Shown here: in pieces, positions 1 through 64,000 of the stretch
How the letters are laid out: every line of letters starts with the position of its first letter
Position numbering within the stretch: position 1 is the first letter of the stretch
DNA from: Clytia hemisphaerica
Taxonomy: Eukaryota > Cnidaria > Hydrozoa > Leptothecata > Clytiidae
Reading direction: 5' to 3'
DNA: 64,000 bases
Assembly: GCA_902728285.1 (NCBI GenBank)
Contig: CACVBU010000046.1
Coordinates: 558,001 to 622,000, forward strand
Notes under the pieces: generated by a model
What the model was told of the DNA's origin: nothing
Database searches by the model: none
Seen by the model: the letters and a program-made list of their open reading frames with translations, nothing else
Made by a program: the position numbers and the translations under genes

Positions 1-130
1 CTCCATTGATGCAATTTACTCGACTCCACGGTACCTGACTAACCAAAGCAATAAAATTTCAAAACAAATGAACCACTCAGCTCCGCTTGCAGCTCTACTC
101 ATACCATTTTCCAGTTCTGGAATTCATGCA

Positions 131-459
131 CAGTACGCCAAATGGGCCATTCCAGAATTTGTCTGTAACAGGGGGGCGGACGACACAGGATTTCCGAGGT
201 CAAAAGTTTTTACCAAAATTCGAAATTTCCAAGGTGAGAGAAGAAAATGTATGAATATTTCCAAGGCAATTGAATTAAAAAAGGCAAAAAAGAGTGGAAT
301 TTCCGATGCATTTTTCAAAAGTACATGGATTTTCATCGGAATTTCCAACCACCACTGGAAAAGAAAAATTATTTCCGAGGCTATAAAAAATTAAAAAATG
401 CACGTCGTCCGACGGGGGGTAACAAAAATTTTCTGGGATGGCCCAATATATTTGGCGTG
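131..459. repeat. Foldback / MITE-like inverted repeat
   Basis: The left arm (from CGCCAAATGGGCCATTCC at about 136) is matched, inverted and imperfectly, by the right arm that ends near 459 (GGATGGCCCAATATATTTGG). The arms also share a G-run and a CGTCG/CGACG block. Nothing in the loop looks coding. No clear target-site duplication was seen. Confidence 0.6.
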
Positions 460-938
460 AGAATGTCCTCAATTGGGTGTAACCTTCTTGATCCTCAAAA
501 TATCTTCGGCGTGGCTTTTGCATGGATTCCACACTGGACCATTTTAGAATCTCATATTTGGGGCTGGAGTAATAAATATTGGCGAGTTATTCGCCGACAG
601 AATATTGCAGATAAATAAAAAACAGCCTGGTTGGATAAAAAAAGAGATCATAATTTTCAAGATGGCGGGAATTTAGACGTTTCTCGATCAGTTCTCGATG
701 GACAGTCTAAACTTAAACTCCTATATCAGGATTAGAAACTAGGCTAGTCTTACCTCTTTTATCTTTTCCTTTTACAACAATACAATGCTGACAAGTCGAC
801 ACAACACATGTCAGTCAGGACCTCCTTTCACTTTATTGATATTACGCAAACGCCAGTGTGCACTAAATTATTTTGATTTCGCTTTCGATTTCAAGCAAAG
901 TCTTAGCAACAGGACGTTCGTGCATAGCAACGGGGCTG

Positions 939-1032
939 GGTAGAAAAAACTAAAACATAGAATTCAAAATAAATACCGATCATCTTATAGAGCACTAAAA
1001 ATACCCCCTTTCTATGTTTAGTTTTTTCTACC
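939..1032. repeat. Short palindromic foldback
   Basis: GGTAGAAAAAACTAAAACAT at 939-958 is repeated in inverted form at about 1014-1032, giving roughly 21-bp near-perfect arms around a 51-bp loop. It may be a tiny MITE or a transcribed hairpin. Confidence 0.6.
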
Positions 1033-1689
1033 TTGGATTATAACTGAAAATATCTTCAAATAACCTTTGTCTGCTATCAGCCCGCGCGGTAATCTTTGCC
1101 CGCTTCAATTCTTAGATAATGAATAAGAGAGGTGCGCTTAGCTAAGTCGTGCTCGCGGGCGATAAATTTATGTTTACTTATCTTGTATATTTTAGTGGTA
1201 TTTATCCAATGAAAAGGATGTTGACAAATATATGCACGGCGCTGACAAAATATGCACTGCATTGATTATGACATCATTAAATATGTCAATGTCGATTATT
1301 CAACGCCTGTTAAAAAAAAAAAATTTGTAAATAGTTCTTTTTATCATGAAATTTAGAAATACGAGCAATAAAATAATCAAATTTGATATTTGTTTCCTAT
1401 CTAGATTATAATTAGCAGTGAAGCTGGAACTTTGATTTTTGAGGATTACGATTTTACCAGCTTTTTAGCAATTTTTGCCTCGCTAACCCAAATCTTGCAA
1501 CCTCTTTACCTTAAGGAAGATCGAAATTAGAGTTTTTCAGCGTTCCGAAAAAAATGCATAACAGAAATTTTTTCATCTTCACAGGATCCATTCTCAACAA
1601 CAAAATACATCTTTTGGTCTTTGGGTTTGTTTCTGACGTTTTTCTTTCAAAAAATATCGATCACTTTCCTTTTCCCCTTGAGCGCGCGA

Positions 1690-2330
1690 GAAAAAAATGA
1701 TTAGCTCACATTCTCGCGCGGGCGAATAAAGATGAGGCGGCAATCTTGCACTGAGGGTGCTACTTAGTTTCCACCCTATTTTGCGCCCACGATATAATGG
1801 TTCAAATACAGGGGTATTCCAAATGATAAACTAAAAAGTGTTACTAATAACTGTAAGTGTTTATTTTCTGAGAGATATAAATAGTATATTGAATATTATT
1901 AAGTTATTTATTGAAGTATTTTTGAGCGCAAATTTAAATATATGTTACATAAAGAACAAATGATAGCAGCTCTGTTTTTTCCTCAAACCCCCGGGAAAAG
2001 TTTTTTGCCGACTTAGCTATTTTACAAATCTCAGAAAAGAACTCCCATAGGAATTCCGATACATACTGTAACCCGATTGGTTTTAATTTCGAAACGGCTT
2101 CAAGAAAGTCATAATGGCAGATAATTCGAAAAGTTATTAGCTGACATCACATTCTCCTGCGGGCAAATAAAGATGAGGAGGCAATCTTAAACCGAGAACG
2201 CTACTTAGTTTCTGCCTTATTTTGCGCCCATGATAGAATGAACCAAATAGGGGGGTGTTACAATGAAACTCATCTCACTTTGTACAGTAAGTGATTTTTT
2301 TCTAAGAGATAGTATACAAAAAAATTGAAT
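1690..2330. repeat. Diverged direct duplication of a ~200-bp block
   Basis: The block at about 1690-1905 recurs in the same orientation at about 2125-2330. Shared landmarks in order are GCGGGC..AATAAAGATGAGG, GGCAATCTT, GCTACTTAGTTTC and TTTTGCGCCCA, followed by an AATGnnnCAAATA segment. It is a dispersed repeat or a decayed tandem duplication; no coding signal is visible. Confidence 0.5.
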
Positions 2331-2631
2331 ATCTCAAGAACTTGTTGAACTAAATTATCATGAAATTTTAAACCAATAGCCATTAGCACAAGAATTGTTT
2401 CAATTTAAGATTTTTTTAAAATTTTTTTTAATGATGTCAGCAGAAATTGCAAAAATCTGGTTTTCTGCTATTTTTCCTATAACATCATCAAAAAATTAAA
2501 AGATTGCAAAAGCAATCAGAATACTTCTTGTGGTAGTGTCTATCATTGCTGAAAGTTTCATGAAGTTTAATTAACTAGTTCTTGAAATATTCAATTTTTT
2601 GTTAAATGACATCATCACAAATGGCATTAAA

Positions 2632-2716
2632 AACAGGTTTTTAATCAAAATCTCAAAACAGGTCTTTAATCAAAATCTCAAAACAAGTTTTTAATCAAAA
2701 TCTCAAAACAGGTTTT
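2632..2716. repeat. 25-bp tandem repeat, ~3.4 copies
   Basis: A 25-bp unit beginning AACAGGTTTTTAATCAAAAT is repeated three times with single-base changes, plus a partial fourth copy. It lies about 220 bp upstream of the stomatin-like start codon. Confidence 0.8.
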
Positions 2717-2935
2717 CTACATAATACGCTTCTTTTGATGTACTAAGGGGATGGGACTGCTTCCAAAAAATTACTGAAAATTTGGAATGTATTAATTTAC
2801 CTGAGCAGTGAATGAGTGAATAAATCAAGATTTTCAAGCATATTATCACACCCTATCTTTCTAATGTAACTTAAGATATCATTAGAAGATATTTTAAATA
2901 TTTATTTTTAATAAATAGAATTGTTTGCAAAAAGA

Positions 2936-5900
2936 ATGGTAAAATACACATCTTTGGAAATCAATTCAAATGAAGCCACAACTGTTTATTTTGACGAATG
3001 TGAAAGGAAAGGTATGAAACTTTGTTATAAACAACTTTCAGTTGCAGTGCTGCAAATAACGGCAAGTGACCGGTAGCGGTAGTTACCGGTTATTTTGTAG
3101 TTTCTACAGACCATTCTTAAACTTACTTTTTCGTTTTACCCGGTTAAAGTTTGAAGGCTATAAGGCTTCTTTCGTAAATTTTAATCAAGTTACCTTAAAG
3201 GAAGAAATTTTTTCTTACCAAATTATAAAAATCTATAAGGCTCCAAAATTTTCTAAGGGGGCCCCAAGACCCCCTGATCAAATTATTTTCACTACAAATT
3301 AAATTACTGGCCAACTTAAATTTCCTTATTTGCAGCACTGATTTGTGTCTTTTATCATAATCAGCTTACATATGAAAACTTGAAAATAGCTTAGTCACAG
3401 TAAGAAGTTCTACCATTTACACTTGCCACTGAAACCCACAATAACTTTTTGACCCTCTTTTTGAATTATTACTTCTTTTAGTGAAGCTCTATATCTCTTA
3501 TTTTTCTTTACAAAAAATGTCAAAACGGTATTGCTCATTGTTTTAGATGCTGCTGGAAAGCCTTCATATGGACCTTGTGATATTCTCATGTTAATTTTAA
3601 TATACACCATTTGGTTTATCACACTACCTTTTACGTTCTGTTGTAGTTTCAAGGTAAGAAACAACTTATTACCTTATTGGAACTAATTTTTGCGGGAACT
3701 AATTTTTGCGGTCGAAAAAAAATATCCGAAAAATTGCATTTCGTGGGTTTTAATTTTCGCGGTTTTCCCTTTTTTTGGACAAATTTCTTTCATTTTCCTA
3801 GGGATTTTTCAAATTTTTCGATAAAATTGGAAAAAATTGTATTTTGCGGGAATTAATTTTCGCGGTTTTCGACTCTCAAAATTTTTCACGGGATCAAATT
3901 TTTGCAATTTTGATGAAAAACCACGAAAAACGCTAAAATTTAAAACCCGCGAAAATTAGTTCCAATAAGGTACACTGTTTTTTTCCGAAATTGTATAACT
4001 AAAATACGCTTCAGATTAATATGTCACAAAATTTTATGTTGAGTATCTTTCCGACTTCTAAAGATGAATTTAACGATAAGCCAGAAAGTGGAAAATTCGA
4101 ATTCTTATTATTTTAACAGATAATTCCACAATGTCAGAGAGTGATTGTTTACAGACTTGGCAGAATATTACCTTTGAAAGGACCAGGTATTGTTTATTTT
4201 TTTAATAATATGGTAAAGTATTACTATTATTTTCTTCCCACATAGTTTGATTATTAATCCATAGTCTCATTTAGGACATAAGACTATATCATAAACTGAT
4301 GTTTTTATGAATTTGATGGCTCTGAATTAGAATGATAAAAAATTAAGTTATTTTAATGTGTCTGTACTTTGAAGTGAATTGTACTTTGTAATTCCAAGTA
4401 CTTTGGTTTTGTCCATTTCATTTAAAAAGCTAAAACTTTGATTATAGTCACAACCAATACAACCTCTTGGTGGTATAAGAGTGGTTTTAAGAACAATGCC
4501 AAACCTGGAATGGCTATTAAACTTTTAGCAGGTTTAGAGTCAAATTTGTAAAATCAGTTATTTTTAAAAATGCCACACCTTTGTCCCTCCTAGAAATAGA
4601 AGAAGGACAATTTTAGGCTCAAGGTACCAAAAGAAAAGGATGGCGAGCCTCATTCAAAATCTATGGCTCTTATAAAAAAAAAGTGTAAATAGATTATATA
4701 TACCAGATTTTCTCTTCTAGGTTTGATCACAGTGATTCCATGCATTGATAAATTGAAAAGAGTGGACATGAGAATGAGAGCATTCAAAGTTCCCCCACAA
4801 GAGGTTCGTCCATTCACTTTTTTTTACAAGAACACGTTTTTCTTCACAGTTTTTATAAGAACAAGCTTTTCTTCGCAGTTTTTATAAGAACAAGTTTTTT
4901 ATAGACACTATTTAATGCTCAAAGATATGAGCGAAAGATTTTGTAAATGAATGGTGTTTTCCTTGTCTGAAAACAATTTTTTAAGTTTTTTAATTATCTT
5001 ATATAGATTTTTTTAAATACTTCAATATGATACTAATGTCCTTGAGAACGGTCTTGAGTTCGAAAGTTGTTGGGGAAAATCAAATTACGATAGCCGCATT
5101 AATTTTCACCGCTCAACACAATAGGATACTTAATTTTTTGATTCACACTAAAAAGGGCATTCCCTTAGCAAATTCAGCAAATCTGTCCTATGGTTTTTGT
5201 CAAATTTTTTCATAAAAACTCGATCTTCTAAAAAAGTGTATAGGTTTTTTAATTCCTTAAAACACGTAAATATATTGTTGTGATATTAAGTCAAAGAGAT
5301 ACTCTGTTCTGATTTTTAGCGGGATCATTTTTTGTTTGTATTTGCATATTTGCTTGTTATAGTTAAAAAAAGATTAAAATTCGTATTTCTATTAATTTAT
5401 AAAACAGCAAAATGAAGCGACTGCTTCTGCATTATAATCCGTATTTCTATTAATTTAGATCATGACAGTGGATAATGGAGTATTGAAAATAGGGGCTGAT
5501 GTCCAATACCGATATGTCGATCCTATACTAACACAAACAATACAGGACCTTGATCACTCTTTGAGAGTCAGTGGACAGGCCTCTTTAACTTCAATCATCT
5601 CGTGTAATGATATTGCATTCGTAAAACATGAAAAGCAGCTTTTACAACAAAGACTACAGGTAAATAAATCTATCCACTCCCAACCAAGGGCATAGATTAA
5701 ACTTCTACCATTTGCTTACAATAAATATTTTTCCATTCTAGGCGTTTCGCGAGCTTACATTTTGAGAAATCCTATATCAAATATCATTTTTAAATGAGCG
5801 TGACAACCACCTACGAACTACTAAAATCGGATTTGAGATTTAGTTTTTACCATCTTCGCGAAAATAAATCTCGCATGATTGTTTGAGATCACTGACTCGT

Positions 5901-8440
5901 AAAAATTAAATCACGCAAAAATTATTCCGATTAAAATACGTATTTTTGAAATAGAACATCCACTAGCACGTACGGTTTCAAAGATGGATTTGAGGGAGTT
6001 TATGATTTTACTGATTGTAGCAACAATATTGAGGAACACTTTAATGGGATAAACTTTCGCGGGGATTGAATTTTACGGTTGGGCCTATCCGTGAAATTCA
6101 AAAATTTCGCGGGAACTTAATTTCGCGGGTTGCACTATTGAGTGTCAATATTTTCACGATTTTGTGACTTTTACTGTCAAATCATGCATTTTGGTTGTTA
6201 AAATACACATTTTTGGCGCTTCTTTGATGTCAGTAAACATTCAAATAGTATTTGTTTGACATATTTTGAGTTTTGTTTAGAAATATTTCGCGCAGATGAG
6301 GCCCTTCGAAATTTCCATTGGGACTTAATTTCGCAGATTTTCGCGGATGACACCCAAATCCGCGAAATCCGCGAAATTTAATCCCCGCGAAAGTTTATCC
6401 CATTAAAGTAATGCGTGCAATTTTGATCTGTCGTTTTTATTTTCTAAAGTTATATAATTTCAAATAATTTCTTGGATTGTTCCACGAGAAATTGTTCAGA
6501 AAATTTGCGAAATCTCACTGACCTCTTATCAGGGCTTAACCTATGAAAAGTGAATCGCTGTCAATTTTTCTTGAACATCTATTTTTATGCTTTAAAAATT
6601 CATGATTTTTTATTCCTTTCGTAGAGTCATTTGAATAAAGTTGTGTCAGCTTGGGGTATTGAAATAGCAAGATTTGAGATGTAAGTAAAACTATTTAAGC
6701 TGTTTCTGAAAGTTTATGGCGTGTTTACATTGTATCCATGTCACTTTAAAATAGAAAAATAAAAATGATATAAACTGCTAGTGTAACTTATGGCATGTCC
6801 AAAAAGGACATAAGTTTGGTGCAAAAAACTGGGGGCCTTAGGCATGTTCATTTATACGTCAAAAAGCGTATTAGGATGTAGACAGGTAGATTTAAGAATT
6901 GGCTGTTAATAGACCTTTTCATAAATTACGTCACGAACATCACTTGACTCGTATTCAAACAATTACCATGGTGATTATGTCCCTATGATTTTTTTACGAA
7001 TAGAAAATTGTTTTGATAAACTCCGCTAGGAGTTAATCACCATGGCAATAATTTCAAAACGAGGCAAGTGATGTTCGTGAAGGTCTATTAATTATTATTT
7101 TTTGGGATATTGGATTATTATTTTTTTGGACATCCCATAAGTTGCACGAGTGGAAACAATAGAAAATTGGTTTTTGTGAATTGGAGCAAAAACCCCAACA
7201 AGGTGAAAATTTCGCGTCTAGGCAAGTCTTAGCTGCACAGGACAAATAAGAAAATATTCATTCATCATGTCTTGTTCGGCCCTACTAACACCAACAGACA
7301 TCAACTATGTCAGCCGAGTTTGATAGTATTCCTTTAGAAACTTTTAGTTTGAATCAGCCATTCCATAAAGTAATAAGAAAAGACAACAAGTTTTATTTTA
7401 TTTTCAGCAAAATGAAAATAAAACTTTTTGTCTTTCCTTTAGAAACTGTTTACTGATTTTTTTCTGATTTTTTTCTGATTTTTTTAAGGATTTCACCAAA
7501 CTTGAATTTTCTAGGGATGTTCATTCGTTCGACAAAAATGTCGTGTACTGACTGATAAAGTGCCCTCAAGTTGGTGAAATTTATCTTTCTTCTGACTGTA
7601 GATTCTAAATCCGACTTACTTTCCAGGGAACATTCGACAGTAATGAAGGAGCGAGGTGGTATCACTCCCTCCTCTCAAAATGATGATGATGAAGTCGACG
7701 GCGCTGAGATGATCATGAACCTTATCAAAAGTATACCATATAAAATGCTGTTATTTTTGTCTGGGCTATAGAGCACCTTTCGAAAATATGCCATACTAAT
7801 TATCGTTATTTTTATCTGAACATCATTTTAAGACCATTCACGGAAAAATTGTCACGATTTTTTGTCACAAGGGAAAAATGTCCGTTAATTTTGAAAGTTT
7901 TGCACGAAAGTTTTGTACTTTAAGGATTTTTTCACGAAAATATTCCTAATTTATTTCTATATTCCTTTTTTAGGCGTTGTTTCTCCCGAAGGAAACGTGT
8001 TTTCCGGTCTCTCCATACCTCACGTTAGTCCAACAGATGTCTTACCTAACTACACACCAACACTTTCCTCAAGTACACAGAAAGTGGCCGCGCCAGCGTT
8101 ACTTAATGCCGCCGAGCTATTTTCAATTGCTAAAGGAATAATAGACGAGCCATTGTGTCAGCAAATTAATGCAGTATTTCAATTTCAAATACAATATACA
8201 GACTCAAGCACGCGGACCTGGACCGTCGACGTCAAAAATAGCCCCGGATTCGTAATAGAAGGTCCGGTAGCAGGTTTTCCTGATGTTGTTTTTAAACTAG
8301 AGGAACAAATTTTTCAAAAAATCTTTTACGGACAATTAACGCCTCGGCAAGCTTACATGAACAGTCAGCTAACGTTCAATGGTAGCTTGGCAACTGCAAT
8401 GAAATTAGAATTACTAATCAAGAGGCTAAAAGCTATGTAA
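2936..8440 (+). CDS. STOML1: Stomatin-like protein 1 (SPFH + SCP2 domains)
   Basis: Eight exons join in consistent phase: 2936-3011, 3547-3653, 4120-4186, 4721-4803, 5459-5659, 6625-6680, 7627-7730 and 7974-8440, giving 386 residues, close to the usual STOML1 length. Residues 38-59 are a hydrophobic hairpin with a central Pro53, as in stomatins. Residues 62 to about 205 form the SPFH/band-7 domain, with the stomatin-like strings VIVYRLGRI, RVDMRMRAFKVPP and VSAWGIEIARFE. Residues about 280-386 form an SCP2 sterol-carrier domain. SPFH plus SCP2 is diagnostic of STOML1 and nematode UNC-24, which act at membrane rafts and late endosomes and regulate acid-sensing or mechanosensory channels. For exon 7 the acceptor at 7627 (TTTCCAG) was chosen because the one at 7604 would give an in-frame stop. 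Several introns carry MITEs. The start codon is the least certain point. Confidence 0.92.
3047..3341. mobile_element. hAT-like MITE in STOML1 intron 1
   Basis: The ends are CAGTGCTGCAAATAA (from about 3047) and its inverse TTATTTGCAGCACTG (to about 3341). CAGTG...CACTG termini are typical of hAT elements. The 78-codon open frame inside is not recognisable. A clean 8-bp duplication was not found. Confidence 0.5.
3670..3972. mobile_element. MITE with TACCTTATTGGAACTAAT ends
   Basis: Terminal inverted repeats of about 25 bp start TACCTTATTGGAACTAATTT and the interior is rich in TTCGCG/CGCGAA. It lies in STOML1 intron 2. Elements at 6039-6408, 44571-44859 and 47804-47978 share this end design and the CGCGAAA interior, so they probably belong to one superfamily. 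Confidence 0.75.
6039..6408. mobile_element. MITE with ACTTTAATGGGATAAACTTT ends
   Basis: About 28-bp inverted termini (CTTTAATGGGATAAACTTTC, then GCGGGGATT) enclose a CGCGAAA-rich interior. It sits in STOML1 intron 5. The internal frames are not coding. Confidence 0.75.
6783..7148. mobile_element. MITE interrupted by a second palindromic element
   Basis: The outer termini are AACTTATGGCATGTCCAAAAA (from about 6785) and an inverted match ending near 7147 (GGACATCCCATAAGTT). Inside lies the second foldback at 6906-7091. Both are within STOML1 intron 6. Confidence 0.55.
6906..7091. mobile_element. Palindromic MITE nested in another MITE
   Basis: Arms share TTAATAGACCTT and GAACATCACTTG (left) with CAAGTGATGTTCGTG and AGGTCTATTAA (right), and internal CCATGGTGATTA also pairs with TAATCACCATGG. 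The insertion lies between the termini of the 6783-7148 element. Confidence 0.6.
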
Positions 8441-9221
8441 ATTTGATTAATATAGAATCTTAGTTATAAATATAATGTACATACTAGAGGATTTTTTTAG
8501 TTACTTTATTTATTTGATTTGTCGCACTATTTTGATATTGAAGATACACCATCTCTTTCGCAGTAAAGGTTTCGTTTTGGATTCTAGCCTTCATAGGATG
8601 AAGGTCCTTCTTTTACTATTCTTGTATAAGTTTCATTATGCGCCCTACCGGGTTTTGTAAATAAGTAAATGCATTCGAAAAGTGGGTTAAAGTAACTAAA
8701 TGGAATCAATTTATTTTTCACCCCGATAAATGGTCTTATACAGTGTTGCAACTGCAATCCCTACCGTAATATTTGGAGATAAAGGAGTATTTATCCTTAA
8801 ATATTATAACCTCAAGTGATATTTAAGCGCTATAAAGTACGGTTGGAACGTAGAGTTTTATCTCGACTTAAGGACCTCAAGATCTCGTAAAGTTACGAAG
8901 TAATAACTCAAAATTACTCTAGATATGAAAAGATTGTAATTTCAAACTTCATCTATGCGTTTATCAATGTGATCAATGTTATCAATATCTACTTCTTCCA
9001 CACCGGGGGGGGGGGCACTGACCTTGACGGCCGACGGGGACGTGCCGCTGGAGTTTGAAAAATGGACCCTATCATATATGGATATTTGGTAAATTTGGGG
9101 CCCTGTCAGGAAGAAAAATCGGCTAAAAGTAGGCGAAAAATTGAAAAATTTTCTAATTTCCATCATGAAAATTGTCGAGGATAGACCTTATCGGAGTTTT
9201 TGATTTTTCCAAAAAGCGATG

Positions 9222-9316
9222 CATTGTGGGATTGTTTCGAGTGTATTACAATAGAATTCCCTCGAGGAATTCCTAAGAGATTTCTATTGTAATACACTCG
9301 AAACATTCCCACAATG
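9222..9316. repeat. 95-bp near-perfect palindrome
   Basis: CATTGTGGGATTGTTTCGAG at about 9222 pairs with an inverse ending near 9315, including the AGTGTATTACAATAGAA arm. The loop is only about 20 bp (centred on CTCGAG). A MITE of hairpin type is likely. Confidence 0.75.
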
Positions 9317-11538
9317 AATCACTTGGGGAAAAAAGAAATGTCCCAAAAAAAGGATGTTCCACCAGTGGGATTTTAGGGGATTTTTTCCTGAGGCATAACC
9401 ATCCTATAGAGAAGGTCTGGAGAAAGTTTCAGCTGGATCTTATTTTTTCCCTTAAATTATGCTAGACAACCCCACTATCTATCAAGTGTAATTACTCCTT
9501 GTGTGCAAAAATTTGGGATGAAAAATTGGTTAAAAGCCACTATTTTCAAGATTTTGAGACAAAGAAGCTTTTACAAAAACTTTCCGAAAATCCTTTTTAG
9601 TTTGGTTAAAGATACACCATCTAGTGCAAAAAAAATTTAAAAATCTCTTTTTTTCGCCGAAAATAAGCTCCTCAAAGTACTTGTCTTCGCAAATGTCTTC
9701 ATTTTCTTCTTCGTCAAATTTTTTCAATGCAGTTTTTGAATTTTCAGATTCAGGAATAGTTTGCGTTGTCTAACAGAAAATGTATAACATGTCATAGTTT
9801 TGTTGGCTACATCAGCCAGAAATCCAAATTTTGTAAATGGCAATTATGAAAAATTCACTATGGTCAGAGAAGTTTCAAAAAGGCATTTACTTTCAAGGAA
9901 AAAAAGCGAAAGTTTGTTCGCCTGTAGTAGCATCAATTAAAACCATAAGGACAATGAGCAGTAAACAAATTTATCGTACAATATTTACATTTTTCTTTTT
10001 TAAATATTTCAAAAATCAAGTTCCTTGACAAGTTAAATGCAAAAAAAAAAATGCTTTTTACAAAAAAGTTAATTTTAAAAGAATTCCAAAATTTATAATT
10101 GAGCAAGAGAGTGACGTAATGTGCTCCGATGAAAATCCTCTTTATATAAATTCAATATTACATATAAATTACTTTGCAAAATCAATATTGGGTAGTAGTA
10201 AACTATATAGGTGGGAGGGTACGGGTACTACCCTTAAGGGTGCCTTTTTTAAACTTTTTTGGTCCCACAAAGGGTTGGAAAATTCTCAGTCCCATTAAGT
10301 GTCAGAAAAATAGGAAAATTTCAAATTTTTGTCCCTAAAAACATCCAAATTTGGTCAAATTAGTCTAAATAAGGGTCGTAAAGTTCACATAATTTTTCAA
10401 ATTCTTTCCCCCTTTTTAGTCCCACTAAGGGTGCGAGGGTTGAAGGGCGGCACATCCCCGCAACCCTATCTCTAGGGATATTGCTGTTTTAAACAATTCG
10501 TACGAGACTACAGTATAGGTCATACTTAATTTGATAGACTATGTTATAGTCTAAGACGAATCACTATCTAAGAAAAAAGCCCAAAGCCGAAGAAAATTCG
10601 CAAACGGGTTTTTTTGCCGAAAAGAGTTAACAGTCGGTAGAGTTGCCAGTCTTAGACTATACGATTTTGGTACAAAATACAAAAACAGCCCAAATCGTAC
10701 GAATTCGAGTTTCCGAATGCGAGGCCAACTGTGTTCGGTATTCGAAAAAATCAAAACAAAAAAAAAGAGGCGGGAGAGAAACTGAGATAAAAAAAGAGGG
10801 ATTCCAAGAAATATTATAGTTCTCTTTGGAGACCCTCTTCCTTTTATTCCCTTTATATTATCTTGGAACTACACTTTCTTTTCTTAGAAAACAATTTTTA
10901 TAAACAGTAATTTTTTAATAAGTTTGTAATTTCTTTGCAACAAGGATATCTATCTAAACTTTCACCTTATAAATTTCTTAAAAAACATCAAATCATGTAA
11001 GTTTGTTTGTATGTTGTTTTTTTGCCTGAGGATTATATCCTTATATTTACCCCTTTTATATATTAAATTCCATGTAAATAAAAAGCTATAGTATATTCTA
11101 CCCACCACCATTTGCCCAAAGACAAAGGATATGTATACAAATCATTGACAGTTTTATAAATACTTGCAATTTCGAATTTGTGACTTTCCTGTTTTGTTTG
11201 ATAAAAAAATTTACAATAGTGGATGAAAAATCTTATGATAAATTTGCAGGGAAAAAGTAAAAAAGCTCCAGCTTGTAAAGCTTTGCAGTATGTTGATCTT
11301 GCTTTGATTTGAGCTTGAATTTCTTTCTACCCAAAAAGAGACATTAAAATGAGGATGAAATAGAAAAAAGAAAAGTTAAGAAATCCCCAGAAATTAGCTT
11401 AAAAAATGGAAAAGTACCAATTAGTAAAAACCTTGAGGCAGATTTAAATGACATTAAATTTCTTATTTACAAAAACTGATGAATAGGTAATTCAATCATG
11501 ATAAACAAATGATTCTAAACTGTCTTCCGACAATACTG

Positions 11539-11832
11539 TACACGTTTTTTTTTTTATAAGGAACACGTTTATAAGGAACTCGAGGCTGAAAATGGTTCAA
11601 AAAATAAGGAATTGTTAAGGAACTGCTCAGGCTGAGAATAAGTGGATTTGAAAATAATGTACCTTATTGGGAATAATTTGACCAAATTTGATCTTTCAAG
11701 GGGCAAAAAGTTCAAAATTTCCTATGTAGTAAGGAACTCGATAAGGAACTTTGAGACTGAAATTCTCTGTAAAAATAAGGAACTCCAGGCTCAGAGCAAA
11801 GTTAAGGTTCCTTATAAAAAAAACAACCTGTA
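11539..11832. mobile_element. TTCCTTATAA-ended MITE
   Basis: The left end TACACG-T-run-TATAAGGAAC is inverted at the right end (GTTCCTTATAAAAAAAACAA). The interior repeats AAGGAACT several times. Related TTCTTATAA-type fragments occur near 4830-4895, 27405-27610, 30465-30660, 52000-52080 and 57400-57820. Confidence 0.55.
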
Positions 11833-11867
11833 TTACAGTCTCGACTAATTCCAGAAGGCTGATGTAA

Positions 11868-12478
11868 ATTTTTCCAAGTCATAATCTCAAATTATATCAG
11901 GACGTCAAGTGAAATAAACGTTGGTGAAATATTCCAAATCATAATCTCAAATTGTACCAGGACGTCAAGTGAAATATTCCAAGTCATAATCTCAAATTGT
12001 ACCAGAACGTCAAGTGAAATATTCCAAGTTATAATCCCAAATTAAACCAGGACGTGAAGTGAAATATTGCAAGTCATAATCTCAAATTGTACCAGAACGT
12101 CAAGTGAAATATTCCAAGTTATAATCCCAAATTAAACCGCGACGTGAAGTGAAATATTCCAAGAAATACTCTCAAATTGTACCAGAACGTCAAGTGAAAT
12201 ATTCCAAGTTATAATCCCAAATTAAACCAGGACGTGAAGTGAAATATTCCAAGTTATAATCTCAAATTGTACCAGGACGTCAAGTGAAATATTCCAAGTC
12301 ATAATCTCAAATTGTACCAGAACGTCAAGCAAGTGAAATATTCCAAGTTATAATCCCAAATTAAACCAGGACGTGAAGTGAAATATTGCAATTTATAATC
12401 TCAAATTATACCAGGACGTCGTGAAATATTGCAAGTCTTAATCTCAATAATAAACCAGGATGCTGTGCCAAATATTTC
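11868..12478. repeat. 45-bp tandem array (~13 units) with alternating variants
   Basis: The unit begins GAAATATTCCAAGTCATAAT and ends CGTCAAGT. Two versions alternate for several units: type A has CTCAAATTGTACCAG, type B has CCCAAATTAAACCAG with GTGAAGT. This makes a 90-bp higher-order period in the middle. Edge units are more diverged. It is a minisatellite, not a CRISPR array: there are no unique spacers. Confidence 0.9.
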
Positions 12479-13187
12479 ATTTCTGTATTGTGCTCTCTGC
12501 AAATTACTGCCATATTTTCCCATGCATCCAATTTTTGAATTTCTGATTCTTACCTAGAAAATTTAGAATAATAATCTGATAATTTTTACAGGTCAAAATG
12601 AGAAAATGTGAAAGTTTTCAAACAAGAAGTATGTTAAAAGCAGTCTTTTAAAGTCCACAATTGACAATAAGTACTTTGTTTGACATTTTTCAAAGTTGTC
12701 AAAGAACTGCTAACACAAGATGAAAATAACCTTTTAAGAGTGGAGATATGAGGGTATTCACATATCTAATGAAACACTGCCTGTGATTCATAGGATTCAT
12801 AAGAAATATACAAACTGACTTACCTACTTAGTTTCTCTGTGTCTTTTTGCTGCATGTAGACTTGTTGAAAAATCATTTTAAAACAGCTTCTACAGAAGCA
12901 TACTTGAGGAATAAGTACTCCCTTAAACTAAGTTATCTTGTAGTCTCAATAAAACAAATGAACCAAGAAGAAAAAATCCATAATGAGCTGGATTTTCACA
13001 GAAAAACCATAGATCCATCTTGTCCTTGTGTCTCTTCCCAGTGACCAGCGTGTTTTTGATCGTTTGAACCTAGACTAGCTTGAACCAAGCTCGGCCTTTA
13101 AACTTAGGCGGTTTTCACCACGGATCGACTAACCAGTCTCACTGGTTAGTCCAAGCAAAACCGCAAAATCTTTTTTATGCCAAAGAG

Positions 13188-13310
13188 TTATCGTCCGTTT
13201 CTTCGAAACTCTCCCGCCGATTTTTTCCGTATACCGCCATAACGCCATACCGCCATATTTTCCCGCCTTTATTTACTATCATTGTAACGGACGATAACAT
13301 CGTCTATTAA
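13188..13310. mobile_element. Remnant of a GATGCTATCGTC-family element
   Basis: TTATCGTCCGTT at 13188 and its inverse AACGGACGATAA near 13286-13297 flank a short CCGCC-rich interior, and the right side continues into CATCGTCTA. The right end resembles the element at 32477-32682. The left end is shorter, so this copy looks incomplete. Confidence 0.45.
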
Positions 13311-13588
13311 TTTGACTGTAGCTATTGGACAATCTTGTAACCCACAGAGCCACCAATTTTGATTTACTGACGCTCTTTTAAGCGACTTTGATGTTGGGCA
13401 AGAGTTTGGCTGTAGGATGTTGTTTTTCTTAGAATATAAAGAGCTGAAATATAGTGGCTTTGGGCAGTAATAAAGGGAAGAGGTATCAAAAATATATTAG
13501 GGTCATCGAATCTAAAATGTTTCGGTATTATTATGTCATACAATTATTTGATTCCATTAAGATTCCTCAAGATCAATGATCCACAGTT

Positions 13589-16500
13589 TCACTTATCCGT
13601 CAACGATTTCCGCATAAGGCCATTCATTGTCTCACGTTTGTAGAGTTTAGCTCCGGAGAGTGAACCATTTCCTTCACGTTTCGTATCAAATTCAGAACGG
13701 GCGGTCAAAGCATCTGTAGGCGGCAGAGGGCGTCTGTAGTAAGAAGAGGCGTTCAAACTTTCGTGTAATTGGTCAGTCGCGTGTCTGAAATGATAAATTA
13801 ATGAAATTTATTTAACAAAAATGTTGTTTAATTTTGTGGTGCAAATAAAACAGTAGAGTCTCCATGACTCGAGAAGTGAGAAGAGTCTGAGTTATAGCTC
13901 AGGGGAACCATTTGAGTGATGAATTTTTCTGTACTTTTTTTACCCAGTGTCGGGAGATTCTTCATATTTTAAGTCACTACCCAAACTAGGTCCTTGACCC
14001 CTAATGAGGATGGTTCTCTCTTGAGAATCGAAATGTATGCAAATACAATTTAGAAAAATGAACAAGAAGCTTTTTAAAATACACTTTTTCACTAAAGATC
14101 TACCAGAATGTAGTTTACGTCCATCCTTCGTGCTGCACTTAATTCTTTTGTAGTACAGTTGACGCTCTCTAATTCGACGTTCTACTATTCGATTGGCTCC
14201 TTTATTCGATGAAATTTAAAGTCCCCGTCAAAAAGAAACTCTCGTAAACGACGCTCCATTATTCGATAAGTTCCCTTATTCGATGAAAATCCAATTCCCC
14301 TTGAAGATCGAATTAGAGAGCGTCAACTGTAGTTATCGGGTTGGGCCATATCATCAGTTAGCAGACGAGAGCATTGAATTAGAAGCCCCAACCGGGTTTG
14401 AAGAAACCTGAAAGGCCTTAACATTTTCTGTTTGAATACTTTGTAATAGTATGAATCTTAGGCTGTAGTTAGGAAAGTCTATTTGCTTTAAGTGTACACT
14501 TTGCTTTACTACCATATAGAAACCATGTCAGCGATATTAGACTTTTAACCTTGAGAATGGTTTATACATGGTGGCAAGAATAAGTGCACACTTAAAGCGA
14601 ATGGACTTTAAGCTTTTTTTCTCATGAAGTTTAATTGACCACTTCAAGGGTTTTAAAAGTTTTGTTTTTAACGCATTGGATTGACACGGATGAGGAGCAA
14701 GATTGATCAGAAAAAGGAAAAACAACATTTTTTTGCTTACATAGTTTGCAGAGGGGTATGAACCCCCCTAGGTTTATATCATCCCCCCCTATATACCCAT
14801 CCCCCCCTTTTGTAATGAAATCTTATCCCCCCTTTTTTTTTACAGAAAATCCGTTTCGAAGGAAACTCGCTTTCCCACCTACCAGCAAAATTATCAACAA
14901 GAAAGAGTATGAAGTATTATAGTCACGAGCCAACAATGACAGAATATAACTAGCGTTTTTCATTAATCTTGATCATTTTAAAATCTAATCTAAAATGTGT
15001 GTGTTCTGTTGAAAGTTCTTATTAATTTATAGTTTACTTTCGTCATATGATAATAGTTGACTGGAGAAAATTAGGCTGTTTGTTTCTAAGTGAAGTGACT
15101 GAAAGCGGGAAATTCGAACGTCATTCCAATATTCCATAAACAAATATGGTAGACTAGAAGTGATTAGTCAAAATTCGATTATCAAATAAAAAACAGAAAC
15201 AAATATGGCAGACTAGAAGAAGTGATTGGGAAAGTAAAAAGTGGTGTTTTGTTTTGATAGTACATATTTTTTTTACTTTAAAACACAAACTGTGACAATT
15301 TGTATTTGATTAGAAAATTGACCAAAATTTCCAAACCCCCCCTTTTTTATTTGATCCCCCCCTACATTCCCATCCCCCCTAGTTTTTTCGGCAGATCTCG
15401 GTACCCCCCCCTACAAAGGCCCTCCAGAAAGTTGGCATCCCCCCCTATTAAAAAGGGGGGGGTGCAAACTATGGCTTATATCAGCACAATATAACAACAG
15501 GCAGACACTGCCCTGATATGAAATATGTGCCTGATATGAAAACGGGAACACTTATGTAAAAATAAAACCTTTAAACTCGATAGTTTTGAGATAAGAAGTT
15601 CTTACCTTGGATGATATCTGTATCTAGCATACTCTTCAAGTCTTTGTGAAGACGTCCTGACCATCTTCCATTGTGCAATACAGAAATCTTCTAATCCACA
15701 TGTCAACGCTGCTCGGTCGTTCAAGAAGAAACACACTTTGGAAATCTCAGAACTGTGTAACTTGACTTCACTAAACGCACGCTAAAATAGTGGGAATCAT
15801 AAAAGATGAAAAATCTCTTAAATTTGCTCAAACTAGACTCAATAATGTAATTTCTATTTGGAATAAAGCAAAAATTTAAAGATAAAGAAAATAGGGAAAT
15901 CTAAGAAAAGTTCATTCCTTAAAAACTGTTTGAGCTAGTTTTCTTGAACCTGATACAATGTTTAATCGGAACAACGATATTCGCGATTTCAAAATTTTAA
16001 TGACAATAGATGATCTGAGTAAAGAATAATATTATATTATCTTACCCCGTCAAGCCTCTTGCGATATTCCATTGTCTCGACGTCACATGGATATTGGAAC
16101 AATCTTACGGCACCGGTATTCGTTCCCGTCATCAACATGGTACCTTTACGATCGGCCGTCTTGAAAACTAAACCATCCTCATTGTCCGCCCACACGCCAC
16201 TTGTTTGAAAAGAGAGGGTGGTCGTTTCGGATTCATAACGCAAATTACGGATGATGTTACGATTGTGTTCAACCACGCGATCTGAAAAATGATAGAGAAG
16301 AAAAATATAGATTAAAGATTATATCTCGCAGTTATCTAAAATTTAAGCTCGTATTCGAGGGCTTTTAAGTAAACTGTTTAGAAACCGCTAGAGAAACGAA
16401 AGCCTTCCAGGGCTCATACTAGCTTTAATCTATTGAAACGAGACTGTAAGTGAAATTCATTATCAAAACCCCCATGAAACCTCTAAAGAAAATATCAATG

Positions 16501-19500
16501 TGAAAACGAAACGAAAAATAAAATATTTTAACACTACGTTTTTCAGATTCTTCTCCTATCATCAATCTTCTGACTCATTGAGAAAAATCTTTCGACTTTC
16601 CCCACCAAAACTATTGATATCTTGACGAGTTCAAATAAAGCCTTTTTCAAATAAAAACTTACTTTGCATATTCCAGTGTACCATATCGAATTTTTTGTTG
16701 ACGATTCGAATATGTTTGGAATCAGTTGACCAATCCATGGACACGATCTCATCTTGTGACGCCTGAAAGACAGTGTTGTATAAAAAACTTTAGTATAGCG
16801 AAAAATTGAATTTTGAGCTTAGGATACCCCTATTCCTTCCTTTATGTCTGACAAACGATTATAAACAATGATTCTTATTTCGCAATTATTCCATTACAAA
16901 ACAGCCAACCGAGCTCAAAGATGTGCGGCGCTTTTACCACTGGCTGTTGATTATGTTGTCATATTTGAAAGATAAAAAAATAGGGTTTTAGAAACAATGA
17001 CAAACTTACCCTGTAACTGATGAAATATTTGTAATCAGCTTGATGTATGCGATAAAAGAAAACCACTCCTGATTCCATTCCGATTGCCACAAAATCGTTC
17101 TCAGGTGAAAAACTTATACAACTGACTGCCGATCGGTCGCATTGAAACGAAGCTAGTTGCTCACCACGTGATGCGTCATAAACAAACCAACGCCCGATGG
17201 CGTTCCCAACTGCAACCACGCCACCATTAGCGTTGTATGAAGCGGAAGTTAATGGTGATGTGTGTTTGACTTCCCATAAGTCTGCTTTGGTTTCTGTAGA
17301 CCATGACGTAATCATATTGTCGGTACCGGCAGTAAGGAAAGTGTTGTCTGTTGGGGACACTGCGAAAGCTGGTACCATGTTGTCCGAGATACCTATAAAG
17401 ACATAAATGTCAATTCAAAATATGAGGAAATTTTGGCATTTTTTAAGGAAGACTGTAGAATGCGAGTTCGAACAATGAAGAAAAATTGAAAAACAAAACA
17501 TTCGATTTGCCAAGACTTGAAAAGTACAAATTCGAATTATCAAGATTTAACAAAATTTTGTAGCATAAGAAAACTCGTAACAAAAACATACCTTTCACAA
17601 TACATTCAAAAGCTTCAGTCATCGAACCTGCCAAGATGGAATTACAACTTGTACCAACAACCAATCTCAAGAAATCAAAATCTTTATCGCCACCGCTGAA
17701 CCCACCGAAAAGCGGCACAATGGAAACCACACCGCCCACGTGCTCTGGTAGCTCAAACTCTGCTTTAGTTGGTACGCTGTCAATAAGACTGACAAGGGTG
17801 AGTTTACGGTCGGCTCCGCCGCCTGTGACAACATGGAAATCAGAGAGCACGCGTAAGGTAATGATACTACCAGTGTGGTTTGTGGGTACTGTCGATAGGG
17901 TACGCTTCAAATGCGTGTCCCAAACGTGGATGTAACCATTTGAGTCGCCAGTTATGAGACGTCCATCGTGGTTGAAACCGCAGCACGTTACGTATTCCGG
18001 CGTCGAGTAATCCTCGAAAAACCCGACACGGTAGACGGCGTCTGGTTGAGAGACGTCCCAAAAGAAGACGTGCTCTTTACCGCAGGTGACGACGGATGTG
18101 CTATCGAACGGATCGAATTGGATGTCGAGTTCAGCATAATGGTCTTCGTAAGGTTCACTGTGTGAGAGTTTAATCCCTTCTTCCCAGTCCCAAACGGTTA
18201 GATACCATTCTCCGTTATCATTAGCAACCGTTGCTAAGCGTTCACCGTTGTCGCTCTAAAGATTACAAATACGATGATGTAATGAGAATAGAATATAATT
18301 AAGTTGACAGCATATTAGCGTATCCAAATAAAATTTTACCATAATTAAGAATCAGCACATCTACAAAGCCACTACCTTATCGGCCAAAACTTGGTCGGCC
18401 CTAAGCGACTAAATTTTGGCTTGGTGACTAAAATTAGCGCCGACTAAAAATTTGGGCCAAATTAAAAGTTTATAATTAAGCTTTCCATAACCCACTTTTC
18501 ATATCGGTATTACTTTAACAAAGAATTTACAAATATATAATCATTGAATTATTAGTCGGCTCTTAGTGACTAAATTTTGACGAGGTGACTAAAATTAGGG
18601 CTGACTAATAATTAATGCCGAATAAAATTAAGGCCGACTAAGTTTTGGCCGATAAGGCGATTTCTTTTCTACAACGGTTTTTTAGGTGAGCTTTTTTTGA
18701 AGTGCAAAATAGTGTTAAATAGATATCACTTAGTTTAAACTTACACTGCAGAAATCAAGGCATTCCACAGACAAGTTCATCGAGTCAAATTCTAACACAT
18801 TGAGAGTGACCAAAATCTTGGAATCCCAAATACGGACATGTGCCATATCCCCGCTATCACCTCCCGATACTTGACCAGTGGCGATTTGCCATAAGTTGGA
18901 AGGGTGTTGAGCAATTGATCGGATTTCATCTGTGTGCTCTGCGTAGAATCGTTGTGTCTGTTGTTGATCGTTGAAAATGACAACAACCTAGAGTTGGAAG
19001 TAAAAATGTTTTACATATCGTGAAATCCCCAGACATAAAAAAATATGAGAATATCAATCCTCATCGAGTTTCAGTCCGTTATTTCTACTCCCACTGGTTG
19101 AAAAGATTCTACCGGGTCTGTGAGAAGATGTGAAGCAAGATGGGTCAGAAAGAGTAAAGGGAAAACTTTTTTGTTTATTCAGCACAATAAAAAATGAGGA
19201 GACACTATCCTGATATGTGTCTGATATGAAACGGGAACACTTGTGTAAAAATAAAACCTTTAAAAATCATTTTACATTCAATATATGATTTCTAATGTTA
19301 ATTTCACCACGTAAATGATAGAATTTTCTAGTCGCTCAAAATTAGGAGAGGCAGAAATTTAAATACGACGATAAGGTTGAATTCTGTAATCGACCATGAA
19401 AAGAAGAGTACAAAAGTTTATTAAACTGGTGTATCTAACAATTTACCACAATCAGCAACTAATTTTGCTTGAAATCTAATATTTCATCGATTTCAATGGA

Positions 19501-22500
19501 GCAATGTAAAATATAAGGACAATGAATTCTTCAAGATTTAAGGTATTTCTGATAATATGACCAACTATATTCCTGACTTTGATAGTATCATTTATAAATA
19601 GAGGGGAAATTTTACCTTAGCAACGAAATACAACAGTTCTTCACTTGGTAACAGCATGATATTATTACGACAATTTCGACCATTGTAGCCGTAAACCCAA
19701 TCCAATTGTAGATCGTTGTAAAGCTCGGCACCCCGTCTATAAATTTGATCGTAGTAATCTTGTGACGGAAGTTCGAAAACGTGTGACGTTCCTGCTGCTT
19801 CCACGGTGACTTGGTACGGATTATGGTCTAAAAATAATAAATTTAATTTTCTCTTTAAAAAACTATACTCAAACCTTCTTAGCTGAAATGTCTCCAAAAT
19901 AATACATCCCAAAGACCTAATACAAATTTGTTTTGTAAGAGTGGATGTGTCTTTCCAACCTAGAACTTCTTAAAGGTTTTATTTTTACATAAGTGTTTCC
20001 GTTTCATATCAGACACATATTTCATATCAGGACAGTGTCTGCCTATTGATTATTATGCTGATTTAAGCAAAAAAAAATTTTCTTTTACTCTTTCTGACCA
20101 ATCTTGCTCCACATCTGTATCAATTCAATGTGAAAAAGCTTGTGAATTAAAATTGATGAGTAAGCAAACGATATCACCCTTATTTAGAAACAAAACCTTT
20201 AAATATCTTGATTTCTTTAGAATGAGTTAAATAAATTCATCAACGCAAATTGTTGTCTAACCAAACATAACTCTTAAAACCTGACCTGTGCATAATTCCT
20301 AATAACCGAAAATAAAACTCAGTTTTTTAGATCTGAAGTTATCTTTAAAGATACCAATATAAATTAAGACCTTGTTTGCGCTTGACGGTTCCGTTTCGCT
20401 CCGAAACAAAATGAAGCCATTCTATTGGTTAGGAGTGACGTAACAGTTGAATGTAACCAATAGAACTTCTTCCCCCTGTTTTATACTCATCAGAAGGATT
20501 ATAGTTTAAAAAAAACGGTGAAAATGTTTTACTTACAATCAGCATATCTGTTGATAGGATCTCGTGTATGCGCATAACGTATGTGACCATAACCATTGCC
20601 ATTGAAAGATGACGTCATCGCGTTGAAATGGTCGCCTAGGAACAGTTCATCGACACGATTGATCTGAAAAAAATGAAAAAAAAATTTTGTGGAAATTATG
20701 AAAAATCATCATAAAACATACAGAAAAGTTGCGACGTCTGAAAAATGAAAATGAAAAATTTTCTCGAGTTCCCTTTTAATGACAAGATTGAATCGTAAGT
20801 CTGAAGTTATAAAGTTCAGTCCACATCTCTTAACTCTAACTAGTACCCAAAGCTACACCATCTTTGATTTTTCTGCAGATTAACGTTGAAAAATGGTTAG
20901 TGTTAAAATAGTCCTAAAAAGAACTTTTGGTGGTTTGCACCAACGGATTAGAATAGGTGGATTAAGAACTCATAGAAAACACTCCTCGTTAGGTTATCAA
21001 ACTTTTTTACGAGTTTGCTAGCAATTAAAACTTGATAAGTTGTAAAAAAGTTGTAAAAAATCATTACTTTCAACATTTTCATTGGTCATTACGTATCACG
21101 TGGTACATTTTAAATAAGAAAATGCACTTTTTTAGCCCTTCCTATCCAATGCAGAAATTAGCCAAATAATTTGAAATTTATATTCCTAATTCTAAATACA
21201 GTCTTCTTTCACCAGTATGCAACCCATTCGTGACCCATCGATAGTTTCTTAGTTATAGACCATACGTTAATTTTCACTTATCTGAAGATTGCCATTGACA
21301 AAAGATTAAAAATTTACATTAAAACTGGTCTAGCGTTTGTTGATGCTAAAACTTAAGTGCAGGATTTAAAATATTTGCAAAATCATCAAAATTGATCGAA
21401 TCATAGGACAAATTCGTTTTCGAAACTGTATAAATTGGAAAATTGTTCTTATAAAAACAATGAAAAAACTAAACGAGGAGTGCGCAGAGTCATTTACAGA
21501 TTTTTCTTGTAACAATGAGAAGACAATGGATCTCTCTTGGGAGCAACGAGAGAAGTTAATCCACCTATTCTAATCCGTTGTTTGCACCAATTATCAGGAG
21601 TGTTAATATTGATTTGTAATAATGTCTTAAATTACTAGAAATTTTCTTCAACAACCTCTCACTTCAATAAATTGAAGGTTAAAAATCTTGGGAAAATTCT
21701 TATAAGACTCTACATTGAGGCATATCATAAATAAGGGGACTGGAATCTTCGTTCCCTACGTATTATCGGCTTTTTGATGCTTACTGAGAGCGCCAGATAA
21801 TTCTCTGACGTCCATCAGTAACGTAAATAAAGCTTGGGATACACGGGGACGAGGTTGGGGGACTGGTTACTAAGGCTCCAAACCAAACTTACCAGTCTCC
21901 CAGACATGGTGAAAATCTTTGTGATTTGATTAGTTCTCAGATGTAATTGGAATGAAAGATCTGACATCAATTGTGCAATATTACGATGTCTCGATTCATC
22001 CACAATAAACGAGCATAAAGATTTCGGGTTATGGTCTACTGTGATTTTGATATTACAACGACGTCGTTGAGACATCCGTGACACGCCCGTTGGACCACCG
22101 GATCCACTCGTTTGGCTATTTGAGCGGTTAGAGCGCACATCATTTATTGTGAGGTTAGAGAGTCGAGAGCTGATTTTATTGGTACGCCCGCTACCGCTTT
22201 GGGCGTATGATTGCTTTGATTCGCCTTGGCTTTGAGCTGAACCGTTCTGACTTTTATTAAGGGAACTGGCCCCTCCATTTTTGAGACGGGACCCTCCATT
22301 CATTGAGCTTGGACCGTTCTGGAAACTGGCTCCTCCACTCTTGGAACTTGGACCCCCGTTCTGAGATTTTGATGACTCGTTCAATCCACTGACAGAGCTG
22401 CGACCACCATTACTCTTAAGGCTATCTTCTGAAAGAACACCTTTACTAGCACTACCTAAAGTAATACAGAAAAGCAAAAGTAAGAGTTGAATTGTGGGAA

Positions 22501-25500
22501 GAAAGGTGGTATTCTTTACAAATTTGATACTTTGGGAGGTAAGGAGTACTACAGAAAAATCTATAACAATTGAAAACAAGAATTGAGGTGAATGAAAGTT
22601 CATAAGTTAATGGGTAAGGAAACTACTGTAAGTACTGTAAGTAAGGGATAGGTACCCAAAAGCTACCTTTGGGTAGAGAGCCGTACAAAAAGCTGAACTC
22701 TCGAGTCACCAGTATCATGGGGGTTCAACAAAAACTGGAATAAGCTGGAAAGTCAAAGCACAACAATTGCTGATTTTAGGATGTAAAAAAAGCAGAGGAG
22801 CGTCTCCCTTCTATCTCCTCTGACACCGCGCTAATGGAGCTTCAACTTAATTACTCAGTCTTATACAGAGGAAAAAGAACAAACCTTTGTTACTTCCAGA
22901 AGCACTTTGAGCAGGGCTGTTAGTTTTACTGAATTGATCATATTCGTTCATATCAAAGATGTGTGCTGGTCCAAAAAAATATTTCCCGCCATGCTCGAAT
23001 TCATAGATGTTCTTTAAAATGTTCCCTGGAAAAACGAAAGAATATATTTATATACCTAATTGAAACTTACCTGAATGGAGGAGCAAACATTTACATTTGT
23101 AGAGGCGACTTGGCCCCTTTGAAATCAAAATGAGTGCTGGGGTATGTGCGGACGATAAGGGTCGGTTTTTTTTCGCCTTCAAAAGTCTCTCTAACGATTA
23201 CAAAAATCTGAAATTTTCAACGTTTACTTTTATAATTGCGGTAGTTAGGTAGCTTAGTCAACTCGAAAAACCTTTATAAGCATGGTTTTAACGTGGCGGT
23301 TAGGTTACGAGAAACGTAGCACCCGAAAACAAAGAATAAACTATATCGTGAAAATATGGTGCATGTCTTGACTAGGCAAGTCACATTTTTTTGCTTTCCT
23401 GTGAAAGTGTTAAGATTCGGGTTTAGCTCTATACGGACTCCCCAAAGAAATGCATAACTTAATGAAATAAATCATGGGGTTACTGTATTCATGATATGCA
23501 CCATATTGCAATGTCTTCCACGGAACCCAACAGCTGATTGGTTGTAAGTGACATATTGACTGATTTTACGTCACTTAAAACCAATCAGCTGTTGGGACCG
23601 TGATGTAACGTCAGAAGACATTGCAAGGGCGCGTATCATGAATTAGGGCTAACGATCTTCTGTTGCTCTTAAGGTTTTTAGTCTCACCATTGGGAAGGCA
23701 ATACGGGAGGGCGATCAGTCCTGTTTACCTATGGTTTATTTCAAACGTCAAATTTAGGCTGAGAATCCACTGTTCTTATTTCTCATGATTTCAAGGCTTA
23801 AAATATTCTTAAATCTAAAAATGTTCTTATATTGTTTTTTTTTTCATTTGAGTTTTTGCAAAAATAGAGCCTCTTTTAGGACGTCATATCTTCCTTCGTT
23901 TTGAGCGTAAAATTCCTACCCGAGAGTAAAGCCTAAAAGCCTGGTGAAGCTGTCTATTGTATGGACTAAGCCTCTTTCTTATCTTGTCCCTTTTCTGTGG
24001 TTCCATTACCATATAGAATGTCCTGTTCCTTGAGGAATATATCAAATGTGTAAAAATCTTCTTTGATTTGTCACCAATTTATCATTTTCTTATGAAACAA
24101 TCTTCCATTTATCATTGCCGTTTATTTTAGACATAAAGTATGGAACTGGTTTACACTTTTTTTATTCGGACTGACCGTACCGAATAAATAAACTTAAAAA
24201 TCAAATCTTGAAATTAAAATGAAGGCTTTTTATCTTCGTTGTTTAGAGATTTGGAGATAGGTGAGGCTGTCATCCTTTCTGTATCGTATTGCAGTTTCTT
24301 ATAGTGTAATTAATCTTATGGAAACTCGATATTTCAAAAATCTTTCGAAAAGTCAGTGTGTTATTTAAACAAAAAACGCGTTATTTAATGAGAGATTATC
24401 TAAAATCTCTTCTATAAATGATCGGCGTAGAAACACTCCCTTTGATTCATCATTTGAAAGTCATGGCGTTTGCAATACACATCTTTGTATTTCTGACGTT
24501 AACATTGGGTTTAACGAACGGTGAATTGTGCGAAGAGAAGATATGCAGGTAACTTAATTTAATACAGGAAACTTCAACGGTGAAAGATATTCCCGCCAAT
24601 TTTAATTTTCTCTCAATTCAGTCTAGATTTTTCTTAATGAAAGACTTTCCCTCCATTTCCAGGTAAAAAAATTTCAAAATATAATTCTCCGAAAATTTTC
24701 TGTTTATGTTCTGTTTATTTTTCTTCTTTTTTTTTCTCAAAGATATGAGTTTATGGTCCGTGAAGGGAGAAGTATGATGTACGCTGTTAAATACGCAACC
24801 GGATGGCAGGACGTATACGATGTAGTCTTAAATGGTTCACGATTGCATTTAAAATCAAACGATTACCATAAAACCGTACCCGATGTTTCACATGAAGAAC
24901 TTTCACAACATTCCAATCCTTTAGATGGTGTTCCACGAACTCTCATTATGATTAATGGTCGTTACAAAGGTCCCACCATCGAAGTCATGGAAGGGGCACA
25001 AGTTGTTGTGAAAGTCGTAAATAACTTACAAAAGCAATCCTTATCAATCCACTGGCATGGCATGCATCAAAGGTCAACCATGTATAGTGACGGCGTCCCG
25101 TATATAACTCAATGTCCGATCAGCTCCGGACAAAGCTTCACATACCGGTTCTACGCGAACCCGGCCGGAACTCATTGGTATCATTCTCACACGTCAAATC
25201 AAAAAGCGGACGGTGTATACGGCGGAGTCATCATCCACCGGAAACCACCCGTCGTACCATACTCTATTTTCGTAATATCTGATTGGTACCACGTAACCTC
25301 AACGGAACTAGAAACGTTGAATCCGTACGCGACGTTCGACAAGGGATCCGGAGTCTTCCACTCACATAATCTAGACAAAGATAACAGTTTTGATGGCGTG
25401 AAGCTAAGCTCGTTAACCTACGTCTCCGGCCTGATCAACGGGCGTGGGCGGTATGATAATAACCAAGCACCCTTGAGTTATTTCCACGTGACCAAAGGAC

Positions 25501-28500
25501 AAACAATACAATTTCATATCGTAGGAGCTTTGAGTGAATACGCATATCGCATCAGTATTGATCAACATTCATTGACCGTTATTGAGTCAGATGGTTTCCC
25601 TGTGCAACCAGTTCGACTCCAGTCTCTTATTATTTTTGGTGGTGAAACATACGTAATTGAGGTGGAAGCAGACCAACCTATACAATCATATTGGATCAAA
25701 GCGGAAACACTAAAAGACGGTGAAGGTGAGAAACAAGTTTTGTTTTCTGAGTTTCCTGTTATAAGAACCGTAGTGTATTCTTGATACTCATGACGTAATC
25801 TTTTATACGGAAACACCCGAAAAAACACCGGGCGTTTACCACCAGTTTTATTGTTTGAATTCAAAACTGGTGACAAACTTCCGGTGTTTTTCTGTTGTTT
25901 CCGTATAAGAGATTACGTCACGAATATCAAGAATTTAAGACAGAGCCTTCGGCTACAGTGCACAACGTCGTTGGTTCAATCCCTTGTCGGGTCATACCAA
26001 AGACTCCAAAATTGAAGTTTAATTCTAATTCGAATCTTTTTGTAATTCGAACAAATAAGATTCCCTGTTCGAGTCCTAATTAGCGAGAGTAAATTGTATC
26101 CATAAAAATCATATTGAAATTATTTTTTCTATCAAGGACCATTTGTTCGAAAAGAGGATAAAATGATACCAAAAGCTCAAGTGTTAGCAGTGTTCCATTA
26201 CGAAGGTGCTGATAACCGAACAGACCCAACAAGCCTTCCTCGAAACTGCACTTCAGCAGAACCCTGTCACGTACTGAACTGCCCCTGGAGAGCCTACCCG
26301 GCAAAAGAATACCCGTACACTGAATGTATTAATGTGGATCAACTTAGATCAGATGGCGACAGCCTCAGCAATGCTGAACAAAGCACCGACGAAGAGATCC
26401 TATCCCCAACCGCAGATATTCATGAATTATTCCTGAATTTCGCTTTCGCTACCGGTTCAAGTATCAACATGCATCGATTTATTTTCCCAAAATCATCACC
26501 GGTTTATGATTCCCGAACTGAACTTACACCATGTGTTGAAGAATGCTTTGATGACGGTTGCAGATGTACAAATGTTCTCGAACTTCCCAAAAACAAAATC
26601 ATCCAATTGATTTTAATGTCCTACACGACTACAAACGATCCTGGCAAAAATTACACCAGTATGGGACATCACCCGGTGCATTTACACGGTCACAGTTTCC
26701 ATGTTTTGAAACAAGGTTTTGGTGTAATGGACAACCAGACGAATCTTATAGCCGACTTAAATCAAGATATAATTTGTGATAATAAACCATGTAGCCGACA
26801 ACACTGGAAAGATGATATGACCCAACGATTGAATTTTGATCAACCACCGGTAAAGGATACGGTAATTGTCCCTTCATCCGGATACGTTGTGGTCCGGTTC
26901 CGCAGTGACAACCCTGGGTTTTGGTTGATGCATTGTCACACCATGTTTCATATAACAGAAGGCATGATGTTGGTATTTAATGAATCATTTCCCGACATGC
27001 AACAGCCACCCAAATCACTACCACAATGCAATTCGTTTGAAATGGAAGATGGAAGTTTTGATGCTTGGGTTGGTGGAAATGACAAGACACGAAAAGAACC
27101 TTTGAAGTCTACGTCGTGCGGTAATACGGAAATACTGTTATACGTTGTTATTACGTTAAGCGTGATTTCTGTAATCTCCATGGCAACCAGTTTTTATTTG
27201 TTTTGTAACCGAGATAAACACAACAAAGTGAATGGCAGTATGGAAATGTCAGAAAAATAATCTTAAATATTGTCAAAGAAATACAAAACTTTAGAGATTT
27301 GATTTCTTAATCATGATATTAAAGAGGATAGTATCATTTTACTGTTTGTTAAATACAGTATTGCATGTTATATTTGAAGATTTTCTAAAGTTACGTACTC
27401 TGCTCTTTGTTATAAGAACCAGTAAACTCTTCTCGAGGCTCGGCTGTTCTTATTTTTTTTGGAACTTTGAGCTTGTCCCAAATTAATCTAGTTCTAATTT
27501 TAGGCTTCATACCTGATTCTTATTAATGTTAAATTGCATGAAATTAAGCAATCGCAAGCAGGCATCTCATTTTTTGAGAATTTTGAGCCTCATTGTTCTT
27601 ATGAAATTGTTTTTCTTAAAAAGAGAGTGTAAATCAGTATGATAATATGAGATTTTATGAAATAGTATATTCTTTATTTCTTCAAAACACTATAAAATTT
27701 AATCGAAAAACTCAACGTCAAAAAGCTATCACTTACTTACGAAATCTCTTGTACACAAAACCCCCGGGGTTTGAAATTTGGACTAAAATTTGAAAATCTC
27801 GGCTGAAATTTAGGGGAAATAGTCTCTAACCCTTTCCGTGCCGATGTCGTATATATCCGACATGCAAATTTTCACTCTACTTGCCAATGTCGGATATATC
27901 CGACATCAATTTTTTTTACCTAATTGCCGAGGCCTTTAAAAAAGAGGCAGCTCTATTGCCGAGAAATCAGCTTTTAGGAAAATGGTTTTCTTATTTGCCA
28001 ATGTCGTATATATCCGACATAAAAAAATCCATAGTAGTAGTGAAAGTATATATTAAGTGCTCAAAAGATTTATTTCAGGTTTATTTTAGTCTATCATAAA
28101 ATATATATAAAACAAATGTCAAATACAAATGTCAAACATTGGCAAATAGGAAAAAAATATCCTTGTCGTATATATACGACATGCGGCAACACGAGTTAAA
28201 ATTTGCATGTCGTATATATACGACATCGGCAAATCAGGTTACTAAAAAAAATTACCCCTCGGCAAATGGATTGGGGTACAAAAACAAGGTAACGGCACGC
28301 AAAGGGCTAAGGATGGCAAAAACGTCAAAAATTGACAATATTTTCGAAATTCAGTCCCCCCCCCCAGGACCAAGAAGTATTAATTAACTAAAACCACCTA
28401 AAAAGAGTGGAAGTTTTGAACGAGAATAGCAATTTCATAAGCATATTAAAATCAACAATCCATTTTATTATATTCATTTTCCCATCTAATTAAACACTTA

Positions 28501-31500
28501 ATTCCAATGAAAATCCTCTTGAGGAGTGAGATACAGATTCTTTTTAAGTAAGAGCGTCCAGTATTTTTGAAGCATACGTATGTTAACTTTTCTACTTTTA
28601 ACCCTAAAAATGTTCTTCATTTGATATGTTCTTATTTTCATTGTTCATTTTCCTAAGAAAAGGTGTGGTGTTTCAGAGTCCGCAAAGCCTTAATATTTTG
28701 GCCATGTAAGCCTTATGATCTTATTTAGTTTGTTGTTACTAAAAAGACTTATTGGGGGGGGGGGGGGCTGACGGAGGTAGCACAATTCAATTTCTTTTGG
28801 CAGATATTATGAGAGCTTCTAAATTCTCCAATGCACGAAGATTCTAGTTAAATTGATGGTTTTTAATTTAAAATTCGAATTCGAATGTAAATTCAATCAT
28901 CACCAATCGAACTGGATCGAACGGTGAAAAACTCTCGATAAAATTCGATTAGTTCGACCAACAATTCGAATCTGAAAGATTCAACTTGCATTTGACAATC
29001 GAGTTTTAGGTAATCGATTTAGTTCAATCGATCTGATTGTTCGATTCTGTCCGATCGACATCGTCTAGTATTAAGGAGATATTCAGATAGTTTTGAGATC
29101 TTTTGCCTATAAATTCATCCATCGACCAGAAGCCTTCAACTCTTTTCTTTAAAGTTGAATCATGATAACTAGAAATCTCGAAAAATGGGTTTTCAAACGG
29201 TTTTTACGTTGAAATTCTGTAGTTTTCTCGGTAAGAGTCATAAAACTTACAACTTGATATCTCGACTTTGTTTAAGAGTTGAGCAAAAAAAATTGAAAGT
29301 TTTGTTTTCCTTTTAGAAGGAATCTACAAGTCATGTATCTCAAACTATTTGATTATCTCTTGAAATTAAAAACGTACCGTGAGCTGTATGGATATACCGT
29401 TCACTTTCGCTCAAGAAAATACCACGTCGAAAAAACGTCTCACATACGTCGTCCCTGACGTCAGCCAGTGTACCATGACGTGTCGCCGAAATAATGAGTG
29501 TAAGCTCTTGTGTTGAACTGTGGCTACGGAAGAATTGGACCTTCTTATCGGCGAATGGTTCTTTACGAGCGTACGGGTTAGCATGAGAGGCGTAACGCCC
29601 GTTGTACGTAGCTGCATCCGGGTAGCCACGTTCGTAAGATATATTTGAAAGACGGCTCAAATTACGGCGTGGCGCTTTCGCGTAAAAGGGATCGGCGAAT
29701 CGGTCGTATGTACGGTCGTATGTACGGTCGTTTATATTTCTGCGTGTGAGAATACCCTAGAAAGAAAGAAAAAAGATTTCGACTGTTTAAAAACCAAGCT
29801 CACAGTCAACTCTAATTAGAGTTATTCAAAAAATCCAAAAAGGTTTAAAAAGAAATATAAAAGTCCAATAGATAAACTTAGTAGGCCTGATTGGTGTAAT
29901 TATCGTGCAAATTTGGACCAGACATGCCCAATATCCTATGGATTGATATTAGAAGGGCGGCCCAGAAACATTTTAAGGGTCGCCCTTATTTTTGGATCCA
30001 TTTATTGAAAACCTAGGCTAAGCCCAAGGGCTCAATTGTTATGGAAATTTTAAACTCATTTTAGGCCAAAACCAATTATAGAATACGAAAGCTCTCGAAA
30101 AACTATATAGAAGACTTTTAAGCGAGTATGGTCGATTTCTGTACTGTACTGTACGAATTCCAAAACATAAGAATGCTTCCTGAATTCAAGACATCGTCAC
30201 AATCTAAAGTCAAAACCTTTCGTACGGCTCAACTTTGTCAATTAATTCGTGAAACTTTTGATCAATAGCGTAGTGGCTTGACCTATACTTGTGAAGTAGA
30301 TTATGCTATAGTCCAAGAATTTGTCACTGTCTAAGTAATAACCCTCTTGTCTTGTCACGCCCCAAAAATCAGCCAAAACCCATTTCACTACTGATTTTGA
30401 TCTACTGTATTTTATATAACTTTGTCGATAAAAAAAAAACAGTATAATATGAACTCTTTCTATACACGTTTATTTTATTAGAACATCCAAAAAAAACCTT
30501 CGGATGTTCTTAACTTTCTCAGTTTCAAGCCTGAAAATGTTCTTAACATGATCTTATTTTGACCATTTTGTGACCATTTGCCTAAGAAATATGGTGGCTA
30601 TCAAAGCCTTATGTTCTTATATAGAAGTTCTTATAAAAAAAAGTGTACACTGACATTCATAGACATTTCTTAACCTTTACCACGCCGAAGCCGTAAATTT
30701 ACGTTCTAATATATAGCCGAAGCCGTAAATATACGTTTTTCATGGGGTGTTAAGAAAAGCCGCCCTACCGCCTTAAAGACGCCTTTAAATCCCGGGAAAT
30801 GTCTTATATGACGGAGAGAAAATGTAAACAAACTATTTTCAATAGTTTGAAACCACCTACTTTCGATTTTAACTGTCAAAACAAACTGGAAAATCAGGCA
30901 AAATATTCTTTTGGAAATTATGAGCTCATTGACTGCTGTAACTAACTTTTTATGTTTATTTAGTGGAAAATGGTTTGTTTTATTGGTTGGAAATGTTATG
31001 TATTGCTTGTTTGTAGTTTAGTCAGTGTTTGAGGTAAGTTTCTGCCTCCTTATTCTTTAGTATGACGGTACATTAAGGGTGAGGACTGGAGGCTTGTCGG
31101 CCGTCATCGACCGTCACCGAAACCCAAGTTAAGGCTTCTGATAAGGCTGCAAAGAGTTTCAAAGTGTATATACTATGTTATTTTTATTGCTTTCATTCTG
31201 GTTGATGATAGGAAAGTCATTTTTAGCTGTTTTTAGTGATATTCCCCATAAAAATTACCTCAAGGGGCCTCTGCCTTACGTGCCTCTGATTTACGTGGAA
31301 ATTTTCTCGAAAACCAAGGTTTTCTAAAAATGAATTCTACTTTTTCTAGTAAAGGTATGATTGTGATTTTTTGGCTAGCAGTTGTAGTTATAATGGTGGA
31401 AACAATGAGCCAGAAAATTATGGTATCGCAAATGTTCTCCCCACTTTTTTTTTAACCGAAACGTAAAATTTTGAAAAATATGACAAATTGCGTTTTGAAT

Positions 31501-33133
31501 TTTTTTCAACTCTAAGGCAGAAGACTACTGTGTCACCATTGATAGAGGAAAATCCTTTATTTTAACATTTTTGGAAAGCAGGATAGTTGGGCTTTCCAGA
31601 TTGGGCTTATTTTTTTTAATCGGTTTAGTAGATCAAAAGTTATGACGGAAAGCGTAAAACTGTCATTTTTCCCAAAACGACAAGGCGTGCACGGGGTGAA
31701 GTTCCCAGAGAGAAGGCGTGGTAAAGGTTAAGTTGCTTATATCTTCAAGCAACGGTCACCTGCGATGACGAACCAGATTACGGTGAAAAGTTCTACATTG
31801 GGTTAGCCGAACCTAAGTTCAAGAAACGATACGCCAACCACAAGTCATCCTTCGCCAACGAAAAGTACGAAAAAGAAACTGAACTTTCCAAGGAGATTTG
31901 GAGGTTGAAACGAAAGAATCGTGCCCCAGAGATTACTTGGAAGACAGTCCGTAAATGTCCACCGTTCAATCGTGCTTCGCTGAAATGTTCACTCTGCCTT
32001 AGCGAAAAATTAGAAATTGCCACATTCGACCAACCCGAGAAACTGTTAAATTCAAGGAATGAACTGATCTCGAAATGTCGGCATGTGAATAAGTTCACCC
32101 TCAAACTCCACGACACCAAAGACTGAAATGACGTCAATTACTTTGACGAAGACTTTACAGTGTACAGTATATTATTTTTGTAAACTTGAAACGAATTTTT
32201 GTATAGAATTTTTGACTGAAGATAGTGACGAAAAGTTGCGTGAAACTTTGAGTATCAAACAATTCTTATCTCAACTTCAATTTATTGTGTAGACATTTCT
32301 TACAAACTTTCCAATTTGATCATACAAACCTTAAAGTTAAGCTTAAGAACTATAAAAAAGTTCAGGAGGTATATGTTTAAATTTGGTATTTAAAATTTTC
32401 AGAATGTAAAAACAAATCATCGTCCACGCCTTGAATTTGAAAGTTGGGGGGGGGAGAATAAATATAGAGTCTAAGGTAGACGATCCTATCGTCTACACGA
32501 GATCACTAAAAAAGGGAATAGTTTAGGAGAGGCGGGATAAATTTGGGTGGAGTAAGCAGTGGCAGAGATGTTTACAGTGTTTGTTCCAAAACTCTACCGC
32601 CACTTTTTTTCCCGTAAACCACCCTGACGCCTTAACTCTTTCCCGGGTTTACTGACCTTTAAACGGACGATAGCATCGTCTAAGTCTAAGGAGGCGCAAA
32701 GAAAAAAACTTTTATTTTGCAAAAAAGTGTAATGGGCCCAGTCTTGATCAAGATCATCAAAACTTACTTTGTTCAACACGCCACTGGGTGGCGGTGAATT
32801 CATTTCCTCATCAGCACGCCTGTCACTCGAGAGCGCCTCTTCATAACTTCGCGCCGGCTTCCCAGCGCCGCCCTGCCCTTCAATTTCCATACTCCTAGGT
32901 GTAAAATTCTCCTCGTCTAAGAGACTATCGCGGTCTGCGGACCCTCGATTTGTACCAACTAAGTCGTTGCTGTTATTAGAGAGTGGCGGTAGAACAACTT
33001 TTTCTTCATCATCCACAACTTCTTCTTTAGGTGGGGCACTGGGTTCTAATGTGCTCTCCTTTTTACGTGATTTAGTTAATTTACGTCCGTTTTTTGTGAC
33101 TGTCGTTGCACCTTTCTTTGACTTAAGAACCAT
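13589..33133 (-). CDS. DCX-EMAP-type microtubule protein (two doublecortin domains, HELP, WD40)
   Basis: Thirteen exons join with matching phases: 33133-32768, 29756-29378, 23025-22885, 22455-21893, 20663-20537, 19827-19616, 18987-18745, 18255-17592, 17392-17010, 16762-16663, 16281-16046, 15781-15606, 13784-13589. The product is about 1261 residues. Order: a basic Lys/Ser-rich start, doublecortin domain 1 (about 193-270, split between exons 2 and 3), a Ser/Gly/Asn-rich linker, doublecortin domain 2 (about 430-515), a HELP motif (WVYGYNGRNCRNN, about 569-581), then atypical WD40 repeats to about 1190. This is the layout of fly DCX-EMAP, a microtubule-binding protein of mechanosensory cilia; EMLs share the HELP-WD part. 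The ATG at 33133 is preceded by an in-frame stop in genomic sequence. Another gene lies in intron 2 on the opposite strand. Identification as this family is firm; strict orthology is inferred. Confidence 0.9.
14156..14329. mobile_element. Tc1/mariner-pogo-type MITE
   Basis: Perfect 22-bp inverted termini begin CAGTTGACGCTCTCTAAT, with TA on both sides (14154-14155 and 14330-14331). The interior repeats TATTCGAT. These ends resemble pogo/Tigger elements, which start CAG and duplicate TA. It lies in the last intron of the DCX-EMAP gene. Confidence 0.85.
14474..14609. mobile_element. MITE with AAAGTCCATTTGCTTTAAG ends
   Basis: The left end AAAGTCTATTTGCTTTAAG is inverted at the right (CTTAAAGCGAATGGACTTT). 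A second copy with the same ends and the internal TTTGCTTTACTACCAT and GAAACCATGTCAG blocks lies at 55237-55378. The two copies are about 136 and 142 bp. Confidence 0.85.
14690..15565 (+). repeat. Copy 1 of a dispersed repeat (split by the 734-bp element)
   Basis: GGAGCAAGATTGATCAGAAA before the insertion and ATCAGCACAATATAAC, CTGATATGAAATATGTG and GTAAAAATAAAACC after it match the copies at about 19120-19262 (+) and, inverted, at about 19975-20120. All three lie in introns of the DCX-EMAP gene. Confidence 0.7.
14740..15473. mobile_element. 734-bp C-run-rich element with 5-bp TSD, nested in an older repeat
   Basis: The termini are CATAGTTTGCA and TGCAAACTATG. GCTTA occurs directly on both sides (14735-14739 and 15474-15478). 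The flanks join to make a sequence matching an uninterrupted copy of the host repeat (inverse of about 19975-20120). Subterminal C-runs (CCCCCCCTA) are strand-biased. No coding frame is recognised. Confidence 0.85.
18375..18657. mobile_element. MITE with CCTTATCGGCCAAAACTT ends
   Basis: Inverted termini of about 25 bp (CCTTATCGGCCAAAACTT, GTCGGCC) enclose an interior rich in CGACTAAATTTTGG and its inverse. It lies in the intron between WD40 exons 7 and 8 of the DCX-EMAP gene. Confidence 0.8.
19120..20120. repeat. Two inverted copies of the same dispersed repeat
   Basis: One copy runs about 19120-19262 (landmarks AGCAAGATGGGTCAGAAAG, TTCAGCACAATAAAA, GTGTCTGATATGAAACGGG). The inverted one runs about 19975-20120 and flanks the HELP-motif exon (19616-19827) on its other side. 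The pair forms an inverted repeat around that exon. Confidence 0.65.
20388..20473. mobile_element. Half copy of a TTTCGCTCCGAAACG-type MITE
   Basis: GTTCCGTTTCGCTCCGAAAC plus AATGAAGCCATTCTATTGG match the left arms of the complete palindromes at 36124-36247 and 42128-42235. Only a degraded right arm (ACCAATAGAACTTCTT) follows. Confidence 0.6.
20942..21580. mobile_element. ~640-bp element with GGATTAGAATAGGTGGATTAA ends
   Basis: A 24-bp terminal repeat around GGATTAGAATAGGTGGATT (from about 20945) is perfectly inverted near 21556-21577, and a subterminal CTCCTCGTT block pairs with AACGAGGAG. The flanking TTTGCACC copies are direct. It lies in a DCX-EMAP intron (20664-21892). No transposase frame is seen, so it is non-autonomous. 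Confidence 0.75.
23488..23642. mobile_element. 155-bp palindromic MITE
   Basis: TTCATGATATGCACC, GCAATGTCTTC and CCAACAGCTGATTGGTT on the left pair with AACCAATCAGCTGTTGG, GAAGACATTGC and GCGTATCATGAA on the right. It lies in the large DCX-EMAP intron 2. Confidence 0.75.
24413..24419 (+). promoter_or_regulatory. Possible TATA box of the multicopper oxidase gene
   Basis: TATAAAT lies 44 bp upstream of the start codon at 24463, a distance that would leave a very short 5' leader. It was chosen on sequence and position only. Confidence 0.35.
24463..27260 (+). CDS. Membrane-anchored multicopper oxidase (laccase family)
   Basis: Three exons (24463-24548, 24743-25725, 26137-27260) join in phase to 730 residues. 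Residues 1-20 are a signal peptide (MAFAIHIFVFLTLTLGLTNG). The copper motifs are complete: HWHG at 132-135, HWYHSH at 173-178, HPVHLHGH at 535-542, and HCHTMFH from 623 with the axial-position Met633. The fold is therefore three cupredoxin domains binding type 1, 2 and 3 copper, oxidising a phenol or metal substrate with reduction of oxygen to water. A hydrophobic stretch at about 689-713, followed by a short basic tail, predicts a type I anchor with the catalytic part outside the cell. Intron 2 carries a MITE. An ATTAAA signal is at 27318. The gene lies inside an intron of the DCX-EMAP gene on the opposite strand. Whether it is a phenoloxidase or a ferroxidase cannot be told from sequence. 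Confidence 0.95.
25777..25934. mobile_element. MITE in intron 2 of the oxidase gene (TTTTATACGGAAACAC family)
   Basis: The ends ATTCTTGATACTCATGACGT and its inverse near 25934, with subterminal AATCTTTTATACGGAAACAC, define the family. A second full copy is at 52626-52782 and a half copy near 53456-53496. It fills 158 of the 411 intron bases without touching the splice sites. Confidence 0.85.
27318..27323 (+). terminator. Possible polyadenylation signal (ATTAAA) of the oxidase gene
   Basis: ATTAAA lies 58 bp after the stop codon at 27260. It is a common variant signal; no other candidate is closer. Confidence 0.4.
27830..28306. mobile_element. piggyBac-like MITE with five ATGTCGTATATA palindromes
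   Basis: The ends are CCCTTTCCGTGCC and GGCACGCAAAGGG (12 of 13 inverted), flanked by CTAA on each side (27826-27829, 28307-28310), a TTAA-like duplication. Inside, five copies of a roughly 20-bp palindrome (ATGTCGTATATATCCGACAT and variants) lie near 27845, 27888, 28001, 28164 and 28207. A related end, GGCACGGAAAGGGC with ATGTCGGCATATGTCG repeats, remains near 44917-44970. It lies in DCX-EMAP intron 2, 3' of the oxidase gene. Confidence 0.8.
30674..31727 (+). mobile_element. piggyBac-like non-autonomous element, copy 1 (1054 bp)
   Basis: Perfect 13-bp termini CCTTTACCACGCC / GGCGTGGTAAAGG are flanked by TTAA on both sides (30670-30673 and 31728-31731). Subterminal repeats of CCGTAAATTTACG type follow the left end. 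No transposase frame is present. An inverted copy of the same length lies at 41044-42097. Ends plus TTAA are the hallmark of piggyBac. Confidence 0.9.
31751..32126 (+). pseudogene. Penelope-like element fragment: GIY-YIG endonuclease C-terminus
   Basis: A frame that runs from about 31751 to a TGA at 32126 encodes FYIGLAEPKFKKRYANHKSS, then ETELSKEIWRLK, a CSLCLSEKLEI Cys pair and SRNELISKCRHVNKF. This order is that of the GIY-YIG endonuclease tail of Penelope-like retroelements. The reverse transcriptase part is missing, so the copy is 5'-truncated. It begins about 20 bp after the right TTAA of the piggyBac-like copy and lies in DCX-EMAP intron 1. Confidence 0.8.
32477..32682. mobile_element. 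206-bp element with 9-bp TSD beside the first DCX-EMAP exon
   Basis: The ends are TAGACGATCCTATCGTC and its inverse GACGATAGCATCGTCTA. AGTCTAAGG is directly repeated on both sides (32468-32476 and 32683-32691). The right end is 76 bp from the donor of the exon at 33133-32768. TSD length fits a hAT- or Mutator-like origin. Confidence 0.8.
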
Positions 33134-35520
33134 AATGTTTTTTTGTTTATGTCAACTTAAATAACTTTTTTTTAATTTTTTGTATTTGCGAAAAAATTTC
33201 CAACTGATACAAATTAAAAAGAGTTCCGTCTCTCCTTCAAAATAATGAAATTTAGAAGCTTGATTTTCATAGAATTTCCATACTAACACCACTAGAAAGT
33301 TATGTGTATACCCTCCATACGGTCAAAACTTAAACTATAACAACATTGATCCAGATGAAAATATTTAAAGAGATATTCCCTCTCGATTTATTATTTTTGC
33401 GTATTGTTAGGTAACCAAGTCAAACTTATCAACCCAAAGTCAATCAATCAGGTGTAACACATTTGATTTAATTCAGGGGGTAAGAATCACTACTCAAAGA
33501 CAATTATTCAGAGTCATTTAGTTATTGCGACCCCCTGAAAAAGACAAATTTTGATTTGTTTTTTTGACAAAAAATATTAAATTATGAATGATGATTTTTA
33601 CATTTCTTTCATTACAAGGGGTTTTACTTAAATTTTAATGGCGTTTTTCTTTGATACAATTTTTGAAGTCGCTCTGACAACCACTTTAAAAAAATAATTC
33701 GAATAAGCGATAAGTTGACAAGGGCGACGTTTTTGAATATCACAAAATATAAGATGAATTGAATTTATTTTCTATCCAACTTTATTCAATATTCATGTAT
33801 CAAATTGAATTTTCCGAAAACACTTTCACTTTGTCTTTATTCAGAGTCGTGTTGAATCGAAATCCGATTTCCGGAAGTAAATCCGGAATATTTTCCGGGT
33901 CTATTTAAAAGTATATTTCCGGCTTGGAAAACTGCCAAGAAGAGAAGGCTTAAATAAAACTAAAGAATTTTAGAACATTCGCAGACTTCTAATGTGACTT
34001 AGCTCTTATATAATAAAATGATTTGGATGCTTTTTTTGACGGAGTTGCTTGTTGACTGATTAAAACACCACCTTCAAATAAACTTCTCATTTTTTCATCT
34101 CCTTACATTTTTGTCAAAAAGTTTGCTTACACAAACTCGTGAAAATGAAGACTTTAAAATCACGAGTCCGTCAGGTTATATGGATGCCAAGAAATGAACT
34201 TCTTGCTCTAGAACGCTTATGACTATGAACACAAAATTGCATCTTAACTGTCAAGTAATCTCTGACAGTAATCTTTCAAAATCCCGAAAATTTCAAAAAC
34301 ACATACAAATATTATTTGCTTATCAAGACTTTTCTAAACAAGAAACTTAAATAAAATGTTTTATTAAAGTTCCTTGCTCTAAAGAAGGAGTTTACAAAGC
34401 CATATCGAACCATTACGAAATCAAGTCGTAGTTATATCAAGGAACTTGGATATATACACCCCTTACTCACAGACCCGGTAGGATTTTTTCAACTAGTGGG
34501 GATAAAATTAACGAACTGAAACACGATGGGGATTGATATTCCCACATTTTTTATGATTGGGGATTCTTTTGTTTTCAAGTCAAAAAAACTCAGTGGGGAT
34601 AGGAAAATAGCATAGCATTTTGCAGTGACGATTAATTTATTGATTATCTTCAGTCGAGACAAAAATTAGAGGATAATTCTTCCACCGGAGACGAAATTTC
34701 GGCCAATTCTTCCAGTGGGAAGGGGCCCCAGTGGGTCTGTGAGAACGGGTGTATATATCAAAAAAGGAGCTACGAATTTCGGAATAATCAAACAACACAA
34801 GGTATCTATAGATTTAAAACCTCAAACTACTTCATAATCCCTTTAAAAAATCTTTTTTTCGACCACACAATAAGGTTTGAAATTCAAAATTTTTTCCCTA
34901 CAGGAGAACTAATGAATGAATAGTTTGCCATAATTTGCCATACATCATTAAACTTCATGCATACAACAATTCTATTGGGCACTTCCAGGTCATGTGAAGA
35001 CGCCGTTAAACATTTTCTCAGTAGTTTTTCTTCTTCCAGTTTTATATTCTTGAAAAATAAATAAATTTTATGGATATAATTTCGCGAATCAATCGAAAAT
35101 CATTTGAATACACCTTTCCGATCATAGTGGCGCGGTCAGACGCGTGCCGCTTTATTATTTGATTTACCACCCTAAGCTCGATCCAATCCTTTTTTTACAC
35201 TTTTTTCTACTGTCTTTAGGCGCGAAAAAAAGACTGGGACGGCTTTAAGGTGATAAAACTGACAAAAAAAATGCTCGTGCGGTCGAAAAGGTGTATAAAG
35301 CACCAATTTTCGCTAGAAAAAGCTAACTTGCAGAGTATTTTATACAGAATATCTTATTTGAAAATAGTATTTTATCAAAATCTTAATGAAAATTGTTCAT
35401 TGTTGTAATATCGCGAGCCACCGAGCTCACGCCATTTTACAATATTTATTTTCGCGAAAAAAAAACCTGACTACAATTTGACCGGTTGCACCGAATAAAA
35501 GATCATCAGAACTCAAACAA

Positions 35521-36019
35521 ACTGAAAGAGTCTGTTAAATTGCGTGGGTTGCGTGGGTGCGTGAGTGCGTGGGTGCGTTATATTTTTGCGTGGGTCATTT
35601 TTTTGCGTGGGTGCGTGGGTCAAAGTATTTTTTGCGTGGGTCATTATTTTTTGCGTGGGTCAAAATTTTTGCGTGGGATTCAACCTTCTACCTCTCGTAT
35701 CGAGTTATATGCACCTTGTCTTGTCATACATATATCTTAATAATTTCAATATATTTTCATAAATTTATATTTATACCAATTACTAATTAAGTTTTGTTTA
35801 AGACTAAGAGTTATAAGTAATTGTAACTGTCAATACCGATCACTAAGTTTCATTCAAGAGTTATAGGCTTGTTTCTTATAAAAAAAAAGCTTACTAAAAA
35901 TTAAAATGTTGATTATCTGGACAAAAAATAATGACCCGAGCAAAAAATATTTTGACCCACGCACCCACGCACTCACACAACCCACGCACGCACGCAACCC
36001 ACGCAATTTAGCAGACTCA
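35521..36019. mobile_element. Foldback element with GCGTGGGT-repeat arms and 11-bp TSD
   Basis: Arms of about 110-160 bp are built from short tandem GCGTGGGT units separated by T-runs (left 35528-35690, right, inverted, about 35921-36018). The outermost parts pair as GAGTCTG-TAAATTGCGTGG. AACTCAAACAA stands directly on both sides (35510-35520, 36020-36030). Long inverted repeats made of short direct repeats recall Foldback elements. Open frames across the arms are repeat artefacts. Confidence 0.8.
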
Positions 36020-36123
36020 AACTCAAACAACGACTTCTCGTTGTTCAAACAACATGAAGACGCTATTCCGATTTCGAAGAAGAGTGAAAATCTCCTTCGC
36101 ATGCACGATTATAAGACCACGTT

Positions 36124-36247
36124 TACACGCTACGGTTCCCGTTTCGCTCCGAAACGAAATGAAGCCATTCTATCGGTTAAATTTAAGATTTACGTCAATT
36201 CTAGCCAACAGAATGGCTTCATTTCGTTTCGGAGAGAAACAGAGCCT
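36124..36247. mobile_element. Palindromic MITE, TTTCGCTCCGAAACG family
   Basis: GTTTCGCTCCGAAACGAAAT followed by GAAGCCATTCTAT pairs with AGAATGGCTTCATTTCGTTT on the right. It starts about 105 bp after the foldback ends. Confidence 0.75.
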
Positions 36248-36627
36248 AAAACACTACACTACATAATAAACAAAACCGGTACGTGCGAACATGGTCTAAA
36301 ACGTTTAGAAAGTGACGTTTGTCGAAATTATGACGTCAAATATATATGAGAATTGTAATAAAAAGGCACGAATATAATATGATTTCTTTAAAATCATTTC
36401 GATTTTATTTTCCAAGCAAGAAGCGGGCGTTGGAAAATTAATTTAGTTTTCTAAGGGTGTTTTCAAAGATAAAGTGTCTTTGAAAAGGAAAAATCATAAC
36501 GTGATTTCAGATCACTAATGAACTAATATGATCGGAGGAAGCGATTATCAGTTATGGTCTCTGCACACGAGTCTCTCTGAGACCGTAGAAGCACAACACG
36601 GATAGGTCCATTGTGTGGATTTAAGTC

Positions 36628-37872
36628 GTGTTAAATGCGAGAAAATTGACAGACGACACCTTGCCTGTAGCATACAAACATGGCTTTTTTCTGGACGCCG
36701 TTCCTTCTGTAGATAGCCAGCATGGTTTCAGGAAACATCGGTCATGTGAATCACAACTTGTAACAACCATCCAAGACCTTGCTAAGTCCCTGAACGAAGC
36801 TAAGCAAATCGACTCAATTCTACTTGACTTTTCAAAGGCTTTTGATAAAGTTGACCACAAAAAACTTTGTCTAAAACTTCATCATTATGGCGTAAGGGGT
36901 AAAACTCTTGAATGGATCACCAACTACCTCTCCGATCGTACTCAAACTGTTGTCGTTAACGGCAATTCATCTGAAAAAGCTAATGTTATCTCTGGAGTTC
37001 CTCAAGGCACAGTCCTCGGCCCTCTTTTGTTTTTAGTTTACATAAACGATCTTCCTGAATTGGTTAAATGTAAAATAAGATTGTTTGCTGATGATGCACT
37101 CATTTACAGAGTCATTGACTCAATTAATGATGCCATAAGCCTTCAGGAAGACTTAAACCAACTCATGAATTGGGAACATGAATGGTCAATGGAGTTCAAC
37201 CCGGACAAATGTAAAGTTTTACGAATCACCAACAAGCGTAATACTATCATTCAACCATATTCAATGCACAACCAAATACTCGAAGTTGTTGACTCAGCGA
37301 AATATCTAGGTGTGTATATCCACAAAAAGCTCTCCTGGAATGTCCATAACGACTATACTGTTAAGAAAGCCAACCAAACTCGATGTTTCATACAAAGGAA
37401 TCTCAGATCATGTCACCCAAATACAAAGCTTCAATGCTACAAAACCTATGTCCGACCCATCCTGGAATATGGATCAGTCGTATGGGACCCTCACTCAGCC
37501 TCCAACATCTATAAGCTGGAAATGGTTCAGAGGAAAGCTGCACGCTTCATCTCGAATGACTGGCGGCAAATGAGTAGTCCCTCATCGATGCTTCGTAATC
37601 TTGAACTTAAAACCCTTCAAACCAGGAGAACAGCAAATAAAGTTAAATTCATGCATAAAATTCTTCATGGCAAAGTTGAATCTTTATCCGCTCTTGCACC
37701 TCGTGCACGTAACACTCATCTTAAACTTATTCCAATCAATGCAAGGATTCAAACATATGAATTCAGTTACTTCCCGTCAACCATCCGCCTGTGGAATGAA
37801 TTACCCGTGAATCTCATATCTGAGTTAAATTATGATTCTTTTTGTAAAGGTGTCAATGAGCACTATACTTAA
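36628..37872 (+). pseudogene. LINE reverse transcriptase fragment (CR1/jockey-like)
   Basis: One open frame of 414 codons covers the RT core: QHGFRKHRSCESQ (31-43), catalytic motif A LLDFSKAFDKVDH (65-77), motif B SGVPQGTVLGPLLF (122-135) and the FADD box (RLFADDALIY, 151-160), then the thumb and a C-terminal region ending at a TAA. The endonuclease part and ORF1 are absent, so the copy is 5'-truncated and probably dead, though this part has no stop. Similarity may begin only near 36710. It lies between the two candidate first exons of the DCX-EMAP gene, on the other strand. Confidence 0.9.
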
Positions 37873-38482
37873 CTTGTATGTATCATTTTAATTGTTTACA
37901 TTTTGCCTTCACTTGCTCATAACTCCTCCTGATTTCAAGCTTTTTATTTTAGCTATATTCCTGCTGTGCCTTAGTATCTAGTCTCAATCTAGTCATCATC
38001 CTCTAATCTCAAACTCTCACTAATTCTATTCTTTTCTATTCAGCTCAGCAGCTATGTCGTGCATTCAAGGCAAAAGTTATTTATTTACTATTAATGTTTC
38101 TGCTTTCTTTTTAGCCTATATTAAACATAACACTGAATCATAATATTTAATTTTAAGTAATCATATTTATATATTATATAAAAATTTAAATGTATATTTT
38201 ATATATTATTAACTTCATCAAATCACAAGCCTTTCAGGTCTACATTATCACATTTTAGCCTCCCGTTTACTACATACTATTCTAAGTCCTTGTGGTGGTG
38301 TCTTTCAGCTTCAGTCATATCTCGCTACTCCGCTATCTTACTACTTCTTCTTACAGCCACTTTTAGCTTTAGTTATTTTCATTTTATTAGGTATTTTTTA
38401 TAACTTTTATTTTCAATATCATGATAATGTACGTTAGCGTATTATGTGATCACTTAATAGAATAGAACTAGAACTAGAACTA
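37873..38482 (+). mobile_element. 3' tail of the LINE, ending in an AGAACT repeat
   Basis: After the RT stop codon comes an AT-rich noncoding stretch that ends in tandem AGAACT units (TAGAACTAGAACTAGAACTAG, at 38462-38482). Short tandem repeats at the 3' end are usual for CR1/L2-type LINEs. The end abuts the exon at 38605-38796 by about 120 bp. Confidence 0.65.
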
Positions 38483-38604
38483 GCGTTTACAAATATTCTT
38501 ATCAGGAGTTTTTTTGGGGGAGGGGTGGGGGTAGATTCACTCGAAGCCATTGACCCGACGTCTAGTATAGCCCTAAAGATAATCCAAAAAGAAAAAAAGT
38601 TCAC

Positions 38605-38796
38605 CTTATCTCTTATGTACTTCTTTATTTTTTCATCATCCGACATTTTGATGTAAGTTCCGGTACGTTCCAAATTGCTGTACTTTTTCTTTAAATGATA
38701 CAAGGGCGGTTTTTGGGCAGTTGGATGGTAAGCATCTTTCGGTTTGTCACGCCGCCCTGGGACGGGCGTCTTTTTACGTGAACGTAGTGTCTTCAT
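38605..38796 (-). CDS. Candidate alternative 5' coding exon of the DCX-EMAP gene
   Basis: A 64-codon open segment starts MKTLRSRKKTPVPGRRDKPK and ends RDK at a GTGAAC donor (exon end 38605, phase 0). Just upstream is a strong acceptor-like tract (TTCTATTTTCACAG, about 38818-38835), so a noncoding exon probably precedes it. No downstream exon of its own is visible before the DCX-EMAP gene on the same strand. Its phase-0 donor fits the phase-0 acceptor at 29756, and also a weak in-frame acceptor (TTCTTAAG) inside the exon at 33133. Both N-termini are short, basic and Lys/Arg/Ser rich. It could instead be the first exon of an unrelated gene. Confidence 0.45.
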
Positions 38797-39489
38797 GGTT
38801 TGAATACAGAGTTTCTGCTGTGAAAATAGAAACAAGAAAGATTTCTGGAAAAAACTATAATACATTATAATCGAATATTGTCCCAAGATAAAGATTCTAC
38901 AGAAATGCAAAAAACTGATATTTGGCTCTGTCACCTATTTGGCATCCTTTGGAAGAACAAAATTGATTCCTAGCAACAAACTATAGTAACATATTCTCAA
39001 ATGAGGCTCAAAACAATATTCAGCAATTCAAAGTTAGCTACACCAAGGTCTCTAAGATAAAATGAGGTGCGATGACAACCTAATCTCGGGCTAATCTCAG
39101 ATGCCACTTGCACCACTTTTTTTTAATTTTATTGGTGGACGTGAGAGCTATCGAATAATAAAAAAACACTAAGGAACTGGGTTCGAGTTTAGGGACGAAC
39201 TGCTCGTCAGGCCCTAAAAAAATATACGAATGAGTCGACAAATTTTCATTTTTAAATTTTCCAGGCTGAAAATAAAAAATCATTTCAGATATTACTCCAA
39301 TGGTAAGAATGTCCTTTGAAAATAGTCCGAATTTCGAAAGCGACTAATCCCTGTTGGCTGTTAAGGTCAGTGACCTTGACCTTAACCTTAACCCTTCCTG
39401 TGTTGAAAAATACGATAGTAATTACCTGAGCTAGAATAAAGCCGCCCAATCAAGCCTTTGTTAAACTTAACTAGTGGACTTCCACACTT

Positions 39490-39858
39490 TTAAGTTAAGT
39501 CAGTTATATCCCATCTCACTTGACAACCAAGATAAAAATATTCCACTCGAAACCAAAACAAATAGAGCAGCAGAAAAAAACAAGAGAAAAATATTGGAAT
39601 GAAATGATGACAATTTCTGAATCGTTCTTTCCATGCTCGCTGTGATTCGATGACATTTTCTGTATACACATATTCCCAAAATAGGGAAAATCTTTGAATG
39701 GGTATGTATATAGTTTCTGACACCAACGTGTAAGAGTTTGACATGTCAATTCTATTTGATGTGTCCAAAAACATTTCGGAATGATTCATAGAAATTTTCA
39801 AATAAGAGAAATTTCTTCCGTTTTCTTTACTACAGCTCGCAAGCCAATAGGTGTCCAA
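39490..39858 (-). CDS. Unrecognised open frame with one hydrophobic segment
   Basis: A 122-codon frame begins MDTYWLASCSKENGRNFS and has a hydrophobic segment (FIPIFFSCFFLLLYLFWF) near residues 86-103. I recognise no family. There are no clear splice sites, no close paralogue in the window, and the surroundings are repeats. It could be chance or a fragment of an element. Confidence 0.15.
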   Translation of the reverse strand: MDTYWLASCSKENGRNFSYLKISMNHSEMFLDTSNRIDMSNSYTLVSETIYIPIQRFSLFWEYVYTENVIESQRAWKERFRNCHHFIPIFFSCFFLLLYLFWFRVEYFYLGCQVRWDITDLT

Positions 39859-41039
39859 TGGGTTGATGTTTATTCAAGTTTATTTATTTATTCTTAGTTT
39901 CTTGTTTATTCTTTGTATATTTTTATCTGAAAAAACAATAATATATGCCGTCAATTTTTTGAATCAGCATGTTGCATCTACAGGAGTGATTCAAAAACAG
40001 CGGGGACAGTCCTTTTAATCAAATACATGATTTATAACATAAACTACGATCTTTTGCAAAGTGATTTAAAACAAATTCATAAGGAAGAATCAAGCTGATC
40101 ATTGACACAAATCTTCGTAAAGGAAAAATCTTACAAGGCAAAATATTCAAGACGCCCTTTTAGATCTAAAATGGTTCTTTTCACGCCTAGTCAGCCTAGG
40201 TATGCAGAAAAGACTACCAGACTCCACAGGAATAATAAAAAAAACTAGATAGAGCTGCACGTTTTTTTAAAAAGCCCCTTGGTCAGGCTCGTGTATGCTT
40301 AAATTCTTAAAGCATCCAGGCATAGCTTATGCTTATTATATGTTTATGAATCATGCTTATGATTCACCCCGAGCCAAGTTTTTAGTGAAATTTCAGAAAT
40401 TTTGTAAAAATTTGTTCACATTTTGGGGGCAGTGGAATGTCTTTTTTTACTTGACCTCTACCAAACCTTTTTGAACAGATAAAAAATAACAACTTGAAAA
40501 ATATTCCAGGCTGACATATATGCTTATGTTATGTATAGAAATTCTGCAAATCTGAGCCTTCATATGCTTATAAGCGTATGCTTATAAAAGAAAAAACATG
40601 TACTCCGTTTTCCCAAGCCACGGCACTTGAAGTAATATAATGGTCTACTTAAAAAGATGGCGTTTTATTTTGCTTAGGCAGGGGCGGAGTAGCTCTATCA
40701 AGTATTTAACATAACATATCCGTGAAAGAAAGTCACTCGAAAAATATAAACTCCGATGAAAGAAAAGTAATTTCAATAATTTGAAAATCACTTCGCCGAA
40801 GTGAAAAGTCTCCTCTTAAAAAGAAATGAAGTGCAATTCTATCAGTTTATCATAGTAACTCTCTATATATCAGTATCAATAAAAATGACGGATGATATTC
40901 TTTTAAAAATGAAAAAATACAAAAAACTCTACTTTCACTAAAAAAGATGATTTTGGCATCATATAGTAATAAAGTCACCAAATTTTAAACTTTTAAAGTC
41001 TATAAAAAATAATAACAACAAAACCAGCTTAAAAATCCT
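39859..41039. other. Gene-free, AT-rich stretch
   Basis: I see no exon, no clear element termini and no long tandem repeat here, apart from short ATGCTTAT direct repeats near 40315-40590. Confidence 0.5.
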
Positions 41040-41043
41040 TTAA

Positions 41044-42097
41044 CCTTTACCACGCCTTCTCTCTGGGAACTTCACCCCGTGCACGCCTTGTCTTTTTGGG
41101 AAAAATGACAGTTTTACGCTTTCCGTCATAACTTTTGATCTACTAAACCGATTCAAAAAAATAAGCCCATTCTGGAAAGCCCAACTATCCTGCTTTCTAA
41201 AAATGTTAAAATAAAGGATTTTCCTCCATCAATGGTGACACAGTAGTCTTCTGCCTTAGAGTTGAAAAAAATTCAAAACGCAATTTGTCATATTTTTCAA
41301 AATTTTAAGTTCCGGTTAAAAAAAAAGTGGGGAGAACATTTGCGATACCATAATTTTCTGGCTCATTGTTTCCACCATTATAACTACAACTGCTAGCCAA
41401 AAAATCACAATCATACCTTTACTAGAAAAGGCAGAATTCATTTTTAGAAAACCTTGGTTCTCGAGAAAATTTCCACGTAAATCAGAGGCACGTAAGGCAG
41501 AGGCCCCTTGAGGTAATTTTTATGGGAAATATCACTAAAAACAGCTAAAAATGACTTTCCTATCATCAACCAGCATGAAAGCAATAGAAATAACATAGTA
41601 TATACACTTTGAAACTCTTTGCAGCCTTATCAGAAGCCTTAACTTGGGTTTCGGTGACGGTTGATGACGGCCGACAAGCCTCCAGTCCTCACCCTTAATG
41701 TACTGTCATACTAAAGAATAAGGAGGCAGAAACTTACCTCAAACACTGACTAAACTACAAACAAGCAATACATAACATTTCCAACCAATAAAACAAACCA
41801 TTTTCCACTAAATAAACATAAAAAGTTAGTTACAGCAGTCAATGAGCTCATAATTTCCAAGAGAATATTTTGCCTGATTTTCCAGTTTGTTTTGACAGTT
41901 AAAATCGAAAGTAGGTGGTTTCAAACTATTGAAAATAGTTTGTTTACATTTTCTCTCCGTCATATAAGACATTTCCCGGGATTTAAAGGCGTCTTTAAGG
42001 CGGTAGGGCAGCTTTTCTTAACACCCCATGAAAAACGTATATTTACGGCCTCGGCTATATATTAGAACGTAAATTTACGGCCTCGGCGTGGTAAAGG
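41044..42097 (-). mobile_element. piggyBac-like non-autonomous element, copy 2 (1054 bp, inverted)
   Basis: It has the same 13-bp termini, flanked by TTAA at 41040-41043 and 42098-42101, and the same length as the copy at 30674-31727, from which it differs by scattered single bases (for example CCGAGGCCG against CCGAAGCCG). It is in opposite orientation about 9.3 kb away. Confidence 0.9.
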
Positions 42098-42119
42098 TTA
42101 AGATATTTCAGACCATGCT

Positions 42120-42242
42120 CGCACGTAACGATTTCGTTCCGCCCGAAACGAAATGAAGCCATTCTATTGGTTACAAATGACGTAAACTTGAATGTGACCA
42201 ATATAATGGCTTCATTTCGTTTCGGAGCGAAACAAAATCGTT
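42120..42242. mobile_element. Palindromic MITE, TTTCGCTCCGAAACG family
   Basis: ACGATTTCGTTCCGCCCGAA, GAAATGAAGCCATTCTATTGG and the inverted GGCTTCATTTCGTTTCGGAG with AATCGTTAAG define both arms. It is directly followed by the AAGCTGGGAG element. Confidence 0.8.
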
Positions 42243-42625
42243 AAGCTGGGAGCAAACCGTCAAACATTGTTCTTCAAACATCGTGACGTTTCATGTTTGA
42301 AATCAATGTTTGACGGTTTGCGGAGTCAAAAATCGTATCTTTTCAACAAAAAGACCCAAAAATATGTTTGAAACAATGTTTGAAAACAAGTTCATAATTT
42401 TTTCAAACATTCAACTTGGGGTTTCCCTAGAAGGAAGACATTGCATTGCTAATTAAACATTGAATATGACTTCGAATGCGTGATTTGAAAAGTAAACAAA
42501 AGAAAGAAGCCGCTGTAATGCAACAAAATAAATGTTTGAAATAATGTTGGAAAGTGCCGCGCAAACCATTCAACAAGAAAGTTCAAATGTTTGAAGAACC
42601 ATGTTTGATGGTTTGCTCCCAGCTT
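42243..42625. mobile_element. MITE with AAGCTGGGAGCAAACCGTC ends
   Basis: The terminal inverted repeats (AAGCTGGGAGCAAACCGTCA and on into the TGTTTGAAGAAC zone) are about 40 bp and imperfect. The interior is full of CAAACATTGTTTGAA-like palindromes. Confidence 0.85.
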
Positions 42626-43314
42626 TACGTGCGATAGTGTTGACTCGTCAATCTTGAGCTCTTTCATAAAATACACGAGTTAAATGTTTAAGCGCCCGGT
42701 TAAAAGACACCTATTAGAGTTTGGCGTCCGGGGCGTCAAAATCACTGCCATTGTGAAAATCATTATCTAAATGATGACCTTGATCCCCAAGCCCAAGTAG
42801 AAATATTCACTAATAGAGACCATGAAAACAAATCTACACGCTTAAAAATTGTCCCAAGGAAAAAGAAACCATCACTAACACTAAAACCTATATTCTGTTG
42901 GTATTATGAGATTTTCAAAAAAAACTTATAAAGAGCCGAGCTCAAACAAATACCATGTTAGATTTAATGTAAAAGCTAAAAGATCAAGACGTTGATATTA
43001 AAAAAAATGAAAACAGAATTTCGAACAAAAAAACATCATACAAAGTTGTCAAAATTCAGCTTGACAAGTTGTTATCCAGTAGGCACTCATGTGATTAAAG
43101 GTCATAAATCGAATTTGGACAAGGTTTCATTTTCAAGCCAGATCCAGAGTTTTTAAGGTTCGAAAAGCACGCTCTTAAACAGAAAACGACTCGTGGTATG
43201 CTGAAAGTCGACAATCGATGTCACAGGCACTGCAAAATCTTTCATTTATGACCAACTGCTGAGAAATGCATTTGAAAGACAATTTCGACATGTTAAAGTC
43301 AACCAACATCGTCT

Positions 43315-46300
43315 TTAAACAAAGCCAAAAACTTTGATCTTGATAGCCAGTAACAGTTTACTTCTCAGTATAGCTTTTGATGAATAGATGGGGAGATAGA
43401 GACGTGAGATACACGTGTTCGCTGTTGGTAGTTGATGGTCGTTCGCTGGTTTTACGGTAACCGAAGGCATTGGTTGGAATCCTTCAGCACTTGCTGGCAT
43501 CGCTGGTGATGATGTCCAGAAATAAAGCTGAAGAAAGATAGAAATGTTAAAGTTTTGCGTATCCATATCGTCGTTCACATGACTAAAGGTTAAATCTCAT
43601 AATTAGTACCTTACAAAATTTTAAATTTTACTGTGGTGGTCATCTTTGAGATTGAGATTGACATTTTTATATGTAGAGGAATAGTCAATGTTTTCATATG
43701 ACAAAAAGGCCAATCTCAAAGGCAGAACAGAATTGCAAGATTTCCAATTTTCCAAGACACTTATTTTGAGATTGAGCCGTTAGTCATGCGTATCCATATA
43801 GTAATTACTCTGTACCAGAGTGCATCTCACGTTTATCACTTCGTAGTACAATCTACGGCAATGAATTTTGAAATTAGCTGTAGATACTGGGTCTGTGTAC
43901 AGACAATATAGTAATTGGCTATACCTAAATTGGTCTAATGTCGACATTCCTTGTCAAATTCCAAAACCCCTCTTTAAGGATATGAATAATAGGAAGGTCG
44001 GAATCGCTGATTGAAACTTTATTTCTTTGCTTGGCTATCAGAGAGGAAAATCTTTTTTTATTCAGTGATTTCGGCCTCACTATTATTCATATCTTTAAAG
44101 AGGGGTTTTGGAATTAGATGAGGTATGTCGATAACTTGCAATAGAGCAGCTTATTCAAAGTCAACGCTTACAATATATTTCGAAACCCCACAATCAGTCG
44201 AAGGGATCAAATGAGATTCAAACGAACGAGATCCATATTCAACCAACAGATAAATTTGAAAATAAGAGCATACATTTCACCATATTTTCACAAGACCACG
44301 AAAAAATGAGAACGAAGCTATTGTAGCAGCGTTTTATATAAAAGTAAAGGAGCAGAGAAACTACTTTATAAACATACCAAATCTTGTTTTTGTTTTGAAG
44401 TCATGTTTTCGAGGATGGACCAAAACCATTTCTTGAACTTTGTGAGTTTATCTTGACCCTCTCCTAGAAAATAAAATACATTCAAAGTTGCAAACCCAAT
44501 AATAGACGATGCGATTTGAATAGAAGGATTTTAGTAATTTGAGGCTGATCATCCCTTTTAAAATTTTCACTACCTTAAAGGAAGAAATTTAATTTAACAG
44601 TTTTTTAGAGGGAATTTAATTTGGCGAGTAGACGAAAATACTAAATTTGGCGTTTGCTAAAAAAATTTATCCCTATAATAGCGTAAAAACAGCAAAAAAA
44701 AAAAAAAAAAAAAAATGCAAAAACACCTTAAAAGAGATTATATTTTCAAAAAGTTTAATTTGACGGATGGCGGAAAAAAGAAATTTTGGCGGGAACTTAT
44801 GGCCAAGTCCGCCAAATCTACCAAATTTTCTTTCCGCCAAAATTTCTTCCTTTAAGGTATTCATTTTTTTTCATTTAAACCATTAAAAATCTTACAAAGA
44901 AAACGAAAATGCTAGATGTCGGCATATGTCGATGTCGGCATATGTCGACTTCGGCACGGAAAGGGCTGTATACAAAATCACGGGCCTAACATACCTCCAG
45001 TTTCATCTGAGAATGTAGTGTAAGCTTGTAGTTGTTGTATGTTAATATCTCCAGCCCCGTTGAGAAGCAGCCTAAGATCTTCTGCCGTTAGACCCTCCAA
45101 GTGTGATAACGAGATGACGTCTTGTACACCACGTTTGATAGCCTAAGTACAATAAAATAGGGGAAAAACTTCACTTTTGTGCATTTCCCGAAACAGAAAT
45201 TAACAGTAAAGGAAATTAATCCTCGTTGAAAAGTTAATCTTAAGTGGAGCGATTTAAAAAAGAAAAATTAAGAAGAAGCAGGAAAAGACTTCTCTGATTA
45301 ACCAAAAATAACAAGCAACATGCTGAACGGACCTACCTAGTGATCAAAATCAGATAAAAATAGGACAAATAGCAAGAGAGTAAGAAAGTGTAACGAGGAG
45401 TTTGAATATAGGCACTTTTCTGCCCAAATTTGCTCAAAAAATTATTTTTTCGAAAATCAGGCTCCATCAGAAATTGAATATTACCATTTTATATCACTAT
45501 GCAAAAAATAAGAAAAAAACACCAAGCCAATCTCGATAAATGCTCATTTTCCCTAAATATGACAAAAGGGAGTTTCCCCAAATAAGAAAATCCGATTTTT
45601 ACGGCCATAAAATTTTTTCCGGAAAAAACAGCTTCAGTTACGTTTTAGAGATACTTGCCTTTTATCTTTGTCCAAAAAATTTGAAAAAACTAATGAAGCA
45701 ATTTCACACCAAGTCCAGAAAACCCCATTTTTAGGCACATTTTGGCCCAAATTTGCCCCAAAAAATTATTTTTTGAAAATCGAGCTTCATCAAATTTTAA
45801 AGATCACCATATTACATCAAAGTGCAAAAAATCAGAAAAAAATATCGATCCAATCGCCAGAAACGCTCTTTTTCCCTAAAAATGACATAAGGGAATTTCC
45901 CCAAATAAGAAAAACCGATTTTTATGGCCAAAAAAAATTTTCCGAAAAAAACTGCTTCAGTCACTTTTTAGAGAACCTTGCTCTCCATCTTTGTGCCAAA
46001 AATCAGGAAAAACTAATGAAGCAATTTTGCACAAAGTCCAAAAAACCTTATTTTTAGGTAGTTTTTGGCCCAAATTTGCCCCCCAAATTTTTTTTTCAAA
46101 AATCGGGCCCCATCACTTTTTAGGCATTGCTATTTTGTATCATTGTGCAAAAAATTAAAAAAAAACTAATGAACCAATCCCGAGAAAAGCTGCTAACAGG
46201 AAAATGGTAAAAGGGAATTTCCCCAAAAAACGAAAATCCGTATTTTACGACGAAAAATAATTTTCCGAGAAAAATTACTTCAGCCACATTTTAGGGTACC

Positions 46301-49300
46301 TTGCACTCTATCTTTCTGCCAAAAATCAGGAAAAACTAATGAAGCAATTTTGCACCAAGTCCAAAAAACCTTATTTTTAGGTAGTTTTTGGCCCAAATTT
46401 GCGAAAATCCGTATTTGACGACGAAAAAAAATTTTCCGAGAAAAATTACTTTGGCCACATTTTAGGGTACCTTACACTCTATCTTTCTGCCAAAAATCAG
46501 GAAAAACTAATGAAGCAATTTTGCACAAAGTCCAAAAAACCTTATTTTTAGGTAGTTTTTGGCCCAAATTTGCCCCCCAAAATTTTTTTCAAAAATCGGG
46601 CTCCGTCACTTTTCAGGCATTGTGCAAAAAATTAAAAAAAACTAATGAGCCAATCCCGAGAAAAGCTTGTAACAGACGAACGGACAACGGTCAAATTAAA
46701 GGACCTCCCGGTAGGTCCAAAAATTTAGATGGACAGACAGACAGACAGACTGATAGACAAACCTGTAAACAACGCGAGCAATTGATGTACATTCGATATT
46801 CTGCATACTTCTTGACGTACTCCAATACGTTGTCAGGGGCTACTTCCACTTGTGCACCACCTTTCGTCAACTCAACACCGTGCCCACCTTAAATGGGAAA
46901 TGATTGAATATTAAGTCAGAGGCCGCCCGAAGGCTCCTCTTTAATAGCTATCTACCCGAAGGTAGGGGAAGGCGCCACTCTTTCTCCTTAGATTGCTCCA
47001 CTTATCCCTACCCTGCTCTTAATTTCTGAAAATCAAGCAGAAAGGCATTAGGTACCATAATCCATTACTGTATGTGAAACGTTGAATCAAGCGAAACTAA
47101 CCTTCTTCCACAGGGAGCTGTATGTAAAACGTTAAATCTAACGAAGAGAAAAATTCGGAGCTATCTGGTCGTTTGGAATCTTCAATCAATTGTCGAAGGC
47201 TTTCGTAGAGTGTTGGATCGTAAAACGCCAAGTCATGCCAGCTGATCTATAGTGACAAGAACATTTTAATTATGAAGTGATAGCATTATAGACCAATTCA
47301 CAGCAATGTCATTATGTTTTGGTTTGTCTTGTTTTTAGTCTAGCAAAGCTGCATTGAAATACAGGATAATGGAGACAAAAACCCCCAATTTTGCCCCCAA
47401 CTTTTGTCTCTTTTACCTTGGTTTTCAAACCGAAAATCTTGAACAAAAGTGAGACCAAGCGAGATCACAAAAACAAACCAAAACAAGTGAGAAGTGGTCT
47501 ATTGGGTTTATAATAGACGGAAAAATTCGAAACAAGTAAATCATTTAAGTATTGTGTAGGAGCTTTCGTCTGAAACTTAAAATTATCAACTATGTGGTTA
47601 TAATGAAAATAAACCGGCGATGAACACAAGTACAAAACTCTGCATCAAAATAACTTGAATTGCAAAAAAAAATTCGACCGGTGGCCATGTCGTACTGAAA
47701 GGTTTAAAAATATATAAAATTTCACGCAGTATTTTTTTTATCAGATCAGATTTATATTAACAGTCTAGAAAGTCAAACAAGGTACAATAATTTGATTTTT
47801 TAGGGAAGAAATTTTTCGCGAAATTAAATTCCGCGAAACAAGAATATTCTCGCGATTTAAAAAATCACGCATAGAATTGGTGTTTTTGGGGAAAAATAAG
47901 CCATATCTTAAACAAAAATTCCTCTCAAACGCGAAATTAAATTCTACGAAAATTTCTTTTCGCGAAAATTTCTTAAGGACCAATTTCTTACCGGTCTACT
48001 GAGAATGTATTTCAAAACATGACGATTCAAGCTGAGCGGGCAGATCTCGTTTTGTTCCAAACATAATCCAATAACTCTGTCAGGAAAAAAGAAAAAAACA
48101 TTACGAAAATTATATTCTACTATACCAATACATGATCTCAGGGCCTCAGAATTTTTTAAAAGGGATCATCAGATGATTAGATGAGTCGAATATCTCAGCT
48201 TTGGAAAATAATTGGGTCAAAAACTTTGGAGGTGTTTCTTAGGACCATAAAAGGTATCTCTAAGCCAAATATCTAAAAATCATCTGATAATTATTAATTC
48301 CTTTAAAAGAATTTATTTGAGAACAATATAAAAAATAATTGGATTTCCCCAAAAAAGACAGACAAGAGTTTAGGATATATTTCCACGAATGGTAAATAAT
48401 CGTCTTACTTTAGCCTGTGGCAAACTAACTCAGGGGGGGGGACTGAAAGTTAAGGACCTGAGCAAGATTGGGAGTTGCGTGGGTGGTGGTTGGTGAGTGG
48501 TTATTATAGACAGCATAGCCATATGAGGGGCTTCGGTTTATTGTTTAAAATGATCTTCTAAACAATCGATTCAGTTTACTCATACAGTAGCGCTAAAGAT
48601 TCTTGTTACAAACAGGTTTTAATTATTTACTCTTTTGAAGGCAGTTCATTTAGTTCTGATTGAGAAACAAAAATTCACATTGTGACCATATGTTGACTTG
48701 AGGGTCTATACCCTACTATCGCATGTCAAAACAATATCAATTGAAGAGCGAAACATTTAATGGGAAAATAGCTTCCTTCTTTAGCAAATCACAAAAAAGT
48801 CACACATGAAAATTTAATTTAAAGCAAAACAATATTATTTCTTGTGACTTGAAAAATAAAATTTTCTTCTTTTTAAAGAGAGATCATTGCTTCGTCAACA
48901 GTTGTCAAGCGAAAAAAAGTCATGAAGAAGCTTTTAGCCAAACTAGTAGCAGTTAATATTTGTTTAATTGTGACAGAAGCAAACGGTTCAAAAGTGTTCA
49001 ACCTTATTGCGACAGACAAGACCATAGTAGCCACCCCTTTTCAATCGACGACGGCGCATTATGGGCAATGCTTTAGTATCTGCTCCTTAAATCTTAAATG
49101 TCTTTCTTTCGACCATTCCTACACATCTGACATTGGAGAATGTAGTTTCTATGATTTGTATCAGACAAATAATTTGAAGGAAAAGCCAGGGGTTAAGTTT
49201 TATTCCCAAACTTTACTTACTGCCACTGATTGCGTTGATTGGTTTAATCTCGGCTACCGTAAAAATGGCATCTATGAAGTCAATTTGTTGGGAAAATACA

Positions 49301-52300
49301 TGCGCCGTGTTTATTGTCATATGCAGGCGGCCGAGGGCGGTTGGATGGCCTTTCAACGTCGATTTGATGGTAAGTTTTCGTAAAACCCGGGACACCCTCG
49401 TAAAATTCACTGAAAATGCTGAAGGACTATTACAATATAGTATTAGCATTAAATAATTGGTATTAAAAGTGTATTTCAATAGCAGAAATGGAAAGTTTCG
49501 TAGATACAGATACAAAATCTCCAGGAAATGTATCCTCAAAATAGAGACCTTAGGAAACCATTACAACTACGCGGATAGGTTCTATCGCGAAGTTTAACCT
49601 TATTCAAGAAAAGGGAAAGGTATCGCTAGAAGCGTCGGAAGATATTAATCAGGTTCAGCCTCGCAAAAAATCCTTCCCCCAGTGTCTTTTGATTGTCAAG
49701 GTAGACAATGACATTCTAGAACTCCCTTTCCGAGAAGGGGGGGGGGCACGCAGTTACTACAAGACAGTATGACACTTACTACCGTGGTGGTACTGTATTC
49801 AGAAGTTATGAAAACAGTTACTACACAGTGTAGTAACTGCTGTTTGGGGGTGGTGCCAAACACTAAAACTAGCACTTTTGGTGTAGTAAGTGCTTATAAT
49901 TTAATTCTTTTTAAAGAACTTTCAAAATTTTTCACAAAAAATGATTTTTTTTGTGAAAAAATTCTTTGTTAAAAAAAATATTTTTGTTATAAATGGACGA
50001 AAAAAAATTTTTCTCAGACCCAACTTTCCCTAATTTATCATTAAAATGTTCTCAACAGCTGTTAACCAAGTAAATTAAAAGAAAATCTAGCACAAAAATG
50101 GCTTTAGGTTGAAAAATAATCGCAATTTAGGGTAATTTCGAGCATGTTTTTGATGATATCACTCAAAAACAGGGGTGGTACCTGGAAATCTTTCTGAAAA
50201 CAGTTACTACCAAGGTGAAGTAACTGCAAAAGGTGGTGGTCCTAAAAAAAGTGTTGAAAAAGCACTAACTACACATCATGTCTTGTAGTAACTGCGTGCC
50301 CCCCCCCCTGTTCCGAGACGTTAAAGATCGTATAATTGAGTGTGAAGGCAGTAGAGGCTTTAAGACTCGAATACGCACGAGGAACACAAATTTATTCGGG
50401 TTAAGGAAATTTCGAGTTATGGAGTAAGGTTTATAAAGTATTGTTAAATGAAGGGACCATAAATCTTGTTCGAGTTAAGTAGACTTATAAAGGTTCGAGT
50501 TAAAGAGACTCCACTTTACTAGACACCATGGCATTCTAGAAGTGTCTGTTTATTTCAACTCCCTTTCTGAGAGGTAAGAGGTCGTATAATACAGTGAAGT
50601 CTACATAACTCGAACACGCACGAACAATATAGAGATATACTTTTTGTTTATCCAACACACAGGGAGTGTCAATTTTTTTGGTCGAAATTGGGAAGAATTC
50701 AAGAATGGTTTCGGGAATCCCGAGGGCGAATATTATCTTGGAAACGAACTTTTACATTTGCTGACAACCTCTGAAGACTATGATTATTTAGTAGAAGCAC
50801 GAAGGCATGAGTCTGGGACTAGTGCTAGAAGAAAGTTGATCCACAAGGTCCACATCGAGAGCGAAGAAGAAGATTACAAGATCCAATACAGATTGGAGGA
50901 TATTAGTAATGTATTACAATTTATGTTTTTATTTAAACCGTCGATCAAGTTAATTCCAATTAAGGGAACCAGAAGCCTCAAACACACTTTCAAAAGCATT
51001 TTTTTAATCTTTTAGGTGTGGCTTTTTCTCTAAGATAATATATCAATACATTTCTTTAGCCAACTTTTACAATTATGAGCTAAGCGTGAAGCTGCACTTC
51101 TACCCGACATTTGTGACGAAATTCCGCGAAAATTTCTTCTCGCGAAAATTTCTTCCCTTAAGGTATTTAGATAACAAATATGTTTTCCTTTCCATAATAA
51201 ACAGCTAAGAGAAGCATTTTTTTCATTTATTTACAGAGCTACGGTGGATCTTCGGCTTACGGAACTAATATGAGAGGCCAAAGGTTCTCCACTTTTGACC
51301 GTGACCGGGGTAACGATAATTGTGCAAAAAAGTATGGGGCGTGGTGGCACGAGAGATGTCATACAGACGCAATGAATGGTCAATATTCCCACAAAAAAGA
51401 ACCAGTGTCTTTTGCCAACGGCATCATTTGGTATGATTGGACAGGACATCAAGAGTCGCTCAAAAGTAGTTTGTTAATGGTACGACGTTCTTCGTTCAAA
51501 CAGAGAATTCCATGAACAATTTATTATCATTTATTAAATGTTAACACTAGCCTGTTAGAGAAACACTGCTTATTTATTGTGTACGTTAAATAAACAAATA
51601 AAAATTTGGTCAGCGTTGTTGGTGGGTAGTTATTGGCTACTGTCATCAGTGTTAAGTAGTCATAAACTAGAATGGGCTCTTCCAGAAAAAATTCGTTCAT
51701 AGGGGGGTGGAGGATATTATTTTTTTCATGAATTACCCCTGGACATTTTGACTTTTAACCCCCTGGACACGGGTTATACCCCTCGACAAACATCAAATCA
51801 ACCTCGTGGACGCAAAAAAATACCCCTGGACATTGGAATTTACCCCCTGGACATTGCGATTTTTTTGGTATTTTTTCAATACCCCTGGACAATTCATTCT
51901 TCACCCCCCATGAACGGATTTTTTCTGGAAGAGTCCAATACCCATGTCTCAGTCTGGAGATATTATTTGATACGGTTTACACGTTGTTTTTTATAAAAAC
52001 ATCCAAAAATTTAAAAGCCTTCGGGTGTTCTTAACTTTTTAGGTTTTAAGCCTAAAAATGTTCTTAAAATGTTGTTATTTTCTCCGTTTTGTGACCTTTC
52101 ATACCCATTTTCCTGAAAAAATCGGGTTTTCAGTTGGAAAGCACACACTGAACCGCTGGGAAAAGGTTGATACGACTTTCCTATTTATTGAATATCGAAC
52201 TTTGTTAATAATATAAGGCTGGCCTTAAAAAGATGTTGATTCGCCGTCAGCCGACCAACTCTTCTTTAAACTTGCCGACTTTATTTTATTGCTATTTGAT

Positions 52301-55300
52301 GAAGAGAATTTTTTTTCTTCAAAAATTAAAAAATGTGAACAAAAATTCAATGAATGACCAAAAATTCCGACCGACCGACCCACCTCCAAAATCTAGGGTG
52401 GGGTGACGGCAAACCAAGAATTTTTTAAGTCCAGCCTAACAAATATCTAAATATATGGAAAAATCAAAATATAATAGCCGCATTCTTTTTCACCGTCCAA
52501 CATAAATATATGGAATATGTACAGTAAACTGCAACGCCCATGTCAAATGATATTATGTTGGAAAAAACATTGCAAGTTAGTTATTTGTGGACACTTTATT
52601 TAGAGTAGTGAGTAAGACATGAATAATTCATGATATTCATGATGTAATCTTTTATACGGAAGCACACAAAATAATCCGGAACTAGTGGTAAAATTTGCCA
52701 CTAGTCTTTTGTTATTTTGCCACTAGTTCCGGGTTATCTCGGGTGCTTCCGTATAAAAGATTACGTCATGAATATCATGAATACACCTTTCCCGTAATTC
52801 GTAAAACTAATGCGCACGCATTATTTCTATGCTCTCCACCGTTTGGTCTCTGGAGGTAAACAAACCCGTTTTTCCCTGCGTTTCCTTAGAAAAAGTTTTT
52901 TTTTGAGCTTTTCTTAAGTTCTGTCGAACAAAACCCCCTAAAATTTTAGTATGTTCAATCTATTCATGATATTATACCACCCTGAAAATCTTTTGCCAAA
53001 AGAAGATCACTATCAAAAGTTAGAGGCTGAAAACCCACTTTCCCTAACCCCTCACAGGCAAAAACGCGTTTCTTTATATGTATTCATATGATCCAGCGAC
53101 AAAGCACTCCGTTTTTGAGCACTCTGGTGACAGCAATGATGCGTCCTTAAACACGTGACTGCGATATGCTCATCGATTTGATGATTTCTAATAATATTCA
53201 ATGGGGGTATCCTATTCTAGTTATGAATTTCATACCATAAAACTGGGACGAGATGGAGTTTTTACAAGCTCTTATTTGGTTTTGTTGGTCGTTAACCAGT
53301 AATAAAACAATTTTGTTACTTTTTCTAAAGAACGCGTAATTTTTATTACTTCAAATGACCAATTATTGACCAAGTATCTTATAAAAACTCCATCTCATCT
53401 GAGTGTAATTGTATCTCTTCTGATAAAACTGATGACAAGCGCTCAGTGTTCTTTGGGCGTTTTCATATAAAAGATAACGTCATAAATATCAAGAATAACG
53501 CGAGGGTTGATAAGTTTGTCAACTTTAAAGATGAAGGGCGGTCTTAATGTAAAGAGTAGGAACATTCGGCGGGGTCATCATGACATCACACACCTATACA
53601 CCATTTTGGATTTTGAAATTCCCATCGATAATTTTTTTTTTACTATGCAATAATCTAAATATTAAATCAAAACGTTACAATATATGATTTGCTTAAAATA
53701 CGTACAGCTAGGAAATATAATTCAAAAATAAAAAAAATAAAACACACGACACAAATAAATATAGTATGTCAATACTATCGTTGTGGATGCTCAAAACAAT
53801 TTCTCCATGCTTGAAGTTACCACAGGAAAAAATTATTGATACCCAAACCCATATGGAAATTTCAATTTACCCATACGGAAATTTCAAATTATTTTTAGTT
53901 TGCGATTTTGACTTATGGATTTCAAGAGGTTTTGAAATATTGCTTCCATTTCATTGTTTCTCCTTTATCATCGACAAAATCATGGAAAAAATTTCAAAAA
54001 ACTTAATAAGCAGGGGGGTTGGAATAAGAATGTCCTGGGTGGAAAATTTTCGAAAAATTAATCAGCGGGGGGGGGGCGGCTGTTAGGTACCCGAGAGTAC
54101 ACAATCATCTATTTCAATCATATAGGAGGATATTTTCACAAATGGCGAAAATCCTGTGTATATCAAAAGCTGAGGATCAGATTGTGTGTTTTCTTGAAAT
54201 TTCTTTGACTCGTATTGAGATTTAGAACGCCATTGTTACTTCTTTTTATCTTGACTCATATCGAGGTACTTTCTTCCTTGTGGTCGTTTTAGATCACTAG
54301 TTTTTCATTGATGGATTTCGATGTCATCAAATTTTCTTTTTCAATTCCAACCTGATGATTCTATGTGAATATTCATTCTTTCTAGACTTTGTTGTTAAAT
54401 CATGTATGTCCTTTTGTTAAATATACAGTATGCAGATCTGACGAGTCCTAATAAGGACGAAATGTATATGCTGCTCTGCTATAATCCTATTTCAATCGAG
54501 CTTGGGAAAGTGGGTGTCAAAAGATAAACTCGTGAAAGCAGCTAAACGAGTTGGTATAACAGACACTGGTTTGAATGTTCACTGGATGAAATTTCAGTCC
54601 GCTGCCAGTTTGCTTCACAGCACACCTATTGTACAAAAACCAACACAGTCGAATTCGTCTATTCAATCACCGTTAAACGTGAGGAAAGGAACCGCACGTC
54701 ATATCATAAATACAAATATGAACAGTCGATGAAAAGGATACAAGAGCTCGAAAATTCGATACCTTCACTCGACGAAATAGATCTTCTGTGCATCTAAATC
54801 AAACCTAAGGAAGCTTCATCAAAGAAACATAAAATCACACAAGTACACGGTTCGATGCGTGCAAATGACATCATCAAAGCTGCCGAGAAAATACCTGCCG
54901 ATAAAGAAGAGAAAGGAAACAAGAAAAAACAGTTGATCGAGAAAAAGCAGCACGAAAAAGAACCCTTTTACCGATGCAAGACAAAGTGTGTCTGTATTGG
55001 AAAATGTGCTGCGGCTGTCTTCAATGAATGTTCCGTGTGTCATAACATTCTAAAATCACAATGTACCAAGGAGCCTGGTGAAAAGCCAGTTATGTTACAA
55101 GTAGAGGGGGGGGGTAGAAAAAGGGGCAAAACCAGCAAAAGGATAATATTTGCAGAGGACTCGTCAGACGATGATTTCGAATGATGTATTTATTATCCTT
55201 CGTTATTTTGAATTAAATATTACATCGATACTTTTTAAAGTCCATTCGCTTTAAGGGTGCACTCTCTTGCGCTACCATGTGGAAACCATGTCAGTGTCTA

Positions 55301-58300
55301 ATTTCCCACTTTGCTTTACTACCATGTAGAAACCACATGGTAGTAAAGCAAAGTGCACACTTAAAGCAAATGGACTTTCTAAACTACATTATACATTGCG
55401 TTAGTTTGAAAATTGATTGATTCTTGTTTTGCTCCTTATTCATTCATTTTTCAATTTGAGTAATTTAACGTAAATAAAGTTATGATAGAGTTTGATCTGG
55501 GTCTTTCAATGTTTTTATGTGCTTTTTAGTTGGAGTTAAATGGTTTTTATGTTCTTTACCTCTTATTTTCCAAAAATTTACCGCTTTTCAACATTCGAGA
55601 TTTGAACAAGTGATACTTTGATGAACCTACCTGGATTATGCATTTAACACGTTTATAATTGATATCTACGTGACGTGACCATTAAACAATCATTCAGAAC
55701 ACAAATAGTGATGATGTATTAAAATTAGTCGTTTGTTTCTTATAAAAAAAACGTTTAGAAACCAAAATTTCATGCTCTTGTTCTTTCATATTCAAGATTT
55801 CGTGAGCAAAAAAACATCTCCAAAAAATTTAGTAATTTGGCTAAGAACATTGATGTATGTTTATTAATAGTGATTCTTATTGATCAAGATGCTTTTTTTG
55901 AGCTGAAAAATTCATTTTTTACAAAAGTCTGCTCGAGCCATCTTTTATCTACTTTCATACAAAAAATCAGTCCAAAAAACAATTGTCCAATATTTCGCTA
56001 AGTCCAAAAAACCCTTTTATGGCCGTTTTTTTAGCTGAAATTTACTCAAATTTTTTTTCTCAAAAAATCGGGTTCCTTCACATTCGAGGATTTATAGTTA
56101 TGCATCTTTGTGCAAAAAATCGTAAAAAATGAAAGAGCCAATCAATCTAATACCTAAGCAATTGATAATGTGCTCATAAAAAATATCGAATTTGGCCAGT
56201 TTTTCTATAAAAACACGCCAAACAACCAAATTTCCTGTCTAAACACTCGTGAGAAAAAAAAACATCTATCTCATAAAAAAATTGAGTAATTTGACTGAGA
56301 ACATTGATGTATGCTTATTAATAGTGATTCTTGTAGATAAACATGCGTTTTTTGAGCCAACAAAATTTTTTTGCAAAAATCTGCTTGAGCCATCTTATAC
56401 CTATGATGGTACCCTACTTTCGTGCAAAAAATCAGAAAAAATTAATGATCCAATTTTTTAGCCGTTTTTTGGCCCAAATTTGCCCCCAAAATTTTTTTTT
56501 CGAAAATCGGGCTCCGTCACATTTTGGGCATTGCCATTTTGCATCATTGTGCAAAAAATCAGAAAAAACTAATGAGCCAATCATGAGAAAAGCTGGTAAC
56601 TAACGGACGGACAGACGGACGGACGGACAAAGGTTAATTTATAGGACCTCCACCGGGGTAGGTCCAACAATAATGAGTTCTTATCGTCATTTAGATCAAA
56701 ATTGGCCCACGGAATGCTGGTCATATAAAATTTGATGTAGTTTTTTTCACAGATTTGTCAAGCTTTTATGTTTCTTGAAATAAGCAGCTTTAAGGATATA
56801 TTATAATTATTGTACCACCTTTTATCGAGTTGATTTTTATAGTTTTTTTTATATAGACGAAGTTATTGGAAGAAACTGTATTTTTACGTTTCGTACGTCA
56901 AATACATCACCCGAATTTCATCCAAAACACGCTTGCTTACTCTTTCTTTTTATATTGTGATGTATCTTACATGCTTTTTGACCAAACTAATTCAAATGTG
57001 CAATGTTGTTGACATTAGTTCAAACTTTACAGCCAATTTTCGAAAAACCTGCATTCTGTGGGCCACCTGCATTCTGTGGGCCAGGAACTGTGTAGGAGAA
57101 TATTTTTTTTTCTCGGGGAGTATAAAAAATGACCTTCAAACACAAGTTCTAAATAATGAATTGTTCAATAGATTGAATGGTTTCCCATGGATAGATTGAA
57201 TATGGTTTTCCCGTTATGGTTTCCCATGGGTTTTGAAAGATTTCATCATGCCAGATCTTTTTAAAATTTGAAATCTCATTCAACTCCTTTTTCATTTCTT
57301 ATCAAACGTATAATTCTTTTGCCTTGATAAGTCACAGTTCATTCGTTCTTTGATTGACACAACGCGATTGACCAATAAATTACAAATAAGTTGAGAAACG
57401 ATACATGTTCTTTTTTTATTAGAACAATTTAGAATAGCTAAATATTTAGAAAAAAAAGGCTCAAACAAGTCAAAACCTTAGCACAAATTAGAAAATGATT
57501 CAAGTCTCTGATTCCAGAGAAGACTCAGAACATTCTGATTTAAAAACAACAAGCAAATAGCAATACAGTCAACTATCTCTCTTTAATTCGAACCTCTATT
57601 ATTCGAATCTTCCTATAATTCGAACTCAAATACAAGTCCCGGGATGGGATTTAATTTTGCGGTTCACATCTCAAAATTCGGAAGTTTCGCGGAATTTGAT
57701 TTTTGTACTTACTTTTTAAAGAATGTTTTACTTGAACTTTGTTAAGAACATTTTAAGAATAAAGCCAGAAAAAAAGAAAAGTCAAGTCCAACTCAAATTC
57801 ACTGGTTCTTATAATAAAAGCGTACGATTCTCGCTTCAAAATTTTGTCGACTTTGTTGACAAGATCACTAAATGTGAGAGTTTTTCTTCAAACGTTGCAT
57901 AGTAATTGTTTCTATAGTTAAAGGAATTGAGATCATCCCCACGAAATAGTGAATTGTGACGGCCAAAATAAGACATTGAATATTCTCTGAATATAAATGG
58001 TCGATTGTGATGAATGAACGATAAAAGCATAGTTTCCATTATTGACTTTTTCAACAAAAATAAATTTAATTTATTTTAAAAATATTTTTTCAATTGAAAT
58101 GACACTTTTAGTGTGGTTCAGAGGAAATTGACACCAGAGTTTGACAGGTATGAAGATGTTTTTGTTCAATGCGGTGCTTGGGATTTTCTTCATAGCTAAT
58201 GAAGCTAATGGTTCAAAAGTATTCAACCTTATTGCAATAGACAAGGGCATTGTAGTCGCTCCTTTTCATTCGACGACGGCGCATTATCGTCAATGCTTTA

Positions 58301-61300
58301 GTATCTGCTCCTTAAATCCCAAATGTCTTTCTTTCGACCACTCCTACACATCGGACATTGGAGAATGCAGTTTCTATGACGTTGGAGTAGCAGTTTTTAA
58401 CCAGACAACTAAATTCCAAGAAAAAATCGGTAGCAAGTATCATTCCATTCATATGGCCACTGATTGTGCTGACTGGTACAGACTGGGTCACCGTGAAAAT
58501 GGCGTCTATGAGGTTCATCTGTTGTCTAAGTATAAGCGCCGTGTTTATTGTCATATGGGGGCGGCTGAGGGCGGTTGGATGGCCTTTCAACGTCGATTCG
58601 ATGGTAAATTTCTTTTACATTTAATATTTTTCGCCATACAGTCCCTGGAAAACTCAAGTGGGAAACGCAAAGTTTTTTTTCATTCGAGTGTTTTAAGAGA
58701 CATTCCATTTGCAAAGGTTCGATTTATGGAGACTCAAATTATATCATTTCCAGAAAGGTACGATCTTTTTAGAGGCGTTTCTAGCCATATTCTGACAATT
58801 TCGCTGTTTTTACTACGTTAAAAATTTTTAAAGGATTCACAATTATAAGAATTGACTAAAAACACTGTTACTTGGCTATGTGAAAGTTGTTCAGCGTTTA
58901 GGACTATTTTTAGACGATAAAACTGTTCTTCGAACTACACGCGCTTTACTGTGTGAAAACCAGTAAATTTATTTGTTGTAAATTTCAGGTATAAAATGAT
59001 CTCAAAAAAGTTTGTTATTCACTTATTGACTTAAAATGTGTTTAAATTTGAATACATTTTCTTAGCCACTTTTTGAAATCTAAATCTGGGATTGTTTTTA
59101 ATTTGTTTTTAAGTTTTAAGTTTTTCCCAAAATTGAGCCTCCTGTATTTTTTCTCATTCAGGAAGTGTTCAGTTCATTGGTCGAAACTGGGAAGAATTCA
59201 AGAATGGTTTCGGAAATCCAGAGGGCGAATATTATCTTGGAAACGAACTTCTACATTTGCTGACTACCTCTGAAGATTATGATTATTTAGTAGAAGCACG
59301 ATCGTATGGGCAAGCGAGTTCTGCTAGAAGAAAGTTGATCCACAAGGTCCACATCGAGAGCGAAGAAGAAGATTACAAGATCCAATACAGATTGGAGGAT
59401 ATTAGCGAGGTTAAGTATCAGTGGATAAGTTCTGGTTCAGACGGCCCACTTTTTCGCCCTGCCTTTTCTAATTTGAGTTATAAAGTAGGCAGAAAATCGG
59501 CCATCGACAGTCAATGCATTGCACTCTTTCGACGTCAATACAATGTCTTCTTTCAAACTTTTCTAAGTAAAGATTGCAACTGCCAAATTTCTGTCCACTT
59601 TTCCCCGACGAAGTTGTCCCCGATAAGGTATTTCGCTTATTTACAGGACTATGGTGGAGCTACTTCATACGGTACACTGATGAGAGGTTGTAGATTCTCC
59701 ACCTTTGACCATGATCGTGATACAGCTCCGGATCAAAATTGCGGACAACTCTACGGTGGTTGGTGGCATGCCTGGTGCCATGACGTCGCGATGAACGGAC
59801 ATTACTCTCACACTGAAACACCAGTGTCACCCGCTAGTGGTATTATCTGGCGCGATTGGAGAGGACACGGTGAGACATTGAAAAACAGTTTGTTGATGAT
59901 ACGACGTTCTTCATTCAAGCAGTGAATTGGTATCTACTATACTGTATAAACTTATTAAAGTATACTCAGAATACTCGCAAAGCCATTGCATTTTTGAAGC
60001 TAATTTTATGTGGCTCTGGTAGACTTTTTGCAAAATAATTTGCTAATGGTACGACTTTCATTGTTTTGCAAAGTAAAATAACACGTGTCTCAAGCTGATA
60101 GTATTATTCGGAAAGATTGGGGAGAGCATCGTGATAGTAGTACTAGCTCCAGCAAAATTAATATTTATTTTGTCGGTATTAAATTATTATTGTAATGAAA
60201 ATTATATAACGTCATGTTAGTGGTCATTACAGGGGGTGCATTCACTGAATACTTTGGCGGTAAGACTTTAAATGTTAAAAGATATCTCTTCTCGGTAAAA
60301 ACATTGTGAATTTTGATATCAGAAGTGAAATATCAACGATGTAACTTCATTTTATTTTTATTTTACTTGACAATATATTTCGATACTTTTGTATCATCAG
60401 TCTAAACACAATGATCAAAGATTTACAGGCAAGATATCAGGAATACATCAAGGATAAAAATCAAGTTACCAATCTAATACAGAGCCAGTTTTCCACGCTA
60501 GAAACAAAACTAACATCCAAGATAGAAGAGACGTTGAATAACAAGACTGCAAAAATTCAAACCGCAACAGAACCACGTAAGAAAAGTTTTGCTGAAGCGA
60601 CTAAAAACAATGATCAATTAAGCGTAAATAGCATGAAACAGCTACTACGAGAGGAAAAAATCGACGAACAAATTGAGGACCAAAGGAAACTATCGACAGA
60701 CGCAAATATCATTATCCATGGGGTAAATGAAAATGAAAATAAGAAGATATCGATTTCGTTACTGAGCTTCTGAATGACGTTAATTTAAAGACTCAACCAA
60801 CCTACGTCTCTCGTGTTGGAAAAGAATCTAAGGTTATGCGCCCAATCAAAGTTGTATTCAAAGACAGTCATAACAAATACAGATTCATGAAGAAGTTGAC
60901 TGAATTGAAACAACACGAGAAGTACGTGAAATTAAGTATCACCGACGACTTGACAAAAATGGAGAGGGAACAAATCAAAGAGTGGAAAAAGAGAGCAGAC
61001 GAGATGAATAAAGCCAGATCGAATGACGATTTTAAATGGAGGGTACGAGGAAGCCCTCGTGAAAAATTATATTTTAAAAAGATATTTTGTACAAGAACGG
61101 TTTAGAGGCCCTTGTGCCTCAACTGTAATCACAAATTGTAAAGAAGCGTTGACTTTTATTAGCCTTTGTTGCTACCTGTTCGTCAACTTGAAATAAACTA
61201 TTACATACATACATCATCAGGTCTAAAAAATAAATAAAGATAAAAGTTAAAAACAGTAAAACTGCTTGCTAAAAAACTTCAGTATTTACACGTCAAATAC

Positions 61301-63139
61301 TCTCTATATCAACTCAACTCTTGAGAATTTGAATTGTCATGGGATAAATGATCAATTATCATGGGATGATTGATCAATTATCACATGCCAGTTTTGAATT
61401 CTTACAACTGGCGTTTGAAAATTTGAGCTCATTCTTTGAGTTGAGTTGATATAGAGAGTATTTGACGTGTAAATACTGAAGTTTTTTAGCAAGCAGTTTT
61501 ACTGTTTTTAACTTTTATCTTTATTTATTTTTTAGACCTGATGATGATACGAAAGTATCGAAATATATTGTCAAGTAAAATAAAAATAAAATGAAGTTAC
61601 ATCGTTGATATTTCACTTCTGATATCTCTTCATTTAATCAATTGATATTTTTCGGTCAGAACAGAAGAATAGTCAGATAGTAAACTGTCTAAAAGAAATG
61701 CCCTCTTTTGACGTCAATGCAATGGCTTTTTTCAATCTTTTTAAAGCAAAAAAACATTAAAACTGCCAACTTTCCGTCGATATTTTTCTACTAGAAATGG
61801 TAAATGTAAGGCAGGGCAGAACGTTGCAGCCTCTACATTAGGTCTAGATATATTAAGGTATATTAAGAGGATAAATAGGATTTCTTTTTGTTCATTTTCA
61901 TTTAATTCTTTGTATTCTTTTTCCGCCTACCAAAATTTTTGATTTTAAACTTTGACGACTTTCTTAGTTTTTCTACACTCGGATTTGTATATAATTTTGT
62001 CTCAAAACAAATAAGATTGTAATGAATTGAATGTATATAATTTTGATTAAGCAAATAAAATTAAAAAGGAAAAACGAACGATGTCACAACTATTGAAATC
62101 CCAAAGTGGCAGGAGAAATTCCGTTTTTCCCCAATGTCCATTTTGTAGCAGTTGTACAAACTCTCCCCAGGCCCAAAAATCAAAAATTCCAACCTAATCC
62201 GATCACCTTAATCTTAATTGTCAAGTCTGCAGGCTGCCCGAAAATTATTTTGTAACAGACAGACAGAGATACAAAGATATTCTCTGAAGTTGAGAAGAAA
62301 GAAAAGGAAATCTTCCTTCCCGACGTTACTGAAGCAGTTCTAATGTTCGAGTCCAAACAATGAACCACTCCCCGAGGAAATCACCAATGTGTGAAATATT
62401 ATTCCCAGGCCCCAAAACCTTTGAAAAAACGAACCTCATCGCCGAATCGCACTATTTTGGAACTCTCCAACCTGCTCCCAAAGTTTGTATGTCACACAGA
62501 CAATCGCAGATTCCAGCTCAACCAAAAAGTTGGGAAATGAAATTAAAAGATAAATATAAGCGAATCTTACCTTCCAACGTTACGGAAGCAGTCCAAACGT
62601 TCAAGCCCGTTCCGCCCTGGTCTTGGCGAGTAATATCCAGGCTTCCCAGGTTGATAAAAGAGCGGTGAGTTGTCCAAAAAGTCATCATCACTTTCCAGGG
62701 TGGTTTTGGATGAAGAAGCCTCACCGCCCGCCGTATTACTTGAAGAGAGAGGCGTGGAAATGGGCGTCGTCGAGTTCTTGTTACTGCTAGTTGACGTTTG
62801 AGAGCTGAAAAGAAAGAAAAAACGTTGACCCTTTCAAATCTATTTTTTCAGAGGTATTATAAATGCTTTTCGAAATGACTTCAAACGACCGTCCCTTTTT
62901 TTCTACAATAGAAAACAATAAATATTGTCGGCATCGATGATAGGTTACGGGCTATAAAAACAATTGAAAAGATCAATCAGCTTTTCGTTGACAATTTTAT
63001 CCTAGTACCTTGGTTGGCCCGTGATGAGTTCAGCCGCTTCATTGACTTTGTCTTTGAAGGCAGAATCGCGACTTAACAGATAGATGATTTGTGTGGGGGT
63101 CATCTCCAACAGCATCCCAGTGATCTTACCCACATTCTC
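43315..63139 (-). CDS. UBR5: E3 ubiquitin ligase UBR5, C-terminal part (MLLE + HECT)
   Basis: Eight exons are in phase: 63139-63009, 62804-62571, 48076-47992, 47246-47102, 46887-46763, 45142-44995, 44463-44378 and 43527-43315. They encode the last 388 residues; the N-terminal bulk lies beyond the right edge. The first exon holds the MLLE/PABC peptide-binding domain ([20 protein letters not shown]). After a Ser/Thr-rich linker come [15 protein letters not shown] and CFRNVGR, then the HECT domain. The catalytic cysteine is in [10 protein letters not shown] (codon 43413-43411). The protein ends FGFV, as UBR5 does. HECT ligases accept ubiquitin on this Cys and pass it to substrate. The 14,494-bp intron (48077-62570) holds two genes on the opposite strand. 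Two donors lie within about 15 bp of transposable-element ends or satellite. Confidence 0.95.
43957..44115. mobile_element. 159-bp foldback in the last UBR5 intron
   Basis: AATTCCAAAACCCCTCTTTA and GATATGAATAATAG on the left pair with CTATTATTCATATC and TAAAGAGGGGTTTTGGAATT on the right. Confidence 0.8.
44571..44859. mobile_element. MITE with TACCTTAAAGGAAGAAATTT ends
   Basis: A 20-bp inverted terminus is perfect at both ends, and GGCGGA/TCCGCC blocks pair inside. The poly-A tract near 44695-44714 is internal. It lies in a UBR5 intron. Confidence 0.8.
45329..46718. mobile_element. ~1.4-kb GGACCTACC-ended element with internal repeats
   Basis: The short inverted ends are GGACCTACC and GGTAGGTCC. 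The interior has several direct copies of a unit containing GGCCCAAATTTGCCCC, AAAAATCGGGCTCC and GGAAAAACTAATGAAGCAA. Short open frames inside are fragments of those repeats. A similar but diverged copy is at 55624-56665 and a left end at 63770. It fills most of the UBR5 intron 45143-46762 and is followed by a GACA microsatellite (46730-46751) that runs to about 12 bp from an exon. Confidence 0.7.
46730..46751. repeat. GACA microsatellite next to a UBR5 splice donor
   Basis: GGACAGACAGACAGACAGAC lies about 12-15 bp from the donor of the UBR5 exon that ends at 46763. On the gene strand it reads as GTCT repeats in the start of the intron. Confidence 0.8.
47804..47978. mobile_element. CGCGAAA-type MITE remnant beside a UBR5 exon
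   Basis: GGAAGAAATTTTTCGCGAAA and AATTAAATTCCGCG on the left pair with AATTAAATTCTACGAAAATT and TTTCGCGAAAATTTCTT on the right. The right end is about 14 bp from the exon boundary at 47992. A similar half-element lies at about 51115-51170. Confidence 0.6.
48922..51515 (+). CDS. Secreted PAN/apple + fibrinogen-domain protein 1
   Basis: Three exons (48922-49369, 50663-50910, 51237-51515) join in phase to 324 residues. Residues 1-22 are a signal peptide. Residues 23-93 resemble a PAN/apple domain with Cys50, Cys54, Cys60 and Cys74. The fibrinogen C-terminal domain runs from about 103 to the end: DCVDWFNLG and VYCHM at the front, [13 protein letters not shown] at 138-150, [14 protein letters not shown] in exon 2, then the calcium-site region [14 protein letters not shown] (249-262) and WWHERCH (268-274) of the acetyl-binding pocket. 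Such proteins (ficolin and tachylectin-like) bind acetylated sugars in invertebrate innate defence or cell adhesion; the ligand here is unknown. AATAAA signals follow at 51589 and 51597. It lies within a UBR5 intron on the opposite strand. Confidence 0.93.
49737..50308. mobile_element. ~570-bp MITE in intron 1 of fibrinogen gene 1
   Basis: GGGGCACGCAGTTACTACAA on the left is inverted at the right end (TTGTAGTAACTGCGTGCCCC), with G/C-runs at the extreme ends. Subterminal AAAACAGTTACTAC and GTAGTAACTG blocks recur inside. It explains most of the 1,293-bp intron; the paralogue's first intron has no such element. Confidence 0.85.
51589..51602 (+). terminator. Polyadenylation signals of fibrinogen gene 1
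   Basis: Two AATAAA hexamers (51589-51594 and 51597-51602) lie 74-88 bp downstream of the stop codon. Confidence 0.6.
51673..51937. mobile_element. MITE with TGGGCTCTTCCAGAAAAAAT ends
   Basis: The left end and the inverse ATTTTTTCTGGAAGAGTCCA at the right pair over about 35 bp, continuing into GTTCATAGGGGG / CCCCCATGAAC. The interior repeats TACCCCTGGACATT. It starts about 70 bp after the polyadenylation signals of fibrinogen gene 1. Confidence 0.85.
52626..52782. mobile_element. Second TTTTATACGGAAGCAC-family MITE
   Basis: ATTCATGATATTCATGATGT with AATCTTTTATACGGAAGCAC on the left pairs with GTGCTTCCGTATAAAAGATT on the right. The ends match the element in the oxidase intron (25777-25934); the centre, with AACTAGTGG palindromes, is unrelated. 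Confidence 0.85.
54120..54486 (+). mobile_element. 367-bp hammerhead-bearing insertion (Penelope-like tail or retrozyme-like)
   Basis: CTATTTCAATC stands directly on both sides (54109-54119, 54487-54497), a perfect 11-bp duplication. Near the 3' end is a hammerhead ribozyme core (54438-54466). Penelope-like elements and retrozymes carry such ribozymes and make variable TSDs. A Penelope-like endonuclease fragment elsewhere in the window (31751-32126) shows that the family is present. No coding part is recognised in these 367 bp. Confidence 0.75.
54428..54480 (+). ncRNA. Type I hammerhead ribozyme candidate
   Basis: CTGACGA (54438-54444) is followed by a 4-bp stem GTCC/GGAC with loop TAATAA (54445-54458), then GAAA (54459-54462) and a GTA cleavage triplet (54464-54466). 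All core bases fit the hammerhead consensus CUGANGA..GAAA with a G-C pair closing stem II. Stem III would be only about 2 bp, as in Penelope-type ribozymes that act as dimers. Stem I (GCAGAT against ATGCTGC) pairs with a bulge and the junction is not perfect, so this copy may be slow or inactive. Confidence 0.65.
55237..55378. mobile_element. MITE with AAAGTCCATTCGCTTTAAG ends
   Basis: This is the second copy of the family at 14474-14609; the inverted ends are AAAGTCCATTCGCTTTAAG and its inverse ending at 55378. The right half holds an extra palindrome around CTACCATGTAGAAACCACATG. Confidence 0.85.
55624..56665. mobile_element. Second GGACCTACC-type element
   Basis: It starts AACCTACC and ends GGTAGGTCC (56657-56665), preceded by a GGAC/GACA microsatellite (about 56606-56630). 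Its last 250 bp (GGCCCAAATTTGCCCCCAA, AATCGGGCTCCGTCAC, AATGAGCCAATC) match the right part of the element at 45329-46718. The left part is more diverged. Confidence 0.6.
57566..57640 (+). mobile_element. Left end of a pogo-like element
   Basis: A TA is followed by CAGTCAACTATCTCTCTTTA and several ATTCGAA repeats, the same end design as the complete MITE at 14156-14329. No matching right end was found nearby. Confidence 0.5.
58150..59925 (+). CDS. Secreted PAN/apple + fibrinogen-domain protein 2
   Basis: Three exons (58150-58603, 59162-59409, 59647-59925) join in phase to 326 residues. The domain order matches its upstream paralogue (48922-51515): signal peptide 1-21, PAN-like domain with its Cys set, then a fibrinogen domain from about residue 105, with [13 protein letters not shown] at 140-152, FSTFDHDRD at the calcium site and WWHAWCH in the binding pocket. 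Exons 2 and 3 are exactly as long as in gene 1 (248 and 279 bp). Exon 2 is nearly identical between the two, exon 3 much less so. The second intron is 237 bp, a multiple of three, with no in-frame stop. The start is the first ATG; an upstream TTG is not used. An ATTAAA is at 59954. Confidence 0.92.
60005..60145 (+). pseudogene. Fragments of a third fibrinogen-domain exon 3
   Basis: AATAATTTGCTAATGGTACGAC...CATTG resembles the end of exon 3 of both genes (AAC/AGTAGTTTGTTAATGGTACGAC). After it, GTGTCTCAAGCTGATAGTATTATTCGG with GATTGGGGAGAGCATCGTGA resembles the preceding part (GTGTCACCC..GGTATTATCTGG, GATTGGAGAGGACACGGTGA). The two pieces are in reversed order and full of changes, so this is a decayed, rearranged relic. 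Confidence 0.55.
60315..61626. mobile_element. Foldback element interrupted by a LINE-derived insertion
   Basis: The outer arms are 60315-60400 and, inverted, about 61537-61626 (GATATCAGAAGTGAAATATC). The inner arms are 61221-61320 and 61438-61536, about 100 bp and nearly perfect, with a loop holding two ATGATCAATTATCA repeats. Removing 60401-61212 rebuilds one continuous palindrome of about 500 bp with arms near 190 bp. Confidence 0.85.
60411..61105 (+). pseudogene. LINE ORF1-type protein remnant (one frameshift), ORF1-only insertion
   Basis: The first part has a coiled-coil-like start ([20 protein letters not shown]) and then [11 protein letters not shown]. After a one-base frame change near 60745 the protein continues [55 protein letters not shown] and [14 protein letters not shown], which is the usual order of the RRM-like and C-terminal parts of LINE ORF1 proteins in invertebrates. 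The insertion is 60401-61212, flanked by ATCATCAG (60393-60400 and 61213-61220), and ends in TACATACATAC. No reverse transcriptase is present. Confidence 0.75.
62150..62357. repeat. Diverged tandem duplicate of a UBR5 exon end and its intron
   Basis: The block 62150-62357 resembles 62385-62600 in the same orientation: CCCAGGCCCAAAA, CAGACAGA near the middle and, at the end, CGTTACTGAAGCAGTTCTAA against CGTTACGGAAGCAGTCCAAA. The latter is coding sequence of UBR5 exon 62804-62571 (DCFRNVGR). In the copy the donor reads GGAAGGAAG rather than GGAAGGTAAG, so it is a dead exon fragment. Confidence 0.6.
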
Positions 63140-63147
63140 CTAAAAAA

Positions 63148-63206
63148 GAAGCAATTTTTTTTTAGGTTATTGAAGTTGAAAAAGAAGCAACTTTTTTTTA
63201 GGTTAT
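63148..63206. repeat. 28-bp tandem duplication at a UBR5 splice acceptor
   Basis: A unit ending TTTTTAGGTTATTGAAGTTG occurs twice in tandem. It lies 9 bp upstream of the acceptor of exon 63139-63009 on the gene strand and so duplicates its pyrimidine-rich zone. Confidence 0.75.
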
Positions 63207-63769
63207 TGAAGTTGAAAGTTCGATAATTCAAGTCAGCATAGTTTAAATCGACCATTCCATAAAGTAGTAAGAAAAACAACAAGTTTTATCTTATTTTCAG
63301 CAAAAGCTTTTCGGTAAAACTTTAAAATTATGATTTATAGGGAGCATCGATCGTCAGGGGCATAAAACCCCAACCTCTCAAAACTTTAAACCCTTTAAAA
63401 CTTCTCCCAATTCTCGCTAATGCGTTGGGGAAGCTTTTAAAAGGTGACTTGAAAGGTATTGAGAGCACTGACCTTTATATATCCCTGAACCAAGTTTCTC
63501 AATCCTGGCCAACCAAAAATCTTTGATCGGAGTTTTTTGAAATTGTTACCCTAATGGCGCCACTACTCAATATCGGTGAAAATTCATCGAGAGCGCTAAG
63601 ATCTACTTTTCCTCGAATACTTTCACTCTCGCAACATGACCATCCCACTTTTTTGCAGATAACGCCATACTTTACTATTTTAAGCCATAAAAACTATTAT
63701 TCTCCTCAATTAGATAACGTTTTAAGGTGTTTTGAGGGTGTAAAAAGTGAAACAAGCTAGATGCTGAAT

Positions 63770-64000
63770 GGACCTACCTGATGATGAAAATTAGATAGCA
63801 ATGCGAGGAGAAGAATGAAAAAAATCAGTCAGAAAATATAGCGTTTAGCGAAAATGCATAACGCAATAAATTCATCATTGATTGTTGATGGGGGGAGAGG
63901 GAAGGGTTGTAGGGAAAAAATAAATAGAAAGTTCTGGTCGCAAAAATCAGTTTTATTGACAATTGAATCATGCTTGATGGTAAGGAAAAAATCCAATGAA
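63770..64000 (+). mobile_element. Left end of a GGACCTACC element running off the window
   Basis: AAGCTAGATGCTGAATGGAC-CTACCTGATGATGAAAATTAGAT closely matches the left end of the element at 45329 (with GATCAAAATCAGATAAAAAT). The right end is not in the window. Confidence 0.45.

Follow-up and report, generated by a model that had tools for sequence, protein, structure and literature searches.

A Penelope-like element fragment beside a probable retrozyme hammerhead remnant in the genome of Clytia hemisphaerica

Metazoan non-LTR retrozymes, as described by Cervera and de la Pena in 2020 (PMC7229834), carry one type I hammerhead per unit, are predicted to form highly self-paired RNA and give rise to RNAs of ∼170–400 nt with a GC content below 50%. 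The same study proposes Penelope-like elements (PLEs) as their candidate partners, because the two share the type I hammerhead and the tandem arrangement and are found together in the genomes analyzed (PMC7229834). According to a 2020 review, metazoan retrozymes have no conserved motif from which an autonomous partner could be deduced (PMC7761336). In our partial search of the literature, we saw no particular PLE family named as the partner of a retrozyme.

Craig et al. in 2021 are said to have reported PLEs with an N-terminal endonuclease that have no canonical hammerheads and favour microsatellites. Canonical EN+ PLEs (Penelope/Poseidon) have a C-terminal endonuclease and a hammerhead in the element, and two papers describe tandem or inverted partial copies and pseudo-LTRs for them (PMC3846280, PMC11167929). 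For an Anolis PLE, reverse transcription begins at an internal site of the template, and a binding site of the protein somewhere in the first 172 nt of the ORF is put forward as a hypothesis (PMC11167929).

We analyzed a window of 64,000 nucleotides from Clytia hemisphaerica (positions 558001–622000 of contig C34) and searched the assembly of this species (417 Mb, 951 contigs). The window contains two pieces of retroelement side by side (54098–54418 and 54425–54479), where an earlier note on this DNA had seen one 367-bp insertion, and the locus as such is a fossil composed of elements of two already known kinds. We are fairly confident that it is a relic of two pieces in the same orientation, a PLE 3′UTR fragment and a hammerhead remnant of a retrozyme. 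All features of the locus are given on the + strand.

The retrozymes of this genome resemble the metazoan elements described above in having one type I hammerhead per unit and a highly self-paired predicted RNA, in unit length (300 and 303 bp, within the range of about 150–450 bp expected of tandem units) and in GC content (44% in the unit of locus L010). They differ in their very short helix III, which is nearer to the amphibian type working as dimers, and in that 17 of the 26 distinct places among the matches listed are single copies of 114–123 bp. The PLE is probably like the N-terminal GIY-YIG PLEs of the Chlamys/Hydra type, with a putative GIY-YIG before RT, tandem and inverted copies, simple-repeat ends and no hammerhead detected. 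It shares tandem or inverted partial copies and pseudo-LTRs with the canonical EN+ PLEs, whereas neither their C-terminal endonuclease nor their hammerhead is seen in it.

The two pieces of the locus

A search of the genome with the sequence 54109–54497 returned 635 candidates, 40 of which were scored. All 40 start at query position 1–6, and the 39 non-self matches among them end by query position 310, before the hammerhead. With flanks added, homology to the PLE spans 54098–54418 continuously (∼80% identity to L004–L008, 81% to L003 and 83% to L002), which we assign to the 3′UTR of an N-terminal GIY-YIG PLE, without its last ∼63 bp. A 368-codon reverse transcriptase frame lies upstream of the 3′UTR sequence in two of the eight loci (L004 and L008; the others hold shorter pieces). 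In a fuller copy (L009), GIY-YIG is N-terminal to RT (PF01541, E = 0.0013, 19.4 bits against a cut-off of 22.6; RVT_1, E = 2.9e-6, 27.6 bits against a cut-off of 29.6). L009 has two PLE 3′UTRs (3737–4094 and 7697–8058), the first of them 3.96 kb upstream of the second, so that PLE copies stand in tandem, the arrangement expected of a pseudo-LTR. The element is probably a PLE as judged from GIY-YIG and RT, both below the curated cut-offs, from its tandem structure and from a resemblance in sequence to PLEs. NCBIfam gave no match for two PLE ORFs, and a search for a PDB relative of the RT returned only an unrelated match (E = 0.58). The PLE end motif occurs 14 times, in 12 of the 15 fetched loci (none in L014, L016 and L018), and continues into CTATATATA in 11 cases; of the other three ends, one runs into a MITE-like repeat (L009:8028), one is diverged (L011) and one of the L013 copies continues into other sequence.

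The left edge of the PLE fragment adjoins, at a TA, the terminal repeat of a MITE-like element. The piece at 53983–54097 is the right-hand part of a repeat resembling the ∼273-bp terminal-inverted-repeat (MITE-like) element of L008 and L009 (blastn identity of 86% over 53986–54099 and 92% over 53983–54057), and in L008 this element has a terminal repeat with TA flanks. On the right, an A/T tract, AAATATA, joins the PLE fragment to the hammerhead remnant; this PLE-hammerhead junction was seen at none of the other loci examined in the genome.

The type I hammerhead remnant (54425–54479), in which we assigned the borders of the parts by hand, consists of the distal strand of helix I (54425–54428), an internal loop (54429–54431), the proximal strand of helix I (54432–54437), the core (54438–54444), helix II (54445–54458), GAAA (54459–54462), a helix III stretch (54463–54468) and the 3′ strand of helix I (54469–54479). 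The claim of the earlier note that every conserved base of the core is present holds: CTGACGA...GAAA (54438–54462) is intact, and helix II is unbroken. The GTA cleavage triplet that it had named does not hold, as alignment with tandem copies puts the cleavage after an AUA ending at 54468 (inferred site 54468/54469). The Rfam model Hammerhead_1 matches 54432–54479 with 22.3 bits (gathering score, 34; E = 0.0057 over 451 bp and 0.8 over the window), and an Rfam scan of the window at the gathering threshold returned no match. The earlier note had taken a score below threshold as telling against the motif; the score is indeed below it, but copies from tandem arrays score no better than the window copy, so that the gathering score does not discriminate here (24.1/52 for the L010 tandem and 22.4/34 for the L009 single copy; no gathering-level match in 10 retrozyme loci).

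Pairing in the window copy is damaged. The two helix I pairs next to the cleavage site are lost (2.1/1.1 is U-U and 2.2/1.2 is A-G), as is the outermost distal pair; the L010 hammerhead has all 10 tested helix I pairs, an internal loop UAU/U and a loop 2 UAAUAA. Folded freely, three stretches that include the motif had unremarkable z values of -0.88, -1.03 and -1.93, and the hammerhead fold was not the minimum. For the window 55-mer, the minimum-energy fold has -13.2 kcal/mol compared with -12.2 kcal/mol for the hammerhead; for the L010 55-mer, it is a non-hammerhead fold with -19.4 kcal/mol compared with -15.4 kcal/mol. The window hammerhead most likely has low or no self-cleavage activity, judging from its sequence. 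In the L010 copy, the helix III stretch UGCA is palindromic, which makes cleavage as a dimer likely. We saw no second copy of the insert or of the hammerhead in the window (best other match, E = 0.031), which holds a single 55-nt remnant. We also considered, and rejected, a type III hammerhead: ATATACA and TGTATAT can pair, but the 7 nt between UA and the core are, by eye, unable to form a helix I.

Retrozymes in the genome

The exact core CTGANGAGTCCN6GGACGAAA occurs 258 times in the genome (132 forward and 126 reverse), compared with 0 and 0 for a reversed-pattern control. A 93-bp query around the window hammerhead found 328 candidates, of which 41 matches were listed; the 26 distinct places counted above are L025–L053 with four C273 loci merged and the window excluded. 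The retrozyme unit is ∼300 bp long with one type I hammerhead each, and stands in arrays of 3.5 units of 303 bp (L010) and 3.8 units of 300 bp (L054), both at 99% identity, while C273 has five hammerheads spaced by 303, 304, 300 and 304 bp. Tandem copies about 200–370 bp apart, which the earlier note had named as the mark of a retrozyme, are therefore found elsewhere in the genome and not at the window locus. Metazoan retrozymes are expected to have TSDs longer than 4 bp, where they have any; the L054 array has GTGGTATATAT on both sides, twice on the right, and the L010 array shows no evident TSD and no evident (TA)n on its left, which tells against our reading. They are also expected to have neither LTR nor a protein of their own; in this family, stop-to-stop frames of 100–106 amino acids recur with the unit.

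Twenty short copies have their 5′ end at the start of helix I, with TATA within 16 nt to the left in 15 of them and the 3′ end CACATATATA in 16. Under a somewhat different pattern, 22 of 29 hammerheads have a common 3′ end, TTTCTTCACATATATA or close to it, no more than 110 nt away. These 29 copies come from L025–L053 (L050–L052 were left out as overlapping, and L028 and L048 lie outside the counting pattern), and in all 29 the retrozyme runs on beyond the hammerhead as CTGCCAC. The window copy shares 51 of 54 bases (94%; 54426–54479) with the unit of the tandem retrozyme and has a 5′ boundary, AAATATA|CAGTATGCAG, that recurs as ATA|CAGTATGCAG in L027, L028 and L031. It stops at the hammerhead edge, the sequence 3′ of the hammerhead being wholly lost, so that its retrozyme origin rests on 54 bp; this abrupt end is the main weakness of the assignment.

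Circular folds of two retrozyme variants are far more stable than expected (z = -5.67 and -6.35; 0/100 shuffles as low in each). Comparing the two variants over 91 predicted pairs, 11 are changed on both sides, 1 is changed on one side and none is broken; with just the two variants to compare, over a structure that was itself predicted from their sequences, this covariation is indicative only.

L058, L059 and L060 contain a hammerhead of another class (CTGATGAGTCCTGGGAAGGACGAAACGCGTG or a near variant of it), with flanks that do not match the retrozyme unit; it is possibly another retrozyme or PLE family, and in L058 it is closely followed by (TA)n. L063:281–487 contains two hammerheads 85 bp apart, far closer than the 300-bp retrozyme spacing.

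Alternative origins of the locus

In the earlier note, the locus was read as one hammerhead-bearing insertion of 367 bp that had entered a transposase relic with a TSD of 11 bp and whose removal restores the reading frame. The length is right (54120–54486), an exact 11-bp direct repeat, CTATTTCAATC, does flank the hammerhead-bearing stretch (54109–54119 and 54487–54497), and TSDs of 8–10 bp are possible for PLE insertions (PMC3846280). The left repeat copy, however, lies within continuous PLE sequence: six PLE copies (L002 and L004–L008) have CTATTTCCATC in its place and share 10 of its 11 bases, and PLE homology continues for another 11 bp to its left, where an alignment that good is reached by only 50 of 18280 real 11-mers. 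Such repeats are also common: shuffling the 801-bp region gave two exact copies of an 11-mer, separated by 50 bp or more, in 67 of 500 cases, and of 316 real windows of the same size 130 contain such a pair; our preferred reading of two adjoining pieces leaves the right copy to chance. The supposedly restored 10-residue peptide is encoded wholly on the right side, within 54493–54522, by the right repeat and its flank alone, and even with the insert in place its frame extends to the left without a stop, across the hammerhead, as far as 54442. The gene-relic piece right of the composite (54504–54578) is 81% identical to C941:485703–485777 and C138:11107–11181, and these two homologues have no significant match to the sequence left of the insert (best match 18 bp, E = 0.47). 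Three pieces of the relic matched nothing in Pfam at cut-off, which leaves the label 'transposase' unconfirmed. We consider a single insertion very improbable. The alternatives offered for its nature, PLE tail or retrozyme, are both borne out, as two pieces, whereas single insertion, TSD and restored gene are not. Still more remote is a chance match to the hammerhead, a negligible prospect in our judgement: the score is below Rfam gathering with E = 0.8 over the window, but the core matches of the genome compared with none in the control, and the 51 of 54 bases common to tandem retrozymes, speak against it.

The hammerhead could instead belong to the pseudo-LTR of a PLE subfamily that has diverged, the arrangement known from Penelope/Poseidon, with no retrozyme piece at the locus. 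A canonical PLE has a hammerhead near the start of its ORF (PMC11167929), a hammerhead stands directly 3′ of the PLE 3′UTR here and, as another variant, in L026, and in the window similarity to retrozymes stops exactly at the hammerhead edges. We think this improbable, as a scan at E up to 2, in which weak motifs could be missed, found no hammerhead in the complete PLE of L009 or in the PLE portions, some of them 5′-truncated, of L010, L011, L013, L015 and L017; the hammerhead matches in these six loci are the retrozyme copies of L009 and L010. Moreover, the L026 retrozyme runs on past its hammerhead, and the 5′ boundary in the window is that of truncated retrozymes. A stronger contender, if still an unlikely one, is a single event in which RT, while copying one of the two RNAs, retrozyme or PLE, switched to the other as its template; such a mechanism is compatible with our preferred reading of a PLE fragment beside a retrozyme remnant. 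The common orientation of both pieces and mixed junctions in L029 and L026 would fit such a switch, but sequential insertion into the same (TA)n tract accounts for the junctions equally well, and the PLE piece (∼80%) looks older than the hammerhead (94%), a comparison confounded by subfamily divergence.

Retrozymes, the PLE and (TA)n tracts

Retrozymes and the PLE both join (TA)n tracts and are often adjacent. Of the 26 retrozyme places among the matches listed, 6 (L026, L029, L033, L034, L036 and L045) have PLE sequence no more than 1.5 kb away, where by rough arithmetic, with at least 635 PLE candidates, chance would give well under 1 in 26. PLE sequence is also nearby in L010, which was fetched as a PLE match, L054 and L064. 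PLE and retrozyme share one (TA)n tract tail to tail in L033 and in L034/L009, where a MITE-like element now separates them; in L029 the retrozyme 3′ end is joined directly to a 5′-truncated PLE, and in L026 a PLE 3′ end is followed by the retrozyme.

Comparison of the retrozyme with the PLE 3′ sequence gave a score of 17.5, which 136 of 200 shuffles equaled or exceeded. Downstream of ATATATAT, the retrozyme aligns to the part of the PLE 5′ region that follows the ATATATAT of the PLE, with a score of 31, reached by 0 of 200 shuffles (maximum, 26.5); among 1020 real segments of the window, not counting two that carry a hammerhead, the best unrelated one scores 30. Without the TA run, the score is 25 compared with a maximum of 23.5 in 1344 segments. 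The second retrozyme variant scores 28.5, with one unrelated segment higher at 29. This longer alignment thus barely exceeds unrelated segments for the first variant and falls below the best of them for the second. A short box, TGAGGMTTTCCYCCYT, ∼21–24 nt after the AUAUAU tract, matches between PLE and retrozyme at 13 of 16 positions, which 1 of 4264 control segments reached, and among 272 post-(TA)n segments a score of 13 is found in PLE and retrozyme copies only.

The joining to (TA)n, the frequent adjacency and the weak common box suggest, without proving, that the PLE mobilizes the retrozymes. We tentatively propose, as a serious possibility that falls somewhat short of probable, that an N-terminal GIY-YIG PLE without a hammerhead of its own does so in this genome through a mimicked RT start and a recognition region downstream. 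We infer cleavage, circularization and the use of the PLE enzyme by retrozymes as follows. The hammerheads of multimeric retrozyme transcripts would cleave these into monomers, which a host ligase would then circularize; since helix III consists of hardly more than the palindromic UGCA, cleavage would probably take place in dimers. The RT of the PLE would next copy this RNA, starting where an AUAUAU tract inside it pairs with a nicked (TA)n target, and the products would be arrays, or truncated copies, that all share the same 3′ end. The retrozyme RNA may in this way imitate the reverse-transcription start of the PLE and the recognition region just downstream, which contains the box. The window copy would have arisen with the usual 5′ boundary of truncated copies and lost its 3′ part and two helix I pairs.

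If true, this would name an autonomous partner that has so far been proposed in general terms only. The best candidate is a PLE without a detected hammerhead, tied to the retrozymes by target site, 3′ end and a short common box, and the families behind the locus make it testable which autonomous element moves metazoan retrozymes.

The PLE copies of L029 and L054 are 5′-truncated at the same PLE position (∼2569–2570), each just downstream of a retrozyme, and the L015 PLE is apparently truncated near 2569–2570; this may be a hotspot of 5′ truncation.

Elsewhere in the window, two 1070-bp segments (30662–31731 and 41040–42109) form an inverted pair with 98% identity, a recent duplication or mobile element. 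A reverse transcriptase ORF at 36625–37872 probably belongs to a non-LTR retrotransposon (RVT_1, E = 1.8e-28), and 45409–46690 and 55800–56618 have diverged tandem and dispersed repeats in common. Four repeated stretches (25766–25946, 36143–36238, 42130–42238 and 52635–52773) give sub-threshold matches to unrelated microRNA families and are most likely MITE-like inverted repeats. Genes at 48877–49383 and 58132–58821 are duplicates with 78% DNA identity over ∼410 bp; the second, the copy of the pair that the scan covered, has PAN and fibrinogen C-terminal domain matches.
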